Source: Turritopsis dohrnii (lineage: Eukaryota; Cnidaria; Hydrozoa; Anthoathecata; Oceaniidae). Taken from it: a DNA stretch of 64,000 nt. Under the pieces are notes generated by a model, which saw only the letters and a list, made by a program, of their open reading frames with translations, was not told where the DNA came from and made no database searches. The stretch's first letter is position 1, and the number at the start of each line of letters is the position of its first letter. Of this stretch, positions 1 through 64,000 are shown in pieces. The stretch is taken from the NCBI GenBank assembly GCA_027922465.2, contig BQMF02000002.1:1798001-1862000 (forward strand), in the 5' to 3' direction. The position numbers were made by a program, and so were the translations under genes.

Positions 1-3000
1 CACATGTAAAAGGAACAAGGAGGAAACCCTTAAATCCAAATAGACAAAATAACCACATGTCAGAACCTGAGGATTTTCGGAAGATTCTGGACAATTTCTA
101 ACTCGAAATGATGAATATGTTAAACGAGAAATTACAGACCACATTGCAACAGCAGATTCATCCACTACCACAACCAATAAATCACTCAAGGGAGCAAAGA
201 CTTCCAACTCAACGAGTCAGAGAACAACATCAACATCTTCCAAGGCATCTTTACAATCATCCACCAAACTTACCAACCCAACGACCACTTCTCTTCTGAA
301 CGTATTCTGTTTTCTTAACATACAGGGTCTTTGCCTGCAAACAAGACCATCTTCTATACCATACTTAAGGGACATTAAGAACACCTCAGAGTACCTCTTC
401 GTTGGCCTAACAGAGTCTTGGCTAACTGAAAGTCACAAAGAAGCAGAACTACAGATAGAAAATTATAAACTTTTCAGGAAAGATAGAGTTCGTGCAAAAT
501 CAAAATATGGGCGATCAAGTGGAGGTGTTGCTATTTATATTCGAGATGATATAGCGCCTTACTTTGAACCATTGCTTGAATTTTCCAACGGTGTGAACGA
601 GGCACTAATGGTTTACTCAAGAAAGCTGAATTTATCATTGTGTGCCGTCTACAGGCAACCAAACAATGCCACCCATAAATCCAGTGGATTAGAATTTGTG
701 GAACTCACAGCTGCCATTCAAGCAAAGACCGATGCTATCCAAGGCTGCATTCCTGACTTTTTATCTATTTGGTGACTTCAATATTCCTCTTATACATACA
801 TCCATCAACTCAACTCATCAACTCATGCACTCCATCCCCTTCCTGCGACAAGCAGCTTTTAAAGATTTTAACTGATTTTAGCCTACACCTTAACCTAACA
901 CAAATAATTCACAATTCTACACACCGCGGCGGTAATGTCCTTGATCTTCTATTTACAAACAACGCAGACTCTATCTTTAATTACACATGCACAACCACCA
1001 CCTATTCAGACCACTATTTCATTGATATCGCTACCCACTTAGTCCAGAATAAACAAACCTTCGAAAGTAACTGCAAGAATTTAAAAAGTGAATTTGATGG
1101 ATTTAATTTCCATAGCAATAAAATCAATTGGGAAAGCATTAACAATCAACTATCTCACGTTAACTGGGATGAGGTGTTGGATCAACCAAATCCTGATATA
1201 CAACATAAAGCTTTCCTTGACAACTGTTTACATATTATCTCCAATAACTTACCTGCAAGAAAACCACCCAAAAAACATTCGACAGTTCCACGTGACCGCA
1301 GGATTTTAACGAGAAAACGCAGAAAACTTACAAAAAATTGTCAAAGTAACAAGAGCAAACAAAAACTTATCGACATCGAATTCAAATTACAAGAATCTTA
1401 TAAAAAAGAGAGAATGGACAGCGAATATGATGCAACATCTAAGATAAAAACTAATCCTAAATATTTTTACTCATACGCAAAACGTTTTAGCAATACCAAA
1501 CCAAAAGTTGGACCTCTTCATGACCCAACAAAGAACAAACTTACAGCCGACTGTTACGAAATGGCTAACATTCTCCAAAGACAATACATGTCTGTATTTA
1601 CACGCACCAGTGAACTATCGTCCAATTGCACTAACATCATTAGTAACAAAAGTTTTTGAAAAGATTTTGAGAAAAAATCTACAAATACACCTCGAAACAA
1701 ATCAACTCTACAATTCGTCCCAACACGGTTTTAGGACAAGCCGATCATGTCTTAGCCAGCTACTTGCTCAGAAAAACTAATCTCACACATGGAAAAAGGC
1801 GAGAATGTAGACGTGCTATACCTTGATTTCAGTAAAGCATTTGATAGGGTTGATCATTCAATCCTGTTAAACAAACTGAAAAAGAACAGAATCGGAGGAA
1901 GAATCCATAAATGGCTAAAGTCTTTTCTTACAGGTCGCTTGCAATTCGTCTCCGTCGATGGATTTCTACCATTCAAAACCATTGTTATTTCTGGAGTCCC
2001 ACAAGGGTCTGTCCTGGGTCCACTACTCTTCCTCATTATGATCCATGATATTGACAAAAATGTTATCCACTCAACTCTGTCTTCATTTGCCGACGATACG
2101 AGGCTGCTGAAAGGTATTTCAAACATTGAAAATGTTGCAGAGCTACAAAATGACCTTCATGCTGTCTACAAGTGGACAGAACAGAATAATATGAAATTAA
2201 ATGGAACAAAATTTGAGCATCTCCCATATGGAAAGAATACAGAGCTCCAGTCCCATTCTTCATACCTATCAGATACAGGAACAAAAATTGATTCAGTCAC
2301 CTCTGTGAAAGATCTTGGTGTTATATTGTCAACTGATATGTCGTACGACTTGCAAATTGGAAATATAATCCAGAAAGTTAAGAACTTAAGTTCATGGATC
2401 TACTGAACCTTTCAATCCAGGGACATAATGCTGATGCTAACACTATGGAAATCGTTGGTTATTCCACACCTGGACTATTGTTCTCAGTTATGGGATCCAA
2501 CGAAACGATCTCTTAAGCAAGATCTTGAAGCCCTCCAGAAATCATTTTTGAACGGTATGCCATCACTAAGAAACCTAAATTATTGGGAAAAACTGAAGAA
2601 GTTGAATATCTACAGTCTCGAGAGGAGAAGAGAAAGATATAAAATCATATACACTTGGTGCATCCTTGAAGGATTAGTCCCAAACTTTAATCTTGATGAT
2701 GGTAACGGTGGTATACATGCACGTACAAGTCAGAGGCTAGGACGGAAATGTCTCCTCAAACCAGTCAACTCAACCCATAGAAATATCTGGAAAGGTTGTC
2801 TGTCTGAAGAAGGGCCAAGACTCTTCAATGTCCTTCCCAAACATATCAGAAATACAAGTGACTGTGCCAAAACCACCTTCAAAACTAAACTAGACCAATT
2901 TCTACGACACATACCTGATGAACCACTGCTCTCAAGCTACCTTTCACTTAGGAGAGCAGATTCCAACAGCATCGTAGAAATGGTCAAGCATTGGACACCG

Positions 3001-3009
3001 TCGTGTTGA
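1..3009 (+). mobile_element. Degenerate non-LTR retrotransposon (CR1/Jockey-like)
   Basis: The interval reads in pieces on the plus strand as an endonuclease followed by a reverse transcriptase, the order of an APE-type LINE. The endonuclease runs from about 300 to 1080, with TESWL near 410, SSGGVAIYIRDD near 520, FGDFN at 768-782 and a SDHY motif near 1010. The RT starts near 1610 (NYRPIALTS) and continues with YLDFSKAFDRVDHS (about 1815-1860), GVPQGSVLGPLLF (about 1995-2030) and the catalytic FADD (about 2087-2098). A thumb-like part fills 2428-3009. The frame changes near 770, between the endonuclease and RT, and near 2406, and the endonuclease-RT linker looks shortened, so this copy is dead. 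The clade is a guess from RT motif style. Confidence 0.85.
1789..2406 (+). pseudogene. Reverse transcriptase core of the 1-3009 element
   Basis: This is the longest intact piece of the element, 205 codons. It holds RT palm motif A (LDFSKAFD, first catalytic Asp), the GVPQGSVLGP motif, and motif C as FADD, where most LINEs have YADD. The preceding RT fingers lie in another frame (about 1605-1780) and the following thumb segment (2428-3009) in a third. It was annotated as a pseudogene because no frame joins the parts. Confidence 0.8.
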
Positions 3010-3614
3010 ATGAGTGAAGATTCACAGAAGCCATCTCAAGTAACTCAAGTAAGTATATACTCTAAGAGATCATCGCCATGCAATTGGTTTAGGAGTGCAT
3101 ATAGCACGATGTTTTTTTTTAAAAAAAAACAAGGCTTTACTCAAATGATTCGCGTTCTTTTCTTTTTTTACTCTATTACTTTCTTCAATGATATTTGATG
3201 CTGCTACACTACTACAGCTACTTTTAAAGAGCTAATATATATATATACTTTTTTTGTGTGTGCTCATATTATTGCACTGTGAAAAAAGAAAGGTTTTTTT
3301 CTATCATCAGATAAGTTTAAATTGATCGTATATACAGAGTGACAATCTACACTAACAAGTTACTAACTATCTACTAACTTACAAGAAGTTTTTTGCATTC
3401 AATTAATTACTTTTTGTTTGCAGAAAATTGCCACAAACAAACTGAAAATCTTTTCCTTGACATAAAATTTCGCGCGAAATGACAATTTTAGAAATTTGGC
3501 TAAAATTCACGACATTCACGAAAGTTTCTGCACGTAAAGTAATGGGTCCAATTAAACTTATTGTTTAAATGACGGAAGCCTAACCAAACTGTTATACGAT
3601 GATTAGTACCACAC
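3010..3614. other. Intergenic, low-complexity
   Basis: No gene was recognised. It contains a poly(T)/poly(A) junction at about 3112-3130, a short (TA)n run near 3236-3246 and AT-rich sequence. It may include the 3' end of the upstream retrotransposon. Confidence 0.5.
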
Positions 3615-6438
3615 TAGCCGCCAAGGCGGCGTCGCTCGCCGCCCATGTTCAGCATGCGTTGACTTCACGAAAAATAAAATTAAGGAATTGGCAACCGAAA
3701 GTGTTACCATGTTGTAGAGCTCGAAAAACTGATTAAAAAAATGTATGGGATCGTTCCGCTACGATCAACCGTTACAGAGATATCATTCTTCAAAGATTTT
3801 GATGACGTCACAGACCCCTCCCAAAAAAAATTAGACCCAAATTTTTTGTCACCCCATCGCCTGTATCGCGGACCCGAAAAAACGTCAGTTATCTTAGAGG
3901 CAGATTCGAAATCAAATATCAAATATCAGTTTAAACAATGGTTCCAAAAAAACCCAAATTTCATGTGTTATTTATTTTTTAAAACAATCGTTGATCAGTA
4001 CAACAATGCACTCAAAACGTAGAGAGAAAAAAACTTTTTATTAGCTTTTGTTTTAAAAACGTTACGCGCTCTAACATGGGTGCTATCAAACAGGGGGAAA
4101 ATGGTTTCTCTTCTTAAAAAGTTCACACGGAGGAGAGAAAAAAGGCACGTGCTAAATGAATAAATAGAATAAAAAAACGTTCGATCAGAACGCTTAACAA
4201 TTAAAAGAAGAAATTAATTTATTAAAAGAAAAGCAAAAAAAAAAAAACATTTTGTTTTGATATGATACTCTTTTTTTACCTATCGGTTTTTAAACATTTT
4301 GATTGCTCAAAAAAAAAGTTCACCCGTCTCAGACAGTCAGGCAAGAGTTAGTGGCAAACCGAACATATGCTGCCACGTTCTGCCACTGCTGCTTTATGTC
4401 CAAAATATTTAATCAGTTAGTGACTTTGTATTTAGTTGATGTACTGTTTTCAAAGCCAAGTCAATGTGGAATATAAAACTAACAATAATGATAAAAACAA
4501 AACGTTATTCCTATTAGTTCATCAGCCAAAAAAAGTCACGTTCGATTGGGGTTGCAATGTATTTGCTTCGAACTCACGTCGCACACAAAAAAAGAAATAA
4601 TTTCGCTCACAACTTAATCTACCATTTTGCGTGACTTACAAACAAACAAACAAACAAACAGACAGACAGACGGAGAATCGGCTATTAATATATAGACTAG
4701 CCGCCAAGGCGGCGTCGCTCGCCGCCCATGTCCACCTGCTCTGTATCACTGTATCAATAAACGTCAAATTTCCTTATAAACGGCTCGTACAACCAGAAGC
4801 AGATTCGAAGTCACAACCTCTGGTAAAACCAATCTTTTATCAGTGTAACAATACACTCAAAACGTATAGAGAGAAAACTTCAACTTTTTATTAACTTTTG
4901 TTTAAAAAAAGTTACGCGCTCTACATGGGTGCTATCAAACGTAAGGGGAAAATGGATTCTCTTCTTAAAAAGATCACACGGGAGGAGAGAAGAAAAGGCA
5001 CGTGCTAAATGAATCAAGTGAATAAAAAAACGTTCGATCTGATATAAAATAAAATAGATTAAAAGAAATCGATTAAAGACAACTATTATGACAAAAGCAA
5101 AAAAAAATATTTTGTTTTATGATATTTTTTTTTTACCTATAGGTTTTTAAACATTTTCATTACTCGAAAAAAAAGTTCACCCGTCTCAGACAGTCAGGCA
5201 AGGATACGTTAGGATACACTGGCAAACCGAGATGCTACCACGTTCTCCCACGGCTGCTTTTTGTCCAAAATGTTTTATCAGTTAGTTTCTTTGTATTTAG
5301 TTGATGTATTGTTTTCAAAGCCAAGTCAACGTGGAATATAAAACTAACAAAATAATAAAAACGAAACGTTATTCCTATTAGTTCATCAGCCAAAAAAAGT
5401 CACGTTCGATTGGGGTTGCAATGTATTTGCTTCGAACCCACGTCGCACACAAAAAAAGAAATAATTTCGCTCACAACTCAATCTACCATTTTGCGCGACT
5501 TACAAACAAACAAACAAACGCACAAACAAACAAACAAACAAACAGAGAATCGGCTATTAATATATAGATAGCCGCCAAGGCGGCGTCGCTCGCCGCCCAT
5601 GTCCACCTGCTCTGTATCACTGTATCAATAAACGTCAAATTTCCTTATAAATGGCTCGTACAACTTTTGTTCAACCAGAAGCAGATTCGAAGTCACAACT
5701 TCTGGTAAAACCAATCTTTCATCAGTGTAACAATACACTCAAAACGTAGAGAGAGAAAACTTCAACTTTTTATTAGCTTTTGTTTTAAAAAAGTTACGCA
5801 CTCTAACATGGGTGCCATCAAACATAAGGGGGAAATCGTTTCTCTTCTTAAAAAGATCACACGGGAGGAGAGAAAAAAAGGCACGTGCTAAATGAATAAA
5901 GTGAATAAAAAAAAAACGTTCGATCTGAAGCGCATAACAATGAAAAAAAGAAATTAAATTATTAAAAGAAAAGAAAAAAAAATTTTGTTTCATGAATTTA
6001 TTTTTTTTGTCTACGGTTTTTAAACGTTTTGATTGCTCGAAAAAAAAGTTTACCCGTCTCAGACAGTCAGGCAAACATATGTTAGGCTACACTGGCAAGC
6101 ATGCTGCCAAGTTCTGCCACTGCTGCTTTTTGTCCAAAATGTTTAATCAGTTAGTTTCTTTGTATTTAGTTGATGTATTGTTTTCAAAGCCAACGTAGTC
6201 AACGTAGTCCTTGGAATATAAAACTAACAATAATAATAAAAACAAAACGTTATTCCTATAAGTTCATCAGCCAAAAAAAGTCACGTTCGATTGGGGTTGC
6301 AATGTATTTGCTTCGAACTCACGTCGCACACAAAAAAAGAAATAATTTCGCTCACAACTCAATCTACCATTTTGCGTGACTTACAAACAAACAGACAGAC
6401 AGACAGACAGACAGAGAATCGGCTATTAATATATAGAT
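3615..6438. repeat. Three tandem copies of a 0.87-1.08 kb repeat
   Basis: The units are about 3615-4697, 4698-5568 and 5569-6438. Each begins with TAGCCGCCAAGGCGGCGTCG, in which GCCGCC-AA-GGCGGC is a perfect hairpin; in unit 3 the GCC head is directly abutted to unit 2. Each ends with a tetranucleotide tract (CAAA/CAGA)n followed by GAGAATCGGCTATTAATATATAGA. Shared inner blocks include ACATGGGTGC, GGAGGAGAGA, CACCCGTCTCAGACAGTCAG and GTCACGTTCGATTGGGGTTG. Unit 1 carries about 200 extra bases near 3700-3930. No long coding frame is shared, so it looks like a non-coding, probably non-autonomous mobile repeat, inserted head-to-tail or amplified in place. Class unknown. Confidence 0.85.
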
Positions 6439-7200
6439 CTTAAAGATGCCATCTTGTGTTTACACAACTGTCGGTGCCGTATTGTAGTAATGTACTATCG
6501 TGAATCCCTTACATGGTATTACTGTAAAGAACATGTGCTCGCACCTCTCGAGCAACATAATGGCTGGCTTTTCCCCCTCCCCCTACTACTTACCACCTCT
6601 TAATTGCAATCTTTACATTTAATTCAAGCAGGAAATGATTATGAGGGAGGTATCTACACACAGTTTTACGGGATTCATTTCATTCACTCATTATTCATAA
6701 TATACTTCTTAACGTAGGTTAAAATTTACAGTTGAGAACTGGATATCATGATGTATGTGGACCTACAAATTAAAATTTAAAACAATATACATCATAAATA
6801 AAATCCATAAAAAATTCATAAAAAAGATTTATAAAAAAAGTTTCAAATAACATCGAAAAAATAAACTAAACTTATGATTTGGATTTAGATTTGGCAAATT
6901 AGAGCACCACAGCCAGCAAGGAAAAAATTGACATGTAACACGGTATCAGATGTCAGAATTTAAATAATATCTTTGCCAAAAAAAGCAACATCAGCAAAAA
7001 TGCAAAGAAGATGAAAGTCTTATTCCCCTAAACTACTAAATCTAGGCAACACATATCACATCACTATTTGCTTCTATCAATTCCAAATTTCCTGGAAAAA
7101 GTCGAAATATGACGGAATAAGAAATCACAGCATGGCCTTGGTATCTATATATATATGTTTGTGACTGTCTTGCTGTCAGTCGTCAATTAAATCTTGAATC
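6439..7200. other. Intergenic, nothing recognised
   Basis: AT-rich sequence without a supported reading frame. The only structure seen is a short (TA)n run near 7146-7158. Confidence 0.4.
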
Positions 7201-8075
7201 TCCTGACGAATCTTTCCTCTCTTTACGTCTTTCTCTCCTGCATTCAGCTAGTTATCTCTTTTCTTTGTGTATCGTTCCCCATCTTCTCAGTCGCGCAGCA
7301 TCATCAATTCTATCTCGGAAAATATTGATAAAGTTCTCGCCCTTCTGCTGATATCTTTGTGTTTGGTGATTTCAATATCCAGCATGCTGACTGGTTACCA
7401 TTCTCTCCCACTACCTTCCCATCTGGCCTTGACACTTTCAACTTTGCTATCTCTCACTCTCTTACTCAGCTTGTGAACTCTCCCACTTGCATACCTGATC
7501 GAGCTGTTCCTTTTGTCTAACCCGAACATTTGCGAAATATCAACATCTGCTCCTTTAGTTAATTCTGATCATTCTGTTGTTAACGTAGCGATTGACTTTA
7601 ATTCTGCTTGCCCACACGATCCATCTATTCATCGCAAACTTTATTCGTACCATCGTGGTGACTGGGACAACTTTCGAGATCTGATTCATGACCTGTAGGT
7701 TGATCATATCTTTGCCTGTGATGCAGATAGATATGCAGTGGAGATCTCTTCTTGGCTTCAGGTTGGTAATGATGAATTTGTTCCTTCTTGTAAATATCAT
7801 GTTAAACTTCACTCACAACGACTGTAAAAAAGTCATTGAGGAGGCTAAACGTACCTATCAAAATCTGGTCCATGATTGGGTTATATCTGAATCTATTGGA
7901 TCTTGTGATTTCTGGCGTATCTATCAGAGCTTTTCTAATAAGTCTTTGATTCCACTACTCTTCAATGGTCCTGAGGTGTTGACATCTGTTGACATTGTTC
8001 TCTTAAATTCTTCTAAGGCTACTGGTCCTGATGAAATCCCTGAATATAATCATTCTGCAAAAATGCTCGCCTGAA
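7201..8075 (+). mobile_element. 5' part of a second non-LTR retrotransposon, broken
   Basis: Fragments of an APE-type endonuclease are readable: FGDFNIQHADW in one frame near 7355-7395, then a segment ending in SDHSVVNV at about 7563-7590. A linker-to-RT stretch follows, ending near 8010-8040 with SSKATGPDEIP, the typical entry to a LINE RT domain. Several stops and frame changes interrupt it. The protein words differ from the element at 1-3009, so this is a different family. Confidence 0.7.
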
Positions 8076-8101
8076 CTCTCTCCCATACTCTGCTTTTTTT
8101 T

Positions 8102-8540
8102 GCTTTTTTTTAAATGGGTTGCTCCCTGCAAGGCTGAAGCAACTACTAGGCAGAGAGCTACAAGGTGAGAAAAGGAAGAACAGTTACAAAGGCAGATGAG
8201 AGGGATGAGAAAAGGAGGAACAGTTATAAAGACAGAGAGAGGTGGCAATGGACTCAATGTAAGAATTCCATGTGAAATTCTTTGTGAAAGTTAAACCTAG
8301 AAGACGAACATGAGATGACTCTGCAAGCTCACTTCCGTTCATAAGAACAGAAGGAATTACAGGGTCCCTGAAGCGATTAATAGAGAGAAGCTTAGTTTTC
8401 GAAGCATTGAAGGAAACGAGTAAAGAGTAAAGACGAGTAAAGAGTAGTGCCGTCAGCGTAGATAGCAAGTTTACTGAGAATACAATCGGGAAGGTCGTTG
8501 ATGAAAATGAGAAAGAGGGTTGGACCAAGGACAGAACCTT
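8102..8540 (-). mobile_element. Inverted fragment of the same retrotransposon family
   Basis: On the minus strand, 8540 to 8184 reads as the RT C-terminal half (FNASKTKLLSINRF, then HVRLLGLTFTKNF). The sequence to 8102 matches, in reverse complement, the 3' end seen on the plus strand near 9080-9125 (CTTTTCTCATCTTGTAGCTC and similar). So a 3' fragment with an internal deletion lies opposite to the flanking plus-strand pieces. It could be a nested second insertion or an internal inversion. Confidence 0.7.
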
Positions 8541-9125
8541 GAGGCACCCCTCAATTAATAGAGTAAGAAGAAGACAAATGACGAGCTATGAAGGTTGGCT
8601 CACTTTTTCGGGTCCGTCACTTACTTTGGCTAAATCTATCATTTGCATGTTTAAGGCCACTATTCGCCCTTGTTTTGAGTACTGCTGCCACCTTTGGGCT
8701 GGAGCCTGTGCTCATTGTCTTCATCTTCTCGATTGTATTCAGAAGCGCTTAGTTAACTTAGTTGACCCTGATCTTTTTGCTAATCTTCATCCCCTCTCAT
8801 CCCCCTCACATCTCTTTTCTACAATACTTTCATTGGCATTGTTCGGATGACTTGCATCAACTGACCCCTTCTCCTAAGACTTTCTCACAGAACACTCGTC
8901 TCTCTTCGAATTCTCATCCTTTGATTGTTCAGGTCCCAACATGCCATAAGAACTTTTATTCATCTAGCTTTTTCCCTTGGACTCCTCGCCTCTGGAATTC
9001 TCTCCCTCATAGCTTTCCTGCTGAGTATGATCTGCAATCTTTTAAATCCAAGGTTAACCCCCACCTCATCTGTGTTAACAACTCTTCTTCCTTTTCTCAT
9101 CTTGTAGCTCTCTGCCTGGTGATGG
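8541..9125 (+). mobile_element. 3' part of the second non-LTR retrotransposon
   Basis: The plus strand encodes the RT thumb and connection region in two frames: FEYCCHLWAG at about 8675-8705, then WTPRLWNSLP near 8980-9010, typical LINE C-terminal words. A frameshift lies near 8830-8850. The end is at about 9125, shortly before the TIR element at 9203. Confidence 0.7.
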
Positions 9126-9202
9126 CCATTAGAGATTATTCAGGCTCAAATTTCGGCAAATCCGTTAGTTTTTGTGGTTTAAGACCATTGATTCCATACA
9201 GC

Positions 9203-10037
9203 CAGGGCTTTAGCCAGCCCTGCCATACCACGTATAACGCGGTATTCCCAATTGTCAGAAAATTCCCAAATTTGTATATATACATTGCATTTTCCCATTT
9301 GATAAAATTTTAATATTTTTATGTTATTGTAGGAAAAAGTATATAATGTGTTAATAAATACTTTACAGGCCGAATTTACCATACCCTTGTAACGTGATAT
9401 CAAGCACGTAAACAATTTCGCAAAACAAAATATATAATCCGAACTAATGAATGAAGAAATCAATTCAACTAAAAGCTGAAAATCAGCTGGCTGAGATTAA
9501 TTTTCTATTTTTATTCTTTTTCTTCCAATTCAACTTCTTCTTTTGTTTGCATCATTTCATTTCAAATGAGTTCCATCAACGATGTTTTATTTTGAGAGTA
9601 AGTTTCTGTTTGTGGAAACCTCAGTTAAGCTTCCATTTCTCTGATTGTAAATGAGTGGATACTAAGATGCTTTTTAATTTCATTGAATAACACGAAAACG
9701 GGTCCTGCTGGTACCACTGATGTTTTCATATTCTTTCGTTAGGTGAACAAATGAATTCATATAACGAAGGAAATTTCAAAATTACCTTAGCAACTGTGGC
9801 CATTCTCCCTAGCAACAGCAAATTGGTGAATAACCATTTAATATACCTAAGAATAAACGATGAAGTTAATAATGTTGTTATTTATATGCTCAAAAATCAC
9901 AGAGAAGTTGATTTTAAAGACTTTTTAGAGATCCCAAAATTTTCTTTGTCACCCAACCATGGCGGGTGACATTTGGCGACAAAACCTCCAAATTCTGGTA
10001 ATTCGCGGTATTTTATTAAGTTCTGGCTAAAGCCCTG
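9203..10037. mobile_element. TIR DNA element A, hAT-like, 5-bp target duplication
   Basis: The ends are CAGGGCTTTAGCCAG at 9203-9217 and its exact reverse complement at 10023-10037. The 5-base sequence ACAGC lies directly outside both ends (9198-9202 and 10038-10042). GCGGTATT occurs just inside both ends. No transposase is recognisable, so it is non-autonomous at about 835 bp. CAGGG termini with 5-bp duplications recall the hAT5 type; that class is inference. Its section 9655-9850 also occurs reverse-complemented at about 28190-28375. Confidence 0.8.
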
Positions 10038-10240
10038 ACAGCCAAAAGTTTAAAGGTACTGATTTTTTAATTTTAAGGTAGAATTTTGCCCATGGGTTGA
10101 GAAAATATTTGGCCCCAAAAATGCCAATATTTCAGACCCAATTTCTAGCTAACCGATTGGATTTTTTTTTTTAAATAATTTGACAGGTTTACATTGTTGT
10201 GCAACAAAATGTCTGAAAATAAACATAATCTGAGGATATC

Positions 10241-11040
10241 CAGGGCGTTAGCCAGGATTAAAAAAACATTCTGCGTTTTTAGTTGTTAATTGGGAAATTG
10301 GTGTAGGGGTCCTTGGTGGGGTGAGGTCAAAAGGAATAACGTTAAAGGGTTTGGGGATGACTGTTTCGTTGATAATTCGGCACCCTTAGAGAACACCCTT
10401 ATATTCCCTCTGCTTTATTCCATAACGCCATCAGCTGGTATGTCTGTAGTAGGAACAAAGGCGGAATCATTCCGAAATGTTTTTATTTAAATACTTCAAT
10501 AATTGAGCTTGACAAGTAGATCTAACAGTATCTTAACGTACACAATTACTTCTTGGACCGTACGTGGTATTCAAGATGTTGAGCAACTTTTCGTAATGTG
10601 ATCGTACGCATATAAATTCGCTCTCAGAGGTAATGAAGGATAGTGAAGTAAGGGGGACAATTTAATCTGTGATCCCCAACACAGGAGACTGATTACCTTT
10701 TTCTTTATACTTCATACTTTACAACTTCTTATAGGAAGTTCCAATGACATGCATAAAATCTAATTTGTACTACTTGTGGTTTCAATAACGTAAAAATTGT
10801 GTATTATTTTTTCGAATATGAAATGGGAAGGTTATATTGGCGTTCATGCGCGAACAAATTTATTAAAAACTTCGTACGTTACTGGGAATTTTTTATCAGT
10901 CAACGTTCGTGACGAACGCATGTGCGCCATTTGTCAAGCCCACAATAAGTCCTTTTGAAAAAGTTGTTTGGGAATATTTAGTCTTCCCCAATTGGGAAAC
11001 CGCGGTAAACGCGGAATTTTTGACTGCTGCTAATGCCCTG
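10241..11040. mobile_element. TIR DNA element B, related to element A
   Basis: It starts with CAGGGCGTTAGCCAG (10241) and ends with the imperfect complement CTGCTAATGCCCTG (ends 11040). ATATC flanks both sides (10236-10240 and 11041-11045), a 5-bp target duplication like that of element A. No transposase was found. It lies only about 200 bp from element A and shares its terminal CAGGGC and internal GCGGTA/CCGCGT words, so the two are probably one family. Confidence 0.75.
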
Positions 11041-11045
11041 ATATC

Positions 11046-12111
11046 ACTTAAGACTTTGCCTTAATTTCTCAGAAATTGGCTCTTAATGCTGATTTTCAGT
11101 GTGCGTTTCTTGCAATTTTCCCTTGTTCTTTGGTTCAACGTTTATTGTAGTAGTTGACTCAACAGGAAAATCAGTTTCTTTTTCACTTTCAAAGCTGCCA
11201 ACTTCTGCTTTGGCAGTTCAACATAAAAGGAAGCAACAAGTGATTGTTAATGAAATTTCCATCCGGAATAGCTGGAGGCATTGAAACAAATACAATACGA
11301 TAGCTCTAAACCACTTTGTACCAAAGGGGAACTTCTGTACTTCACAGAAGATATCTGCATGTATGGCTTCTAGCAAGTAAAAACTTTGTTGGTCTCTAGA
11401 TTTCTCGGGGTAAATGTCTGACAGTTTTTTCTTAATCATTTTTCTTTTATGGTCATCTTTTTTGGCAAATCAATCAAATTCTTTTCCTGAGTCATGGTTA
11501 CAATCCAACTTCTGTGAGGGAGAAATTTTTTCTCTGCACATATGTTTTCTGCACGGAGTGAGAATTGACCAAAAACTTCAATTTTACATCAAACAAGCAA
11601 GCGAACATGAGGTGTTATTTCAAGAAGTATTGTGATTTCTGTAGCCAAAGTACTGTTAGAAGGAGATTGTTTCACTTTGTAAACCAATGAACGAATTGTT
11701 GAACATCAATGTTTTGATACTGAAACAAAGATATAATTCGTAAACATAAAAGTATCTTAAACAACTATTTACAGTCTAGTCTAGGGTGCTAGGCACTATT
11801 ACACATTTTATTTTTAAGGCACAGTTTTAATTTTTCTGTCTATTTCATGTTGTTACTGTGTATGTGAACAGAGACGCCTCTAGACTAGTCTTGTCTTCGA
11901 ATGTTTTAACAATGAATAATAGGTCTTATAGATTTTCTACCCAAAGTTTCATTCACATCAATTCTCATTTAGTTACAATACATTGTAGTCTCATACATGA
12001 GTGCAAAATCTTGAACCTTAATTAGCACTTAATGCCAAAATTAATAACCATTATTTTATAGATTTATAATACAAAGGTACTTTTTCTTGGGAAGAAGAAT
12101 ATTGATAGATT
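11046..12111. other. Intergenic, upstream of presenilin A
   Basis: No gene was recognised. This about 1 kb probably holds the promoter and 5' UTR of the presenilin gene starting at 12112, but no clear promoter element could be assigned. Confidence 0.4.
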
Positions 12112-15100
12112 ATGTCCTCTGTTGACGTGGTCAGTGTTACACCCGTAATTGACAATGATAAAAAGGTAATTCTTTTTGCGTTCAGAGATGTTAATGTATC
12201 GGACATTTTTGAAAAGATGCAGCAACTGTCTGATTTTTCTCAGTGTTTTTAAGCGTTAAATCTCGTTAAATTCTCAGTTTTTATATTCTATAATTCTTTT
12301 CATGTTTTGTGCAGCAATGATATGATTCTTGATTGATACTATACTTTCAGTGTGACCACTTTGACACGTGGGTTTTATCTTAGTACTACACTGTAATTTT
12401 TTTTATCCATGTGCCTATATCCCAATTATCATAGATTAAATTTGAGAAAAATAAGATCGATTAATTATTCAGTGAAACACCAAGTGGGTACAGGGATGGT
12501 AGTCCTGCCTGCAACTCCCACTTCTTTGAATTATTTAACTTTACGTCTTCATAGCAACCACAGTGGAAGAAACTGGGAAATAAAAGGTGTCACAGTGAGG
12601 AAAGCATCAGAAGATTAACCGCACATCAAATGTCACAACGATTTAACTCTTCAAACGAATCAAATTCTCGGATAGCAGATTGTCAACACAGTGCCAAGTT
12701 TATAACACCTGTATCTATTTGCATATTGCTTGCACTGGTTGGAGTAAAGTCTGTACAGAACAACCAAAATGTTGGAAAACTACACAAAACATTGTAGGAA
12801 AGAATTTTTGTTTGTTGATGCTTATATATTGTTGTAATTCTAACATACATGTTATGAACATAAAGTAATATTGTTTCTTAAAAATTGAACTTTAAAGACC
12901 TTAATGTGATATATGCTACTTATTCCATAATCACTTACTTTTGAATCTTAGGATACATTCGTATTTTGAGGAGAACATGGGAAAAAGTGACAGTGACAGA
13001 ATTTTGAAGAATATCGTAATTGTTTTGTATATTGTTGGTGGTATGATCGTATTTACCACGATTATATTTCTCTTGTACAAATACAAATACAATAAGGTAA
13101 ATCGAAAATTCATGTTATTGATTGAATCATTCGAGCATCGTTCCACATTTTAACATAAAATCATCCATCTTGTGAAAGTTTTCTATTGTTTTTGTTTTCG
13201 TCTTGATCAACTTAGCCCCAATGTTCCTAGTGTGTTATTTGATGCATAGTAATCAGCTTTTGTATCAACTAGTGAGTCATGAAGCACAAATCAAATTTGA
13301 AATTTCACAAATCTGCAGCTGCCGAAATCACGGCCCCAGTTTTACTTTGCCTGAAATAGGTTGTCCTGCAAATTGATTTGAATTTGAAATCATGTTCAAA
13401 TGCTTCATTTTATTGCAAGTAGACAGGTGAATGTCTCACTTTCCTTTCCATTTTTTCTTCTGGTAAATTTTTAAAATGACCTGTGATCAGTGACCAGTAA
13501 ACATGTAGTTTGTATATTAATTGAGTAAAATATAGTAGAAAATGGACCATAGAAATTCATATTTCTATGAATGGATTAAAGGCAGACGTTAACAGAAGAG
13601 AAAGGATGCCATGAAAAGGCATTTTTTTCTGTATTGTTATGTCAACAGGTGTAAATCTCCAAACAAATTATTTTTTATAGATTAAAAACTGTTGTAAAGG
13701 CAGTCATCTCTGAGGAAAGGAAATTGAAAGCTAAACCTAGTTATTTTAATTTATTTATAGATTCTTATCTTAAATACTTTTAGAGTTAACAGTTAATTCT
13801 TCATTTTGAGGTTCGCCAGTTTAAATGTTCCACTTTTGTCTATTCAACACAAAATTGTATAAGCATAACTCACAGTTTTTTTGTGTAGCAATAACACCTA
13901 ATGAAGACCTCACTCAACATGTTGCTTAAACAGACCTGTATCAACTTTCAATTCACCATTTAAAAGTTGATTCGAATCCTGAATTACTTGAGTACTTCTA
14001 TGAATTTAACGGATTTCTGACTTCGTTTTTCTTTCATAGATTATCATTGGTATAATACACTTAAGCTTGTTTGCATTACTTTCTTATGGTTCATATCAGT
14101 ATATAAAGTAAGTAAATATCTTTAACATGGAACCTCTTTATAACAGCTATTACTCTCTTTTAGAATACATAGTGAAACTCTTCTATGCCTCCACTCAATG
14201 ACTTGTCTCTATCATAGGCTGAAATCAGAATTCATGAATCATATTTTGACATTGTAACAGACTGGAGTTTTCTCTTTCTCTGTTCAGGAAATTCAAAAAT
14301 ATAGTATTTCATCTGTTTGTTTTTTGTTTGTTTTTTTGACAGAGACCTTCTCGCTGTCTTGAATGTGGCCATGGATTTCATAACAGTAATCATTCTTCTT
14401 TGGAATTTTTTGGTGGTGGGAATAATATGTCAATTTGTAGGAGGTCCATCCACGTTGCGTCACTTATACCAAATTTTGTGTTGTTCTCTGTTTGTATGTA
14501 TTTATATTTTGATATCATTTTTTTTAGGGTTTCATGATGAGGCCATGAAAGATTGTTTTGTAGTAATGTTCCGATGTTGTTTTATTTAGGCATTCCTGTT
14601 TATCAAATATTTACCTTTTTGGGTACTATTAGTTATTTTAATCATAATGGCAGTATATGGTAATGTGGAATCCCTTATGTTTTTTGTATTTGATTTTATC
14701 AAAATCGATCCAAACGCTTCCCTTTTTTCGTAAAATTTAGATGTGTTTACTGTATTATGTCCAAAGGGTCCTCTACGCCTGTTAGTAAACATGGCTGAAG
14801 AAAGAAATGAACCACTATTTCCGGCCCTGATATATTCTTGTAAGTGTGAACACAACCTTTCCTTCCTTATTGTCCACACTGCATGAAACTCACCAAAATA
14901 AACAATTTGAAAGTTAAATGCAATTATTGTCTGTCTCAAAAGTTTAGACGTTTTTATAAGATCATATAAACTGACATTTGATTACTTACATTTGATTATT
15001 TTCCTTGACTCTACGACTTTTGCGTCTTGTTGAATTTTATAAAGAATTCTTTATTATGTTCCAAAAGCAACTGTTCCGTCAAAGAGTGATGTACAGACAA

Positions 15101-15752
15101 TTCAGCTGCAGCAAATGAATCAAAACAACATGTCCAAAGGCACTCCTGGTGAAGAAGGACACCAGTCAGTTGCCAGCAATTTGGATAGACTTTCTTCAGT
15201 AAATGCTACTTCTACTCAGCGGCTTGTATCGCCTCTTCCAGAACAGAATATTAAAGGTAAGGTTTTATCTCATTTAAGCTGGTGAAGTAAGTGAGTTTTA
15301 CACGATATGGTTCTTCTTCCTTCTTAGAGGAATCGCACCATGGTCTTGGTCTTGGTGATTTCTGCATGTATAGTTTAATGGTAGGAGAAGTGTCAACATT
15401 CCATGACTGGAACATAACGATCGCCTGCTTCTTTGCAGTGTTAACAGTAAGTATAGTATTTTGTTACTAGGAAAACAACGAGTTTAGTGCCTTATTCATC
15501 TCGAATGTCTCTTTTGAACTAGCTGATGGAGCTTTTTGCTGATTTTCTATATCCGCTTCACGTAACAACTGTTACTAGGAGCTATGTTTCTCTTAGGGTT
15601 TTTGCATAACGTTGATCCTGCATTCGATCTACCGTAAAGCACTCCCTGCTTTGCCCATCTCCATCACGATAGGACTGATTTTCTCATTTGCGACCAAATA
15701 TGTTATCCAACCGTTTATGGATGAAGCAACCCTCGATCAAGTATTTATATGA
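12112..15752 (+). CDS. Presenilin paralogue A (ten exons)
   Basis: Aspartyl intramembrane protease family; presenilin is the catalytic subunit of gamma-secretase, which cuts Notch and other single-pass proteins in endosomal and plasma membranes. My exon model is 12112-12165, 12555-12793, 12952-13096, 14040-14107, 14343-14493, 14590-14659, 14741-14839, 15068-15256, 15328-15446, 15597-15752, giving 429 residues, all with GT-AG sites and matching phases. The catalytic Asp243 codon is split by intron 6 (after AVY). LGLGDF holds Asp349, PALP is residues 395-398, and QPFMDEA lies near the end. Human presenilins have about 450-467 residues. The N-terminus and the 243-349 loop are short and unlike paralogue B. 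TM1 is weakly conserved ([12 protein letters not shown] where B has [16 protein letters not shown]). The start and exon 2 acceptor (12555) are less certain than exons 3-10. Confidence 0.9.
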
Positions 15753-16073
15753 GGCTGTCACCTGTTTACAGTTCATCACCAATGTTTTGTACATTTTAAC
15801 ATGTTAAACACGTTGAGCAATTTTTCGCATTCTAAAATTTAGTTCATGCCTTGAATGACGAGGATGAAAGAATTTTATGCTTGCTGTTTTTTTACTGGTA
15901 CATTCTTTGTAATCAGAGGAAAGTTGTGGAAAAAACGAAAAACATAACTTAAAAAGACTAATTCCAACAGAGGAGTCGACATAATGTTTTGCTGTCCCTG
16001 ATTATTTATTGAAGTCCACGAAATTACAATTGTAAAATTTATACAACTGATGGAATGACTGGCAAAACACGCG
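15753..16073. other. 3' flank of presenilin A
   Basis: AT-rich sequence after the stop at 15750-15752, probably including the 3' UTR. No polyadenylation site was assigned with confidence. Confidence 0.35.
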
Positions 16074-16161
16074 TACATTCGCTGGTGGCATATTCGCTGG
16101 TGTGACATGCATTCGCTGGTGACACACATTCGCTGGTGACATGCATTCGCTGGTGACATAC
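16074..16161. repeat. Minisatellite, about 20-bp unit, four to five copies
   Basis: The core ATTCGCTGGTG recurs about every 17-21 bases, separated by GACATGC, GACACAC or GCAT. The copies are imperfect. Confidence 0.8.
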
Positions 16162-16811
16162 ATCTTATTTTTATTCTTTTTTTATATGTATATAAAACTT
16201 TTAATTTTATATTTTACGGAAATATTTTTAAGCAAAATTTTTAATCGAGAGAACTATGTAAAGAAATTAGAATATTTTGTTACGCCCTCAGTTTTTGAGA
16301 ACACCCTTTTTAACACCCTTTTTTTTAAAACTCGAAGCTAATTAGCATATCAATCTTAAGTTTAGCTCGAGTCAAGGAAATATTAAAGTCGGTTTTCCAC
16401 ATTCCACGTTTTTGTTTTGTTTTTTGTTTTTTCTTTTGTTTGTTTTTGTTTTTTTAATTTTCATGTTTTGCGATCTTTTTCGACATAAATTTGCAGTTTA
16501 TTGAAGTTCGATTTCGAAATTTTGATACGGCAAGAGGAAGGAACAGAACAGAAAAGAAGTAACTTCGTTTTCTTTACGCCCCTGATAAGTAACAGCCAAT
16601 TGATTTTATAAAATTTTGCAACGTCAACAGATTGTGGTAGAATCACTTAACAGGATTTCCTCCAATACAAAATTGCATGGTTTCGAGCATTTTCTACGAT
16701 GATCGTCAAATTAAATAGAATATTGATACAAAGAAATTTGTTCGCTAATTACACACATCAGTGTTTATTTCACTGCCATTTTCTGTATGACCTGCCTTAC
16801 AGGCGTCCGTC
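16162..16811. other. Intergenic, low-complexity
   Basis: No gene recognised. It includes T-rich runs near 16408-16460. Confidence 0.4.
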
Positions 16812-16814
16812 TTA

Positions 16815-17207
16815 GGGGCTGATTACATGATCCCGGTTAGACGGGATGAAATTTCATCCCGCCTTGCCGAGATGAATTTCATCTCGGTGTTACATGCAAA
16901 ATTTTCATCCCGTTTAGGCGGGACGGGACAAAACTAACCCTTTGTGTTTTGAAGTTTTGACAAACTACGCATGCTCAAACCTCAAACTTGTCCCGGTTGA
17001 CCGGGACGAAGCGATTACATGGAAAAATTTCATCCCGCCTAACCGAGATCCCGGCTCTTGATAGCCGAGATCTCGGATAGGCGGGATGAAAATTTTATCA
17101 TGTAATCGCGATGGGAAATTTATGAAGATTTGACCAGGAAGCCAAGACCTCGGCAAGGCGGGATGAAATTTCATCCTGGCTAACACCGGGATCATGTAAT
17201 CAGCCCC
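16815..17207. mobile_element. MITE with TTA target duplication (PIF/Harbinger-like)
   Basis: The termini are GGGGCTGATTACATGATCCC at 16815 and its reverse complement ending at 17207. TTA lies on both sides (16812-16814, 17208-17210), the 3-bp duplication typical of PIF/Harbinger elements. The 393-bp interior consists of repeated palindromic words (CATCCCG, GCCGAGAT, GGGATGAAA), so the whole element could fold into a long hairpin. No protein is encoded. Confidence 0.85.
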
Positions 17208-17402
17208 TTAGAGTGCCCGTTGCTTGGAGAGAGAACTGTATTTTGATTTGTTACCAATCTAGAACTTTAGAGGATAGGTCGAAGCAGATTGAAGTTCTTT
17301 ATTGTGTTTACGACAATGTCCTTAAGTACATCTGTAACAAAAACCTTGAGTAGCTTGCTTCAAAATATCACAAGGTTTATTATGTCCACCTCAGCTCGTT
17401 AA

Positions 17403-18224
17403 GGTGTGAGTAAGGGAAAAAAACGTGTTTTTGTTTTTTAATTAATTCCTTTGACAGGAATATGTTTATATCAAGTATGATACATTTTTGGAAAGCTTAT
17501 TTACATCTCTAAAAGCCCATGTTAAAAATTTTAAGGTAAACTAAAAATGTAAGATTTTAGAACGAGTCAAAGAAAATGAACCTTGTTGTAAAAACGTAGC
17601 TCCATTTACAAAACGAGCTAAGTTTAACTTATGTTTTTTACACTTTTGTAATCACAAGAGATAGAGTAAAAAACGGTTTTTTCTTTTTTTACTCAAACAA
17701 ATTATTTTCAGAGTTATTTTCAATTTCTCAAAAGTATCGTTTTCAGTTTTCATTTTTTTTGCTTTCAAGACTATAACTCATATTCTGTTCAAATTAAAAA
17801 GATAAAAAAAACCGTTTTTAGATCTACCCTTCAGCTTTTCAGTAAGCCAAGTCTCACTGTCAGAGCTTTTTTAGTTTTGTAAATGGAACATCAAACGTAA
17901 GTGGCTCTGACACGAAAAGTGAACACTGAAAGAAACAGCTTTAAAGATTTTTCTTTATTGCGTGAACTAATTAATTATTCATGAAACGGAATTTTGAAAC
18001 AAAAGGATCAATACGCAACATGATCAATATGTTTTATTTTTTCATGGTCTTTAATGTACACAAATTAGCCGCTAATACAACAGTTTTGGAAAATAAACGG
18101 ACTTCCCATCCACTTCCTGAAAAAATAGTTTCACCATTGGAAAATTCAGAGTTCCTTATATCCTGATGTGCAAAAAAACTTTTTTTCAAAAAAGTCAATG
18201 ATTTTTCCCTTCCTTACTCACACC
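17403..18224. mobile_element. TIR element in TTAA target (Kolobok- or piggyBac-like)
   Basis: GGTGTGAGTAAGG at 17403-17415 is mirrored by CCTTACTCACACC at 18212-18224, and TTAA flanks both sides (17399-17402, 18225-18228). TTAA duplications are made by piggyBac and Kolobok transposases. The termini lack the usual piggyBac CCC...GGG ends, so Kolobok is the better guess. There is no transposase frame; the 822-bp element is non-autonomous. Confidence 0.8.
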
Positions 18225-18228
18225 TTAA

Positions 18229-19715
18229 ACCTGATTTTACGCGGAATTTACACATTTAAATATGGCGGACAAAATTTGCCTCTCTCTTTGCATAAGACTG
18301 GGCAGTTGAGGCAGCAAAGAAAGAGTTTTTCCGAGCAAAACAAGAAGATAGATGGGAAGAAAAAGATAGGCAAGGAAAGTAGGAATCGAAACTTGGAGAA
18401 CACGGTTGCGATTTTGATATTTTCAGCAGGATGTTTCCGTGTTAACAAATTCATTTACTAAAATTGGTCTTAGTAAGTAGGGCAGCGTGTATTATAGCTA
18501 ATTAAATTGCTTCAAAAATATATTTTTACAAAGAACTTAGGCTCAAATAGGTGAAATACACAATGATCATTTTTAACTAAATAAATATATATACTGTCAG
18601 AGAGGAGATAGATGCATGCTAACGTTGAAAAATAAAGTGTGTGTGGATGGTGATTTATAGCCACCACCAACTACACGAACTGTACGTACACTGTATATTG
18701 CAAAAGCTGCACGGCAATTGCAGATTTGAAGAAAACTAATATAATATTTTTTTCTTAAACTTTCCACTAAATTTTTATTTCAGATAAGGAATTTCAAAAA
18801 AACATCTCTTTGTGTGTGTAGCCAAATATGTAAGTACTCAAATTGTTTGAGTTGACATATTTGCTATATATAGAAAACTGTTTGAAACTTGATTGTAAAA
18901 TTTAATTGAGATAGTCACTCCCTAATATACATTCTCGGATTATTATTATAATAATAAGAGTTTACAGGTCAACAATTAGAGCCAGATGAATAAGACAAAA
19001 CTTGGACTCGATTAGTATTATGTATATTTTCCAATTAAATTATATATTTTACTAGTTGTAAAATAATCTTGGATGATTGAAGCAACCATTTCAATTCACA
19101 GTTGAAACATCGAAATAGAAATCATTGATAATGATTTGAAAATATTAAAAGAGAACTGTGGTGGATATAAACATTGTAAATTGATGGAGTCTTTGTTCAT
19201 ACGAGATAAGAAACCATGGTTGAACGTTCAGGATCAGTCGTATAAGCTATCTTTATTCAAATAGCTACCTTGTAATAATTTGCAAGGGGAGAACGCTATA
19301 TTCTAGCAGCTATCATTTACCCCTACCACAACTATTACGTGGGAGTTGTGGGTTTTGCTGTGATTTATGTTTTGGGCTGTTTTTAATGTTTGTTTGCTGT
19401 CCGTCTGGTTTCGGTATATAATACCCAGTTTCGGTTTCTGTGATCTTTGTGTTTCTTTAGCTTAATCAAACCATAGAACTGTTGTCATGACACATTTTGT
19501 TGTTTTGTTGCAAAAAAAAATTATAAAATCTAAAATTAAATTTCAGTTTGCTGTACAAACATTAGTCTGGTGGTCTACAGTAGCTGAGTGCAATATCACT
19601 AATAAAAATGTGATCTTTTCTCCTCACTATTTTTTGGATTATTTTGCTATTTAGAAATTTCCACACAACTTAAACAGCATTTTGGTGGCTTGAACATGAA
19701 CATTATCTACATTGA
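18229..19715. other. Intergenic between the presenilin genes
   Basis: No supported gene. AT-rich, probably holding the promoter of presenilin B just upstream of 19716. Nothing else was recognised. Confidence 0.4.
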
Positions 19716-22700
19716 ATGAGTGCCTTTCATAACGAAGATGACACAAGTACAGAAGTAACTGCTCTTCTGAATCATCGACCGATAATGTCGGCTGCAGATG
19801 ACAATGGTGTGATAAATGCTGATTACACCAGGGAAAGTCCAAATAAGGTATATATATATAGTTAACATATAACTCCTTTTTAATGAAAAATGTCACCAAG
19901 ATAGGAATAAGTTCTAGTGATTTCAGTTTCAGAGGGAAGCAAGTTCAGGATGTTTATATCCATATATGTTTATGGATGTCAATTAGGTATCCCAGAATCT
20001 TACTATATACCTTTTTGACTGATGGACTTGAACCAATTTCCGATATCCAACTGTTTCTGAAGTAGAACCTTTTCTTGTACCTGGTAAACTCATAGAATTG
20101 AATCAATTAAATTTACAATTAATAAATATAATCTAAAAATATCAAACGTTATGATGGTGATAGATGGTTATGAAATAAAAAATATGTTAATGGGTCTTTA
20201 ACAAATGTCTAACACAGCTCTTAAATCCTGACTACCTTCAAGTCTAGACAAAGATTCAAAAACAGTAATTTTACCTTTTGTAATAGGTAGGGTTATGGAG
20301 CCGTTTGAGAAACAGAAGAGGTAACAACGAAGACCAAAACAGACTGCAAACGCCAACACCCAGTGAACAGAACTTGAATGATGCAGACCAAAATGAGGAT
20401 GATGAAGAGATATTACACTATGGTGCTAAGAGCGTATTAATGTTGATTATCCCTGTTTCAATTTGTTTGTTGGTCGTCGTGGCTACCATAACATCCGTCA
20501 CCTATTATACACAAAATGCTGGAACGTACTTGTGAGTGGCTGTTATTTTAGGATAACCCAAAATCTATTCAGAACCATTGTTGCAATGGAAGTGATCTCT
20601 GTCAATATATACGTGTAACTGAAAACTTCTGTTGACATTTTGTAGAGTTTATACACCCTTTCATGAAGAGGGAAATATATCAAGTGCAGAGAAGTTCGGA
20701 CAGGCACTCGCGAATTCCTTAATAGTTATTGGTGTTATTCTTGTTATGACTGTGTTCTTGGTTATTCTGTACAAATGCAAATGCTATAAGGTCAGTAAAA
20801 TCAAAGTTCATCTTTGTTCAGCTTTTATTATCATCAAAATGGAATGTGATCCCTATGTTTGTATCCTGCTAGCTAAGTGAATTTTTCAGTGATGTTCCTA
20901 ATTTTGAAGATTGACACTCAACCAATCTTTGAAACATTTTTAGCGTTTATCAGTGGCCAAATTTGATGAAGAATCACAGCAAAGAAGTGCTTTTATATAG
21001 AAATATAGATATTATCTCAATGAAAATGTTGTTTCAAGTGACTTTTTGATGTTTTTACCCACTGGGTTTGCTCATGCTAGGAGATTCGTTGTTTTTGTTG
21101 TATATGTAAAAGGAAGACAACCATTTAAAACAAGCAATGGAGTTCGAAAATCTTTTAACTTTGTTGTTTTAGATCATTGAAGGCTGGTTGGTGTTATCAT
21201 CTCTCATGTTGCTCTTCTTCTTCTCTTATATCTACTTCCAGTAAGTTCATAAAACAACATCAAAACATGACCTACTTGTTCCTACTTACATTTAGTAGAG
21301 TTTGTTTTAGAACTGAGGACTGTTTTTGTTTATGTATAATTAATTATTTTAAAGACAAAAACTAGTTGCGACTGGTAGCCTTGTGGTAGAGTGCTCGCTT
21401 CCTGTTCGGGAGGCCGCGGGTTCAATCCCCGACTGAGTCATGCCAGCGACTATAACAGTGTGAATCACTCCACTCTGCTTAGCACTCAGCAAGAGAGTAG
21501 GAATGATGTCTAAGGTGGTTGTCTAGTTGAGCGGTTTCTGTCATTACAGCTTCCGTAGCCCAAATGGGGGCTTTAAATGCTCTAGGACCTCCTTCGCAGG
21601 ACCCTCATTGATAACAGTACCTTAAGGAACTGAAGAGGCTATCCTGGGTAAACATTCGTAAATAAATAAATAATAAATAAATTTATGAGATAAACTGTTT
21701 AGCAAGTTCATGTTCAAAAACACTTGTTAGCAAAACTTTAGACAAGTTTAGGTACTATCAACCATAGTGTAACTAAAAGGTTAAAGACATTTAAAAAAAG
21801 TATTGAAAAAATATGTCACCCTAATTGCTTTTCGATTGTTATTCTTCTAATATGAGGAGATTAGATTTTTCTTATTTCTTCTTCAATAGGGAATTGCTAC
21901 GTGTTTCTAACGTTGCCATGGATTATATCACGGTTTCGTTAGTTATCTGGAATTTCGGAGTGGTAGGCATGATATGTATTCATTGGAAAGGACCATTATT
22001 ACTCCAACAAATTTATCTTATCCTCAGCAGTGCCTTAATGGTAGGTTTTTGTTGATGCCAAAATTTTCATGTACCCTGCAAAAATCTTTCTTGGTGCTGT
22101 TTAATACTTCTGGTGATGTGTGTCCATTCAAAATTGAATTTTCTTAATTCCATGCAGGCTTTGGTGTTTATCAAGTACCTTCCTGACTGGACATTATGGT
22201 TTATATTGGCTGCTATTTCCTTATATGGTATGGCACTATTCCTCTATTCCTCGTATGTCTTAAAATGACTGAACTTTATTGTAAATTTTTAAAAGCTTTT
22301 GAATCAGATATTCATGAGTTGTCAATCAATTTTTATTCGATCTCAAAAACCGTTAAGGGTCGGGGTTAGGGTAATGGCTAAGAAATAGCCTAGGTGTTTC
22401 CCAGTGGACGAATTTGTTAAAAACTCACTAAGCAGGAGTGCATTTCTATGGAACTATATACACTATTGAAATAAAAATGCTCTTCGTCGCATTGACTTTT
22501 TGACAATATTGCCCATTAGGTTTGTAAACTGTATGTCGTTATTCTTTGACATTTCAGATCTGTTTGCGGTATTATGTCCAAACGGACCTCTACGAATACT
22601 TGTCAACATAGCTCAAGAAAGAAACGAGCAATTGTTTCCATCGCTCATATATTCCTGTAAGTAACTCAATCCTTTTCGACTTCTGAACATGTCTTTCGGG

Positions 22701-24204
22701 AAGATGTTATTCCCTTCGAGTGTTTCTTTATTTCGTTTAAAGCTACTGTAATGTACCCAACCATTTCAATGGGCGATACGGAGAACCCTGCACCTCGGTC
22801 GCCACTTCCGAACACAGTTGGAGAACCGTCTGAAGGTGACGAAAATCACCAGTCTGCTGCTAGATCGTTGAACAGTGATTCTTCAAGAAGTGTGCAATCT
22901 GATCCTGGACAGCAGCAGCAGCAACCTCCACAGCGGCAACAGCAGATACACAACAACCCTGAAGAAGAAGAACAAGAAGAACGTAAGATATACTGCCACT
23001 TCCTTTATAAGTTCGTTAATAAATTTTTATTAAAAAGAAAAAACCTAAGCTTCTTCCCGGATAGCGGTTTGATTGTTTTCCTTTCGTATTTTACTGACTT
23101 CTTTCCTTGATAAAAATTCGATCGACTTAAGATTCAGTTTTGACGTTGTGATTGAGATGGAAGAGCATACATTTTGTGGATATACATGTATTTGTATATT
23201 GGTAATTTTTGAATGGTTATCCTGTATATATAAAATATTCGAAAATAATAATAACAATAAAGATCGATTTTGTTCACGAATAATCTGTTGCAAACAACGT
23301 CAAAATTGAATAAATTCGGAGATAAAAGGTGATTGAGGGGTAATTAAATATTGAGAAAAAGGGGAATAAATTAAGAAAGATATTCCTTTTAAATGTTCTT
23401 TTTGTATGTTCTCGAAATATTGTCATGTTGTTGTCTTTTCCACATAGGTGGCGTGAAGTTAGGTCTTGGGGACTTTATATTCTACAGTGTATTGGTGGGT
23501 AAAGCATCATCCTACAAAGACTGGAATACAACAATCGCTTGCTTTTTTGCTATATTGATAGTGAGTCTCCTTTAAAGTTTCTCTACCTTTTACCCATATC
23601 ACTGTCTTCATCATTTTGTTGGCTTCTTTGTTCACTTGAAGACTTCCTCGTGGAAGTTGAAGTGAACCTGTTGTAGTTATGGTGTCGTCCTTTATCTTGA
23701 TTGCTATCACAGTGGAAACATTTGCTGGAAAATCACTGCAAAATAGTGCATTTCTATAGAAATATCTTTCAATGCTCTTCGCTGCAGTGACTTTGCAGCT
23801 TTAAGTGTTCAAGGCCGATCTTCTATCCTAGCTAATACTTAGTGGTTTGGTTTTGAATTAAACGATTTTCAGTCAAATCGCCTCTACATAAAGTTGATCA
23901 AAAAAATGGAATGCTATGAAAGCAAAGTAGTAAAGCACATTATTAGGTGTCAAAGATCGTCTTCAAGGTCTGACACAAACCTGTGATAAAATCTTTAAAT
24001 TTAAGAAATACGGATGAATATCACGTAATGTCTTATCTATCATTTTAGGGTCTCTGTTTGACGTTACTGTTACTTGCCATCTATCGTAAAGCTTTACCTG
24101 CTCTCCCAATTTCCATAACGTTCGGTCTGGTCTTCAATTTTGCTACCAGCTATTTCGTGCAACCGTTTACCGACGAGCTTGCAAGCAGGCAACTGTTCAT
24201 ATAA
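19716..24204 (+). CDS. Presenilin paralogue B (ten exons)
   Basis: Catalytic subunit of gamma-secretase. My exon model is 19716-19847, 20287-20531, 20646-20790, 21173-21240, 21890-22040, 22158-22227, 22558-22656, 22743-22982, 23448-23560, 24049-24204, giving 472 residues, close to the human length of 467. TM1 reads [16 protein letters not shown] (exon 2). Exon 5 has [20 protein letters not shown]. Catalytic Asp271 is split by intron 6 (after SLY), Asp392 lies in KLGLGDF, PALP is 438-441, and the protein ends in [15 protein letters not shown]. The hydrophilic loop (exon 8) is rich in Gln, Pro, Glu and Ser, with a Q5 run and an acidic EEEEQEE stretch. It is much closer to canonical presenilins than paralogue A, so it is probably the ancestral-function copy. 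Confidence 0.95.
20940..23810. repeat. Related repeat copies in three introns of presenilin B
   Basis: Similar 100-130 bp blocks occur near 20945-21070 (intron 3), 22395-22530 (intron 6) and 23715-23805 (intron 9). Shared words include GTGCATTTCTAT, AAAATGCTCTTCG and GACTTTTTGA. They look like diverged copies of one short interspersed sequence. Limits are approximate. Confidence 0.55.
21367..21683 (+). mobile_element. tRNA-derived SINE in intron 4 of presenilin B
   Basis: The head has RNA polymerase III promoter boxes: an A-box-like TGGTAGAGTGCTCG (about 21383) and a B box GGTTCAATCCCC (21418-21430). A conserved body follows, ending in an (AAATAAAT)n tail at about 21659-21682. It matches the second copy at 39935-40245 over its full length. 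It lies in sense orientation within the intron. Confidence 0.85.
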
Positions 24205-25831
24205 ATAGATGACCAGAAATGTATCACGCTTGCGTTTGAAATGAAATTTTGATGAATTTTTTCTTATATATGCTAACATTTTTTGTCTAAATAGAACTTT
24301 GCAATTGATATTTTTTTAATTCTTTGAGAAACGGAAATGTTTTTTCTCTGAAGATCTTTCGTATAGTTGGACAACAAAAACCATTAATCTGTTGCTAGTT
24401 AGACTCCATTAAAAGATAGGACGTTCTTCGCAACTTATCCTTCTTCTGATTGGTTAAGACTTTTGTCCGTGCTGAAATAGAAAAGAAATGGTTTAAAATA
24501 GAATACGCATGCGCCTACGACTCGCTTGATCTGCACTATATTTTTTAACACTTGGATGTGAAGAAGAATCTGTAAAGAATGCCATTGAAAGAACGTACAA
24601 GATTATGCCGCTCCTCACAATATATCTTTAGTCATTATATTTTCCTATTTTATTTATTGATCATTTACGACAGAGATGTAATATTCCAAAAGTGCTTTAA
24701 TTTTCCAAGTATTTTCTTCACACAATATGATTTAAAAATATATTCATGGTATGTTTTTGTTTCGTCAACAGACCTATCCCGAATTTCTGTTTAAACACTG
24801 AATTATGGCCGAGTTTCGTATCTGACCTCGTTTATATGCAGTTCATTGTGCCACTGATTTCATTACTATAACCAATTCCTGTTCTTATGATTAGAAGCAG
24901 CTTGAATATTGAAAGCGAGGTTAAACAAGAAAACTCGGCGATAATGCTGCGGTTGAAATTGAAACTTTGAGTTATAGAGTTAAATCCTTATTCATGAGCT
25001 CATTGCGACAAGAGAAGGCAAAGTGGTTTTGATCGAACCCCTCCTTCAAGAAAATCTTTAAATCTAGCTTGCTTATGTCGTCTCTGTGTACGATCTTTGG
25101 TAACAATGATAAGCATTGTCTACGAGAAGGGCACAAGCAGTTCAGTAACGATGCCATCACACAGTAAAGACGAAGGAGAGTTGGAAAGGTACATGATTCA
25201 GTAGCTTCCATCGTTGAAGCATTCAGAATTTTATCGGTCTTTTCGCTTCTCCATTTTGAAGTTTGATTGAGTTTGTCTAACAGATTTTAATTTCTTTCCG
25301 GAAGCCAATCAACTATTTTTAGTGCCTAAACTTCGTCCTTATTATCAAAAAGACAAGAAAACCTGGATTCGAGGTTGAGATTAAGAGCTCGCTAGGAAAG
25401 TCTCAATATTTCAGTTTTTTGAGTGTATATTGGTGAGTGAAAAGATCACAAGAATCTTCTCTAGTACCAATCCATTGTTTTGTGTCAATGAATAAATTTC
25501 CCAATTGTGCCGATTTGATGGCATTTCAATATTTGCAACTGACGAGAGATGTTCCCTCGAAATATAGCCCAGCGTATAAGTCATCGGAGTGTGTTGTGAT
25601 CTGACCTAAAAACAAAATCTTCCATCTGACGTTCGATGTTTGGTTGACATTCGAATTGTATTCGAAAGTTTTATTTTCAAAATTTTTGTTTTTAATAGGG
25701 AAATCGAAGAAACAACAAAACATAAATATTTTTAGCGAATCCAGATTATAATGCCTTTCGATCAATTGCAATGATAATTCTGATCAATTTCTTGAATGAC
25801 GATATCCCGTGAAGATTTCTCCAAATAAACA
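24205..25831. other. Intergenic, nothing recognised
   Basis: This holds the 3' flank of presenilin B and the upstream region of the next gene. Reading frames are short and unsupported. Confidence 0.4.
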
Positions 25832-27211
25832 ATGTTGCAGCTACGCAGAAATTCGAAATTCAACATTTCCAAGTTCATTTCCAGAAAGCGACCACCAATT
25901 TTCTGTAACCAAAACCTACTCAGATTTTGCAGCAGCCGGAAGTCATCAAACTCGAAATACATCGAAAGCATTACCAAGGCTCACATTGTTAGTATTTTAA
26001 AAGAGGTTGAAAACACTTTACTCCAGAGGTATCTTAAACGTTACACAAGACTGCAGAAAAGATTATTCTTTGGTGGTGCATCTCTTCTTGGCATTGTTTG
26101 TTTTGGTGTTTACACGTTTCGTGAACCAATCAAAGAAAACATCTCTGACGAAGTCGCTGACGTTGCTACCAGATCATTAGGTAAACTGTTTTGTTTCATA
26201 ATGGTGTCAATTTCTTCTGTTAATTAACCCATGTTTCGAACAATGTTGTTGTTTTTTATTCTTCGATTTTTTTCCTTTTCTTAACTGGTGGCGATAAAAC
26301 TTCCTTTTCCCTTCCAAAATGTGGTGTTGTGTTATTGAAGTTTATTAAAGGTAATGAACTGTTCATAAATAAAATACGAGGGTTTCAGTGTGATGAAGTT
26401 AGCAGTATGAATCTGTCCTTTAAAACAGTATGAAATGGGGGTATATGAAACGGAACAACTGTTTACTATCAAAATGACAACTAAAAAAGATAAACAAAAG
26501 ATTGGCTGGAAGATTTCCCAGCAGAAATTTTCTGATTTGGGATTCTCACGGCCTTCACAGCCAGTTCCTTATCTAGCTCTCAGCAAAACAAATCCTTCAA
26601 CTGGTTAATTTTAAATCCTTTCTTGTTACCTTCCTAGCATAAGATACTGTATTCACATCATCTTAGGTGACGAGTCGGTTGTTCTAAAGGCAAACGAAAT
26701 CACCAAAAACGTACTCGAAGGTATTACAAACGATGAACATAGCAAAGCTTTGGTGAAAAATTTTATTGTTGCGGTTTTAAACAGTGATATGTTAAAAGAG
26801 AAAATTCTCGACTTATTGCAAGAACTGATAACAAATGAACACGTTCAGGAAGAAGTGACGGAATTGTTGAAACGAGTTATCACTAACTTGGCTGTTGACG
26901 AACAATTGCGTCGGTTGCTTGTGACGTATATACAAACATTAGTCTTAGATAAAGGCGTTATGACCACCTGTCAAGAACTGATAAAGAAGCTGACCACTGA
27001 TAGCAACAACAGGGCGGTTTTGGAAACCTTTTTTAAAAACGTTCTATCCTCTGAGGCGGTGACTGTGCAAGCTATGCAACTTGGTAAACACATCACTCAC
27101 AGTGTTGTTGCAGACGAAGAGATTCAAAGAGAGGCTGGCAACGCTTTGTGGAATGCCGGGATACATAGCGTAACGCCGAAGTGGCTTTCTTCTTCGTCTT
27201 CATCACCGTAG
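25832..27211 (+). CDS. Probable mitochondrial helical protein, unknown function (two exons)
   Basis: The exons are 25832-26180 and 26667-27211 (phase-1 GT-AG intron), giving 297 residues. I do not recognise the family. The first 75 residues are rich in Arg, Lys and Ser with almost no acidic residues up to about residue 44, as in a mitochondrial targeting sequence. One hydrophobic segment lies at about 79-95 (LFFGGASLLGIVCFGVY). From about residue 118 on, the protein is a run of amphipathic helices with repeating Leu/Val spacing and words such as LQELIT, LLKRVITNL and CQELIKKL, suggesting a helical-repeat fold. It ends in a Ser run. A membrane-anchored organelle protein is my inference. Confidence 0.75.
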
Positions 27212-28189
27212 GCCAGTGCTTTTGTAGCGCGTCATTTCCACAACAACTAACGCCCACGATGAAATAAGTATAGAAAAAGTATTTTACTTTTTAGATCTTT
27301 TATTACGCCCTCTCTTAATGGGGTTAATTTAAATAGATTAGGTATACTCCATATTTAACCAAACAAATTTTAGCAATACTCACCGTGAAGATTTCGGTAA
27401 ATGACCAAATCGTAAAGAATATAATAAAGTATTATGAAGAGTTTTCAAGTCAAATCCCATTCTACGCATGCGTTCATCCCTAAAATCGCAAATATAGGAA
27501 GAAAGTGATTGTATACATGAAAATCAATTAGTTTCAATACTGGATGACGAATAGGGAATTTGTAACATTCAATAACGAGAGAATAGTATGCATGATAAAG
27601 ATGCATTGCACCGAGGAGACGTGTATGCGATTTACATAGTAGAATATGCTATTGAAGATACTTTTTCACAAAGCTGTCTTCTCATAATGCCACTGAAAAT
27701 AGCCGAATGCTTCTTTTAACAAGCATTGGATGGCGTTCACCGACTAATTACTGTATATCAAAGGACACAATTTAGTAAAATACGCACTGCAATTTAGTTC
27801 TGAAATAATTGGATGCACTTAAACTAATCTCCAACTGTCCGATAATCTTCGTTTTGCTTCATATCCTTGAAGCATGGGGTTGACCCGGAAAATTATTTTG
27901 GGCGTTGGTTGTTAATACCAACATAAGGGCAAAGGTCTTTTCGAAACGCCGAAGGTGTGAAGATCGCACCTCGGGGTCCAGGGGCTGAAGTCCCCGAATC
28001 TCAGCGTTTTTGAGCTTTAAGCAGTCGTGGCATTATGAGGCGGGCGATCGCGCTGCTAGTGCTCGCCATAACGCTCCTAGAGTTAGTAATAAAGACGCGC
28101 ACGTAGATACTCTTTAAAAATACCAACTATATATAATATGTTCAACATATTATATTAGTTTTCGCGCTCAATTGACAACGAAGGATACT
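27212..28189. other. Intergenic; GC-rich repeat-like block
   Basis: 27212-27880 shows nothing recognisable. 27890-28090 is much more GC-rich than its surroundings, with short hairpins (GGGGTCCAGGGGCTGAAGTCCCC, and GGCGGGCGATCGCGC). It looks like part of an interspersed repeat, but no ends were found. Confidence 0.45.
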
Positions 28190-28375
28190 TTTAGGTTTTT
28201 TAAGCAATTATTCGCTGTTGCTAGGAAGAATGACCACCGTTGCTAAGGTAATTTCCTTCGTTAAAAATGAATTCATTTGTTCACCTAACGAAAGAATTTG
28301 AAAACGTAAGTGGTACCATCAAGACACGTTTTCCCGTTATTCAATGAAATTAAAAAGCATCTTAGTTTCCAGCTC
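28190..28375 (-). repeat. Reverse-oriented copy of part of TIR element A
   Basis: The reverse complement matches about 9655-9850 in several blocks: AAGATGCTTTTTAATTTCAT, TTCTTTCGTTAGGTGAACAA, ATGAATTCAT, and ATTACCTTAGCAAC followed by CCTAGCAACAGC. It is therefore a second, partial copy of that family. Confidence 0.75.
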
Positions 28376-29806
28376 CCTTTACAATAACACAGTGAAAGCT
28401 CAACCGGATTTCCACGAACGGAAACTTGCGTAAGTTAAGATAACAATTCTATCGGCTGTGGTTGCACACTGTTGGCTGATTGCTAACAACATCTTATGAC
28501 AAGATCTGATAGCGGTGGAGAGAAAAAGGATTTCCCCGACATATATCTTTTTTTAAGATCATGCTTTGAAACATCTTATTACTTGTTAACGAAAACAACT
28601 CGACACTGAATGAGGAATGTTAACATTTTCAGAGAGAATGGCCTGTTATGTATTCATTAGATTATTATGAAATAAGAAGCAGGAGAAGTATTCTAGAGTA
28701 TTTCTGTAGTCATTTTTTGCACAACTAGTATTGAATTTGGGCGCCCAAATTTGATGTCCCCAAAAATCGGTATACCGATGTTGAAATTTATCTAAGCATT
28801 GATCACACTCTTATTTTAGCAATTTTTTGCCTCTTCTTTTTTTTTGCCATTTTTTACAGTATTTTTGACCATATTTTGCCATCAAATGCTGTTATTTTTT
28901 GCTTTTTCCACCATAATTTCCTTAATTTTTTTGCTACATATACAGTATTAAGAAAACGTTTTACAATCTTACTATTCCTGAATTCCCATGGCCTTATCAT
29001 TGTAGCCTTGAATCAAATGAAAAGTTAAAGACTTGATTGAAAAAATGAAAGTTCATAAAAATATGAAATTTATATGACACACGTCTAAAATAACAAAAAT
29101 CTAAACTCCTACTGTACAAAATACAGCAGTGTTTGCATAATGAAACACAAACTTTTTGGAAAACCGTATTCAAAACTTTTGGTATCCTGAAGTTTTCCTG
29201 ATGCTGTAAATGCTTTTGGTTTCAGTAAAGAATTTCGGTTTTTTTTGTGTGTTGTTCGCTTCTCCGAGTGATACTTTACTTGCGAAACACCATATTTATC
29301 AATGGAAAATGTTGTGCTTTGTCAGGTACTCCTTTCACTTTTTGAATCCATGAAAATTCATCTTTTCCCGTGCGTGGGAGATTTTGTTCTCCTCAGTCTT
29401 CATAAAATGTCATTTTTTGTCCTCCCCAGTGGCTATTGTTTTTTTATTTCATCAGATTCTGAATCCATACCAGGAGAGTGCAAATAAGAAGTATTTGTGA
29501 CATATCGAAAGGATTTTCTTCTTGATTTCAGCAAAGTCTGCTTTAGGGAAGTTCCTCATCATGTCAAAGACTAAAAAAATAGTGAATCGATCAATTCAGT
29601 TTAGCACTTATCTTGCTTCTTTGGGAGAAATATGGCTGTCCTTACGAAGCATGTACCCTAAAGTATTAAAATCATCATCATCATGTAATACTTTTTCGTC
29701 TTTAACATGCAAGGAGGAAGGGAACACAAAGTTTTTACAAATTTTCGATTTTTGATATGGATTTTTTGAATCTCATAACACTGGGTGCTCCCGATAAAAA
29801 TCAGTA
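28376..29806. other. Intergenic, nothing recognised
   Basis: AT-rich. Short frames near 29300 and 29520 have no support from splice sites or known families. Confidence 0.4.
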
Positions 29807-30359
29807 CAGTACAACCCCGTTAAAAGTTGGACTCTCAAGGGTCCGAAAAGAATCCATCTGGAGTTTGACTTATCGGAACTTCATCTTAAAAGTCAGGCTC
29901 TGCTTATTTAGTCTGACTTATCGGGAATATGCGGGATGATCGCGAATAACTGCGGCACATTTCTTTCCATTATCAATTTCCTTCAGTATTTCATATTTCT
30001 TTGCAGCTTCTGCTTTGACGTCATTGTTTTTATCAATCAAAGTTTTAATCTGAACACAAACACAATGCATCGTTTTGATTTCAAAATATTCCTTTCGAAC
30101 TTTTGAATTTTCGAACTTTTGGCGTTCGAAAAAATCCGACTTAAGCGATGTTTTGTAGCTGAAGGAACCGAAGAAAACAGTCTAACTTAACGAAAAGTCC
30201 GACTTAAACGGTGTTTGACTTAAGCGGACCAATTTGGTAATGCAAGAAAATTCAAGAGGAACAAGGTTTTAGTTCGACTTAAACACAGGCCTGACTTAAA
30301 TGGTGCCCAACTTAAACACAGGTCTGACTTAAATGGTGCCCAACTTAACGGGTGTACTC
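29807..30359. mobile_element. TA-flanked TIR element (pogo/Tigger-like remnant)
   Basis: The left end CAGTACAACCCCGTTAA (29807) and right end TTAACGGGTGTACTC (ending 30359) are imperfect inverted repeats flanked by TA. The interior repeats the words GACTTAA and CAACTTAA, with a tandem 39-40 bp repeat at about 30275-30350. Tigger/pogo elements have similar ends and TA duplications; this assignment is inference. No transposase is present. Confidence 0.6.
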
Positions 30360-31460
30360 TAAGTTCAACGTTTTCGTCTCTCTTCTTTTTTAAGCGATTT
30401 TTTTTTACGACCAACATGCCACATGTAAACATTTTTAAATGGTTTTGTATCCATGATTTTGATTGGTTACCAGAAAATATTTATGGAAAATGTGCTGCAT
30501 CAATTTTCAGAGACTGGCGACACGATGTTGGCAGTAACAGAATTTGTCACCGTAACAAAAAAGTCCCCGCCGAGGAAATTTGTTGAGACAAGTTTCAACT
30601 ATGGGACACGTGGGGCTTGTTTTGTTCCATTGCATGCCTCTGAAAAAATTCCATATTGTCTTTAAAGGAATGTTTTTATAAGAGCTTATGTAGAAAAAAA
30701 CGTGGATCGCCAAGTCAAACAAGACTGAGAGCGATGTGCATCACTTGTGTGGAAGCTACTGTGTCAAAACTACCAAAAATAAGGTTAGAAGCTGCCCGAT
30801 CATCATTTTATCACCATAAACTACCTGCAGATATTTGAAAAGACAGGAATATTCAAATTTGTGTTTGTTTGTTTGTTTGTTTGTTTGTTTATCAAACTTC
30901 AGTGCCTACGTTTCCTTACTTTCCCTCCACTAACAATTAGTCTTTCATGCCTTTCGTGCCCAGGTTTTAAAACTACCGATCACAGCATTTGCTTTTTGCA
31001 TTTTCTTCTTTCCAATAACTCATTGTCTTAGCCTTCCATCCATCAATTTTTCCCCTAATGGTTTTTGTCAGTTTGCGGTTAGATTTTTCGTGCTTGTCGA
31101 TTTATTACACCCAAGTCTTTAAAATACCCGTGTGTTTCTCCTCATACTATATACAACACTACTACTCCAAATTATGAACGATTTCGTGCAACGTTTACAT
31201 GACATCGTTGACAAATTCACAATTCCCGACAAAATTAGACTTTCAGTTCACCAATTTTCACAAAAACTTGCACAAAGCACGATTGAAAGGTGCTGATTTC
31301 GAATTTGGCAGTCATTTTGTCAGATTGGCCAAAATTGGGCTATTTGGCAAGCCAAGCGGCTTCTTGTTTGTTCTTAATTATTTTCTTTAATTGCCATCTT
31401 TAATTTTCTTTTTAATGCAATTATATGTAGTTTATATCTTAGTTTTTACAGAATCTCTAT
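30360..31460. other. Intergenic; (GTTT)n microsatellite
   Basis: A GTTT tract lies at about 30861-30890. A 60-codon open stretch ending at 30838 looks mildly coding but matches nothing I know. The left end of the tandem peptide-gene array begins at about 31461. Confidence 0.4.
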
Positions 31461-34400
31461 ATGTTATTAGTGTTTTATGCAACTAAACACTTATCCTGTT
31501 CAGAGATTAAATAAATTGCAAAGATAGGAAATCCGTTAATTGACCATTGACAATTTGGAATCAAAGTCTGTAATTATATACTTGTTGTAAGGTAACACAA
31601 AGGCACGTTTTACATTTGGAAAAAAAAATAAAAAAACAAACAAATTAGCTTATTGACCAAATTGGCAAAGAAGCTATCGCCGATATAAGGCAAGAGACCC
31701 TGGGTTCGAGGTTGTATCAATAGTTATCACAAAACAATTCATAAATAGTGTTCTATTGGGTGCATCGAAGAACGGTGCATAGAGATGGACTTTGAGATAA
31801 TACTTTGTCGTGTAAATATGCCCTTACGCCAATATTTAAGGATGTCTCGTCCGTAAAACATATTTCAATTTCTTTTACCATCATTGATTACAGACACTTG
31901 GGTGGATAACTTACTGTTTGCAAATCGTCAAGATGAAGCTTTTACTTTTATTTGCATTCACTTTGTTATGTGTTCAGATGTTCAGTAAGCCAAATATTTT
32001 TTAGAAACTCGTGTCGTCCATAACATTTCTATACTTGCATTTCTGTTGCATGTTAATTTCCAAAAACACTTTTTAACTACTTTTTCGATATTTACTTGTA
32101 GACTTGAAAACTTCACAGATATCATACGTATTTCTATCAGTTGAAAGTATCTGAAACTATTGAAATCATATAATAGGGTCAATAAAGTATAATAAGTTTT
32201 TTTTGTTTATTTTCAGGTGTTTCCTGCGCTGATAGAGACTACGATGAATGGTTTAAGGATGGTATGAGGAGGCTTATTATTACTATAACGTGTTAGGTCT
32301 AGATTTCCTTAATTGAGTAGAAGCCTTTACGATATCATCCATTAACAACGAACAAGAACATCAATAAACTGTCCGAAATTTAACGTAGAGAATCATCAAT
32401 AAACAGTCCGAAATTTTAAGTAAATAAAATGCAAAAATCACATTTTTTATATGTTATAGAAATGGTCATGAAGTTTATTAAAGATGTAATGTCAAGTCGA
32501 AGTGGATATCAAAGAGGAGAGTTAAACCGTACGGTGCTCATATCTAAAGTTACAAATTACTTCAGCTTCCAAGTGCTTATATGTACCATCAATAAGAATT
32601 TTGGCCATATTTAGTATAAACAAGTTTATTTGGAGGCTGTTCTTTAATAAACCATCTCAGTTTAATAATTTAATTGTATTTTCATGACATTTATAGCCTG
32701 CTACGTCCGTGACTGTCCTTAAGGTGGTTAGAAGGTAAGTTACATCCTCTGTTTGTTCTGTGCAGATGAATTCACAAAAAAAAAAACTCCCGATAACGCA
32801 CGTATTTACACTGAAAAACGTTCACTAGAGCAAGTTTGAGGAATGGTCAGTGGTAAGATACTTCAACTCAGACTTAACTGCAAAGTCTTCAACCCTGTAT
32901 CTTATTGAAGTTGTGATCAATGGTATATTACATAATCAGACTTAACTACAAGTCTTCAACCCTGGATTTTATTGAACTTGTATTTTATTTGATTCTCAAT
33001 GTTTCTTAAGGTAGGTCTGTCAAAACTTAAAAGTTATTAAGTGTGAACGCGTTTCGATTGCCAACACCCATTTCCAAGACACATGTTACAATGGCATTGA
33101 CCGAATATTCATATTTAATGGAGGTGTATCACGCATAATTAACAAGTTCTCTTTTAATTCGAGATCAATGGCATCTCATTGGAGTAATTCTTTTGATCTC
33201 GAATGTCAATGCCTTTGTACTTATTCAATAAACATAATTATTTTCTTATCCGCTAATTATTCGTTACGCTGTATGGTTCATTCCATATCTAACATTCAAT
33301 ATTGCAAAATATATACTTCTTGAAAATGGGTGTTGGCATCTGAAACACGTTGACACATCGTTGTTTTTTAATTTTACTAATCGTAAAAAAGTGTCTCTCG
33401 CCTCCTCCACGTTGTTTTATGCGGACATAAGAAGACGATGACCGTTAGAAAAAACGAAATGTATCACTCTCTAAAATAAAAGTGGGATGCACTAACGCGA
33501 TTATTATTATAAGATAAATATTGTTTTTAGTATTTCTTTTTTTAAATATTTTGGGACGAAGAGCCATGTTGTATATATGGAGATGTCCTATTTTCATCTT
33601 GGAAATAAACAATTATTATTGTTATTATTATCATCATTTCAGTCATCAAACAAGCACCAATATAAGAATTTTTGTTTTTTGTTGATTAACTTATTCAAGT
33701 ATTTCCTACTTACACACTTTATATACCTATTTGTTTCAATTTAGACTCTGGACATCTGAAGGAAACTGGATACGATTATGAATTGCAAACTTATATTTTA
33801 ACATTTTATTCGTTATATAATTTTTATTTTAGTATTGTTTATTCGGTTTGTCAATAATGAGTGGCATTATTTTTAATAGTCTTATTCAGAAAGTTACTCT
33901 CCAAAATTGCTTCACAACTGATATTTGCGATACATTTGTCATTCTCATTATTTTCAGCAGCCGCATTAAATAAAATGTATTGCACTGAAACACTTTTACA
34001 AGTCATATTTTGTTTTCACTAAGTGTTGTTGTTGTTGTTATTGTTGTTTTTGTTTGTGGTGTTTTTATTATTGTTGCTGTAGATCTCTGACTGGATCAAG
34101 ATCGAATAGTGAGATATGTAAACCTTATGAATGAGTAATTAAAAATTTGCACGATACATAAAGGACAATGAAATAAATGCTTCCTTTGTCTTTGAATCCA
34201 ACGTCTGATCTCCTGATAAACTGTTAGAGAAATCTCTCTAAACATCTCTTTGACTATATTGATATTACTCTAGAGACAATAACGTCAATAGTATATATGG
34301 TTTGTTTATTACTCTTTAAAGTCGTCAAAAGTATTTCCAGTGCTCTTCAGGGACACAATGATTGAATGGGATAAGATTTATCGAATTAACGATTGTAGGG

Positions 34401-36066
34401 CGGCTGTTTTTAAGGAAAGAATTAAAAATAATCTTGCAGGAGACTTTAGATTTCCTAATAGCTACCAAATTTCAGCTGTCTCTTAAATACATTTTTTCAA
34501 TTCCGAATATTTTGTCATCTGTTATATCAATCGTTCATGGAAAAGCTGCCACTGCTTTATTTAATTTCGAAATTTCATTAAGAAAAACAACTTTTGTTGG
34601 CTTTTGGACAAACAATTTCTCCATAGTTTACATGAACCCGTTAACAAATTGGGACAATTAAGGCCAAATATGGACGAATTTTTAGAGTTTTCCAATTTTT
34701 TGCAATTCCAGTTGCGCACAAAAAACAAATGAAGTTGCTGAATATACACACATGCATGACGCCATACATACTTTTTCGGCTTTGTTTACTTTTCGTATTC
34801 AATATTTTGCTTAATTATCGTTAAAAATCAAATCAGGTGGTTTTCTTTATAATTATACACACTATCATTATTCAATGAGATAGTTTTCTACCTTTGTAAC
34901 TTTTCATACATTCCAACATCTCACATTCACAATAGAATTTGATCGCTATTCAATTTTGTTTACAAAAGCGATGGAAGAAGAAAAAATCTTTAAATGTGAT
35001 TTTCTCTGAAAGTAATAATCATCAAGCGATGACCAACATTTAAAAAGTTCCAACTCCCCTTGTGAACGAGATATAACCATGCGTTTTTTCTTCATTTTGT
35101 TCAGTTGGCCTTTGCGCAAAAACGTTTGCCACATATTTTGAAAAGAATCAAAATTCGCACCGTGAGGGAGAGTTGCAGTTAAAAAATCAATGAGTTTTAA
35201 AAAAAACTGTGGCAAACATTTTTGGACAAATGATCATGGATTTCAAAAGTGCAATTTGTTTGAAGGAAAAGTGTAATGGAGGGGAGTTGGAACTTTTTAA
35301 TTCAATGCGTTCTAAATTTTACTTTTTTTCTTCTAATTCCTGTCCTTTTCATTTTTAATAAACAAAATATGGCTCATTAGACAGATAATTAAATAAGGAT
35401 TCAGAAAATGTATACTTTTGATAAGAAAAAATCAACACATTTCAAATTAGCTATCAGGGAAAAACTGAAATCATGCTTAGGAGGGTATGGACTATCCTTA
35501 AAATCATTGTCATGCATTTTGAGACAAATATTGTCGAAATTAGTTATGCAGCTGTAAGGCACGTTTGAAGTGATCTTGGCCAGCAGCTTTTTGTTTTTAT
35601 TGATGGTCATAGGTTACATTACGATTATTAAATCCTGTAGTATTTCTTGCTATTGTTAATTTCGGAAATTTTGGAATATTTGTAAAATCATTCAAAATCG
35701 TAAACCTAACCCTAGAAATTGTGAAAAGTTACAGCTTCTGCAAGTATTGTGGTCCAAAACATTTTATTACAAATTGAATTTTCCAATGTAATTCAATAAA
35801 TTGATCTATAGACAGACTGAGAATAATAGATAAAGTAAAACAAATGTCTTAAGGATGATTTAACATAAAAGACGGGATTTTGGATTTAAATCTTTTGTGA
35901 ACATGGCTCCATGTAGAAAGCTGATTACGTATGAAGGAGTGTGTTATAAGTATATAATTATAGTTTATAAGCCAAGCATATAGTTTATATCCCACAAAAA
36001 CATAACTGGGCTAATTAAATTTTCTTTGAACTTCGTCATATTCTGTCCCAGCAGTGTTCTATGCCA
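31461..36066 (+). repeat. Tandem unit 1 of the peptide-gene array
   Basis: First of three direct repeats. Units start at ATGTTATTAGTG (31461, 36067, 41653), and each start codon of the peptide gene lies exactly 472 bases further on. Unit 1 is about 4.6 kb. It lacks the SINE of unit 2 and most of the inverted-repeat element that units 2 and 3 carry. It contains diverged sequence near 33150-33250. Confidence 0.9.
31933..32722 (+). pseudogene. Small secreted-peptide gene, copy 1, splice donor deleted
   Basis: Exon 1 (31933-31984) encodes a hydrophobic Leu-rich signal peptide. Exon 2 (32217-32261) encodes a short acidic segment with an early Cys and a DEWFKD word. Exon 3 (from 32460) encodes a basic, Ser/Arg-rich middle part. 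In copies 2 and 3 exon 3 ends in GTGC|GTAAGT, but here the ten bases GTAAGTAAAA are missing after 32537, so the frame runs through to a stop at 32612-32614. The would-be last exon (32697-32722) reads C-Y-V-R-D-C-P and stop if entered in the phase used by the other copies. Either the gene is dead or it makes a protein with a different tail. Function unknown; venom, antimicrobial and signalling peptides all have this architecture. Confidence 0.7.
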
Positions 36067-36538
36067 ATGTTATTAGTGTTTTATGCAACTAAACACTTAT
36101 CCTGTTCAGAGATTAAATAAATTCCAAAGATAGAAAATCCGTTAATTGACCATTGACAATTTGGAATCAAAGTCTGTAATTATATATTTGTTGTAAGGTA
36201 ACACAAAGGCACGTTTTACATTTGGAAAAAAAAAAATTAAAAAAAAACAAATTAGCTTATTGACCAAATTGGCAAAGAAGCTATCGCTGATATGAGGCAA
36301 GAGACCCTGGGTTCGAGGTTGTATCAATAGTTGTCACAAAATAATTCATCAATAGTGTTCTGTTGGGTGCATCGAAGACTAGTGCACAGAGATGGACTTT
36401 GAGATAATGTTTCTCGTGTAATCATACCCTTACACCAATATTTAAGGATGTCTCGTCCGTAAAACATATTTCAATTTCTTTTGCCATCATTGATTACAGA
36501 CACTTGGGTGGATAACTTACTGTTTGCAAATCGTCAAG

Positions 36539-37697
36539 ATGAAGGTTTTACTTTTATTCGCATTCACTTTGTTATGTGTTCAGATGTTCAGTAAGTCAAG
36601 TATTTTTTAGAAACTCGTGTCGTCCATAACATTTCTATACTTGCATTTCTGTTGCGTGTTAATTCCACGCAAACACTTTTTAAATACTTTTTGATATTTA
36701 CTTGTAGATCTAAAAACCTTGCAGATATCATACGTATTTTTATGTGTTGAAAGTATCTGAAACTATTGAAATCATATAATGTGGGCAATAACGTATAATA
36801 AGTTTTATTTGTTTATCTTTAGGTGTTTCCTGTGCTGATAGCGATTCTGACGAATGGTTTAAGGATGGTATGAGGAGACTTATTTCCTTATTTTTTGTTT
36901 TAGCTGCTTGATAAATTATTGAAAATAAACAACTTCAGATTCTCCTTCCAATGTTTTGAGTAGTTGAGTAGGAACCTTTAACATCGAACAAGAACATCAA
37001 CATCAACAAACCGTCCGAAATTTAACTTTTAAATTTTGACCGATGCAAAAATCTCATGTTTTTATGTGTTATTAGAAATGGTCATGAAATTTATCAAAGA
37101 TGTGATGTCAAGTCGAAGTGGATATCAAAGAGGAGAGAAAACCCGTACAGTGCGTAAGTAAAATCATACCTAAAATTACAAATTACTTCATCTTCCTAAT
37201 GGTTATGTGCACCATCAATAAGAATTTTGGCTATATTTAGTGTAAACAAGTTTATTTGGAGGCTGTTCTCTAATAAACCAAGTAGTTGAGTAGGAACCTT
37301 TAACATCGAACAAGAACATCAACATCAACAAACCGCCCGAAATTTAACTTTTAAATTTTGACCGATGCAAAAATCACCTGTTTTTATGTGTTATTAGAAA
37401 TGGTCATGAAATTTATCAAAGATGTGATGTCAAGTCGAAGTGGATATCAAAGAGGAGAGAAAACCCGTACAGTGTGTAAGTAAAATCATACCTAAAATTA
37501 CAAATTACTTCATCTTCCTAATGCTTATGTGAACCATCAATAAGAATTCTGGCTATATTTAGTATAAAAAAGTTTATTTGGAGGCTGTTCTCTAATAAAC
37601 CATTTCAGTTTAATAATTTGATTGTATTTTTATGACATTTATAGCTCCCTGCCTCTATCAAATTATTACCTGTTATGGTAATAACTTGGCTACCTAA
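36539..37697 (+). CDS. Small secreted-peptide gene, copy 2, with duplicated exon 3
   Basis: The exons are 36539-36590 (signal peptide), 36823-36867 (acidic linker), 37076-37153 (basic middle exon), a second copy of that exon at 37398-37475, and 37645-37697 (Cys-loop exon). All have good GT-AG sites. The middle exon is 78 bp, a multiple of three, and starts and ends in phase 1, so either copy alone (75 residues) or both together (101 residues) stays in frame. The last exon has two Cys separated by six residues (C-x6-C), preceded by Pro, then a short tail. After the stop, GGTAAGTT at 37710-37717 looks like a donor leading to a 3' UTR exon at 39027. The mature product and its activity are unknown. 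Confidence 0.8.
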
Positions 37698-38426
37698 AGG
37701 TTAAAAGGTAAGTTACATCCTCTATTTATTCTGTGCAAATGAATTCACAAACCAAACTCCCGACAACGCATGTATTTACACTAACTGACTGAAAAACGTT
37801 TCACTAGAGCAAGTTTGATGAATGATCAATGGTATATTACATAATCAGAATTAGCTACACGTCTTCAACCCTGTATTTTATTGAACTTGTATTTTATTTG
37901 ATTCTCAATGTTTCTAAGTTAGGTCTGTTAGAACTTAAAAATTACTAAGTGTCAACGCGTTTCGATTGCCAACGCCCATTTTCAAGACACATATTTTACA
38001 ACGGCATTGACCGAATATTCGTATTTAATAGAGGCGTATCACGCATAATTAGCAAGCTCTCTTTTAATTCGAGATCAATGGCATCTAATATGTTTTTTTA
38101 TGAGCTAATTATTCGTTACGCTGTATGATTCATTCCATATCTACCATTCAACATTGTAAAATAAATATCTTGAAATTGGGTGTTGGCATCTAGAACGAGT
38201 TGACACATCGTTGTTTTTTAATTGATTCTAACTTTGCTGTAAGAACTTCAGTCTTACCTTTTTTTTGAAACGGCATTTGAAGATTAAGCTTTTGGATGCA
38301 TGTGCAAAACAATAGAGTACATAAAAATCCAGAGGATAGAGGATAAAAATCAAATTAATCATTTATCAATTTAACCATTTCATCTCTTTTTTTACTATCT
38401 TTGATGTTTTATAGTTTTTTTATCTG

Positions 38427-38670
38427 ATAAACCACGTAGAGGCGAGAGACACTTTTTTTTACGATTAGTATAATAGCACGTGGCATTTGGCATCAGTTAT
38501 TTTTATGATCACCGGGAATCATTGCATTACATCCCCAATCGAATGCGACGTTTTTGGGGAAATATCTCGAGAACCAATAGGGATAACTGACGGGAAATCA
38601 TTGCATCCCTCGGTACTGAGTGCTTTTATACTAATCGTAAAAAAGTGTCTCTCGCCTCCACGTTGTTTTA
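38427..38670. mobile_element. Short inverted-repeat element in unit 2
   Basis: ACGTAGAGGCGAGAGACACT at 38434 is repeated in reverse complement at the right end (AGTGTCTCTCGCCTCCACGT, ending about 38662), with AT-rich extensions including ACGATTAGTATAA, so the arms span about 45 bp. It is a MITE-like element; no clear target duplication was defined. Related copies lie at 43732-43972 and, left half only, at 62786-62955. Confidence 0.7.
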
Positions 38671-39934
38671 CGCGGACATAAGAAGACGATGACCGTTAGA
38701 AAAAAACGAAATCTATCACTCTCTAAAATAAAAAAGGGATGCACTAACGCGATTATTATTATAAGATAAATATTGTTTTTAGTATTTTTTTTTTTTAAAT
38801 ATTTTGGGACGAAGAGCCATGTTGTATAATGGAGATGTCATCTTGGAAATAAACAATTATTATTGTTAATATTATCATCATTTCAGTCATCAAACAAGCA
38901 CCAATATAAGAATTTTTAATTTTTGTTGATTAACTTATTCAAGTATTTCCCACTTACACACCTACACAAATTTCGACACAAATTTCGACCTCTAAATCCG
39001 CCACTGACATATTTGTTTCAATTTAGACTCCGGACATCTGAAGGAAACTGGATACGATTATGAATTGCAAACTTATATTTTAACATTTTATTCGTTATAT
39101 AATTTTTTTTAGTATTGTTTATTCGGTTTGTCAATAATGAGTGGCATTATTTTTAATAGTCTTATTCAGAAAGTTACTCTCCAAAATTGCTACACAACTG
39201 ATATTTGCGATACATTTGTCACTCTCATTATTTTCAGCAGCCGCATTAAATAAAATGTATTGCACTGAAACACTTTTACAAGTCATATTTTGTTTTCACT
39301 AAGTGTTGTTGTTGTTGTTATTGTTGTTTTTGTTTGTGGTGTTTTTATTATTGTTGCTGTAGATCTCTGACTGGATCAAGATCGAATATAGTGAGATATG
39401 TAAACCTTATCAATGAGTAATTAAAAATTTGCACAATACATAAAGGACAATGAAATAAATGCTACCTTTGTCTTTGAATCCAACGTCTGATCTCCTGATA
39501 AACTGTTAGAGAAATCTCTCTAAACATCTCTTTGACTATATTGATATTACTCTAGAGACAATAACGTCAATAGTAATTATGGTTTAATTATTACTCTTTA
39601 AAGTCGTCAAAAGTATTTCCACTGCTCTTCAGGGACACAATGATTGAATGGGATAAGATTTATCGAATTAACGATTGTAGGGCGGCTGTTTTTAAGGAAA
39701 GAATTAAAAATAATCTTGCAGGAGACTTTAGATTTCCTAATAGGTACCAAATTTCAGTTGTCTCTTAAATACATATTTTCAATTCCGAATATTTTGTCAT
39801 CTGTTATATCAATTGTTGATGGAAAAGCTGCGGTTGCTTTATTTAATTTCGAAATTTTATTAAGAAAAACAACTTTTGTTGGCTTTTGGACAAACAATTT
39901 CTCCATAGTTTACATGAACCGGTTAACAAAATGG

Positions 39935-40245
39935 TAGCCTTGTGGTAGAGTGCTCACTTCTTGTTCGGGAGGTCGCGGGTTCAATCCCCGACCGAGTCAT
40001 GCCAGCGACTATAAGAGTGTGAATCACTCCTCTCTGCTTAGCACTCAGCAAGAGAGTAGGAATGGTGTCTAGGGTAGTTGTCTAGTTGAGCACTTTCTGT
40101 CATTGCAGCTTCCGTAGCCCAAATGGGGGCTTTAAATGCTCTAGGGCCTCCTTCGCAGGACCCTCATTGATAACAGTACCTTAAGGAACTGAAGAGGCTA
40201 TCCTGGGTAAACATTCCTAAATAAATATATAAATAAATAAATAGA
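39935..40245 (+). mobile_element. tRNA-derived SINE, absent from unit 1
   Basis: Same family as 21367-21683, with A box TGGTAGAGTGCTC, B box GGTTCAATCCCC and an (ATAAATAA)n tail. Unit 1 has the empty site near 34648-34656 (ACAAATTGGGACAATTAAGG), so the insertion came after the unit duplication. Unit 3 has a deletion over this position and is not informative. Confidence 0.9.
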
Positions 40246-42124
40246 CAATTAAGGCCAAATATGGACGAATTTTTAGAGTTTTCCAATTTTTTGCAATTCC
40301 AGTTGCGCACAAAGAACAAATGAAGTTGCTGAATGTACGCACATGCATGACGCCATACATACTTTTCCGGCTTTGTTTACTTTTCGTATTCAATATTTTG
40401 CTTTATTATCGTTAAAAATCAAACCAGGTGGTTTTCTTTATAATTATACACACTATCATTATTCAATGAGATAGTTTTCTACCTTTGTAACTTTTAATAC
40501 ATTCCAACATCTCACATTCACAATAGAATTTGATCGCTATTCAATTTTGTTTACACAAGCGATGGAAGAAGAAAAAATCTTTAAATGTGATTTTCTCTGA
40601 AAGTAATTTTAGCTTGATGACCAACATTTAAAGAGTTCCAACTCCCCTTGTGAACGAGATATAACCATGCGGTTTTTTTCATTTTCTTCAGTTGGCCTTT
40701 GCGCAAAAAAGTTTGCCGCATATTTTGAAAAGAATCAAAATTCGTACCGTGAGGGAGAGTTGCAGTTAAAAAATCAATGAGTTTTAAAAAAAACTGTGGC
40801 AATCATTTTTGGACAATTGATCATGGATTTCAAAAGTGCAATTTGTTTGAAGAAAAAGTGTAATGGAGGGGAGTCGGAACTTTTTAATTCAATGCGTTCT
40901 AAATTTTACTTTTTTTCTTCTAATTCCTGTCCTTTTCATTTTTAATAAACAAAATATGGCTCATTAGACAGATAATTAAATAAGGATTCAGAAAATGTAT
41001 ACTTTTGATAAGAAAAAATCAACACATTTCAAATTAGCTATCAGGGAAAAACTGAAATCATGCTTAGGAGGGTATGGACTATCCTTAAAATCATTGTCAT
41101 GCATTTTGAGACAAATATTGTCGAAATTAGTTATGCAGCTGTAAGGCACGTTTGAAGTGATCTTGGCCAGCAGCTTTTTGTTTTTATTGATGGTCATAGG
41201 TTACATTACGATTATTAAATCCTGTAGTATTTCTTGCTATTGTTAATTTCGGAAATTTTGGAATATTTGTAAAATCATTCAAAATCGTAAACCTAACCCT
41301 AGAAATTGTGAAAAGTTACAGCTTCTGCAAGTATTGTGGTCCAACACTTTTTATTACAAATTGAATTTTCCAATGTAATTCAATAAATTGATCTATAGAC
41401 AGACTGAGAATAATAGATAAAGTAAAACAAATGTCTTAAGGATGATTAACATAAAAGACGGGATTTTGGATTTAAATCTTTTGTGAACATGGCTCCATGT
41501 AGAAAGCTGATTACGTATGAAGGAGTGTGTTGTAAGTATATAATTATAGTTTATAAGCCAAGCATATAGTTTATATCCCACAAAAACATAACTGGGCTAA
41601 TTAAATTTTCTTTGAACTTCGTCATATTCTGTCCCAGCAGTGTTCTATGCCAATGTTATTAGTGTTTTATGCAACTAAACACTTATCCTGTTCAGAGATT
41701 AAATAAATTCCAAAGATAGAAAATCCGTTAATTGACCATTGACAATTTGGAATCAAAGTCTGTAATTATATACTTGTTTTAAGGTAACACAAAGGCACGT
41801 TTTACATTTGGAAAAAAAAAATTAAAAAAAAAACAAATTAGCTTATTGACCAAATTGGCAAAAAAGCTATCGCTGATATGAGGCAAGAGACCCTGGGTTC
41901 GAGGTTGTATCAATAGTTGTCACAAAATAATTCATCAATAGTGTTCTGTTGGGTACATCGAAGACTAGTGCACAGAGATGGACTTTGAGATAATGTTTCT
42001 CGTGTAAACATACCCTTACGCCAATATTTAAGGATGTCTCGTCCATAAAACATATTTCAATTTCTTTTGCCATCATTGATTACAGACACTTTGGTGGATA
42101 ACTTACTGTTTGCAAATCGTCAAG

Positions 42125-42949
42125 ATGAAGCTTTTACTTTTATTCGCATTCACTTTGTTATGTGTTCAGATGTTCAGTAAGTCAAGTATTTTTTAGAAAC
42201 TCGTGTCGTCCATAACATTTCTATACTTGCATTTCTGTTGCGTGTTAATTCCACGCAAACACTTTTTAAATACTTTTTCGATATTTACTTGTAGATCTAA
42301 AAACCTTGCAGATATCATACGTATTTCTATCAGTTGAAAGTATCTGAAACTATTGAAATCATACATTGTGGGCAATAACGTATAATAAGTTTTATTTGTT
42401 TATCTTTAGGTGTTTCCTGTGCTGATAGCGACTACGACGAATGGTTTAAGGATGGTATGAGGAGACTTATTTCCTTATTTTTTGTTTTAGCTGCTTGATA
42501 AATTATTGAAAATAAACAACTTCAGATTCTCCTTCCAATGTTTTGAGTAGTTGAGTAGGAACCTTTAACATCGAACAAGAACATCAACATCAACAAACCG
42601 TCCGAAATTAACTTTTAAATTTTGACCAATGCAAAAATTACCTGTTTTTATGTGTTATTAGAAATGGTCATGAAATTTATCAAAGATGTGATGTCAAGTC
42701 GAAGTGGATATCAAAGAGGAGAGAAAACCCGTACAGTGCGTAAGTAAAATCATACCTAAAATTACAAATTACTTCATCTTCCTAATGCTTATGTGCACCA
42801 TCAATAAGAATTTTGGCTAGTTTTAGTATAAACAAGTTTATTTGGAGGCTGTTCTCTAATAAACCATTTCAGTTTAATGATTTGATTGTATTTTTATGAC
42901 ATTTATAGCTCCCTGCTACTTAAACGTTGTTACCTGTTATGGTAAATAA
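42125..42949 (+). CDS. Small secreted-peptide gene, copy 3, possible amidated end
   Basis: The exons are 42125-42176, 42410-42454, 42662-42739 and 42909-42949, giving 71 residues. Signal peptide, acidic linker and basic middle exon are almost identical to copy 2. The Cys-loop exon keeps C-x6-C but has different residues inside the loop. One inserted A compared with copy 2 creates an earlier stop, so the protein ends Cys-Tyr-Gly-Lys. Gly-Lys at a C-terminus is the classic precursor signal for peptide amidation. A GGTAAGTT donor follows at about 42971, with a UTR acceptor at 44038. Toxin, antimicrobial or neuropeptide roles cannot be separated from sequence alone. Confidence 0.8.
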
Positions 42950-43731
42950 CTTGGCTACCTAAAGGTTAAAAGGTAAGTTACATCCTCTATTTATTCTGTG
43001 CAAATGAATTCACAAACCAAACTCCCGACAACGCATGTATTTACACTAACTGACTGAAAAACGTTTCACTAGAGCAAGTTTGATGAATGATCAATGGTAT
43101 ATTACATAATCAGAATTAGCTACACGTCTTCAACCCTGTATTTTATTGAACTTGTATTTTATTTGATTCTCAATGTTTCTAAGTTAGGTCTGTTAGAACT
43201 TAAAAATTACTAAGTGTCAACGCGTTTCGATTGCCAACGCCCATTTTCAAGACACATATTTTACAACGGCATTGACAACAATATTGAAAACAATACCAAA
43301 TAAATAAATAAATTGACCGAATATTCGTATTTAATAGAGGCGTATCACGCATAATTAGCAAGCTCTCTTTTAATTCGAGATCAATGGCATCTAATATGTT
43401 TTTTTATGAGCTAATTATTCGTTACGCTGTATGATTCATTCCATATCTACCATTCAACATTGTAAAATAAATATCTTGAAATTGGGTGTTGGCATCTAGA
43501 ACGAGTTGACACATCGTTGTTTTTTAATTGATTCTAACTTTGCTGTAAGAACTTCAGACTTACCTTTTTTTTGAAACGGCATTTGAAGATTAAGCTTTTG
43601 GATGCATGTGCAAAACAATAGAGTACATAAAAATCCAGAGGATAGAGGATAAAAATCAAATTAATCATTCATCAATTTAACCATTTCATCTCTTTTTTTA
43701 CTCTCTTTGATGTTTTATAGTTTTTTATCTG

Positions 43732-43972
43732 ATAAACCACGTAGAAGCGAGAGACACTTTTTTTACGATTAGTATAACAGCACGTGGCATTTGGCATCAG
43801 TTATTTTTATGATCACCGGGAATCATTGCATTACATCCCCAATCGAATGCGAAGTTTTTGGGGAAATATCTCGGGAACTAATAGGGATAACTGACGGGAA
43901 ATCATTGCATCCCTCGGTACTGAGTGCTTTTATACTAATCGTAAAAAAGTGTCTCTCGCCTCCACGTTGTTT
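43732..43972. mobile_element. Short inverted-repeat element in unit 3
   Basis: Counterpart of 38427-38670 at the same position in the unit, so it was present before units 2 and 3 separated. Left arm CACGTAGAAGCGAGAGACAC, right arm GTGTCTCTCGCCTCCACG. Confidence 0.7.
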
Positions 43973-45120
43973 TACGCGGACATAAGAAGACGATGACCGT
44001 TAGAAAAATCCGCCACTGATCTATTTGTTTCAATTTAGACTCTGGACATCTGAAGGAAACTGGATACGATTATGAATTGCAAACTTATATTTTAACATTT
44101 TATTCGTTATATAATTTTTTTTAGTATTGTTTATTCGGTTTGTCAATAATGAGTGGCATTATTTTTAATAGTCTTATTCAGAAAGTTACTCTCCAAAATT
44201 GCTACACAACTGATATTTGCGATACATTTGTCATTCTCATTATTTTCAGCAGCCGCATTAAATAAAATGTATTGCACTGAAACACTTTTACAAGTCATAT
44301 TTTGTTTTCACTAAGTGTTTTTGTTGTTGTTATTATTATTTTTGCTTGTGGTGTTTTTATTATTGTTGCTGTAGATCTCTGACTGGATCAAGATCGAACA
44401 GTGAGATATGTAAACCTTATGAATGAGTAATTGAAAATTTGCACAATACATAAAGGACAATGAAATAAATGCTTCCTTGTCTTTGAATCCAACGTCTGAT
44501 CATCTCCTGATAAACTGTTAGAGAAATCTCTCTAAACATCTCTTTGACTATATTGATATTACTCTAGAGACAATAGTAATTATGGTTTGTTTGTGGTTTG
44601 TTTATTACTCTTTAAATAAAGTCGTCAAAAGTATTTCCAGTACTCTTCAGGGACACAATGATTGAATGGGATAAGATTTATCGAATTAACGATTGTAGGG
44701 CGGCTGTTTTTAAGGAAAGAATTAAAAATAATCTTGCAGGAGACTTTAGATTTAGAATTAGCACCGTGAGGGAGAGTTGCAGTTAAAAAATCAATGAGTT
44801 TTAAAAAAAACTGTGGCAAACATTTTTGGACAAATGATCATGGATTTCAAAAGTGCAATTTGTTTGAAGAAAAAGTGCAATGGAGGGGAGTTGGAACTTT
44901 TTAATTCAATGCGTTCTAAATTGTACTTTTTTTCTTCTAATTCCTGTCCTTTTCATTTTTAATAAACAAAATATGGCTCATTAGACAGATAATTAAATAA
45001 GGAGTCATAAGTCATATTCCGTCCCAGCGGTGTTCTACGTCAATGAGTTTTGGAGTGGGGAAGCACTTAACATCCATTATTAGAAAGATCAACACCGCTA
45101 TTTAGCAAAATTTTTATATA

Positions 45121-45946
45121 CAGTGTGTCCCAGAGAATTTTGGTCTGAGATTTTATCAAGCTATAACTTTTCACACATATGTCAGATTTTAGAGATTTTT
45201 ACATCATTCGATAGCATTTCTTTCAAGGATTTTAAAAACCTATATCTTAAATAATTTAGTCCAACACCTTTGCAGTAAAAAGGATTTCTTTAAACTGTCA
45301 CGGTCATTAACTCCTTAATGGTTAATAAAAGTAAGTTTTCACGGGCGATTATTATTTTGTTTATTAAGAACATGTCGTGGTGTTATTGAACACACTAAAA
45401 TTATAATCTCATCACAAAGTTAAAAATCGTGAGACGGGGGCTTCTACAAAATTTTTTGACATCATATGAGCAATCTATAGTTGCTACAAAAACTTTTCTC
45501 CACTGAGATCCAGAGTCTATCAGAGTTAAGAAGTAAAATTGTTGACGCAGCAAATAATCTTAGACAAAATCAAAAATTTATTCGCCACTCATTATGACAG
45601 AAAGAGCAAATCGTGTCCAGAGAAACGGGGGACATGTTGGGACAGCTTAAAGTTTTGTTTTTAATGACTCTTGTGTTTTATAGTCACTTCACTTTGTTTT
45701 TGATTATGACCTTTGATAGGTGTTAATGAAAAACGTGTTAATTAACCGTTAAGAAGATAATTGGATTTTTTCATGGTAAAATCCTTAATTGTTCCCAGAC
45801 TAAAAGGTTTTGGAGAACAAAATGTATATTTTTAAAATCTATGAATAAAATCCCATCGAATGGTGTAAAAATTGCTGAAATCTGACATATGTGTGAAAAG
45901 TTATGAGCTGTTAAAATCTCAGACCGAAATTCTCTGGGACACACTG
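45121..45946. mobile_element. Tc1/mariner-like MITE, TA-flanked
   Basis: CAGTGTGTCCCAGAGAATTT at 45121 and its complement ending at 45946 head inverted repeats of about 120 bp, very similar throughout. TA dinucleotides flank both ends (45119-45120, 45947-45948). A CAGTGTGTCCC start with TA target fits mariner-derived MITEs. No transposase frame exists in the 826 bp. Confidence 0.85.
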
Positions 45947-46418
45947 TACACAAAATCACTTCAAAAGTGATATAAATTATTTTAATACAAAAACTAATTA
46001 TGTATTCAATGCATTACCTACCAGGGTGTGACCTAAAGAATCTGAAAGAAATCCAAATCGTAAACGTTGTTAATGACGTTGCCATAATGAGCACTGACTT
46101 AAGTCAGTTTCGATTAAATGGAATAATACTACATTGCACACATATAATCTTTCTTACTGCCCCTGGATGTCTGCCTGGATGTCTGTCCCTTCTTAATTGT
46201 CAAATACAGACTGTGACAATTTTATATTTAACGAATTTGATTTATGATTAAACATAATTCTGGGTGCTTATTGATGGGCATTTTACATATGTGCTTATTA
46301 TTGTCAGGATTGTCTCATAAATATTCAACATAACGAACATGCACGATTGGTGGCATAGCATTCTGTTTAGGTGATTCGTGTATATATGTTGCGACCAAAT
46401 CGATAAACCTTACAAATA

Positions 46419-46918
46419 CCGTATTTCCTCTTTTTAGCGCCCCCCTCTTTTAAGCGCCCCCCTCTAATAAGCGCCCCTGTTAATCCAAAAATAACTTTAT
46501 AAGCGCCCCCCTCTAATAAGCGCCCGGGCAGTTATTAAAGTTACAATGTCAGAGTCAAAATCCTAGATAAGCGCCCCAAAACTAGCCAAAACAGTCAGCC
46601 AACTGCTTGTAGATCTTTTCAACGAGACATGGAAGATGATCCAAACATTCTAATAGACTCCGATTAAGAAGAAGATGGCGACATAGATATAGAGTTGGAA
46701 AACATTACATGAACCATACCTGATATTTCTTCTGTTTTCTGTACATAGTTTTTATAGAAAATAATAAAGGTGGAAATAAGTATTTATTTTTAACACCTCT
46801 CACAATTTTTTGTAGGGGTTTTTTGAAATAATTTTATAAGCGCCCCCCTCCAATAAGCGCCCTCCTAATTTTCGAAAAAATTTTATAAGCGCCCGGGCGC
46901 TTAATAGAGGAAATACGG
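46419..46918. mobile_element. TA-flanked TIR element with AAGCGCCC subterminal repeats
   Basis: The ends are CCGTATTTCCTCT at 46419 and AGAGGAAATACGG ending at 46918, flanked by TA. AAGCGCCC-type words occur at least seven times near both ends, a likely transposase-binding array. The middle (about 46625-46710) reads as an acidic tail ending EEDGDIDIELENIT, interrupted by one stop, possibly the remnant of a transposase C-terminus. A pogo-like class is inferred from the TA target. Confidence 0.8.
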
Positions 46919-46920
46919 TA

Positions 46921-49900
46921 AGTCAATTTCTGTTAAGTTGTATTCAATTGCTTTTTCCAGACGAGGTACTTACAAGAAATAAAATATTTAGGGTGATGAG
47001 AGTCTTCTTGTTGGCTGGGCCATAACATGCCGTTAAAATAGAAATTGGAGAAAGAACTCAGTTAAAGTTCAAAATGTTGATCAAAGGAAACTGAGCAGAG
47101 ACAACATAGAAATGTAATCAAAAAGGATAAATGCATTCAATTTGCATTACACACAAAGTAGCCCATCCTTGTGAATCAAAACTTGGTCTTGCCATACAAC
47201 GGATTATAACAGTGTGCATTTCGTTTAGAAATAAAAAGCCTTTAAAATGATAACGATAAGTCAGAAAGAAAGAAAACTGCAATATTTACGGATTAGAGTT
47301 TCGTATTTTCTTATAATCATCAGCCGTTATAAATACTCTTTCAAAAAATTCCTATTAGCAATTTGAAAGAATGCAGAAAAAACCATGACAACGACCTCAT
47401 CAAAACCGCAAATGTGTTGTGACGCTAGTTAGTTGCAAGAGAGTGAATGTATAGATTATATCCTCTAATTTGATATTTGGATCTAATCCCGTTAAGACCA
47501 TAAAGGCGAATTCCTAAGTGCCGAATAACAAAATGACTACAACGGATCACATGCACATTGTTTTCTAACGGAAGGAAATATAAAATTCAAATTCATTATA
47601 AAAACATAGAAGCAAAGAATAAATCATCGGTAAACGTTTTTAAAGAAAACCAGGTCGCCCTTACGTTTCCATAACAATTAATTAAAACCGCATTAGTTGG
47701 TTAACATTTACAGAAATCATGTGGGCAAGAACAACTATGACAACTACAAATAGATATTCGTTTTTATTTTCAGCTTCAAATCTGACTTTCCACACGTCCT
47801 TACAAGCTTACGCGTTTGGGCTAACCACACAGGTGAATTTTCGTTTCTACCAATTTAATTTCTGGTCCTGGTGACATGAAGTTTAAAAAGTTTTTGGTTC
47901 CCAAGATGCACTACGTTATAATTAAGGGTGTTAAGAGGGCGCATTGAAACGAATAACTTATTTTTTCATCTGAGTGAACTGAATCCATTAGGAATCATAT
48001 TGCATTGCAACATAATGCCGGGTGGGCCAGAAAAAACGCATCCAAATTTGGATTTGTTATAACCGGATATTGTCTTTAGATAAATAATAAATCTTTTAGA
48101 GGTAGATTCTACAAGGTAATGGGGAGAAATAGGCAAATTTTCCATGAAAAAAAAAGCAAATTCGGTTCAAAAGATAGAAGGATTTTAGGAAAAAGTCTGA
48201 AATTTCCTTTGACGTCAAAAACGTTTTTTATAAAAGTCTTTAAAACTTACCTCTTAAACTGTGCAAATATCTTATAATTTCCATACCTGTAAACAACTTA
48301 TGATATGAACAAGTTAGCGAAATAACAAAAAAATAAATTCAACCAATTCTCTAAAATAAATTTAACCAAAAACCATTTTGATACATTGACCCGCCCTTTT
48401 CATTAACAGCTTAACGTGGAACAAATTCTTTTAAAGCTTTACGAATTTCTTTAACGTTTGTTGAAACTTCGGGCCAAACTTTTTCATTCTAACAGATGAT
48501 CGACTTAATGCTTTTCAATTTCTCTTGGCGACAAATGTGTACTAGGTTTTATTTAAGCCTTTACTCACAAGACTAAATTGAATCTACTTTTTCACTCTCT
48601 TTCCTGTTTTCGTTATCGTTGCAAGTTAAACCACTGATAACGCTTTTTGTTTGTTTGTTTTCTTATTTATACTTTATTTTCTGTTGGATTTGTAAAATAT
48701 ATAGTTACAACAAAACTAATTCATTCCAACAATGTTCACGACGATCCTTTATAATGAATGCATTTCTTCTTCAAAATTTACGGAAATTTCAAATGCTATA
48801 AAGGACATGGTACATATGTAACAAGGAAATGTCGAAATCTACAACAATGAAGAGATTATCTTCGGTGTTTTTGGAGATCCGCTACGGCATACTTTCATTA
48901 TGGTTGAATCTTTTCGAAAAATATATGTGTATGAAAACGGTGCAATCGTCATCCCAAAGTGTAACCTTCTTCCAACGTTATTCACCACATAACCAATAGA
49001 GACACGATACAAAATCAAACCATGCAACATCACCAAACTCATTCAGTATACTATAGGCCGGACATGCCACTTAACTGTCGATCAATCCAAGATCACAAGA
49101 AATTCGTCAATTCTTGAAAGAAGTACTATCTGGACCAAGCTTTTGCAAAATTAACTAATTTATAAAAAAAACATTTGTTAACGTTTATACGCTCATCATA
49201 TGCACAAACACCAAATCTTTCGCATTTTGAGATGAAGGGCCATTGCAAATATGGAAAATGCGTTATTGGTATTGTTATTATTACAACGACAGTACTCGCT
49301 CGAATGAATCATGTAATTGATAAAAACAAATGTTTCCCGAGTTTACATCACTTCTTTATCAAACCTTAATATTTCAAATCTTCCTATTACATGCCCCGTT
49401 TACGAGCTATTTGTACGCAACACGCTTCCCTACCTTGTTTTTTAAGAAACGAAAGGTTAAGTTCCATCTTTATTTTAAATATGGAACGTTCTGAAAAGAA
49501 ACCTAGCTGTCCCGTTTCTCCTTTTAGATGGATATGAAAAGGAAGAGGTGAAACAGAAAATCAAAGCTTTCCGCTCTATGCTGTACGAAACAAAATGGTG
49601 TTTACCATGAAAAAAATATTTCCGCTTATCTGTTCAGTCATTACAATTGAATAAATCAGAACTAGCGGGTTTATTTTGACTACCAGCTGTCATCGACGTT
49701 TGAAATGTTCGAAGTAATAATTATAGGATCGAAATACATACAAATCAACCAATCAACCATCACTAATTAATTAATGATTATAATAATTAAAATTATCTAC
49801 GTACATGTTCGCCATCATCAAAACGTTCGCTTTTCGGAATGTCGGCAGCCATATCTCAAGAAGTTGGTATAAGATATTGTCAATATGGGTCGTTCGATCA

Positions 49901-50544
49901 ATGCTATTTATTATTTATGCTTACCATGTTGTTTACGAAAAAGAATGATGATGACGATTAGGACTTACTTCATATGGTTAACGAACAGTGACGAATTCTT
50001 TGCGGCAAACTGGCAATCAGAATTTAAACTATAGACACATGCATATATGAGTGTTTTCTGCTATACGCTTTCCGTACCTACCTATCAAAACTTCTTAAAT
50101 TTCACTTCGGAATCTCCAGAAAAGTTGGGTCAAAAGCCTGTGGTTAAAGTTCAAGATCATACACCCATCTCATCTCTTATGAGAATAAAAACACACACTT
50201 AGACAAGTTATTCAATAGAAGGTAATAATGCATAGGCCTTCATTTAAATCTCACACCTTCTCACGCCCTCGAAGTCTTTAAATTACTGCAGTATTTCCTC
50301 AAAACACACGAGAACAAAGGAGACGAAAACACGAGAATAGAGTCAACATTGCCTTCAAAACCAAAGACATATTTGACCTCAAATTTTTTCATGTCTTTGT
50401 TCATTTTACCTGTTGCCTTTTTGTGGAAGAGTGGAAATATTGAAAACGTTTTATTTAAACTAATAGAATAATTGGAAAGGTAAGGAGAGCTTATTAAATC
50501 ATTTTTCTTCGGCCACCTCGTCTTCTTTGTCTGATCTTCAATAT
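46921..50544. other. Intergenic, no supported gene
   Basis: There are isolated acceptor-like sites followed by short open stretches, for example at 49529 (TTTCTCCTTTTAG then 78 open bases). No chain of exons could be assembled and no domain recognised. Confidence 0.4.
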
Positions 50545-50890
50545 TCTTTTCTTTCAGAGAGAAGACTTTCTCTGGTATGGAGCTTACCATCATATGTCAG
50601 TCCAACCAGATGCATTACTCACAGTTCTCAGAAATAGAGGCCATCTAAATAATGAAACTTTGATATCATTTTAACCTCCTAGTGTCCACTGAATAAAATA
50701 CAAACTTAACGGAACCAATTCATTGATATGTTGATAAATAAGCTTCATATATTTTTTGCAGCGCATTGATTATTTTAGGAATCGAGATTACGTCCAAATC
50801 AATACGAAGAGACATGGAACGGATGTAATCGATTTCAGAAAATATTTAAAGCATGACCCATCCTTAAATGAAAATGTCTGCAAATAGTTC
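50545..50890 (+). pseudogene. Exon-like sequences, plus arm of an inverted duplication
   Basis: Two coding-looking stretches follow good acceptors. The first starts near 50560 after TTCTTTTCTTTCAG (WYGAYHHMSVQPDALL). The second starts at 50762 after TATTTTTTGCAG (RIDYFRNRDYVQIN, ending in a stop at 50885-50887). The second is mirrored on the minus strand at 51430-51610 with most residues conserved. The family is not recognised. It may be a gene end duplicated in inverted orientation, or a transposon relic. Confidence 0.45.
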
Positions 50891-51429
50891 AATTCTTTCG
50901 ACTCACATCTTTTTTCAATCTTCAAAGTTAATATTGTTTATTATGTAAAGTTCTCATGTCAACTGGAAAACTGAGAGTTCAACATCCTTAAGAAAACAAT
51001 CAATCAACCCTTTGTAAGTAAGTAAGTAACGGGAGGTTTTAGTCCTTGGGACTCCATCCGAAATGGTTGGTTCTTCCGCCCGCCGACTTACAACTGTTCG
51101 TTGACCTTTGTTTTCAATTTCTACGCTTAGCCAGAGATATGGCTTAGCGGATCAGTTGTTATTTTCAGCGTTGTTTCGATGATCTAAACTTGTTCACTTT
51201 ATTATCACAAATATTGGTATCCTTATGAACTTCGTTTGCCGTTTCTTTTCACCATTATAACGATAAGGCACACTTCCAGGAACCGAAAATGCTTAAATAT
51301 CAATGATTTTTATTTTTAAGTTCGAGTTGATGTAATCTGGTTTCAAATCCAAAATGAAATCTCGCTCTGATGGATAAAGGAAATGACAAGCGAAATTTAC
51401 AAGAAACCAAAACCTAGGATGTATAGCTC

Positions 51430-51790
51430 TCAGCTTTCTACTTCACATGAGATCTTTACATAATGTTCTTGACAATCATATGAACTTTGAACATTGAAAC
51501 AAGATTTGAAAGACTTGAACTTATTTCGGAAGTTCATCACATCCATTCCATGGCTGATCGTAATGATTTGCACGTAATCTCGATTCCTAAAAAAGTCAAT
51601 GCGCTCTAAAACTATAAGAAGCTTGTTTATAATCATATCAACGAATTAGTTCGGTTAACTTTGTGTTTTATTCAGTGGACATTAGGACGCTAGGATGATG
51701 TCCAAGTTTCATTATCAAGACAGCTTCTATTTCTGATCACTGTGAGACACTGCTGACAAATTTCACAAAAGCTTCCTAAATCAGTGAATG
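51430..51790 (-). pseudogene. Exon-like sequences, minus arm of the inverted duplication
   Basis: The minus strand reads RIDFFRNRDYVQIITISHG within an open frame of 68 codons ending at 51430, paralogous to RIDYFRNRDYVQINTKRHG of the plus arm. The similarity extends upstream through non-coding sequence to about 51760 (GTCCACTGAATAAAA and AGAAATAGA words). The acceptor here is weaker (GTTTTAGAG), so this arm may be the degraded one. Confidence 0.45.
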
Positions 51791-52790
51791 TGCAAAATTC
51801 AATTTACGTTCATGTCAAGAAACTTATATATAGTATGTAATGGAATAGAAATGGAATTATTTCATATAATAACAACAATAATATTTGAAAAAGGTTTTAG
51901 TTTGAATTCTTTGCCTAATCCTTCTGAAGAATGAAAATACCTCATTTCAGTATTACCGAACTTGTCAATATTAACGTTTGAAGTTCAAATTTCTTATCAG
52001 TGACTCAATAGAAAACTGGTACAATAACGAAGAGCTGATTTCAAATTGTTCAACTTGATTTGGCTAATAATTGGGCATTTCGGACAAGCTTTGGACGAAA
52101 TTTCAATTTTGCCACAATTTCCATAAAAAACTCTGTACAAAAAGCAATTGGAAGGCGCTGATATGCAAACATCTCCGGCAAAATTTTAATCTAAAACTTC
52201 CTTCAAGTTTTAAAAAAGCTTAACAATGATCTGCATGACAAAATCCTTTCTCATCATTGTAGCTGCTTTAATGTGTCAGTTGATAAACACATCTGTAATT
52301 TAAGTCACTTTTCCTACTATGTTCTGTCCATGTTCACCGAATTCTTTTCCCACTTTGAACGTGCATGTGGATTTCTTGTGATAAATGACTAGAATCTTCC
52401 CCACAACAGAAGGCGCTTCTACGCTGTCACGCGAAACCGCTTTCTCAAACGATGCATGTCAGATCTCTTTTGCCAAATTCAACAAAAATATATCGATAAT
52501 GCTTTCCAAAAAAACGGATACTTTTAAAATATAGATTTTGTAAATACAAGCAACATGTCCACAAAGAAAATCAGTTTGCATGGTTTGCCTATGAGTATAC
52601 CGAACAACACTTTTTTCAGAGATATAAAAACGACAACAAAATCAGTTTAATGCTTTCGATAATATATATTTACTCCCAACGATCTTTCAATTAAGCATCA
52701 GAGAACTCCAAAATATCGTATAAATCAGACTTCCTATAAAACTTTATCAAATGTGTCAAATAAATTCAAAAACATATTTCAACGCAACTT
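51791..52790. other. Intergenic, nothing recognised
   Basis: AT-rich; no supported coding sequence or repeat structure. Confidence 0.4.
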
Positions 52791-53000
52791 TTATAACTCC
52801 TTCACCTTCTTCGCTTCCATGGCTACTCTGCGCATCTCAGATAAGGACCAGAATACATTGTCGACGAAACATTCACTATCGGTATTGTTCGCACTTACTT
52901 TCGATGACCCGTGGAAATAGATCATCTTATCACCTGCAATCGTGTACGACACACTGTAACCGGTATCAGCAACTGGACCAGATCCCCCTCCTGGTGACAT
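52791..53000 (-). pseudogene. CPT1-like terminal exon (carnitine acyltransferase fragment)
   Basis: After an acceptor (TTTTTTACTTAG) the minus strand reads [20 protein letters not shown], then [10 protein letters not shown]. This matches the C-terminal signature of carnitine palmitoyltransferase 1 (GGGFGPVADDGYGVSY followed by INFHISSK), which moves long-chain acyl groups onto carnitine at the outer mitochondrial membrane. Only this exon is clear. A stretch just upstream (about 53060-53190) has W-x-x-S-T-Q, reminiscent of the WxLSTSQ motif, but contains stops. It is therefore a lone duplicated exon or the tail of a gene whose other exons I cannot find. Confidence 0.6.
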
Positions 53001-53603
53001 CTAAGTAAAAAAACAACCAACCTTCATTACAATGAAGAGAGAAGCAGTTTGTTGTATTGTCGTATGGGTTGATACATTGCAATAAATGCCACCTGTGTTG
53101 AATGTGTCCAGGCAATCTGGAGATCAACTGATTGCGTAATGACCTTCGGTCAACACAGTGCCTGTACAGATCTTTGTTGGAAGATAGAAGAACCAACGTC
53201 TAAATACTACCTTCTTCAGAATGATATGGGCTTTTTGTATATTCTTATGCCTATGAGAATACTTTAGTCTGACCAATGTCATAACTTAACAGGAAAAATA
53301 AGTTAGAATGCCTTTTAATCATAGATTTGGTGCTCTCTTAAGTAAAAAATATAATTAACAGTAAATTGATTTGAATAACCATGAATAATCATGTGTATTT
53401 GAATCGTAAACTAGCTACATTGAACTAGAATTTACATAATATGAAACAATGTAAAAGACATAGAAAGAAAGCTTCACCAGTAATTCCTATTCTGTTGACA
53501 GGACACAAGAACTTGTTCTAAATTAGATGTCTGATTCATTCAACATAAATGCAGGAGCTTTTTGAGATGTTTTGAGAAAACAACTGGATAGTGGCAGCAG
53601 TTC

Positions 53604-53773
53604 ACTGTAAATCTTACCGAATCAAACACCTCTGGAGCATCAGCTAGAACGTTCATTTGTTTGGATTGCCGATGTTGACTGACTGGTATATAACACATCT
53701 TAAATGACCCACCACCGTGATCTCCACCAACTTTCAAGTGAATCTCACCGTTACATGAAGGTATTTCAACCAA
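53604..53773 (-). pseudogene. Exon with GGDHGGGSFKM motif, unknown family
   Basis: The minus strand reads EIHLKVGGDHGGGSFKM and continues to a GTAAGATT donor just after 53604. I recall similar GGDxGGxSFKM words in multicopy cnidarian genes often found near transposons, but I cannot name the family. Together with the MADF-like piece at 54620-54771 it may be one decayed transposon-related gene. Confidence 0.45.
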
Positions 53774-54619
53774 CGACTACATCTAGAGAAATTCATGTAA
53801 GAAAAGTGGGTTAACAATCATGTCAAAATAGTCCAGAAAACTTACTTGCTTTATCGATATAGTTGGTAATATTCTCTGGCAAATTTTCAATATATGCCCA
53901 TGGTGCGGAACAGATTTCATATAACGTCTTTCTGATCTTTTGATTCAAAATTCAAAGGCGTCTCTCCTACTTTTACTCGATGATCAAGAGGATGCGACTT
54001 GTCTCTATTTAGCAGAAGATGCGACTTTGATATTGAATGATTTAAGCCATTTAAAGTTTATGTAATATTGTTACGAGCTGCATCATATGGTAAATGGAAG
54101 TAATAGAATAATGTACTTGTGTAGCCATTGTCTGTAATTCAGTGCAAGGAATAATGTCTGCTTTTAAAGCGATCAAAGCTTCAGGGTCAATTTCACTAGG
54201 AGAAATATGCCTCTAAAAATTTTCTCTCTTCTTCTTCAAATGATTTTACCAACAAAGGAAGTTTGATGGAGTTTCGATGTTCCATCACTTCCTGATGAGT
54301 GACTTAAATTTTGTTGAAGCATTTTTGTTCTATTGCGTAAAGTGTTCTTCGATGCTGTGGAGTTAGATGTGTAGGTCTTGGTGTTGTTGTTGTTATAAAC
54401 AATGGTTTAGATGTAGGAAATATAATAAATAAACACTTGTACTTGATGTTCATTTTATTTTTAAATAATACTCACAAGTTCTGAATAAGGGTGGGTGGAA
54501 TAAACAGAGTGGGTAGAAAGAAAATTAACATGTTTCACATGCATTCCATTGCACTAGGAACTAATCATTTCTCACTCCCTCGGTGGTAACAAGGGTGCAA
54601 ATGTTCGCAACTTAAGTCT

Positions 54620-54771
54620 ATACCTTTTTTTTGAAATTAGAAAGCACTGAAGTATCCCACAGACAGAGCCTTTCTTCGTACAGATCGATAAGTTTTTCAA
54701 CTTCTTCGTCGGTCCATTCATTTGTACTTGATTTGTTTACCAGCAGCACTAAAATTTCTTACTTCTGCCAT
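54620..54771 (-). pseudogene. MADF/Myb-SANT-like domain fragment with frameshift
   Basis: From an ATG at 54771 the minus strand reads MAEVRNFSAAGKQIK. After a one-base frame change near 54723 it continues NEWTDEEVEKLIDLYEERLC and LWDTSVLSNFKKR. That is the start of a MADF or Myb/SANT-like DNA-binding domain (acidic WTDEE, then LIDLYEERxxLWD). Such domains accompany PIF/Harbinger transposons and occur in many multicopy animal genes. The frameshift argues that this copy is dead. Confidence 0.6.
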
Positions 54772-54899
54772 ATTGAAACAAAAATCCTTGTCAATTTTTC
54801 TCTTGCAAATGTCTCAAAGCAAAATAAATTCACGTACGGAAAAACATTCGAATGTGAAATATAAAACATTCGAAATGACGTATAAAAATTCCAAAAATT

Positions 54900-55165
54900 G
54901 AGAAATGTTGTACAAAATGTTGGTAGGTATAGCAAATCGTAGCAACTTGCAAAACTGGCCAACTAAAAAAGTTAATAAGCGTTGGCGCAACATTTTCAGA
55001 TATTTTTTTCTTCGCCAACATGTTGGCGGCCATCGCAAATCGAGACAACATTTCGGCCAACAAATTTTGGCAAGCACGTTGGCCAACATGTTGGTCTCGT
55101 TTGCGATAGGCGCCAACATGTTGGCGTAGGAAAAAATATGCTAAAAATGTTGGCCAACATTTTTG
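54900..55165. repeat. Cluster of CCAACATGTTGG palindromes
   Basis: The self-complementary CCAACATGTTGG or its half-sites recur many times (for example 55015-55025, 55082-55093, 55111-55120 and 55149-55160), alternating with GCAAATCG/GATAGGCG words in both orientations, so the block can fold into several hairpins. It resembles a MITE, but I found no clean terminal repeats. Confidence 0.65.
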
Positions 55166-57156
55166 AGAACTTTTCATGGTTTGCTAATGTTTCTTGAATT
55201 TTCTCAATTAAATTTTCTTTTTTTTTTGCCACTGCTTCCTCCGTATGCCGTCAAGAGACGCTGGGTTCGAAATGGAATAATGCCATCCAGTACATCGCAA
55301 AGCACTGGAGATGAGATTGCCACTAGCCATGTCAATCTTCCGCTATGATGGTATTTTAGTCTGTCAAAGCAAATAAGGTTGCAGTAACATTTACAGTACA
55401 GCACAGTCCAGAGGATATAACGAGACATATCCACCAGTTAACGAAAACACGCTCGTGAACCCAAACATGTGCGTGGACTAATTTTTGCGAGCCACGGTTG
55501 TTTGAGAGCGTTTTGCGTGGATTAATTTTTCCGAGTCAGGGCTTCTCATAGAAAATGTTTGGATTTATTTTTGCGAACGTGCACAAAGTGCAATGCGTGT
55601 ATTTTATATTATTAGATTTCGCTAAGCGAAAGATATTGGTTTCGGCGACGTTCTATCTATCTAATCTGGCGAAGGTTTTTTAGTATCACACTTACTAACT
55701 TAAAATTCTATCATTTCTATTCCTTTTTATCCTTGCTCTCATGACCATGATATGTTTTCGTACATTTCGTGAGCTATAAAGTGTATTTACCACATAGTCA
55801 CAAAAAAGGATCTTTCCCTAAAGGAAAAACAAAAGGAAGGGTTTCAATTACTTTTTTGATTCGAAGTACCACTGTGAAATTTAAATTAAGTAAACTTTAG
55901 TGACGCTTTTGATGTTGATATCCTTCGAAGATCAACTGCAGTGAAGAAGAAGCTTTACAAGCAGTTTTAACTTTTAACTCTAGCTTCAAACCGTCTATTA
56001 CAAACAAACTATTTGTTTGTTATTTGATTTGTTTATTTTGCTTGAGTATTTTGGATAGATTTTCGTTTTTTAAAATATTTTCGAACGAATCTTTTAAAGG
56101 CAAAATATCAATAAAACTTTTTTATTTCTATGCTTACACTAGCAGATCTTTTTAACAAAATGCATCAGTAGTGCAACAGGGAGGTTACGCGGAAATACGA
56201 AAACACGTATCACTATGGAGACGGGTCTATTATAAATTCCGGTCTGCAACCCAATGAACCCTCAAATGTATTTAGAATGGGCGTTATTTATAGGTCGCTA
56301 TTCTTAGAAAAACATAAGCGAAATCTTCGACTATCCGGTCGTCTTGTTATAGCTTAGAAATAGCAGCAAAAATCACCATTTCCATGGCTGTCACATAATT
56401 CGAAACCAATGGGTGCTTGATAAGTACAAGGAAATAGTTAATATGAAAGGTACACAGAACTAAAAATGTGAAAATAAATAATCATAAATCCACGTACAAA
56501 AGATCGCCTATAAGAGAGATCACAGGATTTTCGCAATAACTAGATGTGTGTTGGAATTTTCTTAAGGTACGTAGCCGCAATGAAAGTGGCAAGCTCATTG
56601 TTGTGTATGGTATCCTGCCCAATACTTGCGTCTAACATCTGCACTAGATAGATGCCCTTTTGATGTACAGAGCAGGAAAGCCTGGATACGAGGTTAGTAT
56701 TCTTACTAATTATCACTTTCACGTCAATTCAGATATTGGAAACAATGATAGAAACACCGTTGTTATGGACTGGGTTTTAAGTGTTCGAGAAAGGTTTTTC
56801 ACTTAACTACAGACAATTAACCTGAACGTAGATTTCTACTCTTGGAGCGAAGGAAAATTTTCTTACAATTTCATTGGCTTTCGTCAGAATTCTAAAGTTT
56901 TCTTACAATTTGATTGGCTTACGTCAAAATTCTACAAAAGCTGTTCTTCATTTTTTTCTTGCTGCTCAGAAATAAACAAACTCATGGCTATCTCAGTACT
57001 TTAAATATTCAAAGGATCCCTAGCCCCCTTTTATCTATTCTATCCATTAAGGTATCATAGAGCTAAGCACATAGTAAAAACGAAGATCAGTGTATTATAA
57101 CATTTTAACAGAAATCCTGGGAAAAAGTGATCCCCTAGAAAAAACATGGAACAGAC
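55166..57156. other. Intergenic; short direct repeat
   Basis: No gene recognised. Two adjacent copies of a 37-38 bp sequence (TTTTCTTACAATTTSATTGG, then CGTCARAATTCTA) lie at about 56858-56932. Confidence 0.5.
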
Positions 57157-58536
57157 TTATTCGTCTTCTTCATCAGTATCAGCTGCAAGTAAAACTTGTG
57201 GTTTCATCGGCCGACTACCGTCATCCTTTTCGCCACCTCCGAAAAAACCGACAGATTTAATTTTTTCACGGCATGGTGGTGTGCTAGGTAGAAATTCATC
57301 ATCGTCGATAAAAGACGTTAAGTCAATGTTCTCCACCGTACCTGGCAAAGCTGAGCTTCTTAATATGGAGCTATTTAAAGTCTTAGTTCGTTGGTACGTC
57401 GACGGAGGAGGCCTATTTTCACTACATCCTAGAATATCTTCACTGGGAAACGACTCAGTAAAGAAATCGTCCTTCATGATCTGGTCATCGCCACCATTGA
57501 AATGTCCGTTTTGTTGACCAGTATTGGGTATCCTTCCCGGCACCGTTTGTTCTGGACTCACCTGTTCGTGGTCAGTTTTTCTTCTTTTAGTGGTATTATC
57601 ACTACCTTTAAGTGCTTCCGGCTGCGTTTTATTCAATTCCTTTTTTCGAGGAGGAGTTTTATGTACGTTGCTTTCCCTAACACCGCTCTGATCAGTGTTC
57701 TGCGATGTCGTCTCGTTATTTTCAGAAAGTGTGGCCATGACAAAATTACCAGTGTAAACGCCGTCATTGTCCAGGGAAAAAACGATAGGCTTACCCGCAT
57801 GTTCAAAATGCACGGCCACCGACTGGTTAACGAACTCGCTGAACGATAAAATCGCTCTTAACTCTTTCAAACAAAACGTCACGTGTGTGTCGATACCGAT
57901 CTGGTAATTGTCAAATTCGTCCGGTACAAGAGACATCTCGGTACGAACGATCTTCGTAGGATCCGGCTCGTCATCGACGTAGTTGGTGACTTTAACCGAT
58001 TCCGGACAGACGGAAAGCGTGATCTCCTCACAACTATTCGGAAAATTCATCATGGTGTCGAGTAGTACTCTAGACTGTGCCACGATCAAGTTCGGACATA
58101 ACTCTTTCGAGTAAACGGCTTGTAAACTCTCGCATTCTTGGAAGGCTAAGTTATGTGTCTTGGTAATGCCGTGCTTGCAATATAGTATAAACACAAGCCT
58201 ACATTTCTGTGGTTGAAATTCAATACGACATTGTTCTACGGTCTTGTCGATAGTACCGAGTGATTTGAAGATGGACAAACACGATCTCATGGTTAGTTTG
58301 CATTTCAACAACTCTGTCAGATCTTCGCCTTGCGTACTGGCAAACTCCTCATCGTATTCGTAAAAGAACGGCTTCTGGAAAGTAAAGCAAGCGTACGCAG
58401 AACGGGAGGAGTTCACAGTTCGTAAAGCCAAACCAATCTGCAATGCTTCGAAAAAAATTTCGTCGCCAATTTTAGATAAGCAATGTATAGCACGTCCAAA
58501 TAGTTTGACACCCGATCCAGGTATAATGCACTTCAT
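57157..58536 (-). CDS. RAD9: RAD9, checkpoint clamp subunit
   Basis: RAD9 forms the 9-1-1 ring with HUS1 and RAD1, loaded at damaged DNA to activate ATR through TopBP1. The frame is open for 461 codons from an ATG at 58542, but the third codon, an ATG at 58536, gives MKCIIPGSGVK and aligns with the MKC start of animal RAD9, so I prefer it. Numbering from 58542: RTVNSSRSAYACF at 41-53, THNLAFQECESLQAVY at 129-144, and VTFCLKELRAILSF at 221-234 mark the PCNA-like fold, ending near 273. The disordered tail holds an FFGG motif (433-436) and ends LLAADTDEEDE. The acidic Thr456 site corresponds in position to the human Ser387 TopBP1-binding site. Human RAD9A has 391 residues; here the tail is longer. 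There are no introns. Confidence 0.95.
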   Translation of the reverse strand: MKCIIPGSGVKLFGRAIHCLSKIGDEIFFEALQIGLALRTVNSSRSAYACFTFQKPFFYEYDEEFASTQGEDLTELLKCKLTMRSCLSIFKSLGTIDKTVEQCRIEFQPQKCRLVFILYCKHGITKTHNLAFQECESLQAVYSKELCPNLIVAQSRVLLDTMMNFPNSCEEITLSVCPESVKVTNYVDDEPDPTKIVRTEMSLVPDEFDNYQIGIDTHVTFCLKELRAILSFSEFVNQSVAVHFEHAGKPIVFSLDNDGVYTGNFVMATLSENNETTSQNTDQSGVRESNVHKTPPRKKELNKTQPEALKGSDNTTKRRKTDHEQVSPEQTVPGRIPNTGQQNGHFNGGDDQIMKDDFFTESFPSEDILGCSENRPPPSTYQRTKTLNSSILRSSALPGTVENIDLTSFIDDDEFLPSTPPCREKIKSVGFFGGGEKDDGSRPMKPQVLLAADTDEEDE

Positions 58537-58542
58537 TGTCAT

Positions 58543-59975
58543 TCAGTCATTCATTCATTGTCGATGCACAAGCTTTGCAGAACTAAAGAACGAAAAAGGA
58601 TAAAATTAGTAGTCAGTATGGACATTACAGTTTTGAGATAACACTGAATCTGACCATAGATTATGATAAAAATGCATACATGATAGCGAAATAGAAAACG
58701 TCTACCAAAGGGATACGATAGCAAGGGGATTCTAATAAGACTCTGGACTTGAAGATATCATTTCAATTTTTTATATAGGTGTTTAATCAAGAGGTCAAAT
58801 TATACTCTTGTAATCTAGGGCTATCAAGAGAAATATCGGAGAAATTGCTCCCACTTAACAAAAATGAATTTCTTTAGAAGTATGTGAATTTCGAAGGGCC
58901 CTCAAATTCGAGTCCATTCAAGTCAAGACCCAGTTATCTGTGATTCTGTTTAAAGAGTGAATTGTGTAATTCAAGGGCTAAGTCAGACAATCATGGACAA
59001 ATAACAAAGCTGATAAATCTGTATAAAACGGGGATGCAGACACAACCTGAAAATAACAAGTAAAAAGAGTCACTTAGCCACTTGCTTCAAGTATGTCAAT
59101 GACTTTGAGCAACACCACTAACAGCATTAGTTCAGAAAAATGAATATGGGGAAATATGATAAATATACTTTTCATCCTCTGGAATTAAAGTTTATAAATC
59201 AATGAAATATATTATTTACATAAATAGTTAGAGTTCACCATTTAGGTACACATAAAAACCAGCTATATTTACATTTTAAAAAATCAAAAATATTTGGAAA
59301 ATAAGTCATTTTTCGGAAATTCTTTGTGCGTGTTATAAGAGATGATCTCACGCAAGATATTTTGCTACGCAAGATATTTTGCCTTTACTATTATACAAAT
59401 CTATAAAGGGATGAAATGTAGTTTTCAGGAAAACAGGGGAATTCGTCCTCACATTATGATGAGCATGATATCTATTTCAGAATTCCATTAGCAGTGGAAT
59501 AAGATTATATGATAATAAGATTTTTTAAATTCACGAGATTTAAAGCCAAACTTCTCCATGCCAGTTAATCGAAAATACAACTTCTTTCGACTGCCTTGGT
59601 ACAGACAAGAAACTTTGCTCCTTTAATGGATATAAAAAATTTATTTCCTCTCCGTTTTTAATCAAACAACAGTTGTCATTTAAATTACTGTCTTCAAATA
59701 AGCAATTCTAGATAAACTTGTTCAATGTGGATGTATTAGCATAAAACCCAGAATCAAAATAACTGGAAAAAATATTATAAATTAATCATGCAATTCATAT
59801 ATTATATATATATATATATATATAAATTTAAATAAATTAAAGGTAGTAGATTGCTTTAACTACTGCACATAGTCAATTGGCAGTGAATTTGTACATAATT
59901 AAAAGGTACGAAATCTTTAAAAATCATCATAACAAGAAATCATGACTATCTAACATGATCAACAAAGATTATGTA
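58543..59975. other. Intergenic between RAD9 and the IQCJ-SCHIP1-like gene
   Basis: It contains the likely RAD9 promoter and 5' UTR and the 3' flank of the upstream gene. A (TA)n microsatellite lies at about 59800-59823. A short tandem GCAAGATATTTTGC occurs near 59353-59380. Confidence 0.5.
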
Positions 59976-61145
59976 TCATTTACTCTTTCGTTTCACAAGG
60001 TCTTCAGCATCCATAAGTAATGATTCATGTTGGGAATTGAGTTCGTCACGAAGGATAAGCTCTTGGACCAATTCAACATTTTTAACTGAGATTTCAGAGT
60101 TTAAATTGCTGATAATAATCTTTATCTCTGCAATAGATTTCCTGGTCAACATATCAATATTCATCGGACATTTATGTTCGCTTTCCTTCCTTTTCCTTTC
60201 GTCATGTTCTTCATGGATCTCCAGAGACTTCAGAACACGAGTAGATTCAACAACTGGTTCTAGTGCATCAGGATTTCTCTTACGTTCTGAATCTGTGACT
60301 TTCTCTATGCTAATGTCAATATAACCATCATCGTCACAGGACTTGAAAATCTCGACATCCGGTCTTGATGCGTCACTCTCGTAACTTTCAACAAATGTCA
60401 ACTTAACGTCAATGTTAGGCATGAGAAATGACTCGCATACACCTTTACCTGGCGAAACAGTCCAGTCTGTTAAGTCATTACCATTTACTGTCTTGGAATT
60501 TAATCTAGTTGAACCTTCTATCAATGTATCCAGCTCATTTGGATTTTGCCTATGTTCGAAACAACAAAAACATATTTGGTTTGTTTTGTTATAATACTCA
60601 TACAGATCTGGGTAGTCATCATTACAATTACAACACATGTGATCTTTGTTTATCTTTCTGCGGTTCAGTTGACTGTATCTACGCCAGACTCTCTGAATCA
60701 GTGCAGCACTGGAATGCAGGTGTCTTAATTTGTTTCGTGAAATATTTTCCGAATCTTCTAATTCCCTCTCCATTTTGTAATTGGCAATAAGAAGTTCCCC
60801 TTCCTGGACTTGCATTTCCTGTTGTCGATGGAGTTCCTCTTCACTCCGTAAAACTTGTTTGAATAATAGTTCCATGTACTTCTTCCGTCCAATATAACCA
60901 CGAAAAACCTTTTGGATCTTGATAGCAGCATTTTCTGTCTCAGTACACTCCAAGCCTCTATTTTGCAAAGAGGTGCTCAGCCTTTTGAGAAAGCTTACAT
61001 TACGTCTTTTCCTGGCTTCTTTCAATTTTTGTATATCTGGAACATTGAAGCTGAATTCAGTGGGAGAAATATCTACCCACTCCAAGTCCAAGCAAGTTTT
61101 TCCACAGTTATTTTTATTATCTTCAGCCATGGTTGTCATTTTCAT
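59976..61145 (-). CDS. IQCJ-SCHIP1-like IQ-motif protein
   Basis: Single-exon frame of 389 codons; the start could also be Met3 or Met6 (TMAEDN). IQ motif 1 lies at about 74-94 (AAIKIQKVFRGYIGRKKY), a charged coiled-coil-like segment at 95-133, and IQ motif 2 at about 146-166 (SAALIQRVWRRYSQLNRRK). IQ motifs bind calmodulin. A Cys cluster follows (CCNC at 171-174, CFCCFEH at 192-198), which could bind metal. The C-terminus (about 333-389) matches the SCHIP1 coiled coil: SIAEIKIIISNLNSEI, then ELVQELILRDEL and DAEDLV. In vertebrates IQCJ-SCHIP1 is a fusion isoform located at axon initial segments and nodes, and SCHIP1 binds merlin and ankyrin. Those roles are not shown here; homology of the C-terminal domain is the strong part. 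Confidence 0.8.
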   Translation of the reverse strand: MKMTTMAEDNKNNCGKTCLDLEWVDISPTEFSFNVPDIQKLKEARKRRNVSFLKRLSTSLQNRGLECTETENAAIKIQKVFRGYIGRKKYMELLFKQVLRSEEELHRQQEMQVQEGELLIANYKMERELEDSENISRNKLRHLHSSAALIQRVWRRYSQLNRRKINKDHMCCNCNDDYPDLYEYYNKTNQICFCCFEHRQNPNELDTLIEGSTRLNSKTVNGNDLTDWTVSPGKGVCESFLMPNIDVKLTFVESYESDASRPDVEIFKSCDDDGYIDISIEKVTDSERKRNPDALEPVVESTRVLKSLEIHEEHDERKRKESEHKCPMNIDMLTRKSIAEIKIIISNLNSEISVKNVELVQELILRDELNSQHESLLMDAEDLVKRKSK

Positions 61146-61659
61146 TATGGCTGTCTATAGAAAAACAAATTTACATCAAAAATCATCATCACTTTTGTAG
61201 GCAGGCACATCTGCTCTCTTCAGCCGCTCAACTTTCCAGTATACAAGAACATTTGGATAAATTATAAAGTTATTTACATGCTAACATTGGAGTATGAAGT
61301 TTAAAACAAAAGAATTGTATTTCAACAATGTTATTTCCTCATTTACTCAGGCTTGTAACCATAGCTAAAGAAGTTTTATCAGAAGAAACTTGATGACTTG
61401 GCCAAACTTTAACTTTCTGTTCTTTTGTCCAAAAGGAAAAAAGTTCTCGAAAATGGAATTAATTGTCAAAAAGGAAGTTTCATTCACAGGTATAAGAAAT
61501 ATGTAAAAGAAATTTCAAATTAACACGATGGTGAGGAGATTTATCATGTCATGGACCTGATGATTTATACTTATTACTTATTCTTTAAAATCTTATCATC
61601 AAACAAATTACGAAGTTAATGTTTAAAATTAACATACAATGAACATTATGGAATATGGA
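61146..61659. other. Intergenic, upstream of the IQCJ-SCHIP1-like gene
   Basis: Probable promoter region of the minus-strand gene. No specific element recognised. Confidence 0.4.
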
Positions 61660-62600
61660 ATGAAATGATCATCAGATACACTAAAGTTTCACAGTGGTCA
61701 AGACACAAGCGAAAAGCACAAGGAATTTATGCAAGATCACCTCACCATGCAAATTACCTCTATAAAAACAAAATAGAAATTGCATTTCAAAATGCAACAC
61801 CATGCACAAAATCCCAGACAAAATTTGCGAACACAACTACTCACAATGTATTTAAGTCCAACACGTCACCATCAACATGGAGTATGCTGATGACATAAGC
61901 GAAATCACCAGTGATCACAATAATACCCGCAGATACGAACGATAGAAAATCATGAAGCTATCAGATAAAGGCTTACAGATAAACAGTAGTAAGACTGAAA
62001 GTTTTGTAATTAACAGAAAAAACAACTTGTTGAAGAAATGCAAATTACTTGAGTCACTCCTTGATACTGACAAAAGTCAAAAGAAGAAAATCATTGGCTA
62101 TAAATGCCACTAATAATCTTGAACAAAACAAAAACTTGACATAGTCCACAAAAATGAAAGTGCTAGAGACCTATGTCGAACCAATATTTTTGTACAATTC
62201 AGAAATCTGGACATTAAAAGTTCCACGATGTGTTCCATCATAAAATGATCAGAACACATATATGTTTTTAACATCAAATGGCTGAACACTCTGAGCAATG
62301 AGGAACTTTACTGAAGAACCGACACTCAAAGCCGGAGAAATAAGATCACTCTCCGGCGGCTCAAGTGGTTCGGGAAACTAATGAATATGACAGAAGATAT
62401 ACCAGCCAAAAAAGCACTGCGGTATGGGCTATTGCCGTATTCAAGACCACCCAGAAAGCCCAAAACGACGTGGATATCCAAGATCAAGGAAGACCTGAAG
62501 AAAATGAACTTTTCGTGGACAGACGCAGAACGTCTGGCCAAAGAAAATACAAATGAATGGAATAACATCATTACAAAATTTGTAAAATACAACATCTAAA
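61660..62600 (+). mobile_element. Decayed non-LTR reverse transcriptase, C-terminal part
   Basis: Near 61878-61905 the plus strand reads MEYADDISEIT, an RT motif C with YADD. LSDKGLQINSSKTE follows near 61955. From about 62340 it reads ITLRRLKWFGKL, then RPPRKPKTTWISKIKEDL, the usual C-terminal end of RTE/Jockey-like polyproteins. At least three frame changes and stops separate these parts. It is unlike either family at 1-9125. Confidence 0.7.
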
Positions 62601-62785
62601 GTTTTTTGAAGAAAATTCATAGTTTTTAGGTTTGCTTACAAGGGTGTCTTTGAAGAGCGATATCTTCAACAGGATTCAATTTTTGAAATATATCTTATAT
62701 ATAATAGTGAATGTGTATACCACTTTTATTTTAGAGAGTGATACATTTAGTTTTAATTTACGGTCAATGTCTTCTAAGTAGCGCA

Positions 62786-62955
62786 TAAAACCACGTAGAG
62801 CGAGAGCGTTTTTATACGATTATTATAATAGTAGCACGTGCCGTGACGTCAGTTTTTTTATGATCACAGGGGAATCATTGCATTGCATCCTAATCGAACG
62901 TGATGTATTTGGAATAAATATCTCGAGAACCAATAGGGATAACTGACGTTTTTTT
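62786..62955. mobile_element. Left half of the MITE seen at 38427 and 43732
   Basis: Shared words are AACCACGTAGAG, TTTTTATGATCAC, GGGAATCATTGCATT and AACCAATAGGGATAACTGAC. The right terminal repeat is missing. Confidence 0.7.
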
Positions 62956-63429
62956 GGGGCGGCGATAAGGGCAGATTTTTTTCATCTTCATTTTTCTTCC
63001 CCATTTTTTAAAATTTTCAAAAAAAATTGAAAATGTAATGTTCCACTAAATCATATCTTTCCAGCAAGGGGCCATTTATTAAAATCGCATCGTTGAGATA
63101 TTTAACCAAAATACGAGGAGTGTACAACGTTTATGAATGGACTTTAATATTTATTTATCTTTTTATACGTTTAGGTAATGTAGATTACTATTTACAGAAA
63201 AACCTAACGAATGAATGAATGAATTTCAAAATATACAAACAAAGCATTGTACTAAATTTAAAAAAAAGTTAAGTTATTTTATTAAAGAAAAAATTTTCCA
63301 CAAGAAATCCACAGTACCAATATCAAACCTCTAAGGGAAACAACATTGAAGTAATGGTGGACTACCAGATGACAAAGTTATTAGCAGAAGCGTTTCATGG
63401 ATCTACTCATTTAAACATTTTCAAAACCG
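62956..63429. other. Intergenic, nothing recognised
   Basis: AT-rich with homopolymer runs; no supported coding or repeat structure. Confidence 0.35.
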
Positions 63430-63731
63430 CTACTTGACACTATTGAAGTTTTCAATCAACAGAAGGGCCAAAATCACGATAACATTTGTGTACTTTTTAT
63501 CCATTCTAAATTGTTCAGTCAAGTGTTTTGGTAACTTGTCAAAATACATCTTGACCAATTTATGAGAACTTCTAAGTTCATTTTCTCCTATTTTCTTCAT
63601 TGGTACACAGAGTTTACTGTGCAGCTGATGTAGTGAGTTGATTGTGGATAATTTTACTGAATCGCCGTATACAAATTTTCAATTGCCTTAACTTTGGACA
63701 ACCTTTCCAACTTCATACATGCATAATACAT
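63430..63731 (-). pseudogene. Possible BEL/Pao gag-like fragment
   Basis: The minus strand from an ATG at 63731 reads CMKLERLSKVKAIENLYTAI. After a frame change near 63655 it continues KLSTINSLHQLHSKL, then SHKLVKMYFDKLPKHLTEQF, to a stop at 63430. The pattern of a short helical repeat followed by a KLP word resembles the gag-like domain of BEL/Pao retrotransposons. The match is by feel, without alignment, and the fragment is broken. Confidence 0.35.
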
Positions 63732-64000
63732 AGACCAGTCTGGTTATAAACATCCACACTCAACCGAGTCACAACAAATAGTAAATTATTAGATGAAACA
63801 GATAATAGATGTTGAAGTATGAAGAATCACAACCTTTTGCTCATAAAATGGTACAAACAACTTTTTCCCCATTTTACAAAAGATTTCATATTCCCTAGTA
63901 CCATTAAAACAAGTACATTTGCCAGGGTTCAAGTTTAGAAAGAATCATCTTATCCATGACGATTGATAATGAATTTGTGTCACAAATACACAAAACAAAT
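63732..64000. other. Window end, nothing recognised
   Basis: No feature could be supported here; the fragment at 63430 may continue into it. Confidence 0.3.

Follow-up and report, generated by a model that had tools for sequence, protein, structure and literature searches.

A three-unit tandem array of candidate secreted-peptide genes in Turritopsis dohrnii, with a Cys-loop exon that has diverged beyond its introns between two copies

Can one short coding exon change faster than the introns on either side of it, and is selection the force that drives the change? This question is raised by a tandem array of the hydrozoan Turritopsis dohrnii, which we analyzed within a window of 64,000 nucleotides, the whole stretch of DNA under study. 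The array is real: repeat search, self-blastn and reading of the joints placed three direct units on the plus strand, at 31461..36066, 36067..41652 and 41653..45047, the last with its 3' edge at about 45042-45047 and shortened by internal deletions. The joints at 36067 and 41653 were the same over the 66 bases compared. A sequence-only reading had proposed three direct units, each with signal, linker, middle and Cys-loop exons, and this layout was borne out by the repeats, the self-blastn matches and the exon borders. The four-exon gene of that reading stands as regards the four types of coding exon, but there is a non-coding exon 5 as well, and exon 3 of copy 2 is doubled. A translated search of the window, queried with the copy 2 loop and with the exons for the signal, linker and middle parts, revealed no further copies, as only the three copies and their four exon-3 modules scored above chance level. 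In addition, a SINE-like insert lies within the array in copy 2 only.

The introns between the coding exons are in phase 1, and the borders follow GT-AG throughout the three genes, except for the exon-3 donor of copy 1. Exon-border reading placed the start codon and signal peptide (MKLLLLFAFTLLCVQMFS in copy 1) in exon 1, at 31933..31984 (phase-1 GT donor), 36539..36590 and 42125..42176 in copies 1, 2 and 3, respectively, all exons being on the plus strand. Exon 2 encodes an acidic linker (SVSCADRDYDEWFKD in copy 1, including borders) and lies at 32217..32261, 36823..36867 and 42410..42454. Exon 3 spans 42662..42739 in copy 3; in copy 2, borders, self-blastn and alignment showed exon 3a (37076..37153) and its tandem duplicate 3b (37398..37475), parts of a 322-bp tandem module (36959-37280 and 37281-37602) whose two halves differ at 9 of 322 sites. 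Both exons are phase 1-1, so that the frame is kept if both are included. In copy 1 a 10-bp deletion covers the GTAAGT of the exon-3 donor, which in copies 2 and 3 follows the base matching 32537; the donor scan showed that an in-frame weaker phase-1 donor, ACC/GTACGG at 32528, can still join the C-x4-C loop, giving an exon 3 of 32460..32528. Copy 1 may be decaying. Exon 4 carries the loop and the stop codon, and translation confirmed the earlier statement that this last coding exon differs among copies: C-x4-C in copy 1 (CYVRDC, then Pro and the stop; 32697..32734), and two different C-x6-C loops in copy 2 (CLYQIITC with tail YGNNLAT; 37645..37707) and copy 3 (CYLNVVTC with tail YGK; 42909..42972). 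Exon 5, which is non-coding, begins at an AG acceptor and was placed at 33745..33990, 39027..39270 and 44039..44285, with AATAAA at 33969, 39249 and 44261 and with predicted, approximate 3' ends.

The products resemble small secreted precursors, with a signal peptide judged by eye, a linker of net charge -5 in copies 2 and 3 and -4 in copy 1, an amphipathic stretch with a helical moment of 0.67, and a C-terminal part of net charge +4, +3 and +1 in copies 3, 2 and 1. The predicted mature peptides have one Cys pair and are non-cationic overall (net 0, -1 and -2), and the loops carry little charge. The earlier remark that no known family is recognizable holds as far as tested in a protein set, Pfam and the PDB. 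No protein sharing three 5-residue words was found in a set of 5.8 billion proteins with either a single protein or the three-copy alignment as query, a search that diverged relatives would escape; Pfam assigned 0 families to the three products; and the PDB gave no relative, two matches with E values of 0.84 and 1.5 being taken as chance. Six peptide fragments of the products had no match in the open-access papers searched, and paper searches for a hydrozoan or Hydractinia relative turned up nothing that could be matched to the array family. As for RNA genes, the window had no Rfam match at gathering score and no tRNA, and two sub-threshold matches to bacterial sRNAs within the array (E 0.033 and 0.31) were taken as chance.

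The comparison that bears most directly on the question is that between copies 2 and 3, where 57 of 2843 aligned sites are different; the count excludes everything beyond 39530, because large deletions in unit 3 make the alignment there unreliable (153/3338 for the whole alignment). Eight of these 57 differences fall within 15 nt of the loop, a hypervariable core at 37651..37665 on the plus strand of copy 2 in which 8 of 15 columns are unlike copy 3, all eight spanning only the 13 nt of 37653-37665. Such a cluster was reached in 0 of 5000 shuffles, and the next cluster held 3 differences. Put as a proportion, 8 of 24 sites differ within the loop, compared with 49 of 2815 aligned sites elsewhere (Fisher p = 9e-9), the first part of intron 4 shows 0 differences in 383 sites, and intron divergence between these copies ranges from 0 to 3.6% by segment. 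Loop divergence above that of the flanking introns is thus shown for copies 2 and 3, and to this extent the idea of a Cys-loop exon outpacing its non-coding surroundings is upheld. Exon 4 of copy 1 has diverged too far to be aligned reliably (differences at 17 of 38 aligned sites, plus gaps), but the introns of that copy are themselves divergent and one of its exon borders is damaged. Through all these changes the Cys codons TGC and TGT and the reading frame of the loop are kept in all three copies, with a Cys spacing of 4 residues in copy 1 and 6 in copies 2 and 3. Five loop codons differ between copies 2 and 3 and each difference alters the amino acid, as diversifying selection, proposed earlier, would have it, but two of the changes are conservative (Ile to Val), the whole may be one complex mutation, and selection is unproven. 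A clean comparison of the loop is possible for two copies only, and five changed codons give little power for selection. On the 3' side of the loop, a 1-nt indel between copies 2 and 3 alters and shortens the tail of copy 3.

Outside the loop, the near-identity of introns that the sequence-only reading described is true of copies 2 and 3 but fails for copy 1: there, divergence amounts to 8.6-11% in introns 1, 3 and 4 and to about 31% in intron 2, which has a replaced block. The front exons, described earlier as nearly identical, are mostly conserved, but the copy 2 and copy 3 versions of the linker exon 2 show 3 differences in 45 sites, including one Ser/Tyr change. Relative to copy 2, exon 4 of copy 1 is 27 nt shorter before the stop, in frame, and 2 nt longer after it. 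Exons 1-3 are under constraint between copies 1 and 3: dN was 0.029 and dS 0.26, and 7 of the 11 nucleotide changes were synonymous against an expected share of 0.217 (p = 0.003). This synonymous excess, together with the kept frame, led us to reject a non-coding array or a chance repeat. Introns may be an unclean neutral yardstick here, since the dS of 0.26 between copies 1 and 3 (7 changes) exceeds the intron divergence of about 0.095. Furthermore, divergence between copies 1 and 2 is patchy, at 138 of 1644 sites in the gene body and 65 of 2647 beyond it (p = 3e-18, with exon 4 and the intron 2 block 32279-32400 left out), which indicates that recombination has acted. Parts of the units have been homogenized by recombination.

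Our best explanation, to which we give about an even chance, is that an orphan secreted peptide, most likely of defense or venom type, forms a young tandem family that diversifies by loop replacement. As the sequences show, exons 1-3 encode the constrained part of the precursor, with signal peptide, acidic linker and an amphipathic and basic middle, and exon 4 encodes a C-terminal loop that keeps its two Cys codons and its frame, whereas the intervening and trailing residues are different from copy to copy. The precursor would enter the secretory pathway and be cut after the signal peptide (-SCA/D-), one disulfide would shut the loop, and the loop would be the part that binds the target. Duplication and recombination between units would homogenize the surroundings, while diversifying selection, plausible on the sequence pattern, would keep replacing the loop segment.

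A different, less likely account is that the loop differences arose by one or two events without selection, either a complex multi-nucleotide mutation or short-tract gene conversion from an unseen diverged paralogue, followed by drift, with copy 1 a pseudogene. The confinement of all eight changes to 13 nt suits it, as do the lost exon-3 donor of copy 1 and the recombination evident between copies 1 and 2. The loop also adjoins a tract in which copies 2 and 3 differ at 1 of 627 sites (28 of 1255 upstream), and from this position at the edge of a near-identical tract we infer that a recombination event ended near the loop and may have produced the change with no selection involved. A donor sequence for the loops is, however, not clearly present elsewhere in the window: no clear local template was found for the three loops, exact matches reached 11-12 nt at most, and allowing 1-2 mismatches gave a few 12-15-mers, counted without a shuffle comparison. 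At least three changes, moreover, struck the same 60-nt exon (exon 4 of copy 1, the copy 2-3 loop and the indel that follows it between the same two copies), and within the loop the frame and both Cys survived them in all copies. Far less is to be said for dead repeats whose coding signal arose by chance, which we consider very improbable: the donor loss in copy 1 would fit, but the synonymous excess in exons 1-3, the intact frames and borders of copies 2 and 3 and the in-frame length change before the exon 4 stop of copy 1 all argue against it.

Copies 2 and 3 could also be two haplotypes of one locus that the assembler set in tandem, in which case the loop difference would be an allelic polymorphism. 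Heterozygosity in marine invertebrates has a range that includes about 2%, which is the divergence of these copies. We hold this to be improbable, in view of the shared joint that links units 1-2 and units 2-3, the few differences beside it (3/701 before, copies 1-2; 2/150 after, copies 2-3), the shortening of unit 3 in its own way, and the exon-3 duplication and SINE-like insert in copy 2 alone, none of which is decisive. Another, rather unlikely, reading takes the loops as cyclic hormones or neuropeptides. The Cys-Tyr-Gly-Lys-stop end of copy 3 is shaped like an amidation signal, and the ring of copy 1 fits that of vasopressin/oxytocin; against this, the translated products lack a dibasic cleavage site ahead of the loop and copy 2 has no Gly-basic end. 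Besides, hormones usually stay conserved from copy to copy and do not diversify.

The proposed diversification by loop replacement has a known counterpart in ASSET of snake three-finger toxins, in which introns are alike between paralogues, short exon segments are replaced by unrelated ones and Cys positions are kept. In the array, an exon segment diverges beyond neighboring introns in copies 2 and 3, and the TGC...TGT pair persists in all copies with a spacing shift in copy 1. In ASSET several paralogues carry mutually unrelated segments; the window contains three copies for such a comparison. The protein is nevertheless a different one, with one disulfide loop instead of a three-finger fold, in a hydrozoan, with three copies only and a putative venom use. 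Conotoxin-type precursors are likewise composed of a conserved signal and spacer and a hypervariable C-terminal Cys part, whereas the array peptides have two Cys only, no homology to them was found and venom-gland expression is putative (PMC10501145).

Among cnidarian peptides, the Hydra AMP families arminins and periculins are similar in being small and secreted with bipartite charge and clustered paralogues and no homologue found elsewhere; bipartite charge, paralogue clusters and lineage restriction are listed among Hydra AMP features, and a complex cysteine pattern is given for most of them (PMC10945409). Unlike them, the array peptides have one Cys pair and, when mature, a net charge that is negative or close to zero, and no homology was found. 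The array copies do show a signal peptide with bipartite charge and a cluster of three tandem paralogues, and the single Cys pair falls short of the complex pattern, which lowers the weight of a defense role. Kinship to arminin, periculin or hydramacin gained no support from Pfam (0 families) or the protein set (no relative), searches that stand here in place of direct alignment to these families. If the gene works, host defense of the Hydra AMP type is the most likely, though tentative, assignment of role, signalling a weaker one, and venom and any other role are each somewhat less probable still. The Cys framework of the sea anemone SA8 and Nv1 peptides is unlike that of the array peptides. 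Their clusters share with the array a set of small multi-exon cnidarian secreted-peptide genes, and SA8 has microexons, with a second exon that is highly variable in Actinia tenebrosa (PMC10210398). The clustered SA8 genes of Telmatactis are described as highly similar, which sets them apart from the array (PMC10210398), and sea anemones are anthozoans.

The loop of copy 1 deserves separate mention, since CYVRDCP fits the vasopressin/oxytocin C1-C6 ring plus Pro7, in one of three copies, a likeness previously unremarked. Each of its residues occurs at its position in some member listed in Table 1 of a published compilation (PMC7181382). Random loops fitted lenient residue sets in 693 of 400000 cases and a strict set in 2 of 400000, and 60 simulated windows gave 0 ring fits. 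The vasopressin/oxytocin system has been reported absent from cnidarians. Unlike these peptides, the copy 1 ring is at the C-terminus of its precursor, without Gly-amide and without neurophysin, and the loops of copies 2 and 3 hold six residues (PMC7181382). Specifically, the stop follows directly after Pro7 in place of an X8-Gly9-amide tail, and in place of a peptide directly after the signal peptide followed by a neurophysin domain, the loop is encoded by the last coding exon and no Pfam domain was found. The likeness is possibly a coincidence. It is a long shot that a family exploring loops by exon-segment replacement has converged in copy 1 on this ring as a mimic, perhaps directed at bilaterian competitors or prey; that loop would still be reachable through the weak donor at 32528.

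If expressed, the array would be a hydrozoan case of a disulfide loop that changes faster than its introns. It represents a secreted-peptide family without a recognized relative, in a group whose defense peptides are often restricted to a single lineage. With one loop, three copies and aligned introns, it is also a small system in which selection may be weighed against local mutation or conversion as the source of hypervariability.

The array comprises three direct units, placed by self-comparison of the window at 31461-36066, 36067-41652 and 41653 to about 45047, and each carries one small gene with GT-AG borders and phase-1 introns throughout, the sole exception being the lost exon-3 donor of copy 1. 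Exon 1 contributes 52 nt from the ATG and the acidic linker exon 2 a further 45 nt. In copies 2 and 3, exon 3 is 78 nt long; the cysteine-loop exon, exon 4, has 63 nt in copy 2, 64 nt in copy 3 and 38 nt in copy 1. Exon 5, with AATAAA, is non-coding and lies 3' of exon 4. The products would measure 75 aa in copy 2 with one exon-3 module (26 residues more if both of its modules are spliced in), 71 aa in copy 3 and, via a weak donor, 63 aa in copy 1. Residues 1-22 look like a signal peptide ending in SCA, an end that we take to fit the -1/-3 rule. Signal-peptide removal would leave exactly two cysteines, so that the predicted mature peptide would form one disulfide loop. Its first 11 residues carry a charge of -5 in copies 2 and 3 (-4 in copy 1). 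An amphipathic stretch with a moment of 0.67 and a basic run lead up to the loop, and the net charge of the mature part is 0 in copy 3, -1 in copy 2 and -2 in copy 1.

Between copies 1 and 3, 7 of the 11 nucleotide changes in exons 1-3 are synonymous (chance share 0.217, p 0.003), and dN is low relative to dS (0.029 and 0.26 for copies 1 and 3, 0.043 and 0.35 for copies 1 and 2, 0.014 and 0.065 for copies 2 and 3), which makes it very likely that this frame encodes a protein under constraint. The dS of copies 1 and 3, resting on few changes, exceeds the intron divergence of that pair (about 0.095). Within exon 2, copies 2 and 3 are distinguished by 3 changes in 45 nt, Ser to Tyr among them, so the constant part is not fully constant. 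The sequence-only reading had proposed that the loop exon changes faster than its non-coding surroundings, and copies 2 and 3 bear this out: 57 of 2843 aligned sites differ, and 8 of these differences fall within 15 loop columns, which 0 of 5000 shuffles matched (the next cluster holds three). All five differing loop codons (LYQII in copy 2, YLNVV in copy 3) are residue-changing, two being Ile to Val. Beyond the loop, a 1-nt indel separates the two tails, YGNNLAT in copy 2 and YGK in copy 3; the copy 3 precursor thereby ends in CYGK-stop (42914-42949), an end shaped like a Gly-Lys amidation signal. Compared with copy 2, exon 4 of copy 1 is 27 nt shorter before the stop, with the frame kept, and 2 nt longer after it. 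Both Cys codons are retained. We infer that the loop frame was translated for most of copy 1's history.

The description of the introns as almost identical has to be narrowed, as copy 1 departs from copies 2 and 3 by 8.6-11% in introns 1, 3 and 4, and part of its intron 2 has been exchanged for other sequence. The sequence-only reading also missed that a 10-bp deletion removed the exon-3 donor of copy 1 and that copy 2 has two exon-3 modules. By rough weights, the best remaining phase-1 donor of copy 1, the candidate ACC|GTACGG at 32528, scores -0.32, vs 0.58 for exon 3a and copy 3, and a phase-0 candidate of similar strength, ACG|GTGCTC (-0.66), would drop the loop if used. The two modules of copy 2 differ from each other at 9 of 322 sites and from copy 3 at 8/321 and 9/321, about the same amount. 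They form a 322-bp tandem duplication (36959-37602) of phase 1-1, and both could splice in or alternate. The 3' non-coding exon (33755-33985, 39029-39258 and 44039-44268) is almost identical in the three copies, with 1 to 2 differences per 220-228 sites, in contrast to the copy 1 gene body, which is 8-10% different; this points to homogenisation or constraint.

Both inner unit joints are identical across the 66 bases compared, and an ATG is shared where the 5' and 3' unit edges meet, as expected from tandem duplication at short microhomology and subsequent unequal exchange, which we infer to be the origin of the array. Divergence along the units is uneven: copies 1 and 2 show 138 differences in 1644 gene-body sites, counted without exon 4 and the block 32279-32400, and 65 in 2647 sites beyond the gene body (p 3e-18), and copies 2 and 3 show 28 in 1255 sites as far as exon 4 and 1 in 627 directly 3' of the loop (p 2e-4). 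This patchiness indicates that recombination between units probably acted, with a tract border near the loop. At such an edge of a homogenised tract, the loop change could also have arisen without selection, by one complex mutation or by conversion, an account that we consider rather unlikely.

The loop of copy 1 with its next residue, CYVRDCP (32699-32719), fits the ring plus Pro7 of vasopressin/oxytocin (VP/OT) peptides, a comparison made post hoc, after the sequence was seen, and one that might equally have extended to other hormone families. As tabulated in PMC7181382, every residue occurs at its position in some member: Y matches vasopressin and oxytocin, V and R the earthworm peptide CFVRNCPTG, and D and P the starfish peptide CLVQDCPEG. 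Across its six frames, the window contains 94 C-x4-C loops without inner Cys, and of these only the copy 1 loop fits the lenient residue sets; 693 of 400000 random loops matched the lenient sets and 2 of 400000 the strict ones, and none of 60 simulated windows held a ring fit. C-x4-C-P itself shows no enrichment, occurring 4 times in the window against an expectation of 3.25. The ring has neither a Gly-amide tail nor a neurophysin, the fit fails in copies 2 and 3, and the copy 1 donor is damaged. PMC7523074 reports vasopressin absent from the anthozoans studied and cites other work for its absence from cnidarians, which contradicts an earlier Nematostella claim. We retain the ring as a VP/OT-like lead, albeit a most improbable one that may be coincidence.

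Elsewhere in the window (34% G+C), whose source is a hydrozoan cnidarian, a RAD9 gene at 57157-58542 (-) forms a single open frame. Among the best 120 of 514 matches, its top match has 61% identity and its best named relative is from Hydractinia symbiolongicarpus (59% identity, 100% of the query), the next named hydrozoans being Clytia hemisphaerica, with 46% (again 100% of the query), and Hydra vulgaris, with 55% over 80% of it. In an adjoining open frame (59976-61154, -), Pfam identifies a SCHIP-1 C-terminal domain along with two IQ motifs. A dispersed repeat with two copies (39932-40231 and 21373-21672, 95%), present within the array in unit 2 only, resembles a tRNA-derived SINE by eye; ARAGORN found no tRNA at either copy. 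Intron 4 of copies 2 and 3 contains a MITE-like element with inverted ends of ~50 bp (38429-38668 and 43734-43972), of which a single end is left in copy 1 and a relative lies at 62688-62948. Directly 3' of unit 3 is an element with inverted ends of ~120-128 bp (88%; 45112-45955), and another at 46415-46925 has many GCGCCCCCCTC repeats and ends that seem inverted by eye (TACCGTATTTCC ... GGAAATACGGTA). Broken frames at 71-3009 appear, by eye from translation, to be of LINE-type retrotransposon kind. Presenilin-like exons lie at 20287-20880, where PF01080 matches 20290-20535 at E 1.7e-6, short of the curated cut-off, and similar frames were seen by eye near 12.5-13.2 kb.

The searches placed the peptides in no recognised family: 5.8 billion proteins yielded no candidate homologue by a method that needs three shared five-residue words and misses diverged relatives, Pfam gave no family for any of the three products, and PDB nothing better than E 0.84 (copy 3 product only). 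The array can be likened to several known systems, with membership in none claimed. As described in PMC2474615, exon-segment exchange (ASSET) in snake three-finger toxins leaves alike introns, unlike exon segments and constant cysteines, and the array shows a pattern of this type. Conotoxins, as outlined in PMC10501145, likewise join a conserved signal and spacer to a hypervariable end. Hydra antimicrobial peptides are, in the account of PMC10945409, small, bipartite in charge, encoded by clustered paralogues and confined to a lineage; the complex cysteine pattern that it also lists for them is absent here. Sea anemone SA8 clusters are, in the cases given by PMC10210398, highly alike in one species, with a variable second exon in another. 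Our best explanation of the array gene is a diversifying defence-type peptide, and a signalling or a venom role would be only slightly less likely.
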